Positions 1-64,000 of a DNA stretch of 64,000 nucleotides are shown here, one piece after another. The notes beneath the pieces were generated by a model. It had not been told where the DNA came from and ran no database searches. It was given only the letters and a program-made list of their open reading frames with translations. Made by a program: the position numbers and the translations under genes. The DNA lies in assembly GCF_027942865.1 (NCBI RefSeq), contig NC_134514.1, positions 996,169 through 1,060,168 of the forward strand, read 5' to 3'. This DNA is from Odontesthes bonariensis. Taxonomy: Eukaryota; Chordata; Actinopteri; Atheriniformes; Atherinopsidae. Position 1 is the stretch's first letter. Every line of letters starts with the position of its first letter.

Positions 1-3000
1 TGTCCTGTTTAACCCTCTTGTTGTCCTGTTTAACCCTCTTGTTGTCCTGTTTAACCCCCCTGTTGTCCTGTTTAACCCCCCTGTTGTCCTGTTTAACCCT
101 CCTGTTGTCCTGTTTAACCCCCCTGTTGTCCTGTTTAACCCTCCTGTTGTCCTGTTTAACCCCCCTGTTGTCCTGTTTAACCCCCCTGTTGTCCTTCTTT
201 AACCCTTCTGTTGTCCTGTTTAACCCTCCTGTTGTCCTGTTTAACCCTCCTGTTGTCCTGTTTAACCCCCCTGTTGTCCTGTTTAACCCCCCTGTTGTCC
301 TTCTTTAACCCTTCTGTTGTCCTGTTTAACCCTCCTGTTGTCCTGTTTAACCCTCCTGTTGTCCTGTTTAACCCTCCTGTTGTCCTGTTTAACCCCCCTG
401 TTGTCCTGTTTAACCCCCCTGTTGTCCTTCTTTAACCCTTCTGTTGTCCTGTTTAACCCTCTTGTTGTCCTGTTTAACCCTCTTGTTGTCCTGTTTAACC
501 CCCCTGTTGTCCTGTTTAACCCCCCTGTTGTCCTGTTTAACCCTCCTGTTGTCCTGTTTAACCCCCCTGTTGTCCTGTTTAACCCTCCTGTTGTCCTGTT
601 TAATCCTCCTGTTGTCCTGTTTAACCCTCCTGTTGTCCTGTTTAACCCTTCCTGTTGTCCTGTTTAACCCTCCTGTTGTCTTGTTTAACCCTCCTGTTGT
701 CTTGTTTAACCCTCCTGTTGTCCTGTTTAACCCTCCTGTTGTCTTGTTTAACCCTCCTGTTGTCCTGTTTAACCCTCCTGTTGTCCTGTTTAACCCTTCC
801 TGTTGTCCTGTTGTCCTGTTTAACCCTCCTGTTGTCCTGTTTAACCCTTCCTGTTGTCCTGTTTAACCCTCCTGTTGTCCTGTTTAACCCTCCTGTTGTC
901 TTGTTTAACCCTTCCTGTTGTCCTGTTTAACCCTCCTGTTGTCTTGTTTAACCCTCCTGTTGTCCTGTTTAACCCTCCTGTTGTCCTGTTTAACCCTCCT
1001 GTTGTCCTGTTTAACCCTCCTGTTGTCCTGTTTAACCCCCCTGTTGTCCTGTTTAACCCTCCTGTTGTCCTGTTTAACCCCCCTGTTGTCCTGTTTAACC
1101 CTTCCTGTTGTCCTGTTTAACCCTACTGTTGTCCTGTTTAACCCTCTTGTTGTCCTGTTTAACCCTCCTGTTGTTTTGTTTAACCCTCCTGTTGTCCTGT
1201 TTAACCCCCCTGTTGTTTTGTTTAACCCCCCTGTTGTCCTGTTTAACCCTCCTGTTGTTTTGTTTAACCCCCCTGTTGTCCTGTTTAACCCTCCTGTTGT
1301 CCTGTTTAACCCTCCTGTTGTCCTGTTTAACCCTCCTGTTGTTTTGTTTAACCCCCCTGTTGTCCTGTTTAACCCTCCTGTTGTCCTGTTTAACCCTCCT
1401 GTTGTCCTGTTTAACCCCCCTGTTGTCCTGTTTAACCCTCCTGTTGTCCTGTTTAACCCTCTTGTTGTCCTGTTTAACCCTCCTGTTGTTTTGTTTAACC
1501 CCCCTGTTGTCCTGTTTAACCCTCCTGTTGTCCTGTTTAACCCTCCTGTTGTCCTGTTGTCCTGTTTAACCCCCCTGTTGTCCTGTTTAACCCCCCTGTT
1601 GTCTTGTTTAACCCTCCTGTTGTCCTGCTTAACCCTCCTGTTGTCCTGTTTAACCCCCCTGTTGTCCTGTTTAATCCTCCTGTTGTCCTGTTTAACCCCC
1701 CTGTTGTCCTGTTTAACCCCCCTGTTGTCCTGTTTAACCCTCCTGTTGTCCTGTTTAACCCTCCTGTTGTCCTGTTTAACCCCCCTGTTGTCCTGTTTAA
1801 CCCCCCTGTTGTCCTGTTTAACCCTCCTGTTGTCCTGTTTAACCCCCCTGTTGTCCTGTTTAACCCCCCTGTTGTCCTGTTTAACCCTCCTGTTGTCCTG
1901 TTTAACCCTCCTGTTGTCCTGTTTAACCCTCCTGTTGTCCTGTTTAACCCTCCTGTTGTCCTGTTTAACCCCCCTGTTGTCCTGTTTAACCCCCCTGTTG
2001 TCCTGTTTAACCCTCCTGTTGTCCTGTTTAACCCCCCTGTTGTCCTGTTTAACCCCCCTGTTGTCCTGTTTAACCCTCCTGTTGTCCTGTTTAACCCTCC
2101 TGTTGTCCTGTTTAACCCCCCTGTTGTCCTGTTTAACCCTCCTGTTGTCCTGTTTAACCCTCCTGTTGTCCTGTTTAACCCTCCTGTTGTCCTGTTTAAT
2201 CCTCCTGTTGTCCTGTTTAACCCTCCTGTTGTCCTGTTTAACCCTCCTGTTGTCCTGTTTAACCCCCCTGTTGTCCTGTTTAACCCCCCTGTTGTCCTGT
2301 TTAACCCTCCTGTTGTCCTGTTTAATCCTCCTGTTGTCCTGTTTAACCCCCCTGTTGTCCTGTTTAACCCCCCTGTTGTCCTGTTTAACCCCCCTGTTGT
2401 CCTGTTTAACCCTCCTGTTGTCCTGTTTAACCCTCCTGTTGTCCTGTTTAACCCTCCTGTTGTCCTGTTTAACCCTACTGTTGTCCTGTTTAACCCCCCT
2501 GTTGTCCTGTTTAATCCTCCTGTTGTCCTGTTTAACCCTCCTGTTGTCCTGTTTAACCCCCCTGTTGTCCTGTTTAACCCCCCTGTTGTCCTGTTTAACC
2601 CTCCTGTTGTCCTGTTGTCCTGTTTAACCCTCTTGTTGTCCTGTTTAACCCCCCTGTTGTCCTGTTTAACCCTCCTGTTGTCCTGTTTAACCCTCCTGTT
2701 GTCCTGTTTAACCCTCCTGTTGTCCTGTTTAACCCCCCTGTTGTCCTGTTTAACCCTCCTGTTGTCCTGTTTAACCCTCCTGTTGTCCTGTTTAACCCTC
2801 CTGTTGTCCTGTTTAACCCTCCTGTTGTCCTGTTTAACCCTCCTGTTGTCCTGTTTAACCCTCCTGTTGTCCTGTTGTCCTGTTTAACCCTCTTGTTGTC
2901 CTGTTTAACCCCCCTGTTGTCCTGTTTAACCCTCCTGTTGTCCTGTTTAACCCTCCTGTTGTCCTGTTTAACCCTCCTGTTGTCCTGTTTAACCCTCCTG

Positions 3001-6000
3001 TTGTCCTGTTTAACCCCCCTGTTGTCCTGTTTAACCCCCCTGTTGTCCTGTTTAACCCTCCTGTTGTCCTGTTGTCCTGTTTAACCCTCTTGTTGTCCTG
3101 TTTAACCCCCCTGTTGTCCTGTTTAACCCTCCTGTTGTCCTGTTTAACCCTCCTGTTGTCCTGTTTAACCCCCCTGTTGTCCTGTTTAACCCTCCTGTTG
3201 TCCTGTTAACCCTCCTGTTGTCCTGTTTAACCCTCCTGTTGTCCTGTTTAACCCTCCTGTTGTCCTGTTTAACCCTCCTGTTGTCCTGTTTAACCCTCCT
3301 GTTGTCCTGTTTAACCCTCCTGTTGTCCTGTTTAACCCTCCTGTTGTCCTGTTTAACCCCCCTGTTGTCCTGTTTAACCCTCCTGTTGTCCTGTTTAACC
3401 CTCCTGTTGTCCTGTTTAACCCTCTTGCTGTCCTGTTTAACCCCCCTGTTGTCCTGTTTAACCCCCCTGTTGTCCTGTTTAACCCTCCTGTTGTCCTGTT
3501 TAACCCCCCTGTTGTCCTGTTTAACCCTCTTGTTGTCCTGTTTAACCCCCCTGTTGTCCTGTTTAACCCCCCTGTTGTCCTGTTTAACCCTCCTGTTGTC
3601 CTGTTTAACCCTCCTGTTGTCCTGTTTAACCCCCCTGTTGTCCTGTTTAACCCCCCTGTTGTCCTGTTTAACCCTCCTGTTGTCCTGTTTAACCCTCCTG
3701 TTGTCCTGTTTAACCCCCCTGTTGTCCTGTTTAACCCCCCTGTTGTCCTGTTTAACCCTCCTGTTGTCCTGTTGTCCTGTTTAACCCTCCTGTTGTCCTG
3801 TTTAACCCTCCTGTTGTCCTGTTTAACCCTCCTGTTGTCCTGTTGTCCTGTTTAACCCTCCTGTTGTCCTGTTTAACCCTCCTGTTGTCCTGTTTAACCC
3901 TCCTGTTGTCCTGTTTAACCCTCCTGTTGTCCTGTTTAACCCTCTTGTTGTCCTGTTTAACCCTCTTGTTGTCCTGTTTAACCCCCCTGTTGTCCTGTTT
4001 AACCCCCCTGTTGTCCTGTTTAACCCTCCTGTTGTCCTGTTTAACCCCCCTGTTGTCCTGTTTAACCCTCCTGTTGTCCTGTTTAACCCCCCTGTTGTCC
4101 TGTTTAACCCCCCTGTTGTCCTGTTTAACCCCCCTGTTGTCCTTCTTTAACCCTTCTGTTGTCCTGTTTAATCCTCCTGTTGTCCTGTTTAACCCTCCTG
4201 TTGTCCTGTTTAACCCTCCTGTTGTCCTGTTTAACCCTACTGTTGTCCTATTTAACCCTCCTGTTGTCCTGTTGTCCTGTTGTCCTGTTTAACCCTCCTG
4301 TTGTCCTGTTTAACCCTCCTGTTGTCCTGTTTAATCCTCCTGTTGTCCTGTTTAACCCTCCTGTTGTCCTGTTTAACCCTCCTGTTGTCCTGTTTAACCC
4401 TACTGTTGTCCTGTTTAACCCTCTTGTTGTCCTGTTTAACCCTCCTGTTGTTTTGTTTAACCCTCCTGTTGTCCTGTTTAACCCCCCTGTTGTTTTGTTT
4501 AACCCCCCTGTTGTCCTGTTTAACCCTCCTGTTGTTTTGTTTAACCCCCCTGTTGTCCTGTTTAACCCTCCTGTTGTCCTGTTTAACCCTCCTGTTGTCC
4601 TGTTTAACCCTCCTGTTGTTTTGTTTAACCCCCCTGTTGTCCTGTTTAACCCTCCTGTTGTTTTGTTTAACCCCCCTGTTGTCCTGTTTAACCCTCCTGT
4701 TGTTTTGTTTAACCCCCCTGTTGTCCTGTTTAACCCTCCTGTTGTCCTGTTTAACCCTCCTGTTGTTTTGTTTAACCCCCCTGTTGTCCTGTTTAACCCT
4801 CCTGTTGTCCTGTTTAACCCTCCTGTTGTCCTGTTTAACCCTCCTGTTGTCCTGTTTAACCCCCCTGTTGTCCTGTTTAACCCCCCTGTTGTCCTGTTTA
4901 ACCCTCCTGTTGTCCTGTTTAACCCCCCTGTTGTCCTGTTTAACCCTCCTGTTGTCCTGTTTAACCCTCCTGTTGTCCTGTTTAACCCCCCTGTTGTCCT
5001 GTTTAACCCTCCTGTTGTCCTGTTTAACCCTCTTGTTGTCCTGTTTAACCCTCCTGTTGTTTTGTTTAACCCCCCTGTTGTCCTGTTTAACCCTCCTGGT
5101 GTCCTGTTTAACCCCCCTGTTGTCCTGTTTAACCCTCCTGTTGTCCTGTTTAACCCTCTTGTTGTCCTGTTTAACCCTCCTGTTGTTTTGTTTAACCCTC
5201 CTGTTGTCCTGTTTAACCCCCCTGTTGTCCTGTTTAACCCTCCTGTTGTCCTGTTTAACCCCCCTGTTGTCCTGTTTAACCCTCCTGTTGTCCTGTTTAA
5301 CCCCCCTGTTGTCCTGTTTAACCCTCCTGTTGTCCTGTTTAACCCTCCTGTTGTCCTGTTTAACCCCCCTGTTGTCCTGTTTAACCCTCCTGTTGTCCTG
5401 TTTAACCCTCTTGTTGTCCTGTTTAACCCTCCTGTTGTCCTGTTTAACCCCCCTGTTGTCCTGTTTAACCCTCCTGTTGTCCTGTTTAACCCTCCTGTTG
5501 TCCTGTTTAACCCCCCTGTTGTCCTGTTTAACCCTCCTGTTGTCCTGTTTAACCCTCTTGTTGTCCTGTTTAACCCTCTTGTTGTCCTGTTTAACCCTCC
5601 TGGTGTCCTGTTTAACCCCCCTGTTGTCCTGTTTAACCCTCCTGTTGTCCTGTTTAACCCCCCTGTTGTCCTGTTTAACCCTCCTGTTGTCCTGTTTAAC
5701 CCTCCTGTTGTCCTGTTTAACCCCCCTGTTGTCCTGTTTAACCCTCCTGGTGTCCTGTTTAACCCTCCTGTTGTCCTGTTTAACCCCCCTGTTGTCCTGT
5801 TTAACCCTCCTGGTGTCCTGTTTAACCCTCCTGTTGTCCTGTTTAACCCCCTGTTGTCCTGTTTAACCCTCCTGTTGTCCTGTTTAACCCCCTGTTGTCC
5901 TGTTTAACCCTCCTGTTGTCCTGTTTAACCCTCCTGTTGTCCTGTTTAACCCTCCTGTTGTCCTGTTTAACCCCCCTGTTGTCCTGTTTAACCCTCCTGT

Positions 6001-7055
6001 TGTCCTGTTTAACCCTCCTGTTGTCCTGTTTAACCCTCCTGTTGTCCTGCTTAACCCTCCTGTTGTCCTGTTTAACCCCCCTGTTGTCCTGTTTAACCCT
6101 CCTGTTGTCCTGTTTAACCCTCCTGTTGTCCTGTTTAACCCTCCTGTTGTCCTGTTTAACCCTCCTGTTGTCCTGTTTAACCCCCTGTTGTCCTGTTTAA
6201 CCCTCCTGTTGTCCTGTTTAACCCTCCTGTTGTCCTGTTTAACCCTCCTGTTGTCCTGTTTAACCCCCCTGTTGTCTTGTTTAACCCTCCTGTTGTCCTG
6301 TTTAACCCTCCTGTTGTCCTGTTTAACCCCCCTGTTGTCCTGTTTAACCCCCCTGTTGTCCTGTTTAACCCTCCTGTTGTCCTGTTTAACCTTCCTGTTG
6401 TCCTGTTTAACCCTCCTGTTGTCCTGTTTAACCTTCCTGTTGTCCTGTTTAACCCTCCTGTTGTCCTGTTTAACCCTCCTGTTGTCCTGTTTAACCCCCC
6501 TGTTGTCTTGTTTAACCCTCCTGTTGTCCTGTTTAACCCTCCTGTTGTCCTGTTTAACCCCCCTGTTGTCCTGTTTAACCCCCCTGTTGTCCTGTTTAAC
6601 CCTCCTGTTGTCCTGTTTAACCTTCCTGTTGTCCTGTTTAACCCTCCTGTTGTCCTGTTTAACCTTCCTGTTGTCCTGTTTAACCCTCCTGTTGTCCTGT
6701 TTAACCCCCCTGTTGTCCTGTTTAACCCCCCTGTTGTCCTGTTTAACCTTCCTGTTGTCCTGTTTAACCCTCCTGTTGTCCTGTTTAACCCCCCTGTTGT
6801 CTTGTTTAACCCTCCTGTTGTCCTGTTTAACCCCCCTGTTGTCTTGTTTAACCCTCCTGTTGTCCTGTTTAACCCTCCTGTTGTCCTGTTTAACCCCCCT
6901 GTTGTCCTGTTTAACCCTCCTGTTGTCCTGTTTAACCTTCCTGTTGTCCTGTTTAACCCCCCTGTTGTCCTGTTTAACCCTCCTGTTGTCCTGTTTAACC
7001 CTCTGTTGTCCTGTTTAACCCTCCTGTTGTCCTGTTTAACCCTCCTGTTGTCCTG
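1..7055. repeat. 21-bp minisatellite array (TTAA-terminus derived)
   Basis: About 330 tandem copies of a 21-bp unit, TTAACCCTCCTGTTGTCCTG followed by T, run from the window edge to 7055. Most variation is CCCTCC versus CCCCCC. Rarer variants are TTGTTTTG (about 1170-1490 and 4448-5060), a 22-bp TCCTTCTTTAACCC type (about 190, 300, 425, 4140), and short units made by loss of the TTTAACC core (about 810, 1555, 2610, 2870, 3770, 4270). The array ends inside the terminus of a TTAA-type MITE. The period is a multiple of three without stops in several frames, so long open frames on both strands are artefacts. The left boundary lies outside the window. Confidence 0.97.
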
Positions 7056-7475
7056 CGGGTCCAAAGTGAGCCACCACCATGTTTAGCTGTAGAAAAAATA
7101 CCTTAAACTATCTTTTTCCAACTTGAATGTTATGACTTTTCCTAAAGGGACCCCATCAATTCAGAAGTAATTATTTCACATTTATATAATAGCAATAATA
7201 AACCTTTATTATGTAAAAGAAACCTGAGAAAACAAGAAAACTGTTGGTCCAACTGACAGTAAAAAAAAAAAAAGTGTAATCCTGAAAACGATTGTCTTTT
7301 TGTATTGTGTAACAAAAAATACATGATAAAAAATGTGTTGAATTGAGTTGAATAGATAAATAACAGGTGGTTTCATCATACTAAATAGATTTTGGATTTA
7401 AAATTAAATTAAGTTGCTTTATTTTGGGGCTTTGGTAGGGCGGGGCATTTCTGACCCGTAGGACAAAGGGAGTAA
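7036..7475 (+). mobile_element. piggyBac-like (TTAA) MITE, copy 1, fused to the 21-bp array
   Basis: TTAA at 7036-7039 is followed by CCCTCCTGTTGTCCTG and then CGGGTCC, after which unique sequence begins. The first roughly 240 bp after 7056 match the reverse complement of 36125-36540 nearly base for base, apart from an internal stretch of about 165 bp present only in the second copy. A degenerate inverted terminus (GACCCGTAGGACAAAGGGAG) lies at about 7452-7471. TTAA target preference plus CCCT-starting termini fit piggyBac-like elements. No transposase is encoded. The family name is inferred from the ends alone. Confidence 0.7.
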
Positions 7476-7679
7476 ACACAATGTTAAGACGAGTTAAAGT
7501 CAATCAGCTGGAGGCCTTTCAGAGAATCCACTGTTAGACGGGATGTTCCTGAGTTTAACAAAATTTTGAAGGTGAAAGAAGGCGGTCCTAGGAACCTGTT
7601 TTAAATGCGAGTCAGAGGACAGATCTTACCCGGCTCTCCCACAGAAACCCCTACAGAAGCCTCGAGTCCTAAAAATGCA
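7476..7679. other. unassigned spacer
   Basis: No coding potential, tandem repeat or recognisable element was seen between the MITE end and the LINE remnant. Confidence 0.5.
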
Positions 7680-8038
7680 GACAAAGCTCTTCTTCAACAA
7701 TTGGTCAGAGCCTCCTTTTCAACATCCAGGAGTAAACTTTCCCGGGGAGACTGATCCCCCTAAAGTTGGAACACATTCCCTGGGGTTGGGGTTAGGGTTA
7801 ACAATGGGAACTTCCATCCCAGTCTGCTACTTCACAGGTGTTTTTAACGACTTCCATGCAACATTTAAGAGGGAATGTCAGTCAATACAGCCCCACAATG
7901 TCCAAAGCCTTCAGCACCTAGGAGCAAATCTGGTCCATCTCTGGTGCCCTGCCATCAGACCTGGGTTTACCAGGTCAAATGATACAACCACAAAATGAAT
8001 CCTCTACCTTTGGCCTAAGGTGACCTGGTACCAAGGAC
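7680..8038 (-). mobile_element. decayed RTE-type LINE fragment (first part)
   Basis: This stretch aligns by eye with the better preserved RTE LINE at 59191-62568. Shared landmarks include GATCCCCCTA.AGTTGGAACAC, CAGCCCCACAA..TCCA.AGCCTT.AG, and GATACAACCACAAA followed by the GGCCTA.GGTG.CCTGGT.CCAAG block. A large internal piece is missing between about 7950 and 7960. It is a strongly decayed minus-strand copy of the reverse-transcriptase and endonuclease coding region, with no usable reading frame. Confidence 0.6.
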
Positions 8039-8039
8039 A

Positions 8040-8775
8040 TTTAATCAGAATCAGAATCAGAATCAGAATGCCTTTATTGTCATTATACGTGGTACAACGA
8101 AATTTAAAGCCACCAAAAACAGTGCAAAGAGAGTGCGTATATAAAAATATTAAAAATATATAAATGATGTAAAAAAAAAGGGAAGGGTGTAAGATGCACA
8201 GTTTTTTGTTACGGTAATAAAATAAATAAAATATGGTGTTAGTGGTAATGGATAAATAAGGTGTTAGTAGATTCAAGTATATAGATATATTGCACACTGC
8301 AGTCCGGTACGGTTCGCTTATTTCTGTGTTTCCACTCCCACCAAAGCGTACCGGTCCCATGGAACCCGTTACCATGGAACCCGTTACCATGGAACCCGTG
8401 GTTCCCATGTCTGTAACCCTTCTGCTTGGGGTACCCAGCCCACCGGACCGGTTCCAGGCTCTGCTCTCCGGTGTTGGTGAGGAGGCTGTGCAGCGGCAGC
8501 TCGATGGCGCTGGGACAAACCAAAATGTTTTCCAGCTGATTGAGCAGAAATGTCAGAGAGTGGTTTCACCCGGACCGCAAGCCGGTGTGGCATTAAGCTG
8601 AAGAAGCTGGGAGGTGGTTCCACATTATGGAGGTTTGCTGTTATTTGCTATTTACGCTTCGGCTCTGCCCACCCCTGAGGGTCCCCTTTGGACAGTGGGA
8701 ACGCAAGCTGACCCCAAAGAGACCCGACCCGTACCGGACCGTACCAATACGAAGTGACCCGAACCTTACTGACAG
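8040..8775. mobile_element. composite insertion in the RTE remnant
   Basis: The LINE homology is interrupted here. The left part (8040-8300) begins with a short ATCAGA tandem (8048-8069), then TTTATTGTCATTATAC and TACAACGAAATTT, which look like the 3' end of a fish non-LTR element lying on the minus strand. The right part (8301-8775) has GTCCGGTACGG near its left side and CCGTACCGGACCGTACC near its right, suggesting a small inverted-repeat DNA element. It also contains a short tandem of CCATGGAACCCGTTA (8358-8399). Neither part has a coding sequence, and exact boundaries are not resolved. Confidence 0.4.
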
Positions 8776-9060
8776 TGGAAAGGAGGCTCTATGAACCACT
8801 TTATGCCTGAACATTATCCTAACCAGAACACCTCCCAGAGACTCCAAGGAGACTAACAAAGACTAAAGTACGTACAAACCACAGCCCACAGTGAGGCAAC
8901 CCCTCACCGGGGAGAGCTCCAACACTCAGCTGGGGGCTTGTGAGTATCATCACACCCGCCAGACACCTCTCGCCCCGGGCAACTCCAGAGTGAGGGTGAG
9001 AGAGTCCAGCTCCTCTCCAGGAGTTTGGTGTTCCAGAGTCCATGCTGTTTGTGGGGTAAT
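8776..9060 (-). mobile_element. decayed RTE-type LINE fragment (second part, endonuclease)
   Basis: On the minus strand the broken reading frames give RSWTLSHPHSGVARGERCL and AGVMILTSPQLSVG. These match the endonuclease region of the RTE LINE at 60993-62408, which reads [20 protein letters not shown]. The adjoining TTTATGCCTGAACAT motif also matches that element (61563-61577). It is the continuation of the fragment ending at 8038 and carries several frame breaks. Confidence 0.6.
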
Positions 9061-9345
9061 GCCAGCTGTATTACTCCACCACACATCTTTATTTGTTTAA
9101 AGCTTAGTTTCATTCCTCCACAAAGTAGATCCTTAATGTATTCTGTCTTTACCAAAGCAGAGCAAAGTTAAGTGATCAGCAACAGCAAACCAACACAACC
9201 AAGAGCAGCCCACACCTCAGATTGTTTCTTACATTTATGAGACTGCCCCCTAGTGGGAGATAAAAAGCTGAAAGAAGTTGGGTTTTACAGATAACTAGAA
9301 ACTTTCTGAAGAAATTTTGATGGGTGCCAATCTACTGCCCGCCCT
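9061..9345. other. unassigned spacer
   Basis: Nothing recognisable is seen. There is no sustained reading frame and no repeat structure. Confidence 0.4.
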
Positions 9346-9735
9346 ATCAACAAACCCTTTGGTTCAGTTAAAGTTGAGAGTCTCCTGTCACATATAAACT
9401 TTGAATGAGGTCTCTGTGATGTCGTATGGCTGAGTTATGAGAACTCCAAAATAGGGCAGTTTTTGGCATTTTTGGGCATTTTTGGCTCGTTAAGTGCTTT
9501 TCAATCGATTTTCCCATTGCATTTTGGGTCTCTGTGAGGCTGCCGTTGTGTCAAAGCTGTATAATGTATCAACAAACCCTTTGGTTCAGTTAAAGCCGAG
9601 AGTCTCCTGTCACATTATTACATTACATTACATTTGATATAATACATATAAACTTTGAATGAGGTCTGTCTTATGCTTTATGGCTGAGTTATAAGGCCTC
9701 TAAAATAGGGCAGTTTTTGGCAGTTTGCGCAGCCC
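9346..9735 (-). repeat. dispersed repeat Y, two tandem partial copies
   Basis: Two consecutive related units begin at TATCAACAAACCCTTTGG (9347 and 9568) and continue through TATAAACTTTGAATGAGGTC and GGCTGAGTTAT. Reverse-complement relatives occur at about 47540-47735, 52165-52355, and on both sides of the L1 (53040-53182 and 58397-58540). No coding capacity was found and no family name is recognised. Multiplicity within 64 kb marks it as a mobile or duplicated repeat. Confidence 0.65.
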
Positions 9736-10362
9736 TATTTTTGAGTATTCAATGCATTTTCCCATCCACAATTTTCCCACATTTTCCCATTTTGCTGGAA
9801 TTCGCCGTCCCTCGGATGTTCATAAATCACCATTTTGTTTTTCTTGGTTTCAGGCCCTTTATTACAATGTCATCAAAGATAGACCTGTTGTACCACATGT
9901 TATTACCTGGTTATTACTTTGGTAATTAAATGATTAAATTACATTACCTAATTATTACTTCTTTATGAACAATGTGTTCGCAGATCATCACCATTTTATG
10001 TTGTACAGAAGCATCAAGAGGAAGATGAATGAGGAGAAAATCAGCTTTGAACAGCTGTTACAGAATGAGTGAAAGGCTTCACTGAGCATCCACTCACACT
10101 AATCAGCCTCAACATTATAATCTGTGAAACTTCATCAGAGAACAACAGAGTCGAACCCGATGAGTCGTCCCAGGTGAGGTCTCCGGTACGCAGGTGTGAT
10201 GATGGCGCACAGTTTCACCTGTTTACTGTTCAGCTCAGTGTGCTGACATCTCTGGAAACAATTTGAGTTCATTAAGTGATCACAGACTTTGATTGGAGGA
10301 TATTTTCTGAATTATTCTGCTGAGAGCTCGCTGTTGTTTCTCCTTAACATCCTTCTCACAGG
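9736..10362. other. unassigned intergenic sequence
   Basis: A/T-rich sequence. The short open frames show no similarity to known families that I can recognise. Confidence 0.4.
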
Positions 10363-10500
10363 GGGGGTCGGTGGTGTAAAGGGTTGAGCAGGCGCCCCAT
10401 GTACAGAGGCTACAGTCCTCGCTGCAGCTGGCCCTTTGCTGCATGTCATTCCCCCTCTCTCTGCCCCCTGCTTCCTGTCTCCCTTAAATTGTCCATTATG
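10363..10500 (+). mobile_element. tRNA-derived SINE-like copy
   Basis: The stretch starts with GGGGGGTCGGTGGTGTAAAG, continues with GTTGAGCAGGCGCCCCATG, and ends in a CCCCCTCTCTCTGCCCCCTG tail. This is the layout of a common fish tRNA-derived SINE with A- and B-box-like segments. A tail-only relative is at about 62770-62850. Assignment rests on pattern memory of fish SINEs, and the folded tRNA head was not verified. Confidence 0.5.
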
Positions 10501-11044
10501 TCCATCAAAGTGTTAGCTCAATTCTTTCATTGGAAGCTCAAGAACAAGCCGGAGTAATCTCAAGTTAAATGAAGTCTTTATTTCTGGCAACAAATGGAGT
10601 TTATCAGCACTGGACTCATTTTAACTCTCGCAAGAAATCCGTCAGACAGAGCCTCGATTTCCGATGACATTTTGTATTTCCATGCTTTATTGTTTCAATA
10701 TGATTGGATATGAGTAGGTTCAACATGCTTCGTCATAGTCTCTGAATAAGCCAAAAAATGTTTGTGTGCCTCTGCACCTGCTTTCCCAGGCTAATTGTTT
10801 TGTCTTCATATTCTCTGGATCAGTTGAGGTCTCAGTTAAGGTCCTGTCTCGTGTCCATCATGGAAAAGTACATTTAGTAAGGCCAATTTTAACAATTGAC
10901 ATAAAAAGCCCCCAAAATCAATTAAAAAAAAAATCCTTCTCAGAAAATATGTTCTTCGTGTTAAACTATTTAAATGATGAAACAGGAATACTTTTCAGTT
11001 CAAAAACAGGTTTTTCACGGACAAAATGAAATGATCTTCTGCGG
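10501..11044. other. 3' flank of OR-A
   Basis: Non-coding sequence downstream of the minus-strand receptor gene. An AATAAAAATTGAC-type A-rich patch is near 10880, but no clear polyadenylation signal could be tied to the gene. Confidence 0.4.
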
Positions 11045-11995
11045 TTAATTGACAGTTTGGGCCAGGCGACAGGATGAAAACATCTTTAGGATGTGCTGTC
11101 TTATCTCGGTGGTTCTGATGCCGTAGATGATCGGGTTGAAGCAGCTCGGGAAGAACAGGTAAAAGATGCTGACGAAAACCCGACTGCCTGCAGAACTGTT
11201 GCTCATCCGATACGATAGGAAAGCTGTGAGAACGAAGGTCAGACCGACCACCATCACGATGATGTGGGTGATGCAGGTGTGAAGGGCTTTGGCCCCGGAT
11301 TTACCCGAACCCAACACCGAGTGGAATATGATGATGTAGGAGGTCGTGATGAGGAGGAAGTCGAGCACGAGGACGAAGAACACCGACAGCAAGCCCACCA
11401 GACTGTTGATGGCAGTGCTTCCGCAGGCCTGCTCCACCAGGGCCATGTGCTCACACAGGCAGTGGTGGATCTCATTCCTGAAGCAGTAGGACAGCGAGCC
11501 GGCCAGCGCCACCACCGCCGACACCACCACCACGTTTCTGACCAAAAGGGGGATCACAAACTTCAGGAATCTCGGTAAAGACATGTGGTCGTGGTAGGAG
11601 AGCGGCATGCAGATGGCGAAGTAGCGGTCCAGCGCCATCCAGAGCAGCACGGTGGACTGACAAGTTCCCAAGAAGTGAATGAAGTACATCTGAAGCAGGC
11701 AGCCAGTCAGAGAGATGCCCCTCCAGTCCAGCAGGATGTTCAGCAGCATGCTGGGCGCGAAGCAGAGCGGCAGGCTTAGGTCGATGCACGCCATGCAGCC
11801 AATGAGGATGCACATCGGCGAGTGGAGGTTCCTGCGCGAGCCGATGACGTACAGCAGCAGGCAGTTTGCAAACAGCGACACGGCGAACATGATCAGGACC
11901 AGGATGGCGATGACGGGCCTCAGAACTCCGATCTCACTGAAGCCCGTGAGGAGGAAATATTCATGTGAGGAGATGTTGTCCTTCAATGGCTCCAT
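11045..11995 (-). CDS. odorant receptor OR-A (class I-type, OR51/52/56-like)
   Basis: An intact single-exon odorant receptor of 316 residues, a seven-transmembrane G-protein-coupled receptor expected in olfactory neuron cilia. It has an N-terminal glycosylation site (N7-I-S) and a TM1 stretch AVSLFANCLLLYVIGS. The TM3 end is MALDRYFAIC, the second extracellular loop is rich in cysteine (CFRNEIHHCLCEHMALVEQ), and TM6 begins with KALHTCITHI. The TM7 motif is FNPIIYGIRTTEIR; the GIRT/EIR ending resembles class I receptors. The frame opens two codons earlier with GTG, so the first ATG (11995) is taken as the start. OR-B is its clear paralogue. A splice acceptor (TTTAG) lies just upstream of the ATG, next to the 10-bp array. 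The ligand is unknown. Confidence 0.93.
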   Translation of the reverse strand: MEPLKDNISSHEYFLLTGFSEIGVLRPVIAILVLIMFAVSLFANCLLLYVIGSRRNLHSPMCILIGCMACIDLSLPLCFAPSMLLNILLDWRGISLTGCLLQMYFIHFLGTCQSTVLLWMALDRYFAICMPLSYHDHMSLPRFLKFVIPLLVRNVVVVSAVVALAGSLSYCFRNEIHHCLCEHMALVEQACGSTAINSLVGLLSVFFVLVLDFLLITTSYIIIFHSVLGSGKSGAKALHTCITHIIVMVVGLTFVLTAFLSYRMSNSSAGSRVFVSIFYLFFPSCFNPIIYGIRTTEIRQHILKMFSSCRLAQTVN

Positions 11996-12007
11996 CCTCA
12001 CGTCCTC

Positions 12008-14961
12008 CTAAACCCCGATGAACCCTACTGAACCCTGCTGAACCCTACTGAACCCTACTGAACCCTACTGAACCCTGCCGAACCCTCCCGAACCCTGCTG
12101 AACCCTGCTGAACCCTGCTGAACCCTGCTGAACCCTCCTGAACCCTGCCGAACCCTCCCGAACCCTGCTGAACCCTGCTGAACCCTCCTGAACCCTGCTG
12201 AACCCTGCTGAACCCTACTGAACCCTACTGAACCCTGCTGAACCCTGTTGAACCCTGCTGAACCCTACTGAACCCTCCTGAACCCTGCCGAACCCTACTC
12301 AACCCTCCTGAACCCTACCGAACCCTCCCGAACCCTGCCGAACCCTACTCAACCCTGCCGAACCCTGCTCAACCCTACTGAACCCTGCTGAACCCTGCCG
12401 AACCCTACTCAAGCCTCCTGAACCCTACCGAACCCTGCTCAACCCTGCTGAACCCTGCTGAACCCTGCTGAACCCTACTGAGCCCTGATGAACCCTACCA
12501 AACCCTGCCGAACCCTGCTCAACCCTACTGAACCCTACCAAACCCTGCCGAACCCTACTCAACCCTCCTGAACCCTACCGAACCCTCCCGAACCCTGCTC
12601 AACCCTCCTGAACCCTCCTGAACACTGCCGAACCCTGCTGAACCCTGCTGAACCCTACCGAACCCTCCTGAACCCTGCTGAACCCTCCTGAACCCTGCTG
12701 AACCCTACTGAGCCCTGATGAACCCTACCAAACCCTGCCGAACCCTGCTCAACCCTACTGAACCCTACCAAACCCTGCCGAACCCTACTCAACCCTCCTG
12801 AACCCTACCGAACCCTCCCGAACCCTACTCAACCCTGATGAACCCTACCGAACCCTGCCGAACCCTACTCAACCCTGCTGAACCCTGCTGAACCCTACCG
12901 AACCCTGCCGAACCCTGCTCAACCCTCCTGAACCCTCCTGAACCCTGCCGAACCCTGCTGAACCCTGCTGAACCCTACCGAACCCTCCTGAACCCTGCTG
13001 AACCCTCCTGAACCCTGCCGAACCCTGCCGAACCCTGCCGAACCCTGCTGAACCCTGCTGAACCCTACCGAACCCCGCCGAACCCTGCCGAACCCTGCTC
13101 AACACTACTGAACCCTGCTGAACCCTACCGAACCCTGCTCAACCCTACCGAACCCTACTGAACCCTCCTGAACCCTGCCGAACCCTGCCGAACCCTGCCG
13201 AACCCTACCGAACCCTCCTGAACCCTACCGAACCCTACTCAACCCTCGCGAACCCTGCTGAACCCTGCTGAACCCTGCCGAACCCTCCTGAACCCTCCTG
13301 AACCCTACCGAACCCTCCTGAACCCTACCGAACCCTGCTGAACCCTGCTGAACCCTCCTGAACCCTACCGAACCCTACTCAACCCTCGCGAACCCTGCTG
13401 AACCCTGCTGAACCCTGCCGAACCCTCCTGAACCCTCCCGAACCCTGCTCAACCCTCCTGAACCCTCCTGAACACTGCCAAACCCTGCTGAACCCTGCTG
13501 AACCCTACCGAACCCTCCTGAACCCTGCTGAACCCTCCTGAACCCTGCTGAACCCTACTGAGCCCTGATGAACCCTACCAAACCCTGCCGAACCCTGCTC
13601 AACCCTACTGAACCCTACCAAACCCTGCCGAACCCTACTCAACCCTCCTGAACCCTACCGAACCCTCCCGAACCCTACTCAACCCTGATGAACCCTACCG
13701 AACCCTGCCGAACCCTACTCAACCCTGCTGAACCCTGCTGAACCCTACCGAACCCTGCCGAACCCTGCTCAACCCTCCTGAACCCTCCTGAACCCTGCCG
13801 AACCCTGCTGAACCCTGCTGAACCCTACCGAACCCTCCTGAACCCTGCTGAACCCTCCTGAACCCTGCCGAACCCTGCCGAACCCTGCCGAACCCTGCTG
13901 AACCCTGCCGAACCCCGCCGAACCCTGCCGAACCCTGCTCAACACTACTGAACCCTGCTGAACCCTACCGAACCCTGCTCAACCCTACCGAACCCTACTG
14001 AACCCTCCTGAACCCTGCCGAACCCTGCCGAACCCTGCCGAACCCTACCGAACCCTCCTGAACCCTACCGAACCCTACTCAACCCTCGCGAACCCTGCTG
14101 AACCCTGCTGAACCCTGCTGAACCCTGCCGAACCCTCCTGAACCCTTCTGAACCCTACCGAACCCTCCTGAACCCTACCGAACCCTGCTGAACCCTGCTG
14201 AACCCTACTCAACCCTGCTGAACCCTGCTGAACCCTACCAAACCCTGCCGAACCCTACTCAACCCTGATGAACCCTACCGAACCCTGCCGAACCCTACTC
14301 AACCCTGCTGAACCCTGCTGAACCCTACCAAACCCTGCCGAACCCTACTCAACCCTCCTGAACCCTACCGAACCCTCCCGAACCCTACTCAACCTTGATG
14401 AACCCTACCGAACCCTGCCGAACCCTACTCAACCCTGCTGAACCCTGCTCAACCCTCCTGAACCCTCCTGAACCCTGCCGAACCCTGCTGAACCCTGCTG
14501 AACCCTACCGAACCCTCCTGAACCCTGCTGAACCCTCCTGAACCCTGCCGAACCCTGCCGAACCCTGCCGAACCCTGCTGAACCCTGCTGAACCCTACCG
14601 AACCCCGCCGAACCCTGCCGAACCCTGCTCAACACTACTGAACCCTGCTGAACCCTACCGAACCCTGCTCAACCCTACCGAACCCTACTGAACCCTCCTG
14701 AACCCTGCCGAACCCTGCCGAACCCTGCCGAACCCTACCGAACCCTCCTGAACCCTACCGAACCCTACTCAACCCTCGCGAACCCTGCTGAACCCTGCTG
14801 AACCCTGCTGAACCCTGCTGAACCCTGCCGAACCCTCCTGAACCCTCCTGAACCCTACCGAACCCTCCTGAACCCTACCGATCCCTGCTGAACCCTGCTC
14901 AACCCTCACGAACCCTGCTGAACCCTACCGAACCCTGCTGAACCCTGCTCAACCCTGCTGG
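12008..14961. repeat. 10-bp minisatellite array (AACCCTNCTG type)
   Basis: About 295 copies of a 10-bp unit, mostly AACCCTGCTG, AACCCTACCG, AACCCTCCTG or AACCCTACTC. It begins about 12 bp upstream of the OR-A start codon. Every unit contains AACCCT, the vertebrate telomere hexamer, but the period is 10, so this is not telomere sequence. Variant markers (AACACT, AGCCCTGATG, AACCCTCGCG) recur with the same order about 850, 840 and 690 bp apart, showing higher-order duplication. Short open frames inside it are artefacts. Confidence 0.97.
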
Positions 14962-15571
14962 TCTGCAGCTGTAGGATGAGCCTGATGGAAACAAACAAAA
15001 TAAAGGAAACAAATCAATATAAGAATCAATCAATCAATCAATATAAGTAAGGGAGAATGCAGATGTGTTGCCAGCAGAGCAGAGACCCCCAGAGACCCCC
15101 AGTTCCTGATGAAGGCAAAGAAATAACTGAGGCCAGGAATATCCATTCTGAGGCTTTGATCTGATTTAATTTGATTAACGGTTTCTCTGAGTTCACGGGG
15201 AGAACCAGCCGGGAATAGAACCAGGAACCCTCTGCTGTGAGGAGACTGTGCTGACCACCTCACCACCGCTCAGCCTCAACAGCCAAACTTCTAATCTATA
15301 ATATAATAATAATATAATCTGAATATGTTCACATGTTAACCAAAGGTGTCCAATTCTATCCCAAAAAAACAATATTCATAGTTTAAAAAGCTTTTATTTG
15401 TACTTTAATACATCTTAAAGGGTCTAACTGCTGTAACAGCCAAACACAGCAAACTCACTCTGACTCTGGATTTGTGGGCCAGTTCTACCTGGAGTCTGTT
15501 CTTTAAACAGATTTAGTTGCTGATGCTGACAGAAGGATTTGAATCAATGTATCTGATAAATGAATAAATAT
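14962..15571. other. unassigned spacer
   Basis: Contains an ATCA/ATAA simple repeat (about 15010-15050) and A/T-rich stretches. No gene is recognised. Confidence 0.4.
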
Positions 15572-15750
15572 CAACTGAAATAGAAATAAAAAAAATACTT
15601 TATTCATCCCCCAATGGGGGAAACTCAAATTAGTCAAGTAGCTCAACATTTTTTTAAATATTTACAATGATTGTATTAATAACAACATTAATAATACCAA
15701 TTCTAGTAAAAAATACTACGACTAACTGATAATAATAATAAATGACTAAA
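15572..15750 (-). mobile_element. Rex1-like LINE 3' tail, inverted relative to 18035-18220
   Basis: ATACTTTATTCATCCCCCAA followed by TGGGGGAAAC is the reverse complement of a LINE 3' end with a small hairpin (CCCCCATTGGGGG). The following 150 bp match the reverse complement of 18035-18180. It is the 3' tail only, with no coding part preserved. Confidence 0.65.
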
Positions 15751-15904
15751 TAAAATAATTAATAATAAATAAGTAAAAATAATAATAAAATTAAAACAAA
15801 AAAAATTAAAGGATCCGTCCGTTTCCCAGCATCGAAACCTGTTTGGATCAAGTCAAGTAAAGAATACGGTTTAGGATTCAGTGATTAAAGCTCAAACTGA
15901 GGAG

Positions 15905-16262
15905 AGATGGAACATGAATCTGAACAGATTTGATGAGAGATTCAAAGGTTTTAAAAGAAAATCCCCTCATCAGCAGAATGAAAGGTTTCCAGGAGAAACT
16001 CATCCATGCGTTCATCTCCAGCAGACTCCATCACTGTAATGCTCTTTTAACTGGACTTCCCACAAAGAGCATTAAACATCTGGAGCTCATCCAGAACGCT
16101 GCTGCTGGAGTTTTAACCCGGACTAAGAGATCTGAACACATCACAGCAGCTTTAAAATCTTTACTCTGGCTTCCAGTCAGTCACAGAATAGATTTTAAAA
16201 GCCTGCTGATGGTTTACAATCTGTGATGTGTTCAGAGAATATAAAGCCAGCAGAGCTCTGAG
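15905..16262 (+). mobile_element. L2-clade LINE remnant, C-terminal reverse-transcriptase ORF (left half)
   Basis: A 98-residue open stretch (15930-16226) contains LIHAFISSRLHHCNALLTGL and LELIQNAAAGVLTRTKRSEH. These are typical of the region after the reverse transcriptase in fish L2-type LINEs. The L2 continues at 17222 after an inserted element. The copy is 5' truncated and not functional. Confidence 0.75.
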
Positions 16263-17221
16263 ACAAAATATGACTTTGGTAAAAGTCCAAGTCACTGACT
16301 GAAATGTTACTCGAGTTAAAGTCTTAAAGTATCCGAAACGTCTTGTACTTAAGTATGAGAATTACTGTAAAAATAGATGTACTTAAGTAATGTAATGAAA
16401 AGTATAAGTAAAAAGTAAACAAGGCAAATGCAGTTTGAATGACATTTTTTATATTTTGGGTAAACTTTGAAGGTCAAATACACTTAAAATCTGCACACAA
16501 CCAAGTGCAGGCAAAATTTAGACCAGGTTTAGACAGAAAATACAAACTTTGTGAACCTTTAAGTTTTTCTTTCTTCTTGCTGAAAATGAGGCGTACATTA
16601 CACCTTTAAGAAAAAAATGAAACAAAAGAGGCTGCTACTGTTATTGCCATCATTATAAACAAAATTTAAAGAAAAAAATAGGAGAAAACTGCAGCTTATC
16701 TGGCATCTGAAGAGGGAGTCCAGTTTGAAACCCCTTTTGTAAAGCTTTCTAAAAAATAAATAAAATAACTCAGTACAGAAAATGCGGCCAACATCACCAA
16801 GAAAAAAAGCTGTTAAACTTCACAAGCTGTAGGAGGTGCACACACAACCGCTCATTATACAAAAGAAAAAAGAGTTGGGAGGGAACTGCAGCTTATCTGG
16901 CATCTTTTTCATAAAACTACCGTAAAACCTAAAAAAGGGGAGTTTCTGTAAGATAGAATTTCCACGTCTTTGGGCAGGCAGAACATGCATGGGGTCAGAA
17001 CACTGCTGCGTTTTTTCTCTCTCCCTAACTCTTTTTTTTTGTAACAAGTAACTAAACCGAACAATGAAAATGGAGTAAAAGTATGCAATTAAGTTCGGAA
17101 ATATAGTGAAGTAAAAGTGAAAGTTGTCAAAAAATTTTAAACTCGAGGAAAGTACAAAGTATTCCAAAATATACTTAAGTACAGTAGTGAAGTATTTTTA
17201 CTTCGTTACTTTACAACACTG
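16263..17221. mobile_element. hAT-like non-autonomous element inserted in L2
   Basis: The right end reads ACTTCGTTACTTTACAACAC followed by TG, the reverse complement of a CAGTGTTGTAAAG terminus seen in fish hAT elements. Related TACTTAAGTA motifs are present near both sides (16350-16390 and 17170-17185). Flanking L2 coding sequence resumes at 17222. A left terminus and 8-bp target duplication could not be identified, so the left side may be truncated. No transposase is visible. Confidence 0.5.
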
Positions 17222-17600
17222 GCTGCAAACAAGTGGAACAAACTGCCAGTGGAGATTAAACTTTCACCAAATGGAGACATTTTTAAATCCAGGTTAAAGA
17301 CATTTCTGTTCTCATGTGTCTATGCATGAAATCTGCACGCTATCTTTGAACTTATCTGGACTGTTGCTGGTTTTTAAATTCATTTAAATGATTTTATTTG
17401 TTTCTCTTTATATTCTTTTATGTATTTTATTTCTTTCTCTTTATATTCTTTTAATCATTTAAATGATTTTATTTGTTTCTCTTTATATTATTTTATGTAT
17501 TTTAATGCTTCTTGCACTCCCTGCTGCAATGCTTTTATTTTATGTGAAGCACTTTGAACTGTTTTGGACATGATTTGATTTGATTTGAGACTGAACTTGT
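17222..17600 (+). mobile_element. L2-clade LINE remnant (right half and 3' UTR)
   Basis: Reading continues as NKWNKLPVEIKLSPNGDIFK and SRLKTFLFSCVYA before a stop, the usual L2 C-terminus. It is followed by GTGAAGCACTTTGAACTG and a TGATTTGATTTGA 3' repeat. The 3' UTR contains a tandem duplication of TTTGTTTCTCTTTATATT. Confidence 0.75.
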
Positions 17601-18034
17601 GGTGGAATCACTGCATTTTCCCAGTAAACACGCCACCTGTTCCCTGTGTGAGCAGGTAGATGGAATCCATCCCTCCTCTGTTTTAATCTGAATACAGATA
17701 CAGAATGTTCTGGAACAGAACTGACACATGAAGCCTGTAAAAAGCCAAACTCCTGCACGATGAGGCCTGCAGCCGCTTTCCTGATCTGACTAAAAACCCT
17801 CCCAGCTGCTCACCGCTGAAACAACTTTTTAATATTCTAATAACACAAGAAAGGAAGCACCACAAGTGACAGAAACTGACTAAAGATTTGGTTTTTATTA
17901 TCGGCAGCAAGTCTGTGTAGCTCTCAATTTTTCTCGTCGTTTATTTGATTATTTGTCATTTTTATTGATCTGCTTTTTTGTTTTATTTTAATTTCTTTGA
18001 CAATGTGCAATACTACTAAAGCTTTATTTATTTG
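17601..18034. other. unassigned spacer
   Basis: A/T-rich; no gene or repeat family recognised. Confidence 0.4.
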
Positions 18035-18220
18035 TTTATTTAGTCATTTATTATTATTATTATTATTATTAGTTAGTAGTATTTTTTACTAGAATTGGTA
18101 TTATTATTGTTGTTTATACAATCATTGTAAATATTTAAAAAAATGTTGAGCTACTTGAATACTTTGAATTTCCCCCATTGGGGGATGAATAAAGTATTTT
18201 TCTATTCTATTTCTATTCTA
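18035..18220 (+). mobile_element. Rex1-like LINE 3' tail
   Basis: GTTGAGCTACTTGAATACTT leads to a CCCCCATTGGGGG hairpin, GATGAATAAAGTAT, and a TCTATTCTATTTC terminal tandem. It is the inverted partner of 15572-15750. Together the two tails face each other across about 2.3 kb of L2 and hAT sequence. Confidence 0.7.
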
Positions 18221-18800
18221 AAGAGGAAGCCCAGATCCTAATGCAGCTTAAACATTTAGAGATATTACACACTCATACAGGGAAAAAGAGCAGAAGAAGT
18301 TCAGCTTTCCTCAGAGCAGAGATGAAGATGCTGGAGAAAACACAAGAAATCCAACATAATGTCACGTATGTGCAGAGAAATCAGATCAGCTTCCTGTGTC
18401 GGATGTGAGGATGAAGAAATGAAAGTTAGAGTTGGAGCTGAACCAGCTGAACCAGTTCTGCCGGTTAAAGCCGAGCACGGAGCCGTTTACCTGTTGCTGT
18501 CTGGAGTTTGTTTCTGAACGTGTCGGCAGCTTGAAGACGTCTTCTCCGTCTGTACGTCAACCCGCCGACTCTGCCCTTTAATGTTCTCTGTCCGACGCTG
18601 CCATTGGCTGAAAGTTTCAGGAATATGTGCAGATACCCCCACAGACAAGGGAAGAAGAGAAGAAAGAAATATTAATATTAAAAAAAAGTTTTTCTGAAGC
18701 ACGTGGTGAATTAGACTAAATCTACCTCCAAACGTGAAGGTAAAAGTCAGAGCTCAGATATAATGGGAGTGAACGGGGGTTTGGGTGATTTCAGAGAATG
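18221..18800. other. unassigned intergenic sequence
   Basis: No feature is recognised. Short minus-strand frames here have no family resemblance. Confidence 0.4.
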
Positions 18801-18801
18801 A

Positions 18802-18860
18802 GGCTGTGTTCGAAACCGCATACTACATACTACATACTGCATACTGCATACTGCATACTA

Positions 18861-18894
<34 letters not shown>

Positions 18895-18895
18895 A

Positions 18896-18929
<34 letters not shown>

Positions 18930-18972
18930 ACATACTGCATACTACATACTACATACTACATACCACATACTA

Positions 18973-19013
<41 letters not shown>

Positions 19014-19028
19014 ACATACCGCATACTA

Positions 19029-19076
<48 letters not shown>

Positions 19077-19120
19077 ACATACTGCATACTGCATACTGCA
19101 TACTACATACTGCATACTGT

Positions 19121-19153
<33 letters not shown>

Positions 19154-19739
19154 ACTCGATCAGACAGTATGCAGAGCGTTTACCCACAATGCATTGCGCT
19201 CCTGCCCGAGCCGAAATCAGCCGGCCTGAAGCTGATTTCCCTTAAGCTCTAAACTCTGTAAACTTTAGCAACATTTGAAACATTTTCAGGTGAGAAAGTA
19301 GTCGTTTAGATCCCCAACGTGTTGAAAACCTGACAAAATACCGGCTGTTTACCATTTAGTTCCCACGAATTCGGCGCTACTAAAGCTAGCCGCAGTGAGC
19401 AACGCACTTCCGGTTATTTTCACAAAATAAAATACCCGTTGCCTTTTATCATAGGGAAAGCCATTACCATACAATTGGTGCTTTTGTTCTGAAAACAGGA
19501 AGTGAACCTGCCCTCGTAGCTAGCTTGAAACTGCCGTTTTGACAGGAAATGACGATCGGCCACGTCACGTTACGTTGCATCTTGGGTAGTTTGAGTATGA
19601 GTAGTAACCTCATGATGCATACCCAACATTTAGGAGAATCTAGTATGCATCCGGGAACTTCTCGCTTACTCAAACTCGCATACTAACTCAAAAAGTTAGT
19701 AGGAGTAGTAGGAGAAGTATGCGGTTTGGAACACAGCTT
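18802..19739. mobile_element. MITE with GCTGTGTTC..AACCGCATACT termini
   Basis: The left end GCTGTGTTCGAAACCGCATA and the right end, read in reverse, GCTGTGTTCCAAACCGCATA, form inverted termini 0.94 kb apart. A possible TGAG duplication flanks them with one odd base. The left terminus runs directly into the 7-bp array. The interior has no coding sequence. The superfamily is not assigned. Confidence 0.6.
18822..19155. repeat. 7-bp minisatellite (CATACTG/CATACTA)
   Basis: About 47 tandem heptamers alternating between CATACTG and CATACTA. The array starts within the MITE terminal repeat (CCGCATACTACATACT), which already contains the heptamer. Open frames across it have no coding meaning. Confidence 0.95.
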
Positions 19740-20292
19740 GAGTTATTAAGTGCATGTAGACACCTTAATCTGACTAAGAACTGGATCGGATGGGATTCAG
19801 ACCCCGAGATAACTGGGTTGAAAGTCACTCTAAACCTGCTTGTAGACGCTGAAGCACGTGGTGAATCAGACTTTGCGTTCTGCGCATGCTCCAGATGTTT
19901 TCCCGGGGTCGTGACCCGGAAGTCAAAGGAGACGATATTCCTGTTGTTGTCGCCGTCAGAAACAAACAAACAACGCGATGGAGAATGCTCCGTTGGGCAT
20001 CGAGTTTGTGCAACAAGCAGCTCATCACAGACCAAATGTAGAGGGACGTAGCTTCATCTGGCTCTGCGTTCTCCATCTTTCTCCAATGCCTGAGTTTGTT
20101 GTTGTTGTTGGTGGTGCAGAGGTCAACAGGAAGTGGCTCTATTAGCAACAGCTGGAATGGGTACAGCGCCACCTATCATACCGGGGTATGACACGCTTTG
20201 TGCCTCTGATCCCATTCATTCACCGCCATATATCCAAGGAGAATTACCCAACTGTAGCTGTAATCTGATTACTCTCACCATGCAGTCCTCCT
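19740..20292. other. unassigned sequence, possibly an old MITE
   Basis: It contains GTGCATGTAGACACCTTAAT near the left and TGTAGCTGTAATCTGATTAC near the right, plus a TTG microsatellite at 20097-20112. These suggest an old DNA element, but no termini or target duplication could be fixed. Confidence 0.3.
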
Positions 20293-22175
20293 GTCACATC
20301 TCAGTAATTATGTTGGCATCCACAGCTCTGCATTGAAGTGGTTTGCGTCTTACTCGTCCAGTAGAACCTTCTCCGTTATGGTTGGTGACCTTTCCTCTAT
20401 CAGTGCTCCTCTCTCCTGTGGAGTGCCTCAAGGATCTATTCTTGGCCCTATCCTCTTCTCGTTGTACATGCTATCAATTATAGCCAGCCACAACCTTTCT
20501 TTCCACTGTTATGCAGACGATTTACACATTTATCTACCATTGAAGCCAAACAGTAACAGTGCACAATGTTCTTTGTTTAATTGTTTTGCTGATATTAAAG
20601 CGATACTCCGGAGTAGATTCAACCTGGGGTCATTTGAACCGTGATATCCAGCCAAGTAGCCCAGCCGCAGTTTTTTCGATATTGGCTGAACATCAGCTGA
20701 GTTACTGAGTTATCCAGAATAGCTTCGTACAAGGGTTAATGGATCCTGGTCCGTATCTCCAAAATTACCACACTAAAATCACATGCCATGACACCAAACT
20801 TCTACAGTGATACAAATATGGTCTGTCCTCACAAAACGATGCATTTGGAAGTTTGTACATAGTCAAGGAGTTTATTATTATCAACACAAGCCTGATAGCT
20901 TCTCTGCTGCTAAAGCTGTGTCGACGTCACTTCAGGGAGCTTCAAAATAAGATGAGGGTTGATCTACTACTGTAGACAACAAAGCAAGGCTGCTCAGTTT
21001 CTCCATTGATAAAATAATTTCACAACTCTACAACATAAAAATTCATAAAAAAACATGTAGAATATAGCATATACTTTGGTGTCATGGCATGTGATTTTAG
21101 TGTGGTAATTTGGAGATACGGACCAGGATCCATTAACCCTTGTACGAAGCTATTCGGGATAACTCAGTAACTCAGCTGATGTTCCGCCAATATCGAAAAA
21201 ACTGCGGCTGGGCTACTTGGCTGGATATCACGGTTCAAATAACCCCAGGGTGAATCTACTCCGGAGTATCGCTTTAAGCCCAAAACTTTCTTCATGTAAA
21301 TGATGACCAAACTGAATGCATTGTGTTTGGGGACACTGTGACGGCTGGCTTTGGCACCTTGTCTTCAAAGCTCAGTTCAACCATCAGAAATCTGGGAGTG
21401 ACCTTTGACCTTTGACCTGAGGTTGGACGAACAAATGAACAAGGTCGTCAGGACTAGTTTTTTCCAGCTGCGTCTCCTGGCCAAAGTTAAAATGTTTTTA
21501 AGTGGTCATGACCTTGAGAAAGCCGTCCATGCCCTGATAAGTTCATAAGATCAGACTGTTTTAATGCTCTTTATGTGGGCGTCTCCCAGTCTTCTCTCAG
21601 CCGCCTTCAGCTGGTGCAGAACGCTGCTGCCCGTCTTTTAACCAACACCAACAGACGTGTGCACATCACTCCTGTTCTTAACTCCCTCCATCGGCTTCCT
21701 GTCCTTTATAGAACTGATTTTAACCTTTTAATGTGTGTTTTTAAAGCTCTTAACGGCCTCGCCCCGTCGTATTTATCTGAGCTTTTAACAGTCCTGGTAG
21801 AGCTCTGAGGTCAGCAGATCAGTTTCTGCTGGAAGTGCCCAGGTCAGAATACAAACCCTGGGGTGAGCGAGCCTTTTCCCAAAGCTGCCCCCAGGCTCTG
21901 GAATAAGCCCCCCGTCCAGCTGCGTCTTATTTCTGACCTGGGCCTCTTCACATCTGGGCTAAAAACCTACTTATTTAGGATGGCTTTAATACCCAGTAGC
22001 ATGATGACACTTTTATCTGATTAGATTTTGTTGTACTTTACTTTCACTGTTCTTTTATTGTTTTTATTTGTTTTTACTTCTTCTTCTCTTTATTTTTCAC
22101 CTGCTGTACAGCACTTTGGTACATCGTAAGGATTGTCTGTAAAGGGCTGTAGAAATAAAATACATTTACATTTAT
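20293..22175 (+). mobile_element. L2-clade LINE, 5' truncated, split by a TTAA element
   Basis: The left part encodes reverse-transcriptase motifs ALKWFASYSSSRTFSVMVGD, CGVPQGSILGP and the catalytic-site YADDLHIYL. After the insertion at 20599-21273, frames continue with KTECIVFG-like and GVSQSSLSRLQLVQNAAARL. The hallmark L2 run LLTNTNRRVHITPVLNSLHR is at about 21637-21700. The element ends with CAGCACTTTGGTACATCG and an ATAAAATACATTTACA tail. Frameshifts and the insertion make it a pseudo-element. Known L2 proteins have an endonuclease upstream, which is missing here. Confidence 0.85.
20599..21273. mobile_element. TTAA-flanked element with about 220-bp inverted repeats
   Basis: TTAA (20595-20598 and 21274-21277) flanks AGCGATACTCCGGAGTAG at the left and its inverse at the right. 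Inverted homology extends inward for roughly 200 bp, through CCAGCCAAGTAGCCCAGCCG and ACCACACTAAAATCACATGC. Four-base TTAA duplications are used by piggyBac and Kolobok superfamilies; long inverted repeats make it a foldback-like MITE. It interrupts the L2 reading frame. Confidence 0.85.
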
Positions 22176-22375
22176 TAGCTGAGGTTGAGACATGAAATCA
22201 GGCTTAATGTGACATTTGGTTGCTCAGGGTGTCGTCCACAGAGGAGTGATGCTGCTGTGTAACCTGCTGTAACAGGTAGGTGATCTTAACCACCAGCAGG
22301 TGGTGCCCAAGCTGCAGCCCTTGGTCCTCTCTCAGCGCTTTAGGTTGACTTTGGAACCGGCTCATTCATTCCTAC
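22176..22375. other. unassigned spacer
   Basis: Nothing recognised. Confidence 0.4.
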
Positions 22376-22800
22376 CAGCATTCAAATTCAATTCAATTCA
22401 AAAATACTTTATTTATCCCAGAGGGAAATTAAATGTTGATGTAGCTCAATTAAATCAAGGAGTTATTATAGATGCTGATGGCTGTGGGCAGGAAAGATTT
22501 CCTGTAGCGCTCCGTTTTGCATCCAAACTGAAGAAGCCTTTGACTGAAGAGACTCTGTTTTCCGATAACAGTCTCATGGAGAGGATGTTCAGGGTTATCC
22601 ATAATTCTCTTGATTTTATGCAAAATCCTTCTTTGCATTATTGTCTCCAGAGGTTCCACAGTCGTCCCCAGAACAGAACCAGCCTTCCTTATCAGGTTGT
22701 TGAGTCTTTTTAGGTCCCTGGTTCTGATGCTGCTGCCCCAACAGATGACGCAAGAGTTTACTTTGCAGTAAAAAGTAATGAAGCCTGTTAGAAGGTGGTG
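22376..22800 (-). mobile_element. Rex1-like LINE 3' fragment
   Basis: The minus strand encodes the C-terminal Rex1/CR1-type tail: KVNSCVICWGSSIRTRDLKR, LNNLIRKAGSVLGTTVEPLE, RRILHKIKRIMDNPEHPLHE and RYRKSFLPTAISIYNNSLI. These are followed by a 3' end with the ATAAAGTATTTTTGAATTG type tail (22380-22412 on the plus strand). The fragment is 5' truncated; no catalytic motif remains. Confidence 0.8.
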
Positions 22801-23034
22801 CTCATGTGAAATAGAAATTACAATAATATAAAGGTTAATGAGTAAATACACTGCACAGTATCTGGAGTCCATCTGCATTGGATGGTTGGTAACAATGAAA
22901 AAGAGTCCAAGTGTGCCTTCAGGAAATGAACCAGTTAAAAAAAGCCCCTAAGAGAATGTGAATGTGCTCATGGATGAGGCACCATGTCTCCTGCTTTATC
23001 ATGACTGGGCCTGACAACCAAAGAGTCAAAGTTA
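22801..23034. other. unassigned spacer
   Basis: No feature recognised; the sequence just before the hAT insertion includes the target-site copy TCTATGAG (23035-23042). Confidence 0.4.
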
Positions 23035-23042
23035 TCTATGAG

Positions 23043-23818
23043 TAGGGATGGTAATTGATAAGATTTTTACGATTCCAATTCCATTTTTGATTCTGCTTAA
23101 CGATTCGGTTCTTTATCGGTTCCCTTATCGATTCTCATTTGGGGGAAAACCGGTCGATTAGCATCAACTTTGTTTAACACGAGTCGTGACCTTACAAACC
23201 CAACAACGGTGAGGTCCACATTGGTCTATCCTGGCCTGGGTAATTTAACTCTTCCTGCTCTGGTGAAAGGAGAAGCTGGAGGTAGAGGTGAACTGGGGGT
23301 AGTACCACCAGCCTCTGGCTCTGAGCCAGTCAGGCTCTGTCTCTCATGATTTCATCTAAATGTAATGCCTGAGAAGGCATTCATTTAACCTTAACCGTTA
23401 CTAACAGCAGCTTTTACAATCAGGCAAATGCTGCTAACATGATAGGCAGTGTTTGTTAGTTAGTTTCCTGCAGTGTTAGCCGAGGACATGCTAACATTGC
23501 TAATGTTGCTAACGTTGCTGGGTTCAGATTCACCAACGTTAGTCCGGAGCAGATCGAAAAAGCGACATTCATTCATAGTTATTGCATGTTGGTAGTATTT
23601 CCTCCCTTTGGTGAAATATTCACTTTGCAAGTTGCCCTGTTGTCGTCTTTTTTAGGGATGTGGAACCAAACTTTCGAGCGTTTGTACCGCGCCATGTTTA
23701 CTGTTGACTGCTGGCTGCACTGGAAGGGAATCGTTTGCAAAATTGCAAAACGATTCCAAGGAATTGAAACACTGGGAACCGGTTCTCAACAAGAACCGGT
23801 TTTCGATTCCCATCCCTA
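23043..23818 (-). mobile_element. hAT element, internally deleted, copy 1
   Basis: Termini TAGGGATGG and CATCCCTA are flanked on both sides by the perfect 8-bp duplication TCTATGAG (23035-23042 and 23819-23826), the hallmark of hAT insertion. The interior carries a remnant BED zinc-finger start on the minus strand (23579-23695). The rest of the transposase is missing, so it cannot move by itself. A related truncated copy is at 31966-32541. Confidence 0.9.
23579..23695 (-). pseudogene. hAT transposase N-terminus remnant (BED finger)
   Basis: A 38-residue minus-strand frame beginning MARYKRSKVWFHIPKKDD and ending GGNTTNMQ before a stop. The SKVW, ATC and GGNT landmarks match the start of a BED-type zinc finger of hAT transposases and ZBED proteins, but the second zinc cysteine and the histidines are absent. 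The same frame and stop occur in copy 2, so the deletion predates their spread. Confidence 0.6.
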
Positions 23819-23907
23819 TCTATGAGCGTCTAAAATGTCATCTTTTATAACTTCCGGTCTGTTTTCCCTATGGAAATGTCCCTGAAACACAACGTTTTAG
23901 GGTTTTC

Positions 23908-24846
23908 TTACATCTGGGGTGCAGTTTGGACAAAGTGTGTCAGCATCTTCAGCATTTGTTCTCTGATCTCAGAGGTCCTGATCCCATAGATGATGGGGTT
24001 GAAACAGCTGGGGAACAGCAGATACATGGTGCTGAAGAACACCCGAACGGCTGCAGGGAGACTGTTTCTGATCCGGTACGACAGGAAGGCGATCAGCGCC
24101 AACGTCAGACTGAGGGTGATGACCATGATATGTGTGACGCAGGTGTGGAGAGCTCTGGTGCTGGAGCTGCCGGACCTCAGCACGGAGCTGAAAATCACCA
24201 CGTAAGAGGCGGCGATGACGAAGAAGTCGAAAACGGGAATGAAGAACATGGCGATCAGCCCGGCCAGGTTGTTGGTGGCGGTGCTTCCACAGGCCAGCTC
24301 CACCAGCGCCATGTGCTCACAGAAGCAGTGGTTCATCATGTTTCTGCAGAACGACAGACTTCCTGCCAGACCCACGAACAACGTGATCATCAGCACATTT
24401 CTGACAACAAGGGGGATCATGAACTTCAGGAACCTCTGCGGGGCCATGCGTTCGTGGTAGTAGAGGGGCGTGCAGATGGCAAAGTAGCGGTCCAGAGACA
24501 TCCAGACCAACAACGTCGACTGGAAAGTTCCAAAAAAGTGAATGAAGTGCATCTGAATGAGACAACCGAGCAGGGAGATGCCCCTCCAGTCCAACAAGAG
24601 GCTCAGCAGCATGTTCGGGACGAAGAAAACTGGAAGGCACAGGTCGATGCAGGCCATGCAGGCGATGAGGATGCTCATCGGCTGATGAAGGCTTCGCCGT
24701 GAAACGACGACGTACAGCAGCAGGGAGTTGGCCAGCAGAGCCACTATGAACATGAGGAAGAACGGCACGAAGACGACGGGTCTCAGCTCTCCGAGCTCAT
24801 CGAAGCCGTTGAGGATAAAGTGTTTGTGTGAAGAGATGTTCTCCAT
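23908..24846 (-). CDS. odorant receptor OR-B (class I-type, OR51/52/56-like)
   Basis: An intact 312-residue single-exon receptor, paralogous to OR-A. It has a glycosylation site at N3 (N-I-S), TM1 IVALLANSLLLYVVVS, and CLIQMHFIHFFGTFQSTLLV in TM3. Other landmarks are MSLDRYFAIC, the EL2 run CEHMALVELACGSTATNN, RALHTCVTHI at TM6, and the TM7 end FNPIIYGIRTSEIREQ. The usual receptor length is 310-320 residues. The start ATG is preceded by GAGTTTTTAG, then AAGGAGGAGAAG, a good splice acceptor for a 5' UTR intron as is common in odorant receptor genes. The corresponding segment of OR-A is cut short by an array. The odorant is unknown. Confidence 0.94.
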   Translation of the reverse strand: MENISSHKHFILNGFDELGELRPVVFVPFFLMFIVALLANSLLLYVVVSRRSLHQPMSILIACMACIDLCLPVFFVPNMLLSLLLDWRGISLLGCLIQMHFIHFFGTFQSTLLVWMSLDRYFAICTPLYYHERMAPQRFLKFMIPLVVRNVLMITLFVGLAGSLSFCRNMMNHCFCEHMALVELACGSTATNNLAGLIAMFFIPVFDFFVIAASYVVIFSSVLRSGSSSTRALHTCVTHIMVITLSLTLALIAFLSYRIRNSLPAAVRVFFSTMYLLFPSCFNPIIYGIRTSEIREQMLKMLTHFVQTAPQM

Positions 24847-25044
24847 CTTCTCCTCCTTCTAAAAACTCAGTGTCCAGCTTTAATTCAGGCAGTCTGCGAA
24901 CAGAGAGAGGATAAAGTCAACATTTCCACTCATTTACAGATTACTGGATGCTGGAGTACAAATATTACTTCTATGTTCACCTCTAAAGTATCTTTGCACA
25001 ATCAACAATAAATACCAGAATGTTCTATGTATTCATCATCTGTC
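24847..25044. other. 5' flank of OR-B
   Basis: Likely holds the acceptor-side part of a 5' UTR intron. A TATA box or Olf/EBF-type site was not identified with confidence. Confidence 0.35.
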
Positions 25045-27645
25045 CACATGGAGAAAAGGCATGAAATAAGTCTTTACCAAGAGGGAAAAAGCATTGGGCC
25101 AGAGGTATGGAACGAGCCTTTACTAATAGGGAGAAAGCATTGGGACAGAGGTATGGAACGAGCCTTTACTAATAGGGAAAAAGCATTGGGACAGAGGTAT
25201 GGAACGAGTCTTTACCAATAGGGAAAAAGCATTTGGACAGAGGTATGGAAGGAGTCTTTATCAATGGGGAAAAAGCATTGGGACAGAAGTATGGAACAAG
25301 TCTTTACCAATAGGGACAAAGCTATGGGACAGAGGCATGAAACGAGTCTTTACCAATAGGGAAAAAGTTTTCGGACAGAGGTATGGAACAAGTCTTTACC
25401 AATAGGGACAAAGCATTGGGACAGAGGTGTGGAACAAGTCTTTACCAATAGGGAAAAAGCTATGGGACAGAGGTATGAAACAAGTCTTTACCAATAGGGA
25501 AAAAGCATTGGGACAGAGGTATGAAACAAGTCTTTACCAATAGGGAAAAAGCATTTGGACAGAGGTATGGAACGAGTCATTACCAATTGGGAAAAAGCAT
25601 TTGGACAGCGGCATGAAACGAGTTTTTACCAATAGGGAATAAGCATTCGGACAGAGGTATGGAACGAGTCATTACCAATAGGGACAAAGCTATGGGAAAG
25701 AGGCATGAAACGAGTTTTTACCAATAGGGAACAAGCATTCGGACAAAGGTATGGAACGAGTCATTACCAATAGGGAAAAAGCATTTGGACTGAGGTATGG
25801 AACGAGTCTTTACCAATAGGGAAAAAGCATTTGGACAGCGGCATGAAACGAGTTTTTACCAATAGGGAAAAAGCATTCAGACAGAGGTATGGAACGAGTC
25901 ATTACCAATAGGGAAAAAGCATCTGGACAGAGGTATGTAACGAGTCATTACCAATAGGGAAAAAGCATTGGGACAGAGGCATGAAACAAGTCTTTACCAA
26001 TAGGGACAAAGCTATGGGACAGAGGCATGAAACGAGTTTTTACCAATAGGGAAAAAGCATTGGGACAAAGGTATGGAACGAGTCATTACCAATAGGGAAA
26101 AAGCATTTGGACTGAGGTATGGAACGAGTCTTTACCAATAGGGAAAAAGCATTCAGACAGAGGAATGGAACGAGTCATTACCAATAGGGAAAAAGCATTG
26201 GGACAGAGGTATGGAACGAGTCATTACCAATAGGGAAAAAGCATTGGGACAGAGGTATGGAACGAGTCTTTACCAATAGGAAAAAAGCATTGGGACAGAG
26301 GTATGGAACGAGTCTTTACCAATAGGGAAAAAGCATTGGGACAGAGGTATGGAACAAGTCTTTACCATGAGAGAAAAAGCATTGGGACAGAGGTATGGAA
26401 CAAGTCTTTACCAATAGGAAAAAAATTGGGAAAGAGGTATGGAACGAGTCATTACCAATAGGGAAAAAGCATTTGGACAGAGGTATGGAACAAGTCTTTA
26501 CCAAAAGGAAAAAACATTGGGAAAGAGGTATGGAACGAGTCTTTACGTATAGGGAAAAATCATTGGGACAAAGGTATGGAACAAGTCTTTACGAATAGGG
26601 ACAATGCAATGGGACAGAGGCATGAAACGAGTCTTTACCAATAGGGAAAAAGCATTCGGACAGAGGTATGGAACGAGTCATTACCAATAGGGAAAAAGCA
26701 TTTGGACAGAGGCATGAAACGAGTCTTGACCATGAGGGAAAAAGCATTTGGACAGAGGTATTGAACGAGTCTTTACCAATGGGGAAAAAGCATTTGGACA
26801 GAGGTATGGAACGAGTCATTACCAATAGGGAAAAAGCATTTGGACAGAGGTATGGAACAAGTCTTTACCAAAAGGAAAAATCATTGGGACAAAGGTATGG
26901 AACAAGTCTTTACGAATAGGGACAATGCAATGGGACAGAGGCATGAAACGAGTCTTTACCAGTAAGGAAAAAGCATTGGGACAGAGGTATGGAACGAGTC
27001 TTTTCCAATAGGGAAAAAGCATTCGGACAGAGGTATGGAACGAGTCTTTACCAATAGGGAAAAAGTATTGGGACAGAGGTATGGAACGAGTCTTTACCAA
27101 TAGGGAAAAAGCATTCGGAGAGAGGTATGGAACGAGTCTTTACCAATAGGGAAAAAGCATTGGGACAGAGGTATGGAACGAGTCTTTACCAATAGGGAAA
27201 AAGCATTCGGACAGAGGTATAACGAGTCATTACCAATAGGGAAAAAGCATTTGGACAGAGGTATAACGAGTCATTACCAATAGGGAAAAAGCATTTGGAC
27301 AGAGGTATGGAACGAGTCTTGACCATGAGGGAAAAAGCATTTGGACAGAGGTATTGAACGAGTCTTTACCAATGGGGAAAAAGCATTTGGACAGAGGTAT
27401 TGATCGAGTGTTTACCAGTAAGGAAAAAGCATTGGGACAGAGGTATGGAACGAGTCTTTTCCAATAGGGAAAAAGCATTCGGACAGAGGTATGGAACGAG
27501 TCTTTACCAATAGGGAAAAAGTATTGGGACAGAGGTATGGAACGAGTCTTTACCAATAGGGAAAAAGCATTCGGAGAGAGGTATGGAACGAGTCTTTACC
27601 AATAGGGAAAAAGCATTGGGACAGAGGTATGGAACGAGTCATCGC
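25045..27645. repeat. 46-bp minisatellite array
   Basis: About 56 copies of a 46-bp unit built from GAGTCTTTACCAATAGGG, AAAAAGCATTGGGACAGAGG and TATGGAAC. Variants include TCATTACC versus TCTTTACC, CATTTGG/CATTCGG/CATTGGG, and a GGGACAAAGCTATGGGACAG type. Blocks of several units recur in the same order (for example about 26950-27110 and 27415-27590), so amplification also acts on multi-unit blocks. Open frames across it are repeat artefacts. Confidence 0.97.
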
Positions 27646-29040
27646 ACCAACACAACACCTTCAGTATAATTCACTTCTCAGGATGATATCCAAGAGAAGA
27701 GTCAGTTTGTTGCTCTGCAGGAGACATTTCTAATGAAAACAACCCTTGTTTGTCAGAACTGCAGCTGAAAAACATCTGGAGTGATTCTGTTTTTTTCAGC
27801 CGTCACCAGAAATATCTGCACATGCACCAGGATACAGCAGCCGCTCTGCAGAGGGGTGAATTCCAGCACATTAATAATCCAAAACACACAGCCACCCTGA
27901 CATTAATGCAACAGAAGAGGGGCACCCATGGCTCAGGATGTGGTTTGATTCCCACCCTCTCCTTTAACCAATCGCCCTTCCAAGCCCTGGACCTCCACCA
28001 GATGCCTGAGGGCCTGAGGGTTCCAGTATCTGAGCTGTTCCTGGAACTGAGGTTAAAGGGTGAAAGGCTGCTATAAAGATGAGGAATATTTACTGTATAA
28101 AACTTTAGCATTAAGCACTTCTCCTTCAGGAGGGAACAGAGCATACTGAGAGAGTATCCAGAAAAAAAGAGGTAAAAAAGAGCCTCTTTTTAAGTGTAAA
28201 AACCTTTGGATCTTTGATTAATCCAACATCTGTACAGACAACATGCAGCACACAGCCGAAGCAGTCTGTAAGTCTGTAAATATGTTAAATAAATCATAAT
28301 ATTAGGAAATACTTCATTACAGTAAAACATTTACAGAAAGAAATGATTCTCATCATCAGCAACCATAACAAATTATTTTTAAGCTCACAGTGAGACCTTC
28401 CAGGGTTTAATGTAATAATGCAGTTATTAAACAGGCATAAAGATTTAAGATTTTGGACATTTTCTGAATGTGTTCAACAGGAAAAGAAAACATCCAGATG
28501 TTACCTGATGCAACAACGACCATGTGGGGTTTTAGGTCCATGAATCTACAGAAAGTCTCAGCTTTACACATGAAGCAGTTTCCTGAACAAAGTTCCTTCA
28601 GAGAGAAGCTGGAAACACATTCTTAATGTTCAGCAAATACCTGACGAGGAGGAAAAAAGTGTGAAACATTTTCTATAAAAGCGTGCAGCTCAGTATCAGG
28701 AACACACAGCAGTGCAGAGAGAGATGCTTTTCCTGTTGGAAGCTGAAGAGGAAACAGAAACTCAGCAGATTAAAACGTTCTTATAAGAGATGGAAACATA
28801 CAGAGATGCAGCAGGAGTCAAAGCTGAGGAGCTGCCGATGTGCCGGTGTGAAGTAAAGAGGCGGCAGCTTTACTTCGGTGTCGGGACTCTGAGATGATGT
28901 CATCTGACCCGACCCCACAGAGCCTCCACCTTTATACCCCACAGACCAGCTGTCTGAGAATAAGGAAACCAAAGTTAAAGCTTTAATTCCACCGTTGCTG
29001 ATTTCAGTGCCAACACCACACCTATGGACAGCTATGGCCA
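27646..29040. other. unassigned intergenic sequence
   Basis: No convincing gene. A phrase NNPKHTAT (about 27880-27903) recalls the Tc1 transposase catalytic region but has no supporting context. The 28160-28780 part is A/T-rich and featureless to me. Confidence 0.35.
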
Positions 29041-29206
29041 CAAATATAATAATAATAATAATATTATATATTATATAAAATATAATATTATAATAAAATT
29101 ATATAGCGCTTTCCCAAATGCTCAAAGACGCTTTACATAAGGAACAAACAGAAAGCAGAGACAAAAACAAGACATTATAAACAAAAAGACAAGAGAAAGT
29201 GGGGGG
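29041..29206. repeat. AAT microsatellite and LINE-like 3' tail
   Basis: An AATAATAAT/TATATTATA tract (29044-29100) is followed by ATATAGCGCTTTCCCAAATG and CTCAAAGACGCTTTACA, resembling the 3' end of a fish LINE on the minus strand. There is no coding part. Confidence 0.4.
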
Positions 29207-29207
29207 G

Positions 29208-30748
29208 GGGACATAGCTATGGCCACACCTATGGCCACACCTATGGCCACACCTATGGACAGCTATGGCCACACCTATGGTCACACCTATGGACACACCT
29301 ATGGCCACACCTATGGACACCTATGGCCACACCTATGGCCACACCTATGGCCACACCTATGGTCACACCTATGGTCACACCTATGGCCACACCTATGGCC
29401 ACACCTATGGTCACACCTATGGACACCTATGGCCACACCTATGGCCACACCTATAGTCACACCTATGGTCACACCTATGGCCACACCTATGGACACACCT
29501 ATGGACACACCTATGGCCACACCTATGGACACACCTATGGTCACACCTATGGCCACACCTATGGACACACCTATGGTCACACCTATGGCCACACCTATGG
29601 CCACCTATGGCCACACCTATGGTCACACCTATGGACACACCTATGGTCACACCTATGGACACACCTATGGTCACACCTATGGTCACACCTATGGACACAC
29701 CTATGGACACACCTATGGTCACACCTATGGTCACACCTATGGCCACACCTATGGACACCTATGGACACCTATGGCCACACCTATGGCCACACCTATGGTC
29801 ACACCTATGGCCACACCTATGGCCACACCTATGGACACACCTATGGTCACACCTATGGCCACACCTATGGATACACCTATGGCCACACCTATGGTCACAC
29901 CTATGGCCACACCAATGGATACACCTATGGCCACACCTATGGCCACACCTATGGTCACACCTATGGCCACACCTATGGTCACACCTATGGTCACCTATGG
30001 TCACACCTATGGACACACCTATGGTCACACCTATGGACACACCTATGGTCACACCTATGGTCACCTATGGTCACACCTATGGCCACACCTATGGTCACAC
30101 CTATGGACACACCTATGGTCACACCTATGGCCACACCTATGGACACACCTATGGTCACACCTATGGTCACACCTATGGCCACACCTATGGACACACCTAT
30201 GGTCACACCTATGGCCACACCAATGGATACACTTATGGCCACACCTATGGCCACACCTATGGTCACACCTATGGACACACCTATGGTCACACCTATGGTC
30301 ACACCTATGGTCACCTATGGTCACACCTATGGCCACACCTATGGTCACACCTATGGACACACCTATGGTCACACCTATGGTCACACCTATGGACACACCT
30401 ATGGTCACACCTATGGCCACACCTATGGACACACCTATGGTCACACCTATGGACACACCTATGGTCACACCTATGGCCACACCTATGGACACACCTATGG
30501 TCACACCTATGGTCACACCTATGGCCACACCTATGGCCACACCTATAGTCACACCTATGGTCACACCTATGGACACACCTATGGTCACACCTATGGTCAC
30601 ACCTATGGACACACCTATGGTCACACCTATGGTCACACCTATGGTCACCTATGGACACACCTATAGTCACACCTATGGACACACCTATGGTCACACCTAT
30701 GGTCACACCTATGGCCACACCTATGGACACCTATGGCCACACCAGTCT
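29208..30748. repeat. 12-bp minisatellite array (CCTATGGNCACA)
   Basis: About 128 tandem copies of a 12-bp unit. Variation is almost confined to one position, C, T or A after CCTATGG, with rare CCTATAG, CCAATGG and GGATACA changes. Occasional 10-bp units lack one CA. The period lacks stops in several frames on both strands, which creates long meaningless open frames. Confidence 0.97.
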
Positions 30749-31165
30749 GGCACAAGAGTAAGATGTGTGTCTAATGCCTTCGGCATTGGCACCCACAATT
30801 ATAAACATGCCTCAAAGACAGAAAAAAGAGACAAATCGTAGTTAGGGATGGCTCAGGGTCACCTGAAATAGTTCTGCTGCTACAGGCCCAGCCTGCTGGG
30901 GGAGCTCCCATGCTGGTTCTGGTTCTGATGGAGGTTTCAGCTCAGGATTGGATCAGAGAGGAATTTCAGTTACTCTGTTGGTTTCCTGAGCTGGAAACTG
31001 TTTTAAACTGGACTAATCTGGAATATTAATTAACCGGATTTTTTTGGATTATGATTGTTTTCCATTAATTGGCTTGAACTGGACTGTACCACATCAGTGC
31101 CCTGAGATGACATTTGCTGTTATTTTTGGCGTTTTTCTGAATAAACTGAATTGAGTTGGAACCAG
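30749..31165 (+). mobile_element. L2-type LINE 3' end
   Basis: From about 30838, GTTAGGGATGGCTCAGG through AGGCCCAGCCTGCTGGGGG and CCTGAGATGACATTTGCTG to AATAAACTGAATTGAGTTGG matches the 3' UTR layout of the L2 copy at 36709-37560. Only the 3' UTR is present. 30749-30837 is unassigned. Confidence 0.65.
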
Positions 31166-31195
31166 ACTGTTAAAAACATTAAAACATGTCCAATG

Positions 31196-31964
31196 TTGGA
31201 GATGCAGGGGGGCTTCAGGGTCACGGCAGGGTCACAGCAGGGGGGCTTCAGGGTCACAGCAGGGGGGCCACAGCAGGGGGGCCACAGCAGGGGGGCCACA
31301 GCAGGGGGGCCACAGCAGGGGGGCTTTAGGGTCACAGCAGAGGGGCTTCAGGATCACAGCAGGGGGGCCACAGCAGGGGGGCCACAGCAGGGGGGCTTTA
31401 GGGTCACAGCAGAGGGGCTTCAGGATCACAGCAGGGGGGCTTCAGGGTCACGGCAGGGTCACAGCAGAGGGGCTTCAGGGTCACAGCAGGGGGGCTTCAG
31501 GGTCACACCAGGGGGGTCACACCAGGGGGGTCACACCAGGGGGGTCACAGCAGGGGGGCTTCAGGGTCACACCAGGGGGGTCACACCAGGGGGGTCACAG
31601 CAGAGGGGCTTCAGGGTCACAGCAGAGGGGCTTCAGGGTCACACCAGGGGGGTCACACCAGGGGGGTCACAGCAGAGGGGCTTCAGGGTCACAGCAGGGG
31701 GGCTTCAGGGTCACAGCAGAGGGGCTTCAAGGTCACAGCAGAGGGGCTTCAAGGTCACAGCAGAGGGGCTTCAAGGTCACAGCAGAGGGGCTTCAGGGTC
31801 ACAGCAGGGGGGCTTCAGGGTCACAACAGGGGGGTCACAGCAGGGGGGCTTCAGGGTCACAGCAGAGGGGCTTCAGGGTCACAGCAGGGGGGCTTCAGGG
31901 TCACAGCAGGGGGGCTTCAGGGTCACAGCAGGGGGGCCACAGCAGGGGGGCTTCAGGGTCACAC
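31196..31964. repeat. 22-bp minisatellite array (GGGTCACAGCAGGGGGGCTT type)
   Basis: Units of 22 bp (GGGTCACAGCAGGGGGGCTT plus CA) are mixed with shorter GGTCACACCAGGGG and GGCCACAGCAGGGG units. The array resumes for about 30 bp at 32543-32575 after a hAT copy, so the hAT inserted into or next to it. Open frames over it are artefacts. Confidence 0.95.
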
Positions 31965-31965
31965 C

Positions 31966-32541
31966 TAGGGATGGGAATCAAGAACCGGTTCTTGTTGAGA
32001 ACCGCTTCCCAGTGTTCCTTGGAATCGTTTGGCGATTTTGCAAACGATTCCCTTATCGATTCCAGTGGGTGCGAATGACGTCACCACGCAGCGTTGCGTG
32101 GTGAGTCCAGCGCACCCAGCAGCCAACAGTAAACATGGCGCCCAAGCGGTACAAACGCTCGAAAGTTTGGTTCCACATCCCTAAAAAAGACGACAACAGG
32201 GCAACTTGCAAAGTGAATATTTCACCAAAGGGAGGAAATACTACCAACATGCAATAACTATGAATGAATGATTAACATTGGTGAATCTGAACCCAGCAAC
32301 GTTAGCAGCGTTAGCATGTCCTCGGCTAACACTGCAGGTAACCAGCCAGAGGCTGGTTAGCCAGAGGCTGGTGGTGCTACCCCCAGTTCACCTCTACCTC
32401 CAGCTTCTCCTTTCACCAGAGCAGGAAGAGTTAAATTACCCAGGCCAGGATAGACCAATGTGGACCTCACCGTTGTTGGGTTTGTGAGGTCATGACTCGT
32501 GTTACTTCTAAACTAAACAAAGTTGATGCTGATCGACCGGT
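31966..32541 (+). mobile_element. hAT element copy 2, truncated
   Basis: It starts TAGGGATGGGAATCAAGAAC and follows the reverse complement of copy 1 (23043-23818) up to GATCGACCGGTT, where homology stops. The last roughly 95 bp of the element and its terminal repeat are missing. The minisatellite resumes immediately afterwards without a target duplication, so the missing end was probably lost by deletion or array exchange. Confidence 0.8.
32135..32257 (+). pseudogene. hAT transposase N-terminus remnant (BED finger), copy 2
   Basis: A 40-residue frame starting MAPKRYKRSKVWFHIPKK and ending in the same GGNTTNMQ stop as copy 1. It has two extra residues (PK) near the start compared with copy 1. 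Its zinc-ligand set is incomplete. See 23579-23695 for domain reasoning. Confidence 0.55.
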
Positions 32542-32575
32542 TAGAGGGGCTTCAGGGTCACAGCAGGGGGCAGCG

Positions 32576-33429
32576 GTGTGATTGCATCATGTTTACGGTG
32601 TCAGCTCACACTAATGAGCCCTGGTGGAGCTCCTCGCCATGTCGGCCTCATCGTCTGTAGCCTAACAGCCCTCAGAGGAGGCGGTCTGTGCGGACACTAA
32701 CGGGCCAATTAGCTAAGTCTGCAGCACAGGGGACGGAGGCCGGAGGCTCCACTGTCCTCCTGCTAATCGCTGGACTTTGCTTTGGGTGTTTACGCTCCAG
32801 TGCAGCATCCAGAGGGAGGAGAGCGATGAGGTTACTTTGCGACAAACACAAACTTTCATCGAGCTCAGAAGAAACTAAAGAACGAGGGAAGAAACTTTTA
32901 GAACAGCAGGATGAGCAACAGTTCTGTTGAGATGGCGTCACTGATGGTGGGATGGTGTGGAAAAGATCCACAGAAAGCGTCCCTGCATGGGTGAATCACA
33001 CAATTTTCTCCAACTGTTTGTGCTCTGTAAGTTTGATGAAATCAGAATGTCCTCTCAACAGTTTGGGAATAACAATAAAAACTTTCCAATTTACTGAATT
33101 CACATGATAAACTCTTTTATTTCTGCTAAAAATATAAATATATAATAACTATATCTATATCTGTAAAGCCCCTCTCTGTGATGAGACTTTTACAGCTTAC
33201 CAGCTCATTTTTTATTTGTAGAATGTCAAATACTTTGTAATGATAATCTGTTAAAGCCCAAATACACCAAACTCCTCCTTTTGCATAGATTAGTGATAAA
33301 GCTGAATGATCCTTTTCTGGAATCTTCCACGTTCTCCATATTCGTCCCTCTTTCACGCTCAGGTTCTCTAACAGAGGCTTGATTGTTCAGCTCAGTCTCT
33401 GAGCTTTTCCTAGAACTCTTGGGGACAGA
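32576..33429. other. unassigned sequence
   Basis: No gene, repeat or element is recognised. Small open frames at 32672-32971 lack family resemblance. Confidence 0.35.
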
Positions 33430-33578
33430 GATCTCTGATCTGATACCAGGGTACCACTGTTGCCTTCACTTCCTCCTTTGACCCTTGGTATTATTCAGAC
33501 TTCTCTTCTTCCTTGTTCTTGGCGTTGCCATCAGTTGGAAGCACTAGATCTATCACTGCTGCAGTTCTGTAGTTTGGT
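33430..33578 (-). pseudogene. LINE reverse-transcriptase C-terminal fragment, downstream half
   Basis: Minus-strand frames read TAAVIDLVLPTDGNAKNKEE, then (after a break) YQGSKEEVKATVVP. These match the AVVIDVAIPSDSN..KKE and KYQGLKEELE..WKVKATVVPVV part of a widespread fish non-LTR retroelement protein. The matching upstream half lies at 35775-36115, with the 23-bp array between them. It is not functional. The exact LINE clade is not assigned. Confidence 0.6.
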
Positions 33579-35774
33579 GACCCCCACATCACCCTGTTGG
33601 TGACCCCCATATCGCCCTGTTGGTGACCCCCATATCGCCCGGTTGGTGACCCCCATATCTCCCGGTTGGTGACCCCCACATAGCCCGGTTGGTGACCACC
33701 ATATCTCCCGGTTGGTGACCCCCGTATCGCCCGGTTGGTGACCCCCACGTCGCCCGGTTGGTGACCCCCACGTCGCACGGTTGGTGACCACCACGTCGCC
33801 CTGTTGGTGACCCCCACGTCGCCCGGTTGGTGACCCCCACGTCGCCCGGTTGGTGACCACCACGTCGCCCTGTTGGTGACCCCCACGTTGCCCGGTTGGT
33901 GACCCCCACGTCGCCCTGTTGGTGACCCCCACGTCGCCCGGTTGGTGACCCCTGCATCGCCCGTTTGGTGACAACCACATCGCCCGGTTTGTGACCCCCA
34001 CATCACCTGGTTGGTGACCCCCACGTCGCCCTGTTGGTGACCCCCACATCGCCCTGTTGGTGACCCCCACGTCGCCCTGTTGGTGACCCCCACGTCGCCC
34101 GGTTGGTGACCACCACATCGCCCGGTTGGTGACCCCTGCATCGCCCGGTTGGTGACAACTACATCGCCCTGTTGGTGATCCCCACATCGCCCGGTTGATG
34201 ACCCCCAGATCACCTGGTTGGTGACCCCCACATCGCCCGGTTGGTGACCCCCACGTCGCCCGGTTGGTGACCCCCATATCGCCCTGTTGGTGATCCCCAC
34301 ATTGCCCGGTTGGTGACCCCCACGTCGCCCTGTTGGTGACCCCCACGTCGCCCGGTTGGTGACCCCCACATCGCCCGGTTGGTGACCCCCACGTCACCCT
34401 GTTGGTGACCCCCACATCGCCCTGTTGGTGACCCCCACGTCGCCCGGTTGGTGACCCCCATATCGCCCTGTTGGTGATCCCCACATCGCCCGGTTGGTGA
34501 CCCCCACGTCGCCCGGTTGGTGACCCCCACATCGCCCTGTTGGTGACAACCACGTCGCCCGGTTGGTGACCCCCATATCGCCCTGTTGGTGATCCCCACA
34601 TCGCCCGGTTGGTGACCCCCACGTCGCCCGGTTGGTGACCCCCACGTCGCCCGGTTGGTGACCCCCATATCGCCCTGTTGGTGATCCCCACATCGCCCGG
34701 TTGGTGACCCCCACGTCACCCTGTTGGTGACCCCCACATCGCCCTGTTGGTTACCCCCACGTCGCCCGGTTGGTGACCCCCACGTCGCCCTGTTGGTGAC
34801 CCCCACGTCGCCCGGTTGATGACCCCCACGTCGCCCGGTTGATGACCACCACGTCGCCCTGTTGGTGACCCCCACGTCGCCCGGTTGGTGACCACCACAT
34901 CGCCCTGTTGGTGACCCCCACGTCGCCCTGTTGGTGACCACCACATCGCCCTGTTGGTTACCCCCACGTCGCCCGGTTGGTGACCCCCACGTCGCCCTGT
35001 TGGTGACCCCCACGTCGCCCGGTTGATGACCACCACGTCGCCCCGTTGGTGACCCCCACGTCGCCCGGTTGGTGACCACCACATCGCCCTGTTGGTGACC
35101 CCCACATCGCCCGGTTGGTGACCCCCACATCGCCTGGTTGGTGACCCCCACGTCACCCTGTTGGTGACCCCCACATCGCCCTGTTGGTGACCCCCACATC
35201 GCCCGGTTGGTGACCCCCACGTCGCCCTGTTGGTGACCCCCACATCGCCCTGTTGGTGACCCCCACGTCGCCCGGTTGATGACCACCACGTCGCCCTGTT
35301 GGTGACCCCCACGTCGCCCGGTTGGTGACCACCACGTCGCCCGGTTGGTGACCACCACGTCGCCCTGTTGGTGACCCCCACATCGCCCTGTTGGTTACCC
35401 CCACGTCGCCCGGTTGGTGACCCCCACGTCGCCCTGTTGGTGACCCCCACGTCGCCCGGTTGATGACCACCACGTCGCCCCGTTGGTGACCCCCACGTCG
35501 CCCGGTTGGTGACCACCACGTCGCCTGGTTGGTGACCCCCACATCGCCCTGTTGGTGACCACCACGTCGCCCTGTTGGTGACCCCCACTTCGCCCGGGTG
35601 GTGACCACCACTTCGCCCGCTTGGTGACCCCTGCATCGCCCGTTTGGTGACAACCACATCGCCCAGTTGGTGACCCCCACATCGCCCGGTTGGTGACCCC
35701 CACATCGCCCGGTTGGTGACCCCCACATCGCCCGGTTGATGACCCCCACATCGCCCGGTTGATGACCCCCACTG
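33579..35774. repeat. 23-bp minisatellite array (GTTGGTGACCCCCACGTCG type)
   Basis: About 95 copies of a 23-bp unit. Variants are CCCACGTCG/CCCACATCG/CCCATATCG, GCCCGG/GCCCTG, and GACCACC/GACCCCC/GATCCCC. Because 23 is not a multiple of three, three units make a 23-residue peptide period on the minus strand, giving several long but meaningless open frames. Larger blocks repeat (for example GTTGGTTACCCCCACG at about 34746, 34951 and 35391). It is located inside a LINE coding region. Confidence 0.97.
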
Positions 35775-36115
35775 GACCGTCTCAGAGGCCTCTTTGCACA
35801 GCCTGCACCTGGGGTCCTGTCCGGTATGCTGGACCTCGGCCTGTTATTAGTGCCTCTGCGCTGTGTTTCAGACCAGAGGTTTCCAGCCACTGATCAGACC
35901 TCTGGTGACCTGCAATCTGTCGGTGGTACATCGAGCAGACGCTTATCTTTCCAAGAGGTTTTCTCCTCTTCCTTTTTTCTTTCCCCGGGTTTCAGCTACC
36001 TGAGACACTCACTTCATACTGGGGGCCAACTTCCTGATGTCTTCCTGGATGTTTGACATTTCTTAATGGATAGCGGCTCTGATGCTAATCGGCTTCCCTC
36101 CATCTTTATAGTGTA
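35775..36115 (-). pseudogene. LINE reverse-transcriptase C-terminal fragment, upstream half
   Basis: Minus-strand frames contain VAGNLWSETQRRGTNNRPRS and, in another frame, DPRCRLCKEA followed by SETVQ, then run straight into the 23-bp array. DPRCRLC..E.ETVQH is the zinc-knuckle-like motif near the C-terminus of a common fish LINE protein. Frames are broken several times. With 33430-33578 it brackets the array. Confidence 0.55.
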
Positions 36116-36546
36116 CAATCAGCAGTTTTCAGGATTACACTTTTTTTTTTACCACAAACCAACTGTCAGTTGGACCAACAGTTTTCTTGTTTTCTCAGTT
36201 CTCTTTTACATAATAAAGGTTTATTATTGCTATTATATAAATGTGAAGTAATTACTTCTGAATTAATTATATTGAAAGGGAAAAAAACAGTGAACTTTTT
36301 TCTACTGTTTAAATGTTTTTATAATTCACGGGTCAAAAATGACCCATAAGACAATCTTTGTACCCTAGTGGTGTACAGCCCACATGGAAACATAAACAGA
36401 AATAAAGTCTGACTTTTTCTAATGATGGGGTCCCTTTAGGAAAAGTCATAACATTTCAAGTTGGAAAAAGATAGTTTAAGGTGTTTTTTCTACAGCTAAA
36501 CATGGTGGTGGCTCACTTTTGACCCGCAGGACAACAGGAGGGTTAA
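36116..36546 (-). mobile_element. piggyBac-like (TTAA) MITE, copy 2
   Basis: The right end is GACCCGCAGGACAACAGGAG, then GG, then TTAA (36543-36546), the inverse of the copy 1 terminus at 7036-7060. The sequence matches copy 1 through CAGCTAAACATGGTGGTGGC and AAAAGTCATAACATTTCAAG. About 165 bp present here (roughly 36258-36420) are absent from copy 1. The left end is not clear and abuts the LINE fragment. No transposase. Confidence 0.65.
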
Positions 36547-36699
36547 GTCATATCGGTGACTTTATTTTTGTCACAGTGTATCACAGAATATCATAAAGGA
36601 AAACAGCAACTCGTCCAGTTTTGTGATGCAATCTATATCATGAAATGCCGAAAACCCAATAAAGGATTTTTGGCATTATTGTGGAAAAGTATGGACACA
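36547..36699. other. unassigned spacer
   Basis: No feature recognised; it ends at the L2 target site. Confidence 0.4.
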
Positions 36700-36708
36700 C
36701 CTTCAATT

Positions 36709-37560
36709 CAATTCATTTTTATTTATATAGCGCCAAATACAACAAATGTCATCTCAAGGCACTTAGATAGTAAGTCCAATTCAAGCCAATTGGAATTCAA
36801 TTAATAATAATCATAATTCATAAAATAATCCAATTCGTTCATATAGAGCCAATTCAAAAACAATTTCCTAGCTAAGGAAACCAACAGATTGCACTGAAAA
36901 CTTTTTGTTTTTCGGTCCAATCTCCCGGCCTGAGCGTGCCTGAGGCGACTGTGGAGAGAAACGACTCCCTTTTAACAGGAAGAAACCTCTGGCAGAACCA
37001 GACTCAGGAAGGGTGGCCATCCGCCTCCACCAGCTGGGGTTTGAGAAGACAGAAAAGGGGGGGGGGGGGGGGGGAAACACGAGTTAATGACCACAATAAT
37101 GTCACATATACATAAAGAGAGTAAAGTGAGGAAAGGTGTGACAGATGAGGCCCCCCAGCAGTCTAGGCCTATAGCAGCTTAACTATGGGATGTTTCAGGA
37201 TTACCTGAGCCATCCCTAACTATAAGCTTTATCAGAAAGGAAAGTTTTAAGCCTGGTCTTAAAAGTGGAAAGGGTGTCTGCTTCCCGGAGATTTACTGGC
37301 AGCTTATTCCACAATTGAGGGGCCTGATAACTGAAGGCTCTGCCTCCCATTCTACTTTTAGAAACTCTGGGAACCTCAAGTAAACCTGCAGTTTGGGAAC
37401 GAAGTGCTCTGTTAGGAAAATATCTTACAATGAGATCTTTAAGATATGATGGAGCTCGGTCATTAAGAGCTTTATATGGAAGGAGAAGAATCTTAAATTC
37501 TATTCTGAATTTAACAGGGAGCCAATGAAGAGAAGCTAAAACTGGAGAAATATGATCTCT
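36709..37560 (-). mobile_element. L2-type LINE, 5' truncated, with target duplication
   Basis: It is flanked by the 9-bp duplication CCTTCAATT (36700-36708 and 37561-37569). On the minus strand, 37560 downward reads the L2 C-terminus: LKDLIVRYFPNRALRSQT, SRMGGRAFSYQAPQLWNKLP and TLSTFKTRLKTFLSDKAYS. The frame ends near 37200 and is followed by a long 3' UTR with GAGATGACATTTGTTGTATT and a TATATAAATAAAAATGAATT tail. A G homopolymer (about 37057-37074) lies in the UTR. The clean target duplication argues for a relatively recent insertion. Confidence 0.88.
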
Positions 37561-37569
37561 CCTTCAATT

Positions 37570-37816
37570 GGAATGTGCACAAAAGAACTGATGGAGAGAC
37601 TAACATATATTGTAAAAAGAAAAAGAATTTTGCTCACTTATGGAGACCTTAGATGGACTTTCTGGAAACTCACAACCTTGAATTTTGATTAACTGCACAA
37701 GTTCTGCAGTTTGTGCACTGCTGTGACACTATTGGAATATAATATTTTTTAATTAATTATTATTTATCTACATCATCATCTGAAACACAAATATCTGTTT
37801 ATTTATTTTTATTCTA

Positions 37817-37873
<57 letters not shown>

Positions 37874-38374
37874 TATTTACCAGATGGGGATATATTGTTC
37901 ATGTTTAAATCAATGAAAAATCATTATAAAAATATTTTTAAAAAAAAAAGTGCACAAGTTCTGCAGTTTGTGCACTGCTGTGACCCTATTGGAATATAAT
38001 ATTTTTTAATTAATTATTATTTATCTACATTAGTATTATTTTGTTTGTTTTATTCTATGTTTATATCTGTTTATTTATTTTTATTCTATTTTATTTTTTC
38101 ATTATTACTATTATTATTATTATTACTATTATTTGCCAGATGGGGATATAATGTTCATGTTTAAATGTCAATGTTTAAATCAATGAAAAATCATTATAAA
38201 AATATGTTTAAGATGTCACTTCAAGAGGTTTTTTAATCACAGAAGAGAGGACAAAGTTTGTGTATTTATGACTCAGCTATGGATATAACTGCACAGCTAA
38301 CAGAATTAAATTAATGTAACTGTGAAATTCATTCTCATGATGAATCCCTAAACCATTTAAAATCATCCTTTTCA
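37570..38374. repeat. A/T-rich tandem duplication (about 260-280 bp unit)
   Basis: TGCACAAGTTCTGCAGTTTG followed by TGCACTGCTGTGAC occurs at about 37696 and 37961. Both copies continue through an ATT microsatellite to CCAGATGGGGATAT and AAATCATTATAAAAATAT. Two direct copies therefore lie side by side at about 37690-37950 and 37955-38210. No coding sequence. The rest, to 38374, is unassigned. Confidence 0.75.
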
Positions 38375-38730
38375 TTAACCCCTTAACGCCTGAATTTATA
38401 TAGCCGTATATAAAAAAATGTTTTGTGTGTGTTTTAGCCTTTAAGTAGATGGTAAATAATGCTGAGATTATTAATTTCACTTTTGCACAAAAAATAAATA
38501 GAAATTTTGGTATGTTACCAGGCATAATGGTCAATAATAAGATAACAACAACACAGTAATATAACAGTGAAAAAACAATATTTTTTATTCACCCTTTTTT
38601 TTTAAACATATTTATTTATATAAAGGTTCCTGGGTCCGTAGTGAATATGGACTAACCGGCATTGGGGGAATAAAGATGCTATCTCAGCTGGTTGTAGCAT
38701 ATATGCGACAATAAGGCGTTTAGAGGTTAA
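38375..38730. mobile_element. TTAA-flanked MITE overlapping the OR-C stop codon
   Basis: TTAA at 38375-38378 and 38727-38730 flanks inverted termini CCCCTTAACGCCT (left) and CCTCTAAACGCCT (right, read on the minus strand). The element is 356 bp including one TTAA and has no coding sequence. Its right terminus contains the last codon and the stop codon of the odorant receptor OR-C. TTAA plus a CC-starting terminus fits piggyBac-like elements. Confidence 0.75.
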
Positions 38731-39658
38731 AAACAAACTTTTTCCCACACAGAAGACTTCTGCATAAACTGTGTATCTTCGACACGTTGAGTCCATAAAG
38801 AACGGGGTTAAAGAGCGGCTGGCAGGTCAGATAATACACCGACAACACGATGCGCAGCATGCTGGGCACGCCGCTCAGGTCGAACCGGCCGTGTAAGATT
38901 TCAAAGCAGCAGCCGAAGGAGAAGTTAAGCAGAGAAGCCAGGTGAGGCGTGCAGGTTCTGGCAGCCTTCTGACGGGTCTGCGTGGACCCAGAATAACACA
39001 CTCTGAGGATCCTCATGTAGCTGTAAAAGATCAGAACTGCAGGAGAAATGACTAAAAGGCACATGATGAGGAGGCCATAGATGTTGATGGCTGTGAACTC
39101 AGAGCAGGCCAGCTTCACGATGGAGTAGTTGTCACAGAAAACTTTGTTAATGACGTTTCCACACAGCCGCAGAGCTGCGGTCATGGAAACCAACACGACA
39201 ATAGCAAGAAAAGGGTAAAACCACACGATGAACACCAGCCTGGCGGTCCTCCCAGGCGCCATCAGAGTGTTGTACTGCAGAGGAAAACAGATGGCGAGGT
39301 ATCTGTCATAAGCCATGATGGATAAGTTACTGAGCTGCACACTTCCATAAGTGTACAAGCAGAAAACCTGCAGGAAGCAGAGAGGAGCAGAAACAGTGTG
39401 AACGTCAGAGAGGATCTGAATCAGCAGGAATGGAAACAGCCCTGAACTACCATACAGCTCATTCACAAACAGGCTGCACAGGAACATGTACATGGGTTCA
39501 TGTAAGCTCCTGTTCACACCGATAACCACGATGAGCAGAACATTAGAGCTGATGATCAGGGCGTACAAACACATGACCACAAAGAAAAATAAATATCTGA
39601 AGGCTCTGATGTCAAAGTAAGCAGCGAGGGTGAAATACGAAACCTTTGTGTCGTTCAT
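38720..39658 (-). CDS. odorant receptor OR-C (teleost delta-type)
   Basis: A 312-residue single-exon receptor. It has N2-D-T for glycosylation, the fish-typical VSYFTLAAYFD opening, and TM2 PMYMFLCSLFVNELYGSSGL. Other landmarks are MAYDRYLAICFPLQYNTLMA at the end of TM3, CDNYSIVKLACSEFTAINIY in EL2/TM5, KAARTCTPHLASLL at TM6, and FNPVLYGLNVSKIHSLC at TM7. The open frame starts earlier at a GTG; the ATG at 39658 is used. A good acceptor (CTTCTGTTTCAG) ends at 39695, suggesting a 5' UTR intron. The last two residues (N-L) and the stop come from the inserted MITE. OR-D is its paralogue, and residues from TM1 to TM3 are nearly identical to OR-D. Confidence 0.93.
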   Translation of the reverse strand: MNDTKVSYFTLAAYFDIRAFRYLFFFVVMCLYALIISSNVLLIVVIGVNRSLHEPMYMFLCSLFVNELYGSSGLFPFLLIQILSDVHTVSAPLCFLQVFCLYTYGSVQLSNLSIMAYDRYLAICFPLQYNTLMAPGRTARLVFIVWFYPFLAIVVLVSMTAALRLCGNVINKVFCDNYSIVKLACSEFTAINIYGLLIMCLLVISPAVLIFYSYMRILRVCYSGSTQTRQKAARTCTPHLASLLNFSFGCCFEILHGRFDLSGVPSMLRIVLSVYYLTCQPLFNPVLYGLNVSKIHSLCRSLLCGKKFVFNL

Positions 39659-40146
39659 CCTCTGTGTCACATCAGGATTATCTCTGGGAACAATCTGAAA
39701 CAGAAGCTGTGAGTATAAATCATTTCATGTCATCACACAGATGCAGCTCAGCTTCCAGCTCAGGATAAAGTCTTTATAGCAGCAGCTGAGCCTCCCAGAA
39801 GGCTGACAGTGTTCTGACGGTGGAAGTTCCTCCCAGAGACGTTACAGCTCTGCCTCCTTTAACCTGCCCACAGAAGGAATGTGATGCAATCATCCCAGGA
39901 CTTACTGCTTCCCACCTGCTTCCCACTGTCTCCTGCATCAAACTGGCATTACAAACACCTGTTGCAGAAACGCATGAATGTACAAGAGAGTGTGATGAAC
40001 AAATGTTCAATGTGACAGGTTTAAGGTCAGACTCAGGTTGTATTCAGACACCCTGTACGCTCACATTAGCATCATAGCACATCTGCCAGGCGCCGCCATG
40101 AAAAGAGGCACAACGTAAAGGTCAAGAGCATTCATGCTTTTACAAG
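39659..40146. other. 5' flank of OR-C
   Basis: Includes the predicted splice acceptor near 39695. No promoter element could be named with confidence. Confidence 0.35.
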
Positions 40147-41897
40147 AAGCTCTGTGGCTAATTCAGGTGCTACGGCCTCTGTGGCTAATTCAGGCGCTGC
40201 GGCCTCTGTGGCTAATTTAGGCGCTACGGCCTCTGTGGCTAATTCAGGCGCTACGGCCTCTGTGGCTAATTCAGGCGCTACGGCCTCTGTGGCTAATTCA
40301 GGCGCTACGGCCTCTGTGGCTAATTCAGGCGCTGCGGCCTCTGTGGCTAATTTAGGCGCTACGGGCTCTGTGGCTAATTCAGGCGCTACGGGCTCTGTGG
40401 CTAATTCAGGCGCTGCGGCCTCTGTGGCTAATTTAGGCGCTGCGGCCTCTGTGGCTAATTCAGGCGCTACGGGCTCTGTGGCTAATTCAGGCGCTGCGGC
40501 CTCTGTGGCTAATTCAGGCGCTACGGCCTCTGTGGCTAATTCAGGCGCTACGGCCTCTGTTGCTAATTCAGGCGCTACGGCCTCTGTGCTAATTTAGGCG
40601 CTACGGGCTCTGTGGCTAATTCAGGCGCTACGGCCTCTGTGGCTAATTCAGGCGCTACGGACTCTGTGCTAATTTAGGCGCTGCGGACTCTGTGGCTAAT
40701 TCAGGCGCTACGGCCTCTGTGGCTAATTCAGGCGCTACGGCCTCTGTGGCTAATTCAGGCGCTACGGACTCTGTGGCTAATTCAAGCGCTACGGCCTCTG
40801 TGGCTAATTCAGGCGCTACGGCCTCTGTGGCTAATTCAGGCGCTACGGCCTCTGTGCTAATTCAGGCGCTACGGCCTCTGTGCTAATTTAGGCGCTACGG
40901 GCTCTGTGGCTAATTCAGGCGCTACGGCCTCTGTGGCTAATTCAGGCGCTACGGCCTCTGTGGCTAATTCAGGCGCTACGGCCTCTGTGGCTAATTCAGG
41001 CACTACGGCCTCTGTGCTAATTCAGGCGCTACGGCCTCTGTGCTAATTCAGGCGCCACGGCCTCTGTGGCTAATTCAGGCGCTACGGCCTCTGTGGCTAA
41101 TTCAGGCGCTACGGCCTCTGTGGCTAATTCAGGCGCTACGGCCTCTGTGGCTAATTCAGGCGCTACGGCCTCTGTGCTAATTCAGGCGCTACGGCCTCTG
41201 TGCTAATTTAGGCGCTACGGGCTCTGTGGCTAATTCAGGCGCTACGGCCTCTGTGGCTAATTTAGGCGCTACAGGCTCTGTGCTAATTTAGGCGCTACGG
41301 CCTCTGTGGCTAATTTAGGCGCTACGGCCTCTGTGCTAATTTAGGCGCCACGGGCTCTGTGGCTAATTCAGGCGCTACGGCCTCTGTGCTAATTTAGGCG
41401 CTACGAGCTCTGTGGCTAATTCAGGCGCTACGGCCTCTGTTGCTAATTTAGGCGCTACGGGCTCTGTGGCTAATTCAGGCGCTACGGCCTCTGTGGCTAA
41501 TTCAGGCGCTACGGCCTCTGTGGCTAATTCAGGCGCTACGGCCTCTGTGCTAATTTAGGCGCTACGGGCTCTGTGGCTAATTCAGGCGCTACGGCCTCTG
41601 TGGCTAATTCAGGCGCTACGGCCTCTGTGGCTAATTCAGGCGCTACGGGCTCTGTGGCTAATTCAGGCGCTACGGCCTATGTGCTAATTTAGGCGCTACG
41701 GGCTCTGTGGCTAATTCAGGCGCTACGGCCTCTGTGGCTAATTCAGGCGCTACGGCCTCTGTGGCTAATTCAGGCGCTACGGCCTCTGTGGCTAATTCAG
41801 GCGCTACGGCCTCTGTGCTAATTCAGGCGCTACGGGCTCTGTGGCTAATTCAGGCGCTGCGGCCTCTGTGGCTAATTCAGGCGCTACGGCCTTTGTG
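40147..41897. repeat. 27-bp minisatellite array in gypsy-like remnant
   Basis: About 65 copies of a 27-bp unit (CTCTGTGGCTAATTCAGGCG plus CTACGGC), with 25-bp variants that lack one GG (CTCTGTGCTAATT). The right edge runs into a gag-like coding remnant at 41898-42085. TCTGTGGCT is shared with the 24-bp arrays further right. Plus-strand frames of the ANSGATASV type are repeat artefacts. Confidence 0.96.
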
Positions 41898-42085
41898 GCT
41901 GCCGGGGTCCAGCTGGAGGTCTCTGGACTCTGTGGCTATGGCTGGAGAGGAGCTGTACAGCGCGCCTACCTCTTCTGGGTTCATGCCAAAAATGTCCTGG
42001 CATGGCTCCATACATCGTCCAGTTTAGCCGTCCATTTCTGGAGTCTCCGCATCTTTAAAAGAAAATTTAAGAGTTTATTATGGTG
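41898..42085 (-). pseudogene. gypsy-like gag fragment (copy 1)
   Basis: The minus strand reads LLNFLLKMRRLQKWTAKLDD, VWSHARTFLA, NPEEVGALYSSSPAIATES and RDLQLDPGSHKGRSA. This parallels the copy at 48916-49189, which reads LLDFLLEKRNLQNWTENLAD, VLTHARSVQR and DIFDMEP. A few frame breaks are present. The array follows directly at its C-terminal side. The gag assignment rests on the LTR found upstream of copy 2. Confidence 0.5.
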
Positions 42086-42414
42086 AGCTGAGAGGGAAAA
42101 TGACAGATCTGTTGGGTGGTTTCATACGGTGAAGATGATGCTCAAGATTAATTAAACACAATCAATTCAACCTGGAGAGACTCACACGGAGAGATAGGGA
42201 GACAATTGCAAGGTTTATTGTCAATATTTCTTTGGCGCTCGGGCCCCGGTGGAGGACATGCAAGCTGAACCGCTGTGAGCTTGCAAGTCCGGCATATGGA
42301 GATAGATGCTGAATATCTTCCCCCCCAAAAACTGAGCCGGGGCCGAGCTGGTGAGGGACTGGCTGCAAGGTGAGGAAGGAGCCTGTGAGAAGGGTTGCCC
42401 ACCCTCCAAAAAAA
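42086..42414. other. unassigned sequence, possible retroelement leader
   Basis: Lies upstream (in the minus sense) of the gag-like remnant. It contains GCAAGGTTTATTGTCAATAT, that is an AATAAA-type signal on the minus strand. An LTR is conceivable, but TG..CA ends were not found. Confidence 0.3.
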
Positions 42415-43030
42415 GAAGAGAGCCCGCCTGGGCTGCCTGAGGAGAGAAAGAACGAGAGAGTGAGTCCGCCTGGGCTGCGGTAGACTGAGCCTGCCTGGGC
42501 TGCCTGAGGAGAGAGAGACAGGGAGATTGAGCCCGCCTGGGCTGCAGCAGATTGAGAGAAAGGGAGAGTGAGCCCGCCTGGGCTGCAGCAGATTGAGAGA
42601 AAGGGAGAGTGAGCCCGCCTGGGCTGCCTGAGGAGAGGGAGAACGTGAGAGTGAGCCCGCCTGGCTGCCGTGGATTGAGCCTGCCTGGGCTGCCTGCGGA
42701 GAGAGAGAAAGGGAGAGTAAGTCCGCCTGGCTGCCGTGGATTGAGCCCACCTGGGCTGCCTGCGGACAGAGAGAAAGAGAGAGTGAGCCCTCCTGGGCTG
42801 CAGAGGAGTGAGCCCGCCTGGGCTGCCGGGAAGTGAGCCCGCCTGGGCTGCGGCAGGAACTGTGAGCCCGCCTGGGCTGCGTCAGGAACTGTGAGCCCGC
42901 CTGAGCTGCAGGAACAGTGAGCCCGTCTGGGCTGCAGGAACAGTGAGCCCGTCTGGGCTGCAGGAACAGTGAGCCCGTCTGGGCTGCAGGAACAGTGAGC
43001 CCGTCTGGGCTGCAGGAACAGTGAGCCTTG
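42415..43030. repeat. GAGCCCGCCTGGGCTGC minisatellite, mixed period
   Basis: The core GTGAGCCCGCCTGGGCTGC recurs with different spacers. On the left are GAGAGAGAAAGGGAGA spacers of about 30-60 bp. On the right is a regular 26-bp period (AGGAACAGTGAGCCCGTCTG plus GGCTGC, 42910-43025). The core has GCCC..GGGC dyad symmetry. Minus-strand open frames over it are not considered genes. Confidence 0.9.
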
Positions 43031-43289
43031 ACCAACAAGCGACAGCTAATGCATGCAGCTTGCAGATGAACCGGTAAAGCCCCAGGCAGGAGCGCCTTAT
43101 ATGTGGATCTGGATGGTTGATGAACGATTGCCAACACCTGGAGGTTGATGAGTGACTGCCAACACCTGGTGAGTCTGCCATGTTAAATTTGCGGCTTCGC
43201 CTTCATTTCATGTTAATCTTCCATTTAAGGTGTCCAAATTAAATCAAACTCTTTGTTTATTTTCATGAAGTATTTATTTAACTTATTTT
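43031..43289. other. unassigned spacer
   Basis: Contains two near copies of GATTGCCAACACCTGG/GACTGCCAACACCTGG (about 43126 and 43155). No gene. Confidence 0.35.
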
Positions 43290-43559
43290 AACATTCAATA
43301 ATTTGTTTACTTTCATTTATTTTTGATTTAGTTTGACTGATGTTGATACAACAGAAAAGTACAGCAAGAAGCTTCTGGCGACGTGGCGGCAGGAACCGAT
43401 CTGGCGGGCGGCCAGACATCCGGTGACGGGGGAGCCCCCCTTCAAGGGATGGATCCCAGACATTCCAAAAAGAGGGTGGGAGGGAGGGGCTTGAAACTGT
43501 GGGTCCTTAGGCTGTGGTTCTCTGGAATCTCTGGGTTGTCTGGGCTCACTGGGCTCTCT
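43290..43559 (-). mobile_element. gypsy-like element X, copy 2, distal segment
   Basis: ACATTCAATAATTTGTTTAC through GATGTTGATACAACA and GCAAGAAGCTTC matches 48236-48330 and 63036-63140. It is always followed by the 24-bp array. On the minus strand one frame reads PPSHPLFGMSGIHPLKGGSP and AARQIGSCRHVARSFLLYFS, which looks like a decayed retroelement ORF end. Confidence 0.5.
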
Positions 43560-43949
43560 GGGCACTCTAGGCTCTGGCTCTGTGGCCTCTATGGGCGCTA
43601 GCTATGGCTCTCTGGGCTCTCTAGGCTCTGGTGTTAGCTCTGGCTCTCTAGGCTCTGGCGCTAGCTCTAGTTCCCTAGGCCCTCTAGGCTCTGGCGCTAG
43701 CTCTGGCTCTCTGGGCGCTAGCTCTGGCTCTGTGGCCTCTATGGGCACTAGCTCTGTGGATGCTATGGGCGCTAGTTCTCTGGACTCTGTGGCTGCTAAA
43801 TTTCTGGACTCTGTGGCTGCTAGCTCTCTGGACTCTGTGGCTGCTAGTTCTCTGGACTCTGTGGCTGCTAAATTTCTGGACTCTGTGGCTGCTAAATTTC
43901 TGGACTCTGTGGCTGCTAGCTCTCTGGACTCTGTGGCTTCCAGCTCTCT
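43560..43949. repeat. 24-bp minisatellite, element X copy 2 (left part)
   Basis: GGCTCTCTAGGCTCTGGCGC-type units grade into a regular 24-bp unit (TCTGTGGCTGCTAGCTCTCT plus GGAC). On the minus strand this reads as an in-frame octapeptide ELAATESR, consistent with growth inside a gag-like ORF. It is interrupted at 43950 by a Rex1-like LINE and resumes at 45118. Confidence 0.93.
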
Positions 43950-45117
43950 GGGCTGTCTTCTTCTCAATGCAAAAAAGACAAAAGAACTGATAATTGATTT
44001 CAGGACGGGGAGTCATATCCACCAGAGTATGGTCATAAATGGGGAAGGGATTGAGGTTGTGGGCAATTACAAATACCTGGGAACAATAATAGATGACAAA
44101 TTAACATGGGCTTGGAATACCGATGCCATCTATAAAAAGGGGCTGCAAAGGCTTTATTTTATGCGAAAGCAAAGGAATTGAAGAGTCGACAGAAACATGA
44201 TGCGTCTTTTTTACCATTCTTTTGTTGAGAGCATTTTATGTTTCTGCTCTGTGGCCTGGTATTTTTCTCTGTCAGTAGCAAATAAAAACAAGCTTCATAA
44301 GATAATTAATATGGCCAGCAAGATTGCCTGCCAGCCATTTAACAGCATGGCCATGACTGTTGAAGCAAGGGTGGTAAAGAAGGCACATACTTTCTGTGAT
44401 GATGTGTCACACCCCTTACATCAGAAATATGAGTTGTTGCCTTCAGGCAGGAGGTTCAGGCTGCCTTTATTCCAGACAAACAGAGCCTGTAGATCATTCA
44501 TACCCACCAGTACATCCCTGTTAAATAAGGGACTGTGAAATTGTACCTTAACAGACATCCGAAGTCTCCCGGAAGGTCCGGGAGTCTCCCTGATATTGAT
44601 AGTTAATCACGGATGCCCGCGAGTCGGATAAAATATCCCGGATTTTAGACTATTCGAGGGAGTTTTTTTTTTTTTTTTCAATGCGAGTGAGAGCGTGCAG
44701 GCAATAAAATAACTCGTGCACCATGCGCGTTTCGACGGCGCAGGCACGAGAGAGAGAGGGGTGTGGGGAGAGGTTGCTTGTGAAACCTGTGCGTATCTGT
44801 CCAAAGCGACTGCTTGTCGGGGGGGACGACGACTGAGTAATCTCCCTGAAATGAGTTTTTGGAACTTGGGATGTCTGCCTTAATAACCCATTGCACTTGG
44901 TCTCCGAATAACTGCACTTTACAATTGTATTCTATTTTAAAATATGAGGGGTTTGTTCTTTGTTCTATGTCATCCTGTCTTTTTTGTCCTGGGGTGGGGG
45001 TGGGGTGTGCTTGTTTATTGTGTATTTTTGTTTTTTGTAATTGTATCAGACGCACTGTCAATGGCACAGAACAATTTTCTGCAAAGACAAATAAATCTAT
45101 CTATCTATCTTTCTATC
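43950..45117 (+). mobile_element. Rex1-like LINE inserted in the 24-bp array
   Basis: The C-terminal part of a Rex1/CR1-type protein: LNAKKTKELIIDF, GNYKYLGTIIDDKLTW, then after a frame break MMRLFYHSFVESILCFCSVA, RVVKKAHTFCDDVSHPLHQK and RSFIPTSTSLLNKGL before a stop at 44538. The 3' UTR holds a 326-bp DNA transposon and ends in a (TCTA)n tail (45094-45117), typical for Rex1. It is 5' truncated and frameshifted, so inactive. Confidence 0.85.
44552..44877. mobile_element. DNA transposon Z, copy 1 (6-bp target duplication)
   Basis: The termini CAGACATCC and GGATGTCTG are flanked by the 6-bp duplication CCTTAA (44546-44551 and 44878-44883). Subterminal sequence includes the imperfect palindrome TCCCGGAAGGTCCGGGAG. 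It is an internally deleted, inverted relative of the 946-bp copy at 45903-46848. It sits in the 3' UTR of the Rex1-like LINE. No coding sequence. Confidence 0.85.
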
Positions 45118-45835
45118 TATGGGCTCTGTGGCTGCTAGCTCTCTGGACTCTGTGGCTGCTAGCTCTCTAGACTCTGTGGCTGCTAGCTCTCTGGGCTCAG
45201 TGGCTGCTAGCTCTCTGTGCTCTGTGGCTGCTAGCTCTCTGGACTCTGTGGCTGCTAGCTCTCTGGGCTCTGTGGCTTCTAGCTCTCTTGGCTCAGTGGC
45301 TGCTAGCTCTCTGGACTCTGTGGCTGCTAGCTCTCTGGACTCTGTGGCTGCTAGCTCTCTGGGCTCTGTGGCTTCTAGCTCTCTTGGCTCAGTGGCTGCT
45401 AGCTCTCTGGACTCTGTGGCTGCTAGCTCTCTGGACTCTGTGGCTGCTAGCTCTCTGGGCTCTGTGGCTGCTAGCTCTCTGGGCTCTGTGGCTGCTAGCT
45501 CTCTGGACTCTGTGGCTGCTAGCTCTCTGGACTGTGGCTGCTAGCTCTCTGGAGTCTGTGGCTGCTAGCTCTCTGGACTCTGTGGCTGCTAGCTCTCTGG
45601 ACTCTGTGGCTGCTAGCTCTCTGGGCTCTGTGGCTGCTAGCTCTCTGGACTCTGTGGCTGCTAGCTCTCTGGGCTCTGTGGCTGCTAGCTCTCTGGGCTC
45701 TGGCTGCTAGCTCTCTGGACTCTGTGGCTGCTAGCTCTCTGGACTCTGTGGCTGCTAGCTCTCTGGACTCTGTGGCTGCTAGCTCTCTGGGCTCTGTGGC
45801 TGCTAATTCTCTGGACTCTGTGGCTTCTAGCTCTA
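45118..45835. repeat. 24-bp minisatellite, element X copy 2 (right part)
   Basis: About 30 units of TCTGTGGCTGCTAGCTCTCT plus GGAC or GGGC, with a few shortened units (for example near 45535 and 45700). It resumes exactly after the Rex1 (TCTA)n tail and stops at 45836, where the block duplicated from upstream of OR-D begins. Confidence 0.96.
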
Positions 45836-45954
45836 ACTTTTCAGCAGAGGGTGACAGCAGCTGCTGAGTTGCCTCATTATGAAAGTTCCCACTGGTGTTT
45901 TACAGACATCCCAAGTTCCAAAATCTCATTTCAGGGAGATGCTTATCGAAACCC

Positions 45955-45985
<31 letters not shown>

Positions 45986-48216
45986 ACACGCACACATATT
46001 TTCTTTAATTAATTTACGCTTAATTTATTTTGCATATTTATCTATCCTATTTATTATCAACATATTAAATTGGGGATTTTTTAAAAGGCTTAGACAGGCT
46101 GGATATAGATAGTTAGATACTGTAGCTGGCTAGTTAGATATAGAACTACACAATTTAGTAACTAAATGTGTATTTATACTTTAAATAAGTGTTTGATACG
46201 TTTTGCTTTATTTTATAACAGCATTTAACCTACAGAAATAAAATGCAGATGATGGTGCGTTCAACTTAGCCTACCTCCACATGTTTTTACAGTCATTAAG
46301 TCCGCCGTGGGCAATACTGAAGTCACTATTGCATACAGTGCACCTCGCCACGGTGTCATCATTCTTCACCTTCACTAGACATGGATATACTTTAGTATAT
46401 TCTGCTGTAAAATTAGTCTTATATTTTCGTTTTTACCCTCTGCCATTTGGCAGGATGCACAGTTTTGAGTGGTAACTTAGGTGACTGTCGGAGAGTAAAT
46501 CGAAGCCCTCCCACACCGAACGTTATTGGTTTATTTTGCTGACTAAACCAATCAGCTGACCAGCAGTCGCCCTGAACGCTCGTTGAACAGAGCATACGCA
46601 CAGGTTTCACAAGCAACCTCTCACACCCCTCTCTCTCTCTCTCTCTCTCGTGCCTGCGCAGTCCAAACGCGCATGGTGCACGAGTTATTGTGTTGCCTGC
46701 ACGCTCTCACTCGCGTTGAAAAAAAAAAAAAAAAACACTCCCTCGAATAGTCTAAAATCCGGGATATTTTATCCGACTCGCGGGCATCCGTGATTAACTA
46801 TCAATATCAGGGAGACTCCCGGAACTTCCGGGAGACTTGGGATGTCTGGTTTTAGTTTCCCACCATCTCTGCTCCCCCCCAACTGAACACATCCACTTCT
46901 GTCCCTTTTTTCCACCCACTTTTGTGTCGGCTTTGTTTCCCTGCTGATCATGAAAGGCCTTTAATCCCAATAACATGTTGAAGTCTCTGTCACAGAATGC
47001 TGTGATCGACCGTATTAAATGCAGCACTGATGGAGATTTCTTTTCTGTGTGAATCACAATAATTTATACAGCAAATATCTGTTTGAATCAGATGCTAAAT
47101 TATTTATCAGGAAGATATTTTATCCTCCAAAACTGCCCTGTTCAGGATGTAGTACTTAAAGAGAACTTGATACATTTGTGTGGGCTTACAAAGAGGAACA
47201 TTTGTGTTTGGTCAAGTACTTCAAGCATATTCTTTCTACCTTCTGATCATTATCATTTCACATTCAATCTCCACCACAGCTGTTCAAATCTGTTAACTTA
47301 AAGTTGTTCCTCTCTGTAAACACAACATTTAAATTCAGATATATGTCTGCGTCAATCAAGCTTGTGAATAAATAAGCACAGGAAACAGGATGTAGCTCAA
47401 TATGAATATTTAAGTCTTTCAAAATATTTGACTTTTTTGATCAGTATTTATGTCATATGTTGGTGTAGATTCTCAAAACGCGCTCTAGGCGCTAGCTCTG
47501 GCTCCAGCTCTCTGGGCGCTAGCTCTTTGGGCTCTCTCTCAAAATGGGAAAAAGTGGGAAAATTGTGGCCCCAACTGCCAAAAACTACCCTATTTTAGAG
47601 GCCTTATAACTCAGCCATACAGCATGGCACAGACCTCATTCAAAGTCTATATGTGAGAGGAGACTCTCAGCTTTAACTGAGTCAAAGGGTTTGTTGATAC
47701 ATTATACAGCTTTGATACAACGGCAGTTTACGTTTTAGGAAGACTACATCTCAGCTGAGGTGTCTCCCCCATTCTGTTTCTCACTCTAAATTCGATACTG
47801 CACCAATTCCTCGAACAAATGTCTCTCATGTCCGAAATATCTGCCCGATCTGGACAAATTTTACTTCAAAATGTAGGTATTTTTGTCCTCTTTCACACAA
47901 AGTTACACTCATTGAGCTCTGCCTCACAGATTTCTCACAAATTGCCTCTGAGCGCAGAGAGTCGGCCCTCCAGCTGACATTCCTCCCATTATAACCTCCT
48001 AAAATCATAAAATTAATGTGAAAAATGATTTTAAAACAGCCATAAAAAATGAGCCAAACATAGTAGCCGAATAAAAATTACACTGCTAGCTTCTGCCGTC
48101 TCTTGGGGTGCTGACGGTTCAAGAATTATTCGGATACGACTTGTACTTTTCGAACAGCGACCGTTTGTTCAAGACAGGCTACAGTAGAAATTATACTCCA
48201 ATTTTAAGAAGCCATA
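45836..48216. repeat. segmental duplication of 51418-52843, with transposon Z inside
   Basis: After removal of the element at 45903-46848, this block matches 51418-52843 almost continuously, from AACTTTTCAGCAGAGGGTGA through ATGAAAGGCCTTTAATCCCA and CAAAACGCGCTCTAGGC to CAATTTTAAGAAGCCATA. Point differences and small indels are scattered along it. The other copy lies upstream of OR-D. There is no gene in either copy. Dispersed repeat Y lies at about 47540-47735. Confidence 0.9.
45903..46848. mobile_element. DNA transposon Z, copy 2 (6-bp target duplication)
   Basis: A 946-bp element with CAGACATCCCAAGT at the left and ACTTGGGATGTCTG at the right, flanked by GTTTTA (45897-45902 and 46849-46854). 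The undisturbed target site with a single GTTTTA is present in the duplicate block at about 51480-51485, which proves the boundaries. The interior has a C/CA microsatellite (45951-45988) and a CT tract (46628-46650) but no transposase. It lies in opposite orientation to copy 1. Confidence 0.92.
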
Positions 48217-48354
48217 TAAAAGAAGCATGAGCCTGAACATTCAATAATTTGTTTACTTTCTTTTTTTTAAAATTTAGTTTGACTGATGTTGATACAACAG
48301 AAAAGTCTAGCAAGAAGCTTCCGGTGACGTGGAGGCGCGGTCTGGCGGGCGGTC
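48217..48354 (-). mobile_element. gypsy-like element X, copy 3, distal segment
   Basis: TAAAAGAAGCATGAGCCTGA, then ACATTCAATAATTTGTTTAC and GCAAGAAGCTTCCGGTGACG, the same segment as at 63018-63140 and 43290-43390. It marks the end of the duplicated block and the start of the retroelement copy. Confidence 0.6.
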
Positions 48355-48915
48355 TGGTGGGCTCTCTGGGCTCTCTGGGCTCTCTGGGCTCTCTGGGCTC
48401 TGGTGCTAGCTCTGGCTCTGTGGCCTCTATGGGCGCTAGCTATGGCTTTCTGGGCTCTCTAGGCTCTGGCGCTAGCTCTGGATCTCTGGGCGCTAGCTCT
48501 GGCTCTGTGGCCTCTATGGGCACTAGCTCTGTGGCCTCTATTGGCGCTAGCTCTGTGGACGCTATGGGCACTAGTTCTCTGGACTCTGTGGCTTCTAGCT
48601 CTCTGGGCTCTGTGGCTGCTAGCTATCTGGACTCTGTGGCTGCTAGCTCTCTGGACTCTGTGGCTGCTAGCTCTCTGGACTCTGTGGCTGCTAGCTCTCT
48701 GGGCTATGTGGCTGCTAGCTCTCTGGGCTATGTGGCTGCTAGCTATCTGGACTCTGTGGCTTCTAGCTCTCTGGACTCTGTGGCTGCTAGCTCTCTGGAC
48801 TCTGTGACTGCTAGCTCTCTGGACTCTGCTAGCTCTCTGGACTCTGTGGATGCTAAATCTCTGGACTCTGTGGCTGCTAGCTCTCTGGGCTCTGTGGCTG
48901 CTAGCTATCTGGACT
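48355..48915. repeat. 24-bp minisatellite, element X copy 3
   Basis: A GGCTCTCTGGGCTCTCTGGG start grades into regular 24-bp TCTGTGGCTGCTAGCTCTCT units. It ends at CTATCTGGACTGGGAGTCTG next to the gag-like fragment. A plus-strand open frame spans the whole copy (48249-49034), but it is antisense to the retroelement and is treated as an artefact of the 24-bp period. Confidence 0.94.
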
Positions 48916-49189
48916 GGGAGTCTGTGGACTGTGGTGTTGGAGAGGTGAGGGAGGATCTGTACAGCGTGATGAGTTTTTATGGCTCCATGTCAAAAATGTC
49001 CAGCAACAAATCACGCTGTACACTCCTCGCATGAGTCAAGACGTCTGCCAGGTTCTCAGTCCAATTCTGGAGATTCCGTTTTTCTAAAAGAAAGTCCAGC
49101 AGATCGTTAGTCACCTTAGGTGGTGTCCCACTCCAAGCAGCGCCAGAAGTCTTCGTATAAATCCCAGAACCTGTCGGAGTCCGCTGCAT
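48916..49189 (-). pseudogene. gypsy-like gag start (element X copy 3)
   Basis: Directly after the LTR (17 bp leader) the minus strand starts MDAADSDRFWDLYEDFWRCL, then breaks frame and continues KVTNDLLDFLLEKRNLQ, NWTENLADVLTHARSVQR and DLLLDIFDMEP with a stop. A leader of this kind followed by an MD.AD start is common in fish gypsy elements. A stop and a frameshift make it non-functional. The 24-bp array replaces the downstream gag sequence. Confidence 0.6.
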
Positions 49190-49210
49190 CCATGGCTGGT
49201 GATTTCCTTC

Positions 49211-49644
49211 TGTCAGGGGTGGGGTGGCAGAACACTAATACAGACTTCAAAAGGTAAAAGCAAACTGGGTTTATTTTAAGAAACAGAGTCAACAAAAGGC
49301 CGCATGACAAAACTAGACTGTGGGAACAAAAACATGAATATAAACTGTGATAAGAAAACAAATGACTTGACATGGCATGAAAAGCACTTAGCTTAAGTGG
49401 TGGCAAGACAAAGGAGATGGTGAATTCAGGGAAAGGAAATCACAAACTGAAAGGGGAGCCTGAGAAATAAATACTAAACTGGGAGTGATTGACAAATGAG
49501 TGAAACTGTGGGGAAGACAATGGCAAAACTAAAACTAAACATGAACTCAAAAACCAAGACATAAACAACCTAAAACACGATAAAAACATAAAACTAAAAA
49601 CATGGAGAAAACCCAATGTTTTTAGTTTTATTATAGACGTGACA
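49211..49644 (-). mobile_element. LTR of gypsy-like element X (5' LTR)
   Basis: On the minus strand the segment begins TGTCACGTCTATAATAAAAC and ends CCACCCCACCCCTGACA, giving TG..CA ends. It carries an AATAAA signal near its end (CTTAAAATAAACCC). It is followed by GAAGGAAATCACCAGCC and the gag-like ATG. No second LTR was found, so the element is truncated. Confidence 0.6.
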
Positions 49645-49918
49645 ATGTCGCGGTGGATTGCGGACACAAAGGCAAAGACAGATGTTTTCAGCAGCATATT
49701 TCCTGCCCTTCTCATGAATACAGATGTTTTGACTTTGGTCTTTTCATGAGGAAAATTAAAGATGTCGAACACACCAATTTCCTAAAGGCACGAGTGAAAT
49801 TCACGACTTAAAATGTGACAAACACTGCAAAAAAGAACTTACATTTCACTGTTAAACTGTTCAACATTTATCAGACTGTTTTGTGTTGATTAAAAAAATC
49901 AGGAAACTTGATGTGGAA
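49645..49918. other. unassigned spacer
   Basis: No feature recognised. Confidence 0.35.
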
Positions 49919-50040
49919 TTCAATTCAATTCATTTTTATTTATATAGCGCCAAGTACAACAAATGTCATCTCAAGGCACTTAGATAATAAAGTCCAATTC
50001 AAGCCAATTGGAATTCAATTAATTGGAATTGGAATTGCTA
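49919..50040 (-). mobile_element. L2-type LINE 3' tail fragment
   Basis: AATTCATTTTTATTTATATA through GCGCCAAGTACAACAAATG and CATCTCAAGGCACTTAGAT is the same 3' tail as at 36709-36790. It is very short and has no coding part. Confidence 0.75.
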
Positions 50041-50268
50041 TTAAAGGTAATATTCAGGTCTTTATGAGGTGCTGAACAAACCTCATATCTGCTCACATTC
50101 ATCTGAATCTGATGCGGGGCTTTTTGAAGGAACACAGAAGAGGTTCTGTTCCTGTATTCAGAGATTTAAAAGAGGCTAAAAACGTGCATCAGTGTGTTTT
50201 ATGGCTGCGTGATGAAGATAAGCAGAGCTACTTTAAAATCTTATCCGATTAATTAAAATAAACTTATT

Positions 50269-51198
50269 TCAATTCTTTATATTTGAAATAAGATCTTTAC
50301 AAATATTCCGGATCTTGGACATGTTCAGACCATATATCGCAGGATTAAAAAGAGGCTGAACCGTGAAGAAATATAATGACAGAAAAATACGCAACACCTT
50401 CGGTACATGACTCATGTTAAATCTGCTCTGTGATATTTCAAAGGTGCCAGCAAAGGTAAAGTTCAAGATGGAAGCCAGGTGAGGCGTGCAGGTGCTGACA
50501 GCTTTCTGTCGGGTCTGTTTGGATCCAGAGAAACATACAATAAAAATCTGAATGTAAGTGTAAAGGATTAGAAATAAAGCAACAATGATTGTGCCAAAAG
50601 TAGCAATGAGCCCATAGATGTTGATTAAAGTTGTGTCATAGCATGCCAGTTTGACCACAGAGTGCATATCACAGTAAACTTTGTTAATCCTGTTCCCACA
50701 CAGCTGCAATGGTGTAAGCAGAGATAAAGAGATAACCAAACCAAAAAAAGGATATATCCACGTCACAGAGATGAGAATGGCAATCTTTTTAGGTGTCATA
50801 CGTGAGATGTACTGCAGAGGATAACAGATAGCAAGATATCTGTCATAGGACATGACAGCGAGGTTTAAAAACTCTACAGCTCCGTAAGAATGAACAATAA
50901 AAACCTGCAGGAAGCAAAGAGGAGCAGAAACAGTGTGAACGTCAGAGAGGATCTGAATCAGCAGGAATGGAAACAGCCCTGAACTACCATACAGCTCATT
51001 CACAAACAGGCTGCACAGAAACATGTACATGGGTCCATGTAAGCTCCTGTTCACACCGATAACCACGATGAGCAGAACATTAGAACCAACTATTAAAATA
51101 TACAATGACAGGGTGAATATAAAATAAAAGTACTTTAAAAGTCCAGGGTCAAAGTAACCACCAAGTGTGAAATATGAAACCTGTGAGGTGTTCATCAT
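50269..51198 (-). CDS. odorant receptor OR-D (teleost delta-type)
   Basis: An intact 309-residue single-exon receptor. It has an N-terminal N-T-S site, VSYFTLGGYFDPGLLKYFYF, and the TM2 run PMYMFLCSLFVNELYGSSGL. Other landmarks are MSYDRYLAICYPLQYISRMT, CDMHSVVKLACYDTTLINIY, KAVSTCTPHLASILN and FNPAIYGLNMSKIRNICK. Two ATGs stand in tandem (51198 and 51195), and the second aligns with the OR-C start. The part from the end of TM1 to TM3 is almost identical to OR-C while the flanks are clearly diverged, suggesting gene conversion. A possible acceptor (GATGTGTAG) lies 12-13 bp upstream of the start. Confidence 0.94.
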   Translation of the reverse strand: MMNTSQVSYFTLGGYFDPGLLKYFYFIFTLSLYILIVGSNVLLIVVIGVNRSLHGPMYMFLCSLFVNELYGSSGLFPFLLIQILSDVHTVSAPLCFLQVFIVHSYGAVEFLNLAVMSYDRYLAICYPLQYISRMTPKKIAILISVTWIYPFFGLVISLSLLTPLQLCGNRINKVYCDMHSVVKLACYDTTLINIYGLIATFGTIIVALFLILYTYIQIFIVCFSGSKQTRQKAVSTCTPHLASILNFTFAGTFEISQSRFNMSHVPKVLRIFLSLYFFTVQPLFNPAIYGLNMSKIRNICKDLISNIKN

Positions 51199-51417
51199 GA
51201 TGAATCATTCTACACATCAAACAAAGAATGAGTTCATGTTCTGTGAAACAAAGTTGTTGCATTTTTCCTGGTTCAAATCTGCCTTTTTCAACAAGCTCCC
51301 GCTGAAAGATAAAACACACACAAAGCCACCACTGAGAGGACCATCCATGCTTCAAACCTGCTGTCCTGCTTCAGTCTCTCTGCCGACTGAAACATTTCAA
51401 CTTCCTAAACATCTTTT
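51199..51417. other. 5' flank of OR-D
   Basis: Upstream of the receptor start, before the duplicated block. No promoter motif could be named reliably. Confidence 0.35.
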
Positions 51418-52843
51418 AACTTTTCAGCAGAGGGTGACAGCAGCTGCTGAGTTGCCTCATTATGAAAGTTCCCACTGGTGTTTTAGTTTCCCACCATCTC
51501 TGCCCCCCCCCCCCCCCCAACTGAACACATCCACTTCCGTCCCTTTTTTCCACCCACTTTTGTGTCGGCTTTGTTTCCCTGCTGATCATGAAAGGCCTTT
51601 AATCCCAATAACATGTTGAAGTCTCTGTCACAGAATGCTGTGATCGACCGTATTAAATGCAGCACTGATGGAGATTTCTTTTTTGTGTGAATCACAATAA
51701 TTTATACAGCAAATATCTGTTTGAATCAGAGGCTAAATGATTTATCAGGAAGATATTTTATCCTCCAAAACAGCCCTGTTCAGGATGTAGTACGTAAAGA
51801 GAACTTGATACATTTGTGATGGGCTTACAAAGAGGAACATTTGTGCTTTGTCAAGTACTCCAAGCATATTCTTTCTACCTTGTGATCATAATCATTTCAC
51901 ATTCAATCTCCACCACAGCTGTTCAAATCTGTTAACTTAAAGTTGTTCCTCTCTGTAAACACAACATTTAAATTCAGATGCGTCAATCAAGCCTGTGAAT
52001 TAATAACAGAGGAAGCAGGATGTAGCTCAATATGAGTAGTTAACTCGTTCAAGATATTTGACGTATAGATCAGTATTTATGTCATATGTTGGTGTAGATT
52101 CTCAAAACGCGCTCTAGGCACTAACTCTGGCTCCGGCTCTCTGGGCGCTAGCTCTTTGGGCTCTCTCTCAAAATGGGAAAAAGTGGGAAAATTGTGGCGC
52201 CAACTGCCAAAAACTGCCCTATTTTAGAGGCCTTATAACTCAGCCATACAGCATCGCACAGACCTCATTCAAAGTCTATATGTGACAGTAGACTCTCGGC
52301 TTTAACTGAACTAAAGGGTTTGTTGATACATTATACAGCTTTGACACAATGGCAGTTTACGTTTTAGGAAGACTACATCTCAGCTGAGGTGTCTCTCCCA
52401 CTCTGTTTCTTACTCGAAATTCGATACTGCACCAATTCCTCGAACAAATGTCATTCATATCCAAAATATCTGCCCAATCTGGACAAATTTTACTTAAAAA
52501 TGTAGGTATTTTTGTCCTCTTTCACACAGTCACACTCATTGAGCTTTGCATCACAGATTTCTCACAAATTGCCTCTGAGGGCAGAGAGTTGGCCCTCCAG
52601 CTGACATTCCGCCCATTATAAACGCCTAAAATCATAAAATTAATGTGAAAAATTATTTTAAAACGGCCATTAAAAACGAGCCAAACATAGTAGCCGAATA
52701 AAAATTACACTGCTGGCTTCTGCCGTCTCTTGGGGTGCTGACGGTTCAAGAATTATTCGGATACGACTTTTACTTTTCGAACAGCGCCCATTTGTTTGAG
52801 AAAGGCTACAGTCAAAATTATAGTGCAATTTTAAGAAGCCATA
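51418..52843. repeat. segmental duplication, copy with empty transposon site
   Basis: The counterpart of 45836-48216, without the 946-bp transposon; its target GTTTTA is single here (about 51480-51485). It contains a C homopolymer (51504-51518), repeat Y (about 52165-52355), and a short GGCTCTCTGGGCGCTAGCTC patch (about 52133) that resembles the element X arrays. No gene. Confidence 0.9.
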
Positions 52844-53182
52844 GTGTGTGCACATATGTCAGTTTGCTCTCTGTATAACACAGACGAGCCGCAGCTGGTT
52901 CCATCTCCGTAGCAACGCCTTGTTAGCCTGCTCTGTTCTAAGACTGCTGATGAGGGCAGAGCCAAGATGTTTGCCCTGTTATAACAGCTTCATGTTATAA
53001 ATCTGATCTGCTTTTCCCCTTTAAACTGATAGTGAGGGGAAGTTTGAAAATACCCACAATGCAATGGGAAAATGCATTGAAAAGCACTTAACGAGGCCAT
53101 TTTGAAAATGCCATAAAAGCCGTATTTTAAACAGGACCTTGATAAAAAATAACACAGCTGTCTACAGCAGACCTGTCTTATG
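52844..53182. other. flank of L1 with repeat Y fragment
   Basis: It contains AATGCATTGAAAAGCACTTA (about 53073), shared with repeat Y, and ends with the L1 target duplication AGACCTGTCTTATG (53169-53182). Confidence 0.55.
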
Positions 53183-53294
53183 GACTTCCGGTGGCGCTGA
53201 ACCTAATGGCTGCCTGAAAATCTTGCTCCCACCCGGTGTGATATAATCCCCTTAGAAAAGCCTTACTGATAAAAACAACTTACTGATATTAACT

Positions 53295-54185
53295 ATGGAA
53301 GGGGAGAAGCAAAAAAAGACTAAACTTAAACCAAGCTCAAAACGTGATAAAACGGCGACATCCGACGAAACATATGAAGACGAAGAAGGCAATGAGGACA
53401 ATGGCGGCGCTGATAAAGAAGTAGCTAACCCGAACATGCAGGCCATCTACAACGAGATTCGGGCACTCAGGTCAGATCTAAAAAGTGAAATGAGTGAATT
53501 CCGACGCTCTTTTCGCAACGACATGAAGAAGGAACTGAACGAGTTTAAAGGAGAAATCAACCAGAAACTTGAAGAAGCTACGAGCGAGCTACAGGCTACT
53601 GTAGCCAGAGTTGCGGAGGCAGAACAACGTATATCTGATATTGAAGAAAGGGATGAAGCTGCGAGGGAGGCTCTCATCCAGGCATTAGAGACCCGAGAGG
53701 CTTTACAGGCTAAATTAACTGAATTAGAAGCACGCTCACGCCGAAAGAACCTTCGTATACACGGAATACCGGAGGAGTCTGAGGGGCCCGATCTGTTAGC
53801 GTTCGTGTCCAAGCTAATAAAATCAGTCGGCATGCCGGTAGCGGACATGGACCTCGGCATACAGCGCTGCCACCGGGCACTGGCTCCAAAACCTCCCCAA
53901 GGCGTTCAATATGAGGGGAAAAGGATCTACTTCGACCAAGATTACCCCCCCGAGATCTTGAAAAAGAGAAAGGCGTATGCGGGAATGCTGAGAGTGCTTA
54001 AAGCCAAGGGTATCCGCTTCCAAACGCCACATCCAGCTAAGTTGAAGGTGTTTTTTGACAGCGGGACCCGGATCTACGAGAGCGCGGCGGAGGCTGCGAA
54101 GGACCTAAAGAAGAGAGGAATAACTCTGGAAAATGAGACGGAGCCAGACCCTACCGTGGAGAAACAACGGAGATTATCAACGTAG
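53295..54185 (+). CDS. L1 ORF1 protein (RNA-binding), probably with internal deletion
   Basis: A 296-residue ORF. Residues 1-50 are charged and low complexity. Residues 55-150 form a heptad-rich coiled coil (NEIRALRSDLKSEMSEFRRS through EERDEAAREALIQALETREA). The RRM start RRKNLRIHGIPEESEG follows at about 155, and QRCHRALAPKPP at about 190. The C-terminal domain runs from YEGKRIYFDQDYPPEILKKR to GIRFQTPHPAKLKVFFD. In other L1 ORF1 proteins some 25 residues normally separate the QR.HR and KGKPI-like parts; here they are nearly adjacent, so an in-frame deletion is likely. Known family role: trimeric RNA chaperone of the L1 particle. Confidence 0.8.
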   Translation: MEGEKQKKTKLKPSSKRDKTATSDETYEDEEGNEDNGGADKEVANPNMQAIYNEIRALRSDLKSEMSEFRRSFRNDMKKELNEFKGEINQKLEEATSELQATVARVAEAEQRISDIEERDEAAREALIQALETREALQAKLTELEARSRRKNLRIHGIPEESEGPDLLAFVSKLIKSVGMPVADMDLGIQRCHRALAPKPPQGVQYEGKRIYFDQDYPPEILKKRKAYAGMLRVLKAKGIRFQTPHPAKLKVFFDSGTRIYESAAEAAKDLKKRGITLENETEPDPTVEKQRRLST

Positions 54186-54587
54186 GAGAAGGTGGGTGTA
54201 AAACGGTCCGGACGGGTGGTGGATCGCGGACGGATAAAGGAGAAACTACGGAGCTTTCAGCGCGCCTCTCCGGGAACATCTGACGCTGCAGAGTGAAGCG
54301 TCTGTGGGTGAGCTACTAAGACACTGTCTATCGTTTCTCGAAGAGCTGGACAGGTTAGAACTTTTTACCGATTATTGGGAGCGGTTTTATATGTTACCAG
54401 TGCAGAGTACCATCTCTGACACAGAGAGGCCCTCGATGGACGCGAGGATTTCCTCTCATTTTGAAGCTTTATTTGAACTTCGGACTTGGAAGTCTTTGGT
54501 TTCTGCTTTTATAGTTCATTGTTCACTGTTTGTTGTTCTTGTTGTCATGGGTAATGTCACACAAGTTTACACAGTTTGGAAAAAGAT

Positions 54588-57500
54588 ATGCATCACCAGG
54601 AGTATAAAGTAGTCACACTAAACATCAATGGGCTGCATAATCCAATAAAAAGGAGTAAAATTATTGCAAAAATGAAGCGAGAAAAGCCGCAGATAATATA
54701 CTGGCAGGAGACACATCTCTCTTCTTCTGAACATGAAAAATTAAAAAAGCTTGGGTTCCAAAATACCTATTATTCATTTCATAAATCAGGCCGGAGGAGA
54801 GGTGTGGCCATACTGATCCCCAATACAGTAAATTTTGAGTTCATTTCCCAGGTGAAAGATAATGAAGGGAGATTTGTCTTAGTAAAAGGTAAATTAGATA
54901 ATGAAGCAGTAACTTTATTTAATGTGTATGCCCCCCCGGGGAGTAACAAATCCTTTTTTAAGAAAATATTCGAATTGATGGTAAAGGAAACACAGGGAAT
55001 CCTGATTCTTGGTGGTGACTTTAACATCCAACTTCAACCAAAATTAGATACATCTAACCAACGCCAAAAGAAAAGCCCAAATGCCACCTTGGTTCAGCGA
55101 ACGCTTACAGAACTGGGCCTTATTGATGTGTGGAGAGAGTCCCATCCCATAGAAAAACAATTTACATATTACTCCCCTTGTCACTCTGTTTACTCGCGGA
55201 TTGATTACTTATTTATGTATAAATCAGACTGGCATAGGGTCAGAGATTGTGAGATAGGGATTGGAGACTTATCTGATCATTCAGGCGTATATTTGACCTT
55301 ATATCTAAACAACCAACGGAAAAATACACTTTGGAGGCTTAATACAAGCATTTTAAATGACTAAGCAGTACGGAAACAGATCCAGCAGGAATTTGAAACA
55401 TACCTACAGTATAATGATAATGGAGAAGTGTCTCCTAATACTTTGTGGGATGCAGCAAAGGCTGTAATTCGAGGTAAGATAATTACCCTTACGGCCTCAA
55501 GATATAAATGGTATATATGATGAAGAAATTGAAAAACAACTTAAATTTATCAAACAAAAGTACTATGAGACAGGATCGAGGGCTATGAAACTCCTTTCTT
55601 GGAGGATACGAAAACAACAGGATAAAAATACAATATGTAAATTAGGAACCCTGTGACAAAAAATATGAGCGGCAATCTAGAAGACATCCAACGCTCGTTT
55701 CAACTATACTATAAGGACTTGTATACTCAACCAACCAGAGCCGATACCACAATAATAGAGAAGTTTCTAAGTTCGCTGGACCTACCATCCATTGGAGAAA
55801 AACAGAACAAAGAAATTATGGCTGAGATAAAGCTAGAAGAATTGAATAAAGCCATCTCAAGATTGAAAGCTAATAAAGCTCCTGGGGCAGATGGATATTC
55901 GTCTGAATTGTACAAAACATTTAGAACACAAATAACACCCATGCTGCTTAACTGCTTTAACCACACTTTGAGAACAGGAGAAGCCCCGCAGTCATGGAAG
56001 GAAGCAGTCATTTCTGTCATCCCAAAAGAAGGGAAAGATAAAAATGAATGCAGCTCATATAGACCAATATCAGTCCTCAATGTAGACTATAAACTATTTG
56101 CCTCAGTCCTATCTAAAAGGCTGGAAGCTATTATCCCGGAGCTAATAGATTTGGACCAAACAGGCTTTGTACTAAATAGACAGACACAGGATAACTTAAG
56201 GAGAACATTACAAGTGATGAGTCATGTTACTTCGACCAAAATTGGTGCAGTGTTGGTCAGTCTAGATGCCGAAAAGGCCTTTGATTCAGTAGGCTGGGAA
56301 TATTTGTATAGGGTACTTGCAAGATTTGGCTTTAAGGACTGCTTCATTACATGTATTAAATCGTTATACTCCTCTCCAACAGCCAGGATTAGGATAAATG
56401 GACACCTGTCACAAACTATTCACCTAGAAAGAGGGACACGCCAGGGATGTCCCCTGAGTCCGACCTTGTTTGCCTTATTTATTGAACCTTTGGCCCAAGC
56501 AATTAGAGAGGACCCTGAGATAAAGGGGACAACTGTTAGAGGAGAGGAACATAAAGTTTGTATGTTTGCAGATGATGTCCTGCTCTTTATCACAACCCCT
56601 GACAGATTGATGTGTCTATTAAAGACTTACAACTCATACTCTGGATACAAGCTAAATATTCAAACAACTCAAACCCTTACATTTAATTATACTCCCCATC
56701 CAGATATAAAAAAGAAGTACAACTTTAAATGGGACTCTCCCACAGTAAAATATTTAGGAATAAATCTACCAAAAGATATGTCGAAGCTTTCTGAAATTAA
56801 TTATGGCCCCATCAACAAAGCGGTAAAATCAGACATCTCTAGATGGACGATGCTCCCGCTGGATATGAGCAATAGAATAGAAATAATCAAAATGAATGTG
56901 TTGCCACGATTTCTTTATCTCTTCCAGTCCTTACCCCTGGAGATACCACCCAAACAATTTGATGAATGGGACGGGTGGATTTCAAGGTTTATTTGGAACG
57001 GTAAAAGACCGAGGGTACGGTTCATGACACTGCAATTGAAGAAGGAGAGGGGAGGAAGAGCTCTACCATGCTTACAGGACTATTATCATGCTGCACAATT
57101 GAAACCCTTAGTATACTGGTGTACACCAAATTATGAATCTAAATGGAAGTCTTTGGAAATTACACAGACAGATATTCCAATACAATCAATATTAGGAAAC
57201 AAAAGCCAAGCAGAAAAGAATTATAACAGCTTGAATCAATGGACCCTATTCTCGGTTAAACTGTGGTTTAAGGTGATGAGGAAATTGCAGCTAGAGAAAC
57301 AGGCCAGGGTCTTGAATTGGGTAGCATATGATCCAGAATTTGAACCTGCAAGACTGGACGGGAGCTTTAAACAGTGGATTAGGAGAGGCATCACATCCTT
57401 TTGTTCACTCACTTCAAACAATAAATTTCAGAGTTACAAGGCAATTTCTGACTCATTTGGATTGGAAAAATGCGATTTTTTTAGATACCTACAAGCCAGA

Positions 57501-58235
57501 GACTACTTTAATAAAATATCACAAATCAAAACGGGGAAAGAATATAACCTGATCTCTATATTCCATGAAGCATATGAAAAAAACAACATTAAAAAACTGA
57601 TCTCACGAATATATGAAAGTATGCAAACCTCCAAAAATCACTCTACATTATCCATCAAACAAAAATGGGAAAAGGAGTCTGGTACAGAAATATCAGATGA
57701 GTCTTGGATGGAGATATGTGAGACACAAGCAACCACTGCAAACTCAAGATCATTAAGAGAGTTTGTTTGGAAGAATGTTGTGAGGTTTTTTATCACTCCT
57801 AAAATAACAGCTTTGCAATCAGGCTCTCAGAGTCCGGGGCTTTGTTGGAGACAATGTGGAGTCGCTATGGCTAATCATTTTCATGTCTTTTGGTCTTGTC
57901 AAAGAATTCAACCATATTGGAAGGAAGTAACTAATGAAATATGTAAGATGATGGGAATGGAAATAGACTACTCTTTTACTACTTTGTATCTAGGTAAAAT
58001 ACCAGAATCTGTCCCTCACAAATGCAAATATCTGCTAAAGATTCTCTTGGCATGTGGTAGAAAGGCTATAACCCGAAAATGGCTCCGGACTGACCCCCCA
58101 GCATTGCACCAGTGGAGGGAAATAGTGAAAGAAGTTTATTGTATGGAGAGACTGACTTATATTTTAAGATTGGAATTGGAGAAATGTGTTGAACGTTGGG
58201 AAAAATGGATCATGTATGCACTGTACCTGGAATAG
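54588..58235 (+). pseudogene. L1 ORF2 (endonuclease plus reverse transcriptase), broken
   Basis: The endonuclease part (54588-55364) shows LNINGLHNPIKR, QETHLS, GGDFNI and SDHSGVYL motifs. A TAA at 55362-55364 ends it. The linker then contains a frame break (about 55510-55650) and another stop. The reverse transcriptase (55665-58235) is open to the natural end, with KAPGADGYSSELYKTF, LVSLDAEKAFDSVGWEY, GTRQGCPLSPTLFALF and the catalytic FADDV. A C-terminal cysteine/histidine segment (LCWRQCGVAMANHFHVFWSC) is present. The enzyme cannot be made as one chain here. Confidence 0.9.
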
Positions 58236-58396
58236 TGTGACACTGTACTTCGATGTATTGAGAAGAATGTGACCCTATACTGTTACACCCATGAGTATGT
58301 TGTATGTTTGCTTTTTGTTTTTCCTTTATTTCTTTCTGTACAAAATTCAAAATCCAAAATAAAAAGTTTAAAAAAAAAAAAAAAGACCTGTCTTAT

Positions 58397-58540
58397 GAAT
58401 GTTGGGCCGAAAATCAATTGAAAAGCACTTAACGATCCAAAAAAGCAAAAAACTACCCTATTTTGGAGGCCTCATAACTCAGCCATACGACATCACAGAG
58501 ACCTCATTCAAAGTTTATATGTGAAAGAAGACTCTCAACA
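58397..58540 (+). repeat. dispersed repeat Y fragment
   Basis: ATTGAAAAGCACTTAACGA, CCATACGACATCACAGAGAC and CATTCAAAGTTTATATGTG match the other Y copies. It resumes after the L1 insertion and is cut off at a TTAA-like site by the next element. Confidence 0.7.
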
Positions 58541-59190
58541 TAACCCTCTGGAGTCTAAGGCCTTTTCAGAGACTTTGAGGCAGTTTTCACCACCTTGACA
58601 TTTTCAAGTATTTCAACTAACTGTAAACATCTATGCAAAAGTGACACATATGGTTGTATTCTGAAAAGCCTAACAAAAAACAATATGAGAGTGAAGTGAA
58701 TGTAATACAAACAAGTTTTATTTAAATTGAGGTTAAACACAACTGTACAAAAAAACAAGTTTTAGAGGTCTTCAAACAGTGCAAGAAAACACACTATAAA
58801 TATATCTAGCCAAGACTTTTGAAGGTTGAACCTTGTAAACAAAAGCGTTGGCTGCATAAAAGTAAAAAGTGCAGTCAGAAATGTTTTTTTGTTTTCACAC
58901 AAACTGTAAAAAAGTAATTGTAACTCCAGGCAGTGTCTCTGAGAGTTGAATACTAATTAGATGGGTGTGTAACACCCCTGATTCCCCCCACCCCCCTGTC
59001 ACTCTCCATGTGATAATTGTCTGTCACTGGCAGGACATTGCTGCCTTCCCCCACATGCTGGCTGAACGGGGTGTGTTCTCACCTGTGAATAGCCACTCAA
59101 TCACCTGGTACTTTACATGTGAATAGCGATAGGTGTGGCCTAGGAGGCTGCTGCAGTCAGAGAGTACAGAAAATCCAAAGATTTCTGTTC

Positions 59191-62100
59191 CATCCATCCA
59201 TCCATCCATTATCTTCCGCTGGTCCGGGGATCGGGTCGCGGGGGCAGCAGCTTGAGCAGAGAGACCCAGACGTCCCTGTCCCCGGCCACTTCCTCCAGCT
59301 CTTCTGGGGGGACCCCGAGGCGTTCCCAGCACAGCCGAGAAACATAGTCTCTCCAACTTGTCCTGGGTCTTCCCCGGGGCCTCCTCCCAGTGGGACGGGC
59401 CCGGAACACCTCACTGGGGAGGCGTCCAGGAGGCATCCTAACCAGATGCCCGAGCCACCTCATCTGACTCCTCTCGATGCGGAGGTGCAGCGGTTCTACT
59501 CCGAGCCCCTCCCGGATGACTGAGCTTCTCACCCTATCTCTAAGGGAGAGCCCAGACACCCTGCGGAGGAAACACATTTCGGCCGCTTGTATTAGCGATC
59601 TCGTTCTTTCGGTCACTACCCACAGCTCGTGACCATAGGTGAGGATAGGATCTCGTTCTTTCGGTCACTACCCACAGCTCGTGGCCATAGGTGAGGGTAG
59701 GAACATAGATTGACCGGTAAATCGAGAGCTTCGCCTTCTGGCTCAGCTCCTTCTTCACCATGACGGGCCAGTGCAGAGCCCGCATCACTGCAGACGCCGC
59801 ACCGATCCGTCTGTCAATCTCCTGCTCCGTTCGTCCCTCACTCGTGAACAAGACCCACAGATACTTGAACTCCTCCACTTGGGGAAGGATCTCATTCCCG
59901 ACCCGGAGAGAGCATTCCACCCTTTTCCGGCCGAAGACCATGGTCTCGGATTTGGAGGTGCTGATTCTCATCCCAGCCGCTTCACACTCGGCTGCGAACC
60001 GCTCCAGTGAGAGCTGAAGGTCACGGCCCGACGACGCCAACAGAACCACATCGTCCGCAAAAAGCAGAGACCCGATTCTGAGGTCGCCAAACCGGACCCC
60101 CTCAACGCCCTGGCTGCGCCTAGAAATTCTGTCCATAAAAATTATGAACAGAATCGGTGACAAAGGGCAGCCCTGATGGAGTCCAACCCTCACAGGAAAC
60201 ATGTCCGACTTACTGCCGGCAATACGGACCAAACTCTGACACCGGTCATACAGAGACCGAACAGCCCATATCAAGGAGTCCGGCACTCCATACTCCCGGA
60301 GCACCCCCCACAAGAGTCCCCGAGGGACACGGTCGAACGCCTTCTCTAAGTCCACAAAACACATGTAGACCGGTTGGGCGAACTCCCATGCACCCTCCAG
60401 GATCCTGCGGAGGGTATAGAGCTGGTCCACTGTTCCACGGCCAGGACGAAAACCACACTGCACCTCCTGAATCCGAGATTCGACTATCCGGCGGATCCTC
60501 CTCTCCAGTACCCCCGAAAAGACCTTACCAGGGAGGCTGATGAGTGTGATCCCCCTATAGTTGGAACACACCCTCCGGTCCCCCTTTTTAAAGAGGGGGA
60601 CCACCACCCCGATCTGCCAGTCCAGAGGCACTGCCCCCGATGTCCACGCGATGCTGCAGAGGCGTGTCAACCAAGACAGCCCCACAACATCCAGAGCCTT
60701 GAGGAACTCAGGACGGACCTCATCCACCCCCGGGGCCTTGCCACCGAGGAGTTATTTGACCACCTCGGCAACCTCAGTCCCAGAAATGGGAGGCCCCATG
60801 TCCGAGCTCCCCAACTCTGCTTCCTCATCGGAAGGCGTGTCCGTAGGATTGAGGAGGCCCTCGAAGTATTCCCCCCACCGACTCACGACGTCCCCAGTTG
60901 AAGTCAGCAGAGCCCCGCCCTCACCATACACGGTGTTGACGGTGCACTGCTTTCCCCCCCTGAGCCGCCGGATGGTGGACCAGAATCTCCTCCTAAGCCC
61001 GAGTTTTTGCCTCAGCAACCGCCGAGGCTGCGTTCCGCTTGGCCTGTCGGTACCCATCAGCTGCTTCCAGAGTCCCACTGGCCAAAAAGGCCCAATAGGA
61101 CTCCTTCTTCAGCTTGAGGGCTTCCCTCACCACTGGGGTCCACCAGCGGGTTCGGGGATTGCCGCCACGACAGGCACCGACCACCTGACGGCCACAGCTC
61201 CGGTCGGCCGCATCAACAATGGAGGCACGGAACATGGCCCATTCGGGCTCAATGTCCCCCACCTCCCCCGGGACATGGTTGAAGCTCTGCCGGAGGTGGG
61301 AGTTGAAACTCCTCCTTACAGGGGATTCCGCCAGCCGTTCCCAACAGACCCTCACAATACGTTTGGGCCTGCCAGGTCTGACCGGCTTCCTCCCCCACCA
61401 GCGGAGCCAACTCACCACCAGGTGGTGATCAGTTGACAGCTCCGCCCCTCTCTTCACCCGAGTGTCCAGTACATACGGCCGCAAGTCCGACGATACAACC
61501 ACAAAGTCGATCATCGAGCTGCGGCCTAGGGTGTCCTGGTGCCAAGTGCACATATGGACACCCTTATGCCTGAACATGGTGTTTGTTATGGACAGTCCGT
61601 GACGAGCACAGAAGTCCAACAACAAAACACCACTCTGATTCAGATCGGGGGGGCCGTTCCTCCCAATCACGCCCCTCCAGGTCTCACTGTCATTGCCCAC
61701 GTGAGCATTGAAGTCCCCCAGCAGGACGAGGGAGTCTCCCGGAGGAGCACTCTCCAGTGCCTCCTCCAGGGACTCCAAAAAGGGTGGGTACTCTGAACTG
61801 CCGTTCGGTGCATAAGCACAAACAACAGTCAGGACCCGTCCCCCCACCCTAAGGCGGAGGGAGGCTACCCTCTCGTCTACTGGGGTAAACCCCAATGTAC
61901 AGGCGCACAGCCGGGGGGCAATAAGTATGCCCACACCTGCTCTACGCCTCTCACCGCAGGCAACTCCAGAGTGGAAGAGAGTCCAACCCCTCTCGAGGAG
62001 GCTGGTTCCGGAGCCCAAGCCATGCGTCGAGGTGAGTCCGACTATATCTAACCGGAACCGCTCAGCCTTGCGCACCAGCTCACGCTCCTTCCCCAACAGA

Positions 62101-62568
62101 GAGGTGACGTTCCACGTCCCAAGAGCCAGCTTCAGTAGCCGAGGATCAGACCGCCAAGGTCTCTGCCTTCGGCCGCCGCCCAGCTCACACTGCACCCGAC
62201 CCCCATGGCCCCTCCCACGGGTGGTGAGCCCGTAGGAAGGGGGACCCGTGTCGTTTCTTCGGGCTGTGCCCGACCAAGCCCCATGGGCACAGACCCGCCC
62301 ACCAGGCGCTCGCCGGCGGGCCCCACCCCTGGGCCTGGCTCCAGGGGGAGGCCCCAGTGACCCGTGTCCGGGCGAAGGAACACGGTGTCCAATTTTCTTC
62401 ATCATCATAGGGGTTTTTATGAGCTGTTCTTTGTCTGGTCCCTCATCTAGGATCTGTTTGCCTCGGGTGACCCTACCAGGGGCTTAAAGCCCCAGACAAC
62501 ATAGCTCCCAGACTCATTGGGGCACGCAAACCCCCCCACCACGGTAAGGTGACAGCTCATGGGGAGGG
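59191..62568 (-). mobile_element. RTE-clade LINE (Rex3/Expander-like), full length but broken
   Basis: Flanked by the 12-bp duplication AGATTTCTGTTC (59179-59190 and 62569-62580). The 3' end (on the minus strand) has the short (TGGA)n tail typical of fish RTE elements (TCCATCCATCCATCC at about 59189-59209 on plus). The coding order is endonuclease then reverse transcriptase. Frame breaks near 60990, 60750 and 59600 make it inactive. It is G/C-rich relative to its surroundings, as usual for this family. Confidence 0.92.
59209..62408 (-). pseudogene. RTE LINE polyprotein (endonuclease plus reverse transcriptase), frameshifted
   Basis: The endonuclease frame (62408-60993) begins at [16 protein letters not shown]. 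It contains [53 protein letters not shown] and [11 protein letters not shown] shift leads to RLRGGKQCTVNTVYGEGGAL (61078-60752) and a stop. The reverse transcriptase (60727-59540) has GVVVPLFKKGDRRVCSNYRG, CFVDLEKAFDRVPRGLLWG, GLHQGCPLSPILFIIFMDRI and LLFADDVVLLASSG. A 52-bp tandem duplication (59597-59648 and 59649-59700) shifts the frame. The last part (59616-59209) reads FLRRVSGLSLRDRVRSSVIR and RPTGRRPRGRPRTSWRDYV, ending LLPPRPDPRTSGR. Confidence 0.9.
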
Positions 62569-62765
62569 AGATTTCTGTTCACTCTCTTTAAAAAGGGCCA
62601 GCTATATAATTTATTTTAATATATATATATTTGAAAACTAGAAGTTTCAAGGTTTTTAATGGTGTCACTTATATGTTTGAATGACAAAAACTCACAGAGT
62701 TACAGATGTGTTTTTGGACAAATGTCAAAAATCCCGCCGGTGGGTTTTAGACTCCAGAGTGTTAA

Positions 62766-62900
62766 AACAGGGGTGCTGCATGTTGTTCCCCCTCTCTGCC
62801 CCCCGCTTCCTGTCTCTCTGAACTTTCCATTAAAGGCACAAACCCCCCCCAAATTTTTTTTTAAATATTTAAAAAAAAAAAAAATTGTAAAAAATAAATA
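62766..62900 (+). mobile_element. SINE-like tail fragment
   Basis: GGGGTGCTGCATGTTGTTCC and CCCTCTCTGCCCCCCGCTTC with TTAAAGGCACAAA resemble the tail of the SINE-like copy at 10363-10500. It is followed by A/T-rich sequence. There is no tRNA head. Confidence 0.4.
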
Positions 62901-63013
62901 AATAAAACCTGCGTTAATGTGCAATAAAATGTTTATCGGCGTTAAATAATCAACGAGTTAACTCGATAATAACGAGTTAACTCGCCCAGCCCTGCTTTTT
63001 ATGGTATCAGTTT

Positions 63014-63254
63014 GTGGTAAAAGAAGCATGAGCCTGAACATTCAATAATTTGTTTACTTTCATTTATTTTTTATTTAGTTTGAATGATGTTGATACAACA
63101 CAAAAGTCCAGCAAGAAGCTTCCGGTGACGTGGAGGCAGGAACCGATCTGGCGGCCGGCCAGACATCCGGCGATGTTGCATGAGGAACTGGAGGCGGTCT
63201 GGCGGGCGGTCTGGCGGGCGGTCTGGCGGGCGGTCTGGCGGGGCGGTCTGGCGG
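63014..63254 (-). mobile_element. gypsy-like element X, copy 4, distal segment
   Basis: GTAAAAGAAGCATGAGCCTG, ACATTCAATAATTTGTTTAC and GCAAGAAGCTTCCGGTGACG match copies 2 and 3. It includes a GGCGGTCTGGCGG short tandem (about 63195-63270) not expanded in the other copies. Confidence 0.6.
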
Positions 63255-63893
63255 GGCGGTCTGGCGGGCGGTCTGGAGGGCTCTCTGGGCTCTCTAGGCT
63301 CTGGTGCTAGCTCTGGCTCTGTGGCCTCTATGGGCCCTAGCTATGGCTTTCTGGGCTCTGGGCGCTAGCTCCGGCTCTCTGGCTTCTATGGGCGCTAGCT
63401 TTGGCTTTCTGGCTTCTATGGGCGCTAGCTCTGTGGCCTCTATAGGCACTAGCTCTGTGGATGCTGTGGCTGCTAGCTCTCTGGACTCTGTGGCTGCTAG
63501 CTCTCTGGACTCTGTGGCTGCTAGCTCTCTGGACTCTGTGGATGCTAGCTCTCTGGACTCTGTGGATGCTAGCTCTCTGGACTCTGTGGCTGCTAGCTCT
63601 CTGGACTCTGTGGATGCTAGCTCTCTGGACTCTGTGGATGCTAGCTCTCTGGACTCTGTGGCTTCTAGCTCTCTGGACTCTGTGGCTGCTAGCTCTCTGG
63701 ACTCTGTGGCTTCTAGCTCTCTGGGCTCTGTGGCTTCTAGCTCTCTGGACTCTGTGGCTGCTAGCTCTCTGGACTCTGTGGCTTCTAGCTCTCTGGGCTC
63801 TGTGGCTGCTAGCTCTCTGGACTCTGTGGCTGCTAGCTCTCTGGACTCTGTGGCTTCTAGCTCTCTGGGCTCTGTGGCTGCTAGCTATCTGGA
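63255..63893. repeat. 24-bp minisatellite, element X copy 4
   Basis: About 24 units of TCTGTGGCTGCTAGCTCTCT plus GGAC with GATGCTAG and GCTTCTAG variants. It ends at CTATCTGGACTGGGAGTCTG exactly as in copy 3. Confidence 0.95.
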
Positions 63894-64000
63894 CTGGGAG
63901 TCTGTGGACTGTGGTGTTGGAGAGGTGAGGGAGGATCTGTACAGCGTGATGAGTTTTTCTGGCTCCATGTCAAAAATGTCCAGCAACAAATCACGCTGTA
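63894..64000 (-). pseudogene. gypsy-like gag fragment, element X copy 4 (cut by window end)
   Basis: The minus strand reads SVQRDLLLDIFDMEPEKLI followed by TLYRSSLTSPTPQSTDSQS, continuing past the position where copy 3 has a stop (MEP then stop). It then meets a TAG before the array. It resembles the NPEEVGALYSSSPAIATES of copy 1. It runs off the window. Confidence 0.5.

Follow-up and report, generated by a model that had tools for sequence, protein, structure and literature searches.

A 21-bp array that runs into a MITE body

The window, a 64,000-nucleotide stretch of Odontesthes bonariensis DNA (G000:C14:996169-1060168), opens within a tandem array of 21-bp units that TRF places at positions 1-7055, on the plus strand. 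An 18-mer search allowing up to three mismatches gave 332 matches in the window, compared with 0.14 expected from shuffled sequence. Each unit combines TTAA with the outermost 16 bp of one MITE end (the 5′ terminus) and a spacer T. The final unit (7036-7055) continues as CGGGTCCAAAGTGAGCC into the interior of a MITE, and together with this innermost unit the MITE copy spans 7036-7490 on the plus strand. Positions 7056-7475 are MITE body, which extends to about 7490; the copy is internally deleted, and the 3′ tip present in other copies is missing after TTAAGAC. A copy of the same MITE family with a truncated body lies on the minus strand at 36115-36546.

The window contains the array's right-hand portion only. 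In the 10 kb that precede the window (L009), we place the start of the array at C14:990877 (L009 position 4709), 5.3 kb upstream of the window, which gives a full length of 12,347 bp (12.35 kb). The sequence before it is non-array flank, ending ...CGGTTTCTTTA. The earlier note, made from the window alone, had read the unit as the MITE terminus plus TTAA and T, the last unit at 7036 as passing into true MITE interior, and the copy ending at 36543-36546 as having the terminus only once; all three readings were borne out by the identity of unit and terminus and by inspection of the two copies. Its array of at least 7 kb is present, and the size is corrected here to 12,347 bp.

Splitting the array at TTAA[CT]C[CT] yields 581 units, and a spacing rule yields 568 (247+321). 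The 581 units are of 24 types, the most frequent being TTAACCCTCCTGTTGTCCTGT (289 of 581); 549 are 21 bp long and 15 are 29 bp long, with an additional 8 bp. The string of units contains repeated blocks of unit variants, such as unequal exchange would leave. No insertions were found between the 581 units, the largest unit spacing being 37 bp. Each unit had also been proposed to offer a fresh TTAA target and a potential transposase end. The uninterrupted units, each containing just the tip of the terminal repeat, do not support this proposal, nor do they exclude it.

Long arrays of short units are difficult to assemble, and a short terminal duplication might in principle have been inflated by mis-assembly. 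Such an artefact would have to account for the 24 types of unit and the internal structure of the 581-unit array, for the different variant make-up of other arrays, and for copies of 2-4 units (see below), which are short enough to be safe; we therefore regard it as highly improbable.

Tandem repeats with a period of at least 6 make up 36% of the window. Other minisatellites, with units of 7-46 bp, lie at 12004-14960, 18818-19153, 25069-27640, 29217-30743, 31216-31963, 33574-35772, 40150-41900, 45116-45834 and 63424-63895.

The element and its two ends

Alignment of copies defines an element mostly of about 560-650 bp and bounded by TTAA, of the form TTAA-CCCTCCTGTTGTCCTGCGGGTC ... GGGAGTAAACACAATGTTAAGACCGCACAAAGGG-TTAA. 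Of the 58 copies read, 34 have a recognised 3′ terminus, which in 31 of these 34 ends exactly in TTAA, with flanks that differ between copies; among the 24 copies in which it was not recognised, 10 come from stretches of only 680-695 bp. A TTAA target site is thus found at both ends of the MITE. The end motif CC[C/T]T is found as well, as CCCT at the 5′ end and as inverted CCCT or CCTT at the 3′ end in the copies shown. In the available part of a study of coral elements, piggyBac-type MITEs are described as having this CC[C/T]T motif and terminal inverted repeats of 12-19 bp (PMC2872659). With its TTAA and CC[C/T]T ends the MITE agrees with piggyBac, and it is probably a non-autonomous member of that superfamily.

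The outermost match between the two ends is only about 4 bp long (CCCT). In copy L029 the inverted repeat covers 40 columns, 33 of them identical, and its start lies at base 7 on the 5′ side and at base 33 on the 3′ side. Terminal asymmetry is known from insect piggyBac, and the offset inverted repeat of this MITE can be likened to it.

Among the copies compared, arrays were found at the 5′ end only. None of the 34 copies (of 58) with a recognised 3′ terminus carries a tandem array there, and in 33 of the 34 no second 3′ terminus occurs within 60 bp, less than 60 bp of flank being covered for five of the 34. One weak match to a second 3′ terminus, with three errors, was seen in L070 and resembles a chance match.

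The base that precedes TTAA is T in 38 of 55 single copies. At array edges, which were scored by hand (n=19) with a search pattern that excludes G two bases upstream, T precedes the first TTAA in 14 cases and A, C or G in five. The idea that the spacer T is simply the local flank base fits many loci and was rejected as a general account, five of the 19 edges being non-T.

Copies with one, two or many ends

The terminus followed by CGGGTC occurs as an exact match in 119 copies in the genome, the first 100 of which are listed, and more than 100 single copies scattered through the genome have a terminus identical to the array unit. We searched for MITE junctions with a preceding unit, allowing up to three mismatches, and obtained 39 matches, of which 29 were classed as tandem by the presence of GTCYTGY ahead of the last TTAA. 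The copy at C7:4551172 (L058) meets this rule and was nevertheless excluded, only about 10 of its upstream bases being unit-like. Of the ten junctions not classed as tandem, which include this copy, reading showed three to be single (C3:3036369, C15:1861794 and C16:2272729), and six were treated as single or undecided (C16:2783392, C19:6418102, C25:4676804, C28:10458503, C28:22717266 and C29:26681549). A separate search gave one further tandem copy, C12:31393956, which was read. At least 30 MITE copies therefore carry two or more tandem ends (29 plus C12:31393956); these junction counts are lower bounds, and one search missed the window's own, existing junction. When the next 20 listed copies were read, all 20 were single, sites read earlier, two arrays included, having been passed over in their choice.

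As to the excluded, single-ended copy L058, its flank ends in GTTGTCTTGT, in which ten bases resemble the end of a unit, by chance or as the remnant of a second unit.

The tandem copies that were read have two units (C2:993159 and C12:31393956), three (C6:40370978 and C28:2070547), four (C20:35581372), 17 (on C3; 16 by splitting at TTAA[CT]C[CT]), 86 (C12:40137657) and 581 (the window array on C14). For 14 further arrays, unit numbers were estimated from coordinates alone on the assumption of an uninterrupted array, giving 4, 5, 5, 5, 9, 11, 18, 22, 33, 65, 81, 184, 320 and about 1,105 units, the last at C21:837606-860827. The coordinate estimates up to 65 units come out as whole numbers in eight of ten cases. 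Two features expected of a minisatellite derived from a transposable element are thus seen here: the unit is part of a dispersed element to which the arrays are attached, and intermediate unit numbers exist.

Array and MITE fill one insertion at the C12 copy

The 86-unit copy on C12 sits within a dispersed repeat. With its flanks joined at a single TTAA (235 bp), 40 places from 129 candidates were scored elsewhere in the genome, and in all 40 the match crosses the joint uninterrupted, at 82-88% identity. Array and MITE together therefore fill one insertion at this copy. The joined-flank result would fit both growth of the array after insertion and arrival of the array with the MITE. A search for the empty site of this copy by a 32-bp pattern, with up to three mismatches, gave no match.

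These observations bear on the possibility that the array came first, MITEs having inserted beside or into an older 21-bp satellite that merely resembles their terminus. The earlier note had named arrays at loci without a MITE as the finding that would overturn its own reading. Arrays adjoin MITE bodies, and among 23 loci with a tandem outer edge the junction search gave no body junction for five (C6:40369210, C19:364053, C20:35714319, C20:35823864 and C21:936293), which is what an older satellite could leave. Against it, the dispersed single copies whose terminus is identical to the unit number more than 100, and the array passes into the body with no shift of register and on one side only. 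At the C12 copy, where the flanks with array and MITE taken out match without a break in every scored place, the array-first account is contradicted directly. We consider it most unlikely. The earlier claim that the MITE end, TTAA included, was the seed of the repeat is by comparison well supported: the genome-wide tabulation of copies with one, two, three or more ends gives a graded series in which bodies of one kind carry 1, 2, 3, 4, 17, 86 and 581 ends, and the joined flanks of one array copy have uninterrupted matches at other places in the genome.

The 10 kb beside the C12 array (L015, C12:40144000-40153999) are tandem repeat throughout according to TRF, and the 21-bp unit has no match in them.

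Chromosomal position of tandem and single copies

Contig ends are taken here as chromosome ends, which is an assumption. Of the 30 tandem copies, 29 lie less than 3 Mb from a contig end; the exception is the two-ended copy C12:31393956, at 9.8 Mb. Among the first 100 of the 119 exact copies, 84 are less than 5 Mb from a contig end, where length alone would predict 25%, and 96 fall in whichever half of their contig is favoured. In the same 100 copies the median distance to a contig end is 0.79 Mb for tandem copies (n=13) and 2.65 Mb for single ones (n=87; one-sided Mann-Whitney P=1.2e-6). Since 51 of the 87 single copies are likewise less than 3 Mb from a contig end, a distal position is not enough to produce an array.

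In the sister subfamily GTCTTGCGGGTCAAAA, the 169 copies are spread along the contigs. Among the 100 of these that are listed, all four tandem copies lie less than 3 Mb from an end, compared with 20 of the 96 counted as single (P=0.004), although two of the four tandem copies share a variant unit pair and are perhaps not independent. In two subfamilies the tandem copies lie closer to contig ends than the single-ended copies do, and expansion depends on chromosomal position. The share of tandem repeat is 38% at less than 1.2 Mb from an end (178 kb) and 7-8% farther in (83 kb), a contrast that comes from 31 stretches and is inflated, some of the distal ones having been chosen for their arrays.

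As to subfamily CCTGCGGGTC, copies that have the CCTG terminus are concentrated towards one end of each contig, whereas copies of the form CTTG...CAAAA are spread. Most of the differences between the two are changes from A/T to G/C. Purely as an idea, the crowding might be due to GC-biased conversion in the neighbourhood of chromosome ends.

Proposed growth of the array and number of origins

We suggest with good confidence that this is a transposon-end minisatellite, in which the MITE tip with its TTAA seeded an array that was enlarged by exchange near chromosome ends. In the proposed course of events, a non-autonomous and probably piggyBac-like MITE would enter a TTAA site. Slippage or microhomology would then give a tandem duplication of the 5′ tip with its TTAA, 20 bp and one further base. 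Close to chromosome ends, in the zone rich in minisatellites, unequal exchange or slippage would add units to tips with two to a few ends, at the locus studied here up to 581, and some few-ended copies may have moved or exchanged as such.

The tandem-ended MITE may instead have arisen only once, in which case the array copies would descend from a single founder by transposition or by exchange between chromosome ends, growing or shrinking later. At C6:40370942 and C20:35581336, different flanks surround the same 42-bp unit pair, which includes a rare variant, as common descent would predict, but the bodies of these two copies differ. Similarly, at C21:1016830 and C28:2070547, two of the five arrays of the CTTG subfamily that were read, CCTG units occur in the array although the junction unit is CTTG; in three of the five (C2, C6 and C20:35581), the units have GTCTTG, as does their own junction. 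The CCCCCC variant is common in arrays of several chromosomes and yet stands at only three MITE junctions genome-wide, two of which are arrays. This distribution, and the non-T base ahead of some array edges noted above, would also fit a founder. On the other hand, the arrays are borne by two body subfamilies, CCTGCGGGTCCA and CTTGCGGGTCAA (the CTTG subfamily), and for four array copies the nearest bodies are single-ended. A tree of 58 bodies is star-like, with 7 of 55 inner branches starred, and leaves the array label undecided. A single founder is thus a tenable but less probable account, and we lean towards few-ended tips having arisen more than once and then grown and partly moved or exchanged.

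As judged from sequence, tandem-ended MITEs might themselves be mobile. The outermost unit would then act as the transposon end, extra units would be extra ends, and the growing minisatellite would be carried to new TTAA sites. Mobility of this kind would predict the C6/C20 variant pair in different flanks, a base other than T ahead of some arrays, and a two-ended copy as far as 9.8 Mb from the contig end. Exchange between chromosome ends would equally account for the variant pair and the non-T bases, and we think it rather unlikely that such MITEs move.

Relation to known transposon-derived satellites

In Xenopus, the MITE, tandem array and composite forms of Xstir reportedly coexist (work of Hikosaka and Kawahara in 2004), the repeat being internal MITE sequence. 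The co-occurring forms resemble those described here, whereas a repeat of internal sequence differs from one of tip plus target site, so far as the available parts of two later papers describe Xstir (PMC12628747, PMC2872659).

It is already known that satellites arise from pieces of transposons, and the accessible portion of a review states that they can derive from the terminal inverted repeats of DNA transposons (PMC12628747). This is a general statement, and the same portion describes no series of increasing unit number built from the outermost tip and its TTAA. In frogs, subtelomeric minisatellites are derived from SINE/tRNA-V tails, with recombination proposed as the driver (PMC10794172, in excerpt). 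There, as here, a piece of a dispersed element has expanded, in the frogs only in subtelomeric copies; the frog unit is a 52-bp piece of the SINE 3′ tail, whereas the unit here is a 21-bp DNA-transposon tip with its target site. By that study's own statement, cause and effect are inseparable in it. The coral CMITEs are piggyBac-type MITEs with TTAA target sites that form tandem arrays, for which slippage is proposed; their repeated unit is the whole MITE and not a 21-bp end, according to the sections available (PMC2872659). In Drosophila virilis, the TIR-220 repeats of Tetris show terminal-inverted-repeat units giving rise to satellite arrays of kb size in a specific chromosomal setting. Unlike the present units, they are repeats of about 220 bp, internal to long foldback terminal inverted repeats and located in beta-heterochromatin, as given in the part of the paper at hand (PMC4079207).

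A literature search by topic gave no case of a DNA-transposon tip plus target site as the unit of a growth series in one genome, and a search by sequence string gave no fish repeat among the titles listed. The route from dispersed element to satellite is mostly deduced from its final products. In the present case a single genome holds copies with 1, 2, 3, 4, 17, 86 and 581 tandem ends, for which single-ended copies of the same subfamilies serve as controls. Because graded copies and controls occur in one genome, the first duplication and the role of chromosome ends become testable with reads and related genomes.

Two further pairs of copies have related surroundings. Those at C7:3205313 and C7:3224992 (L056 and L057) belong to a segmental duplication in inverted orientation, about 2.8 kb long and 96% identical. 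Those at C4:1287005 and C4:1468078 (L042 and L043) have about 115 bp of 5′ flank in common and different 3′ flanks, perhaps through insertion in one repeat family or as a recombinant.
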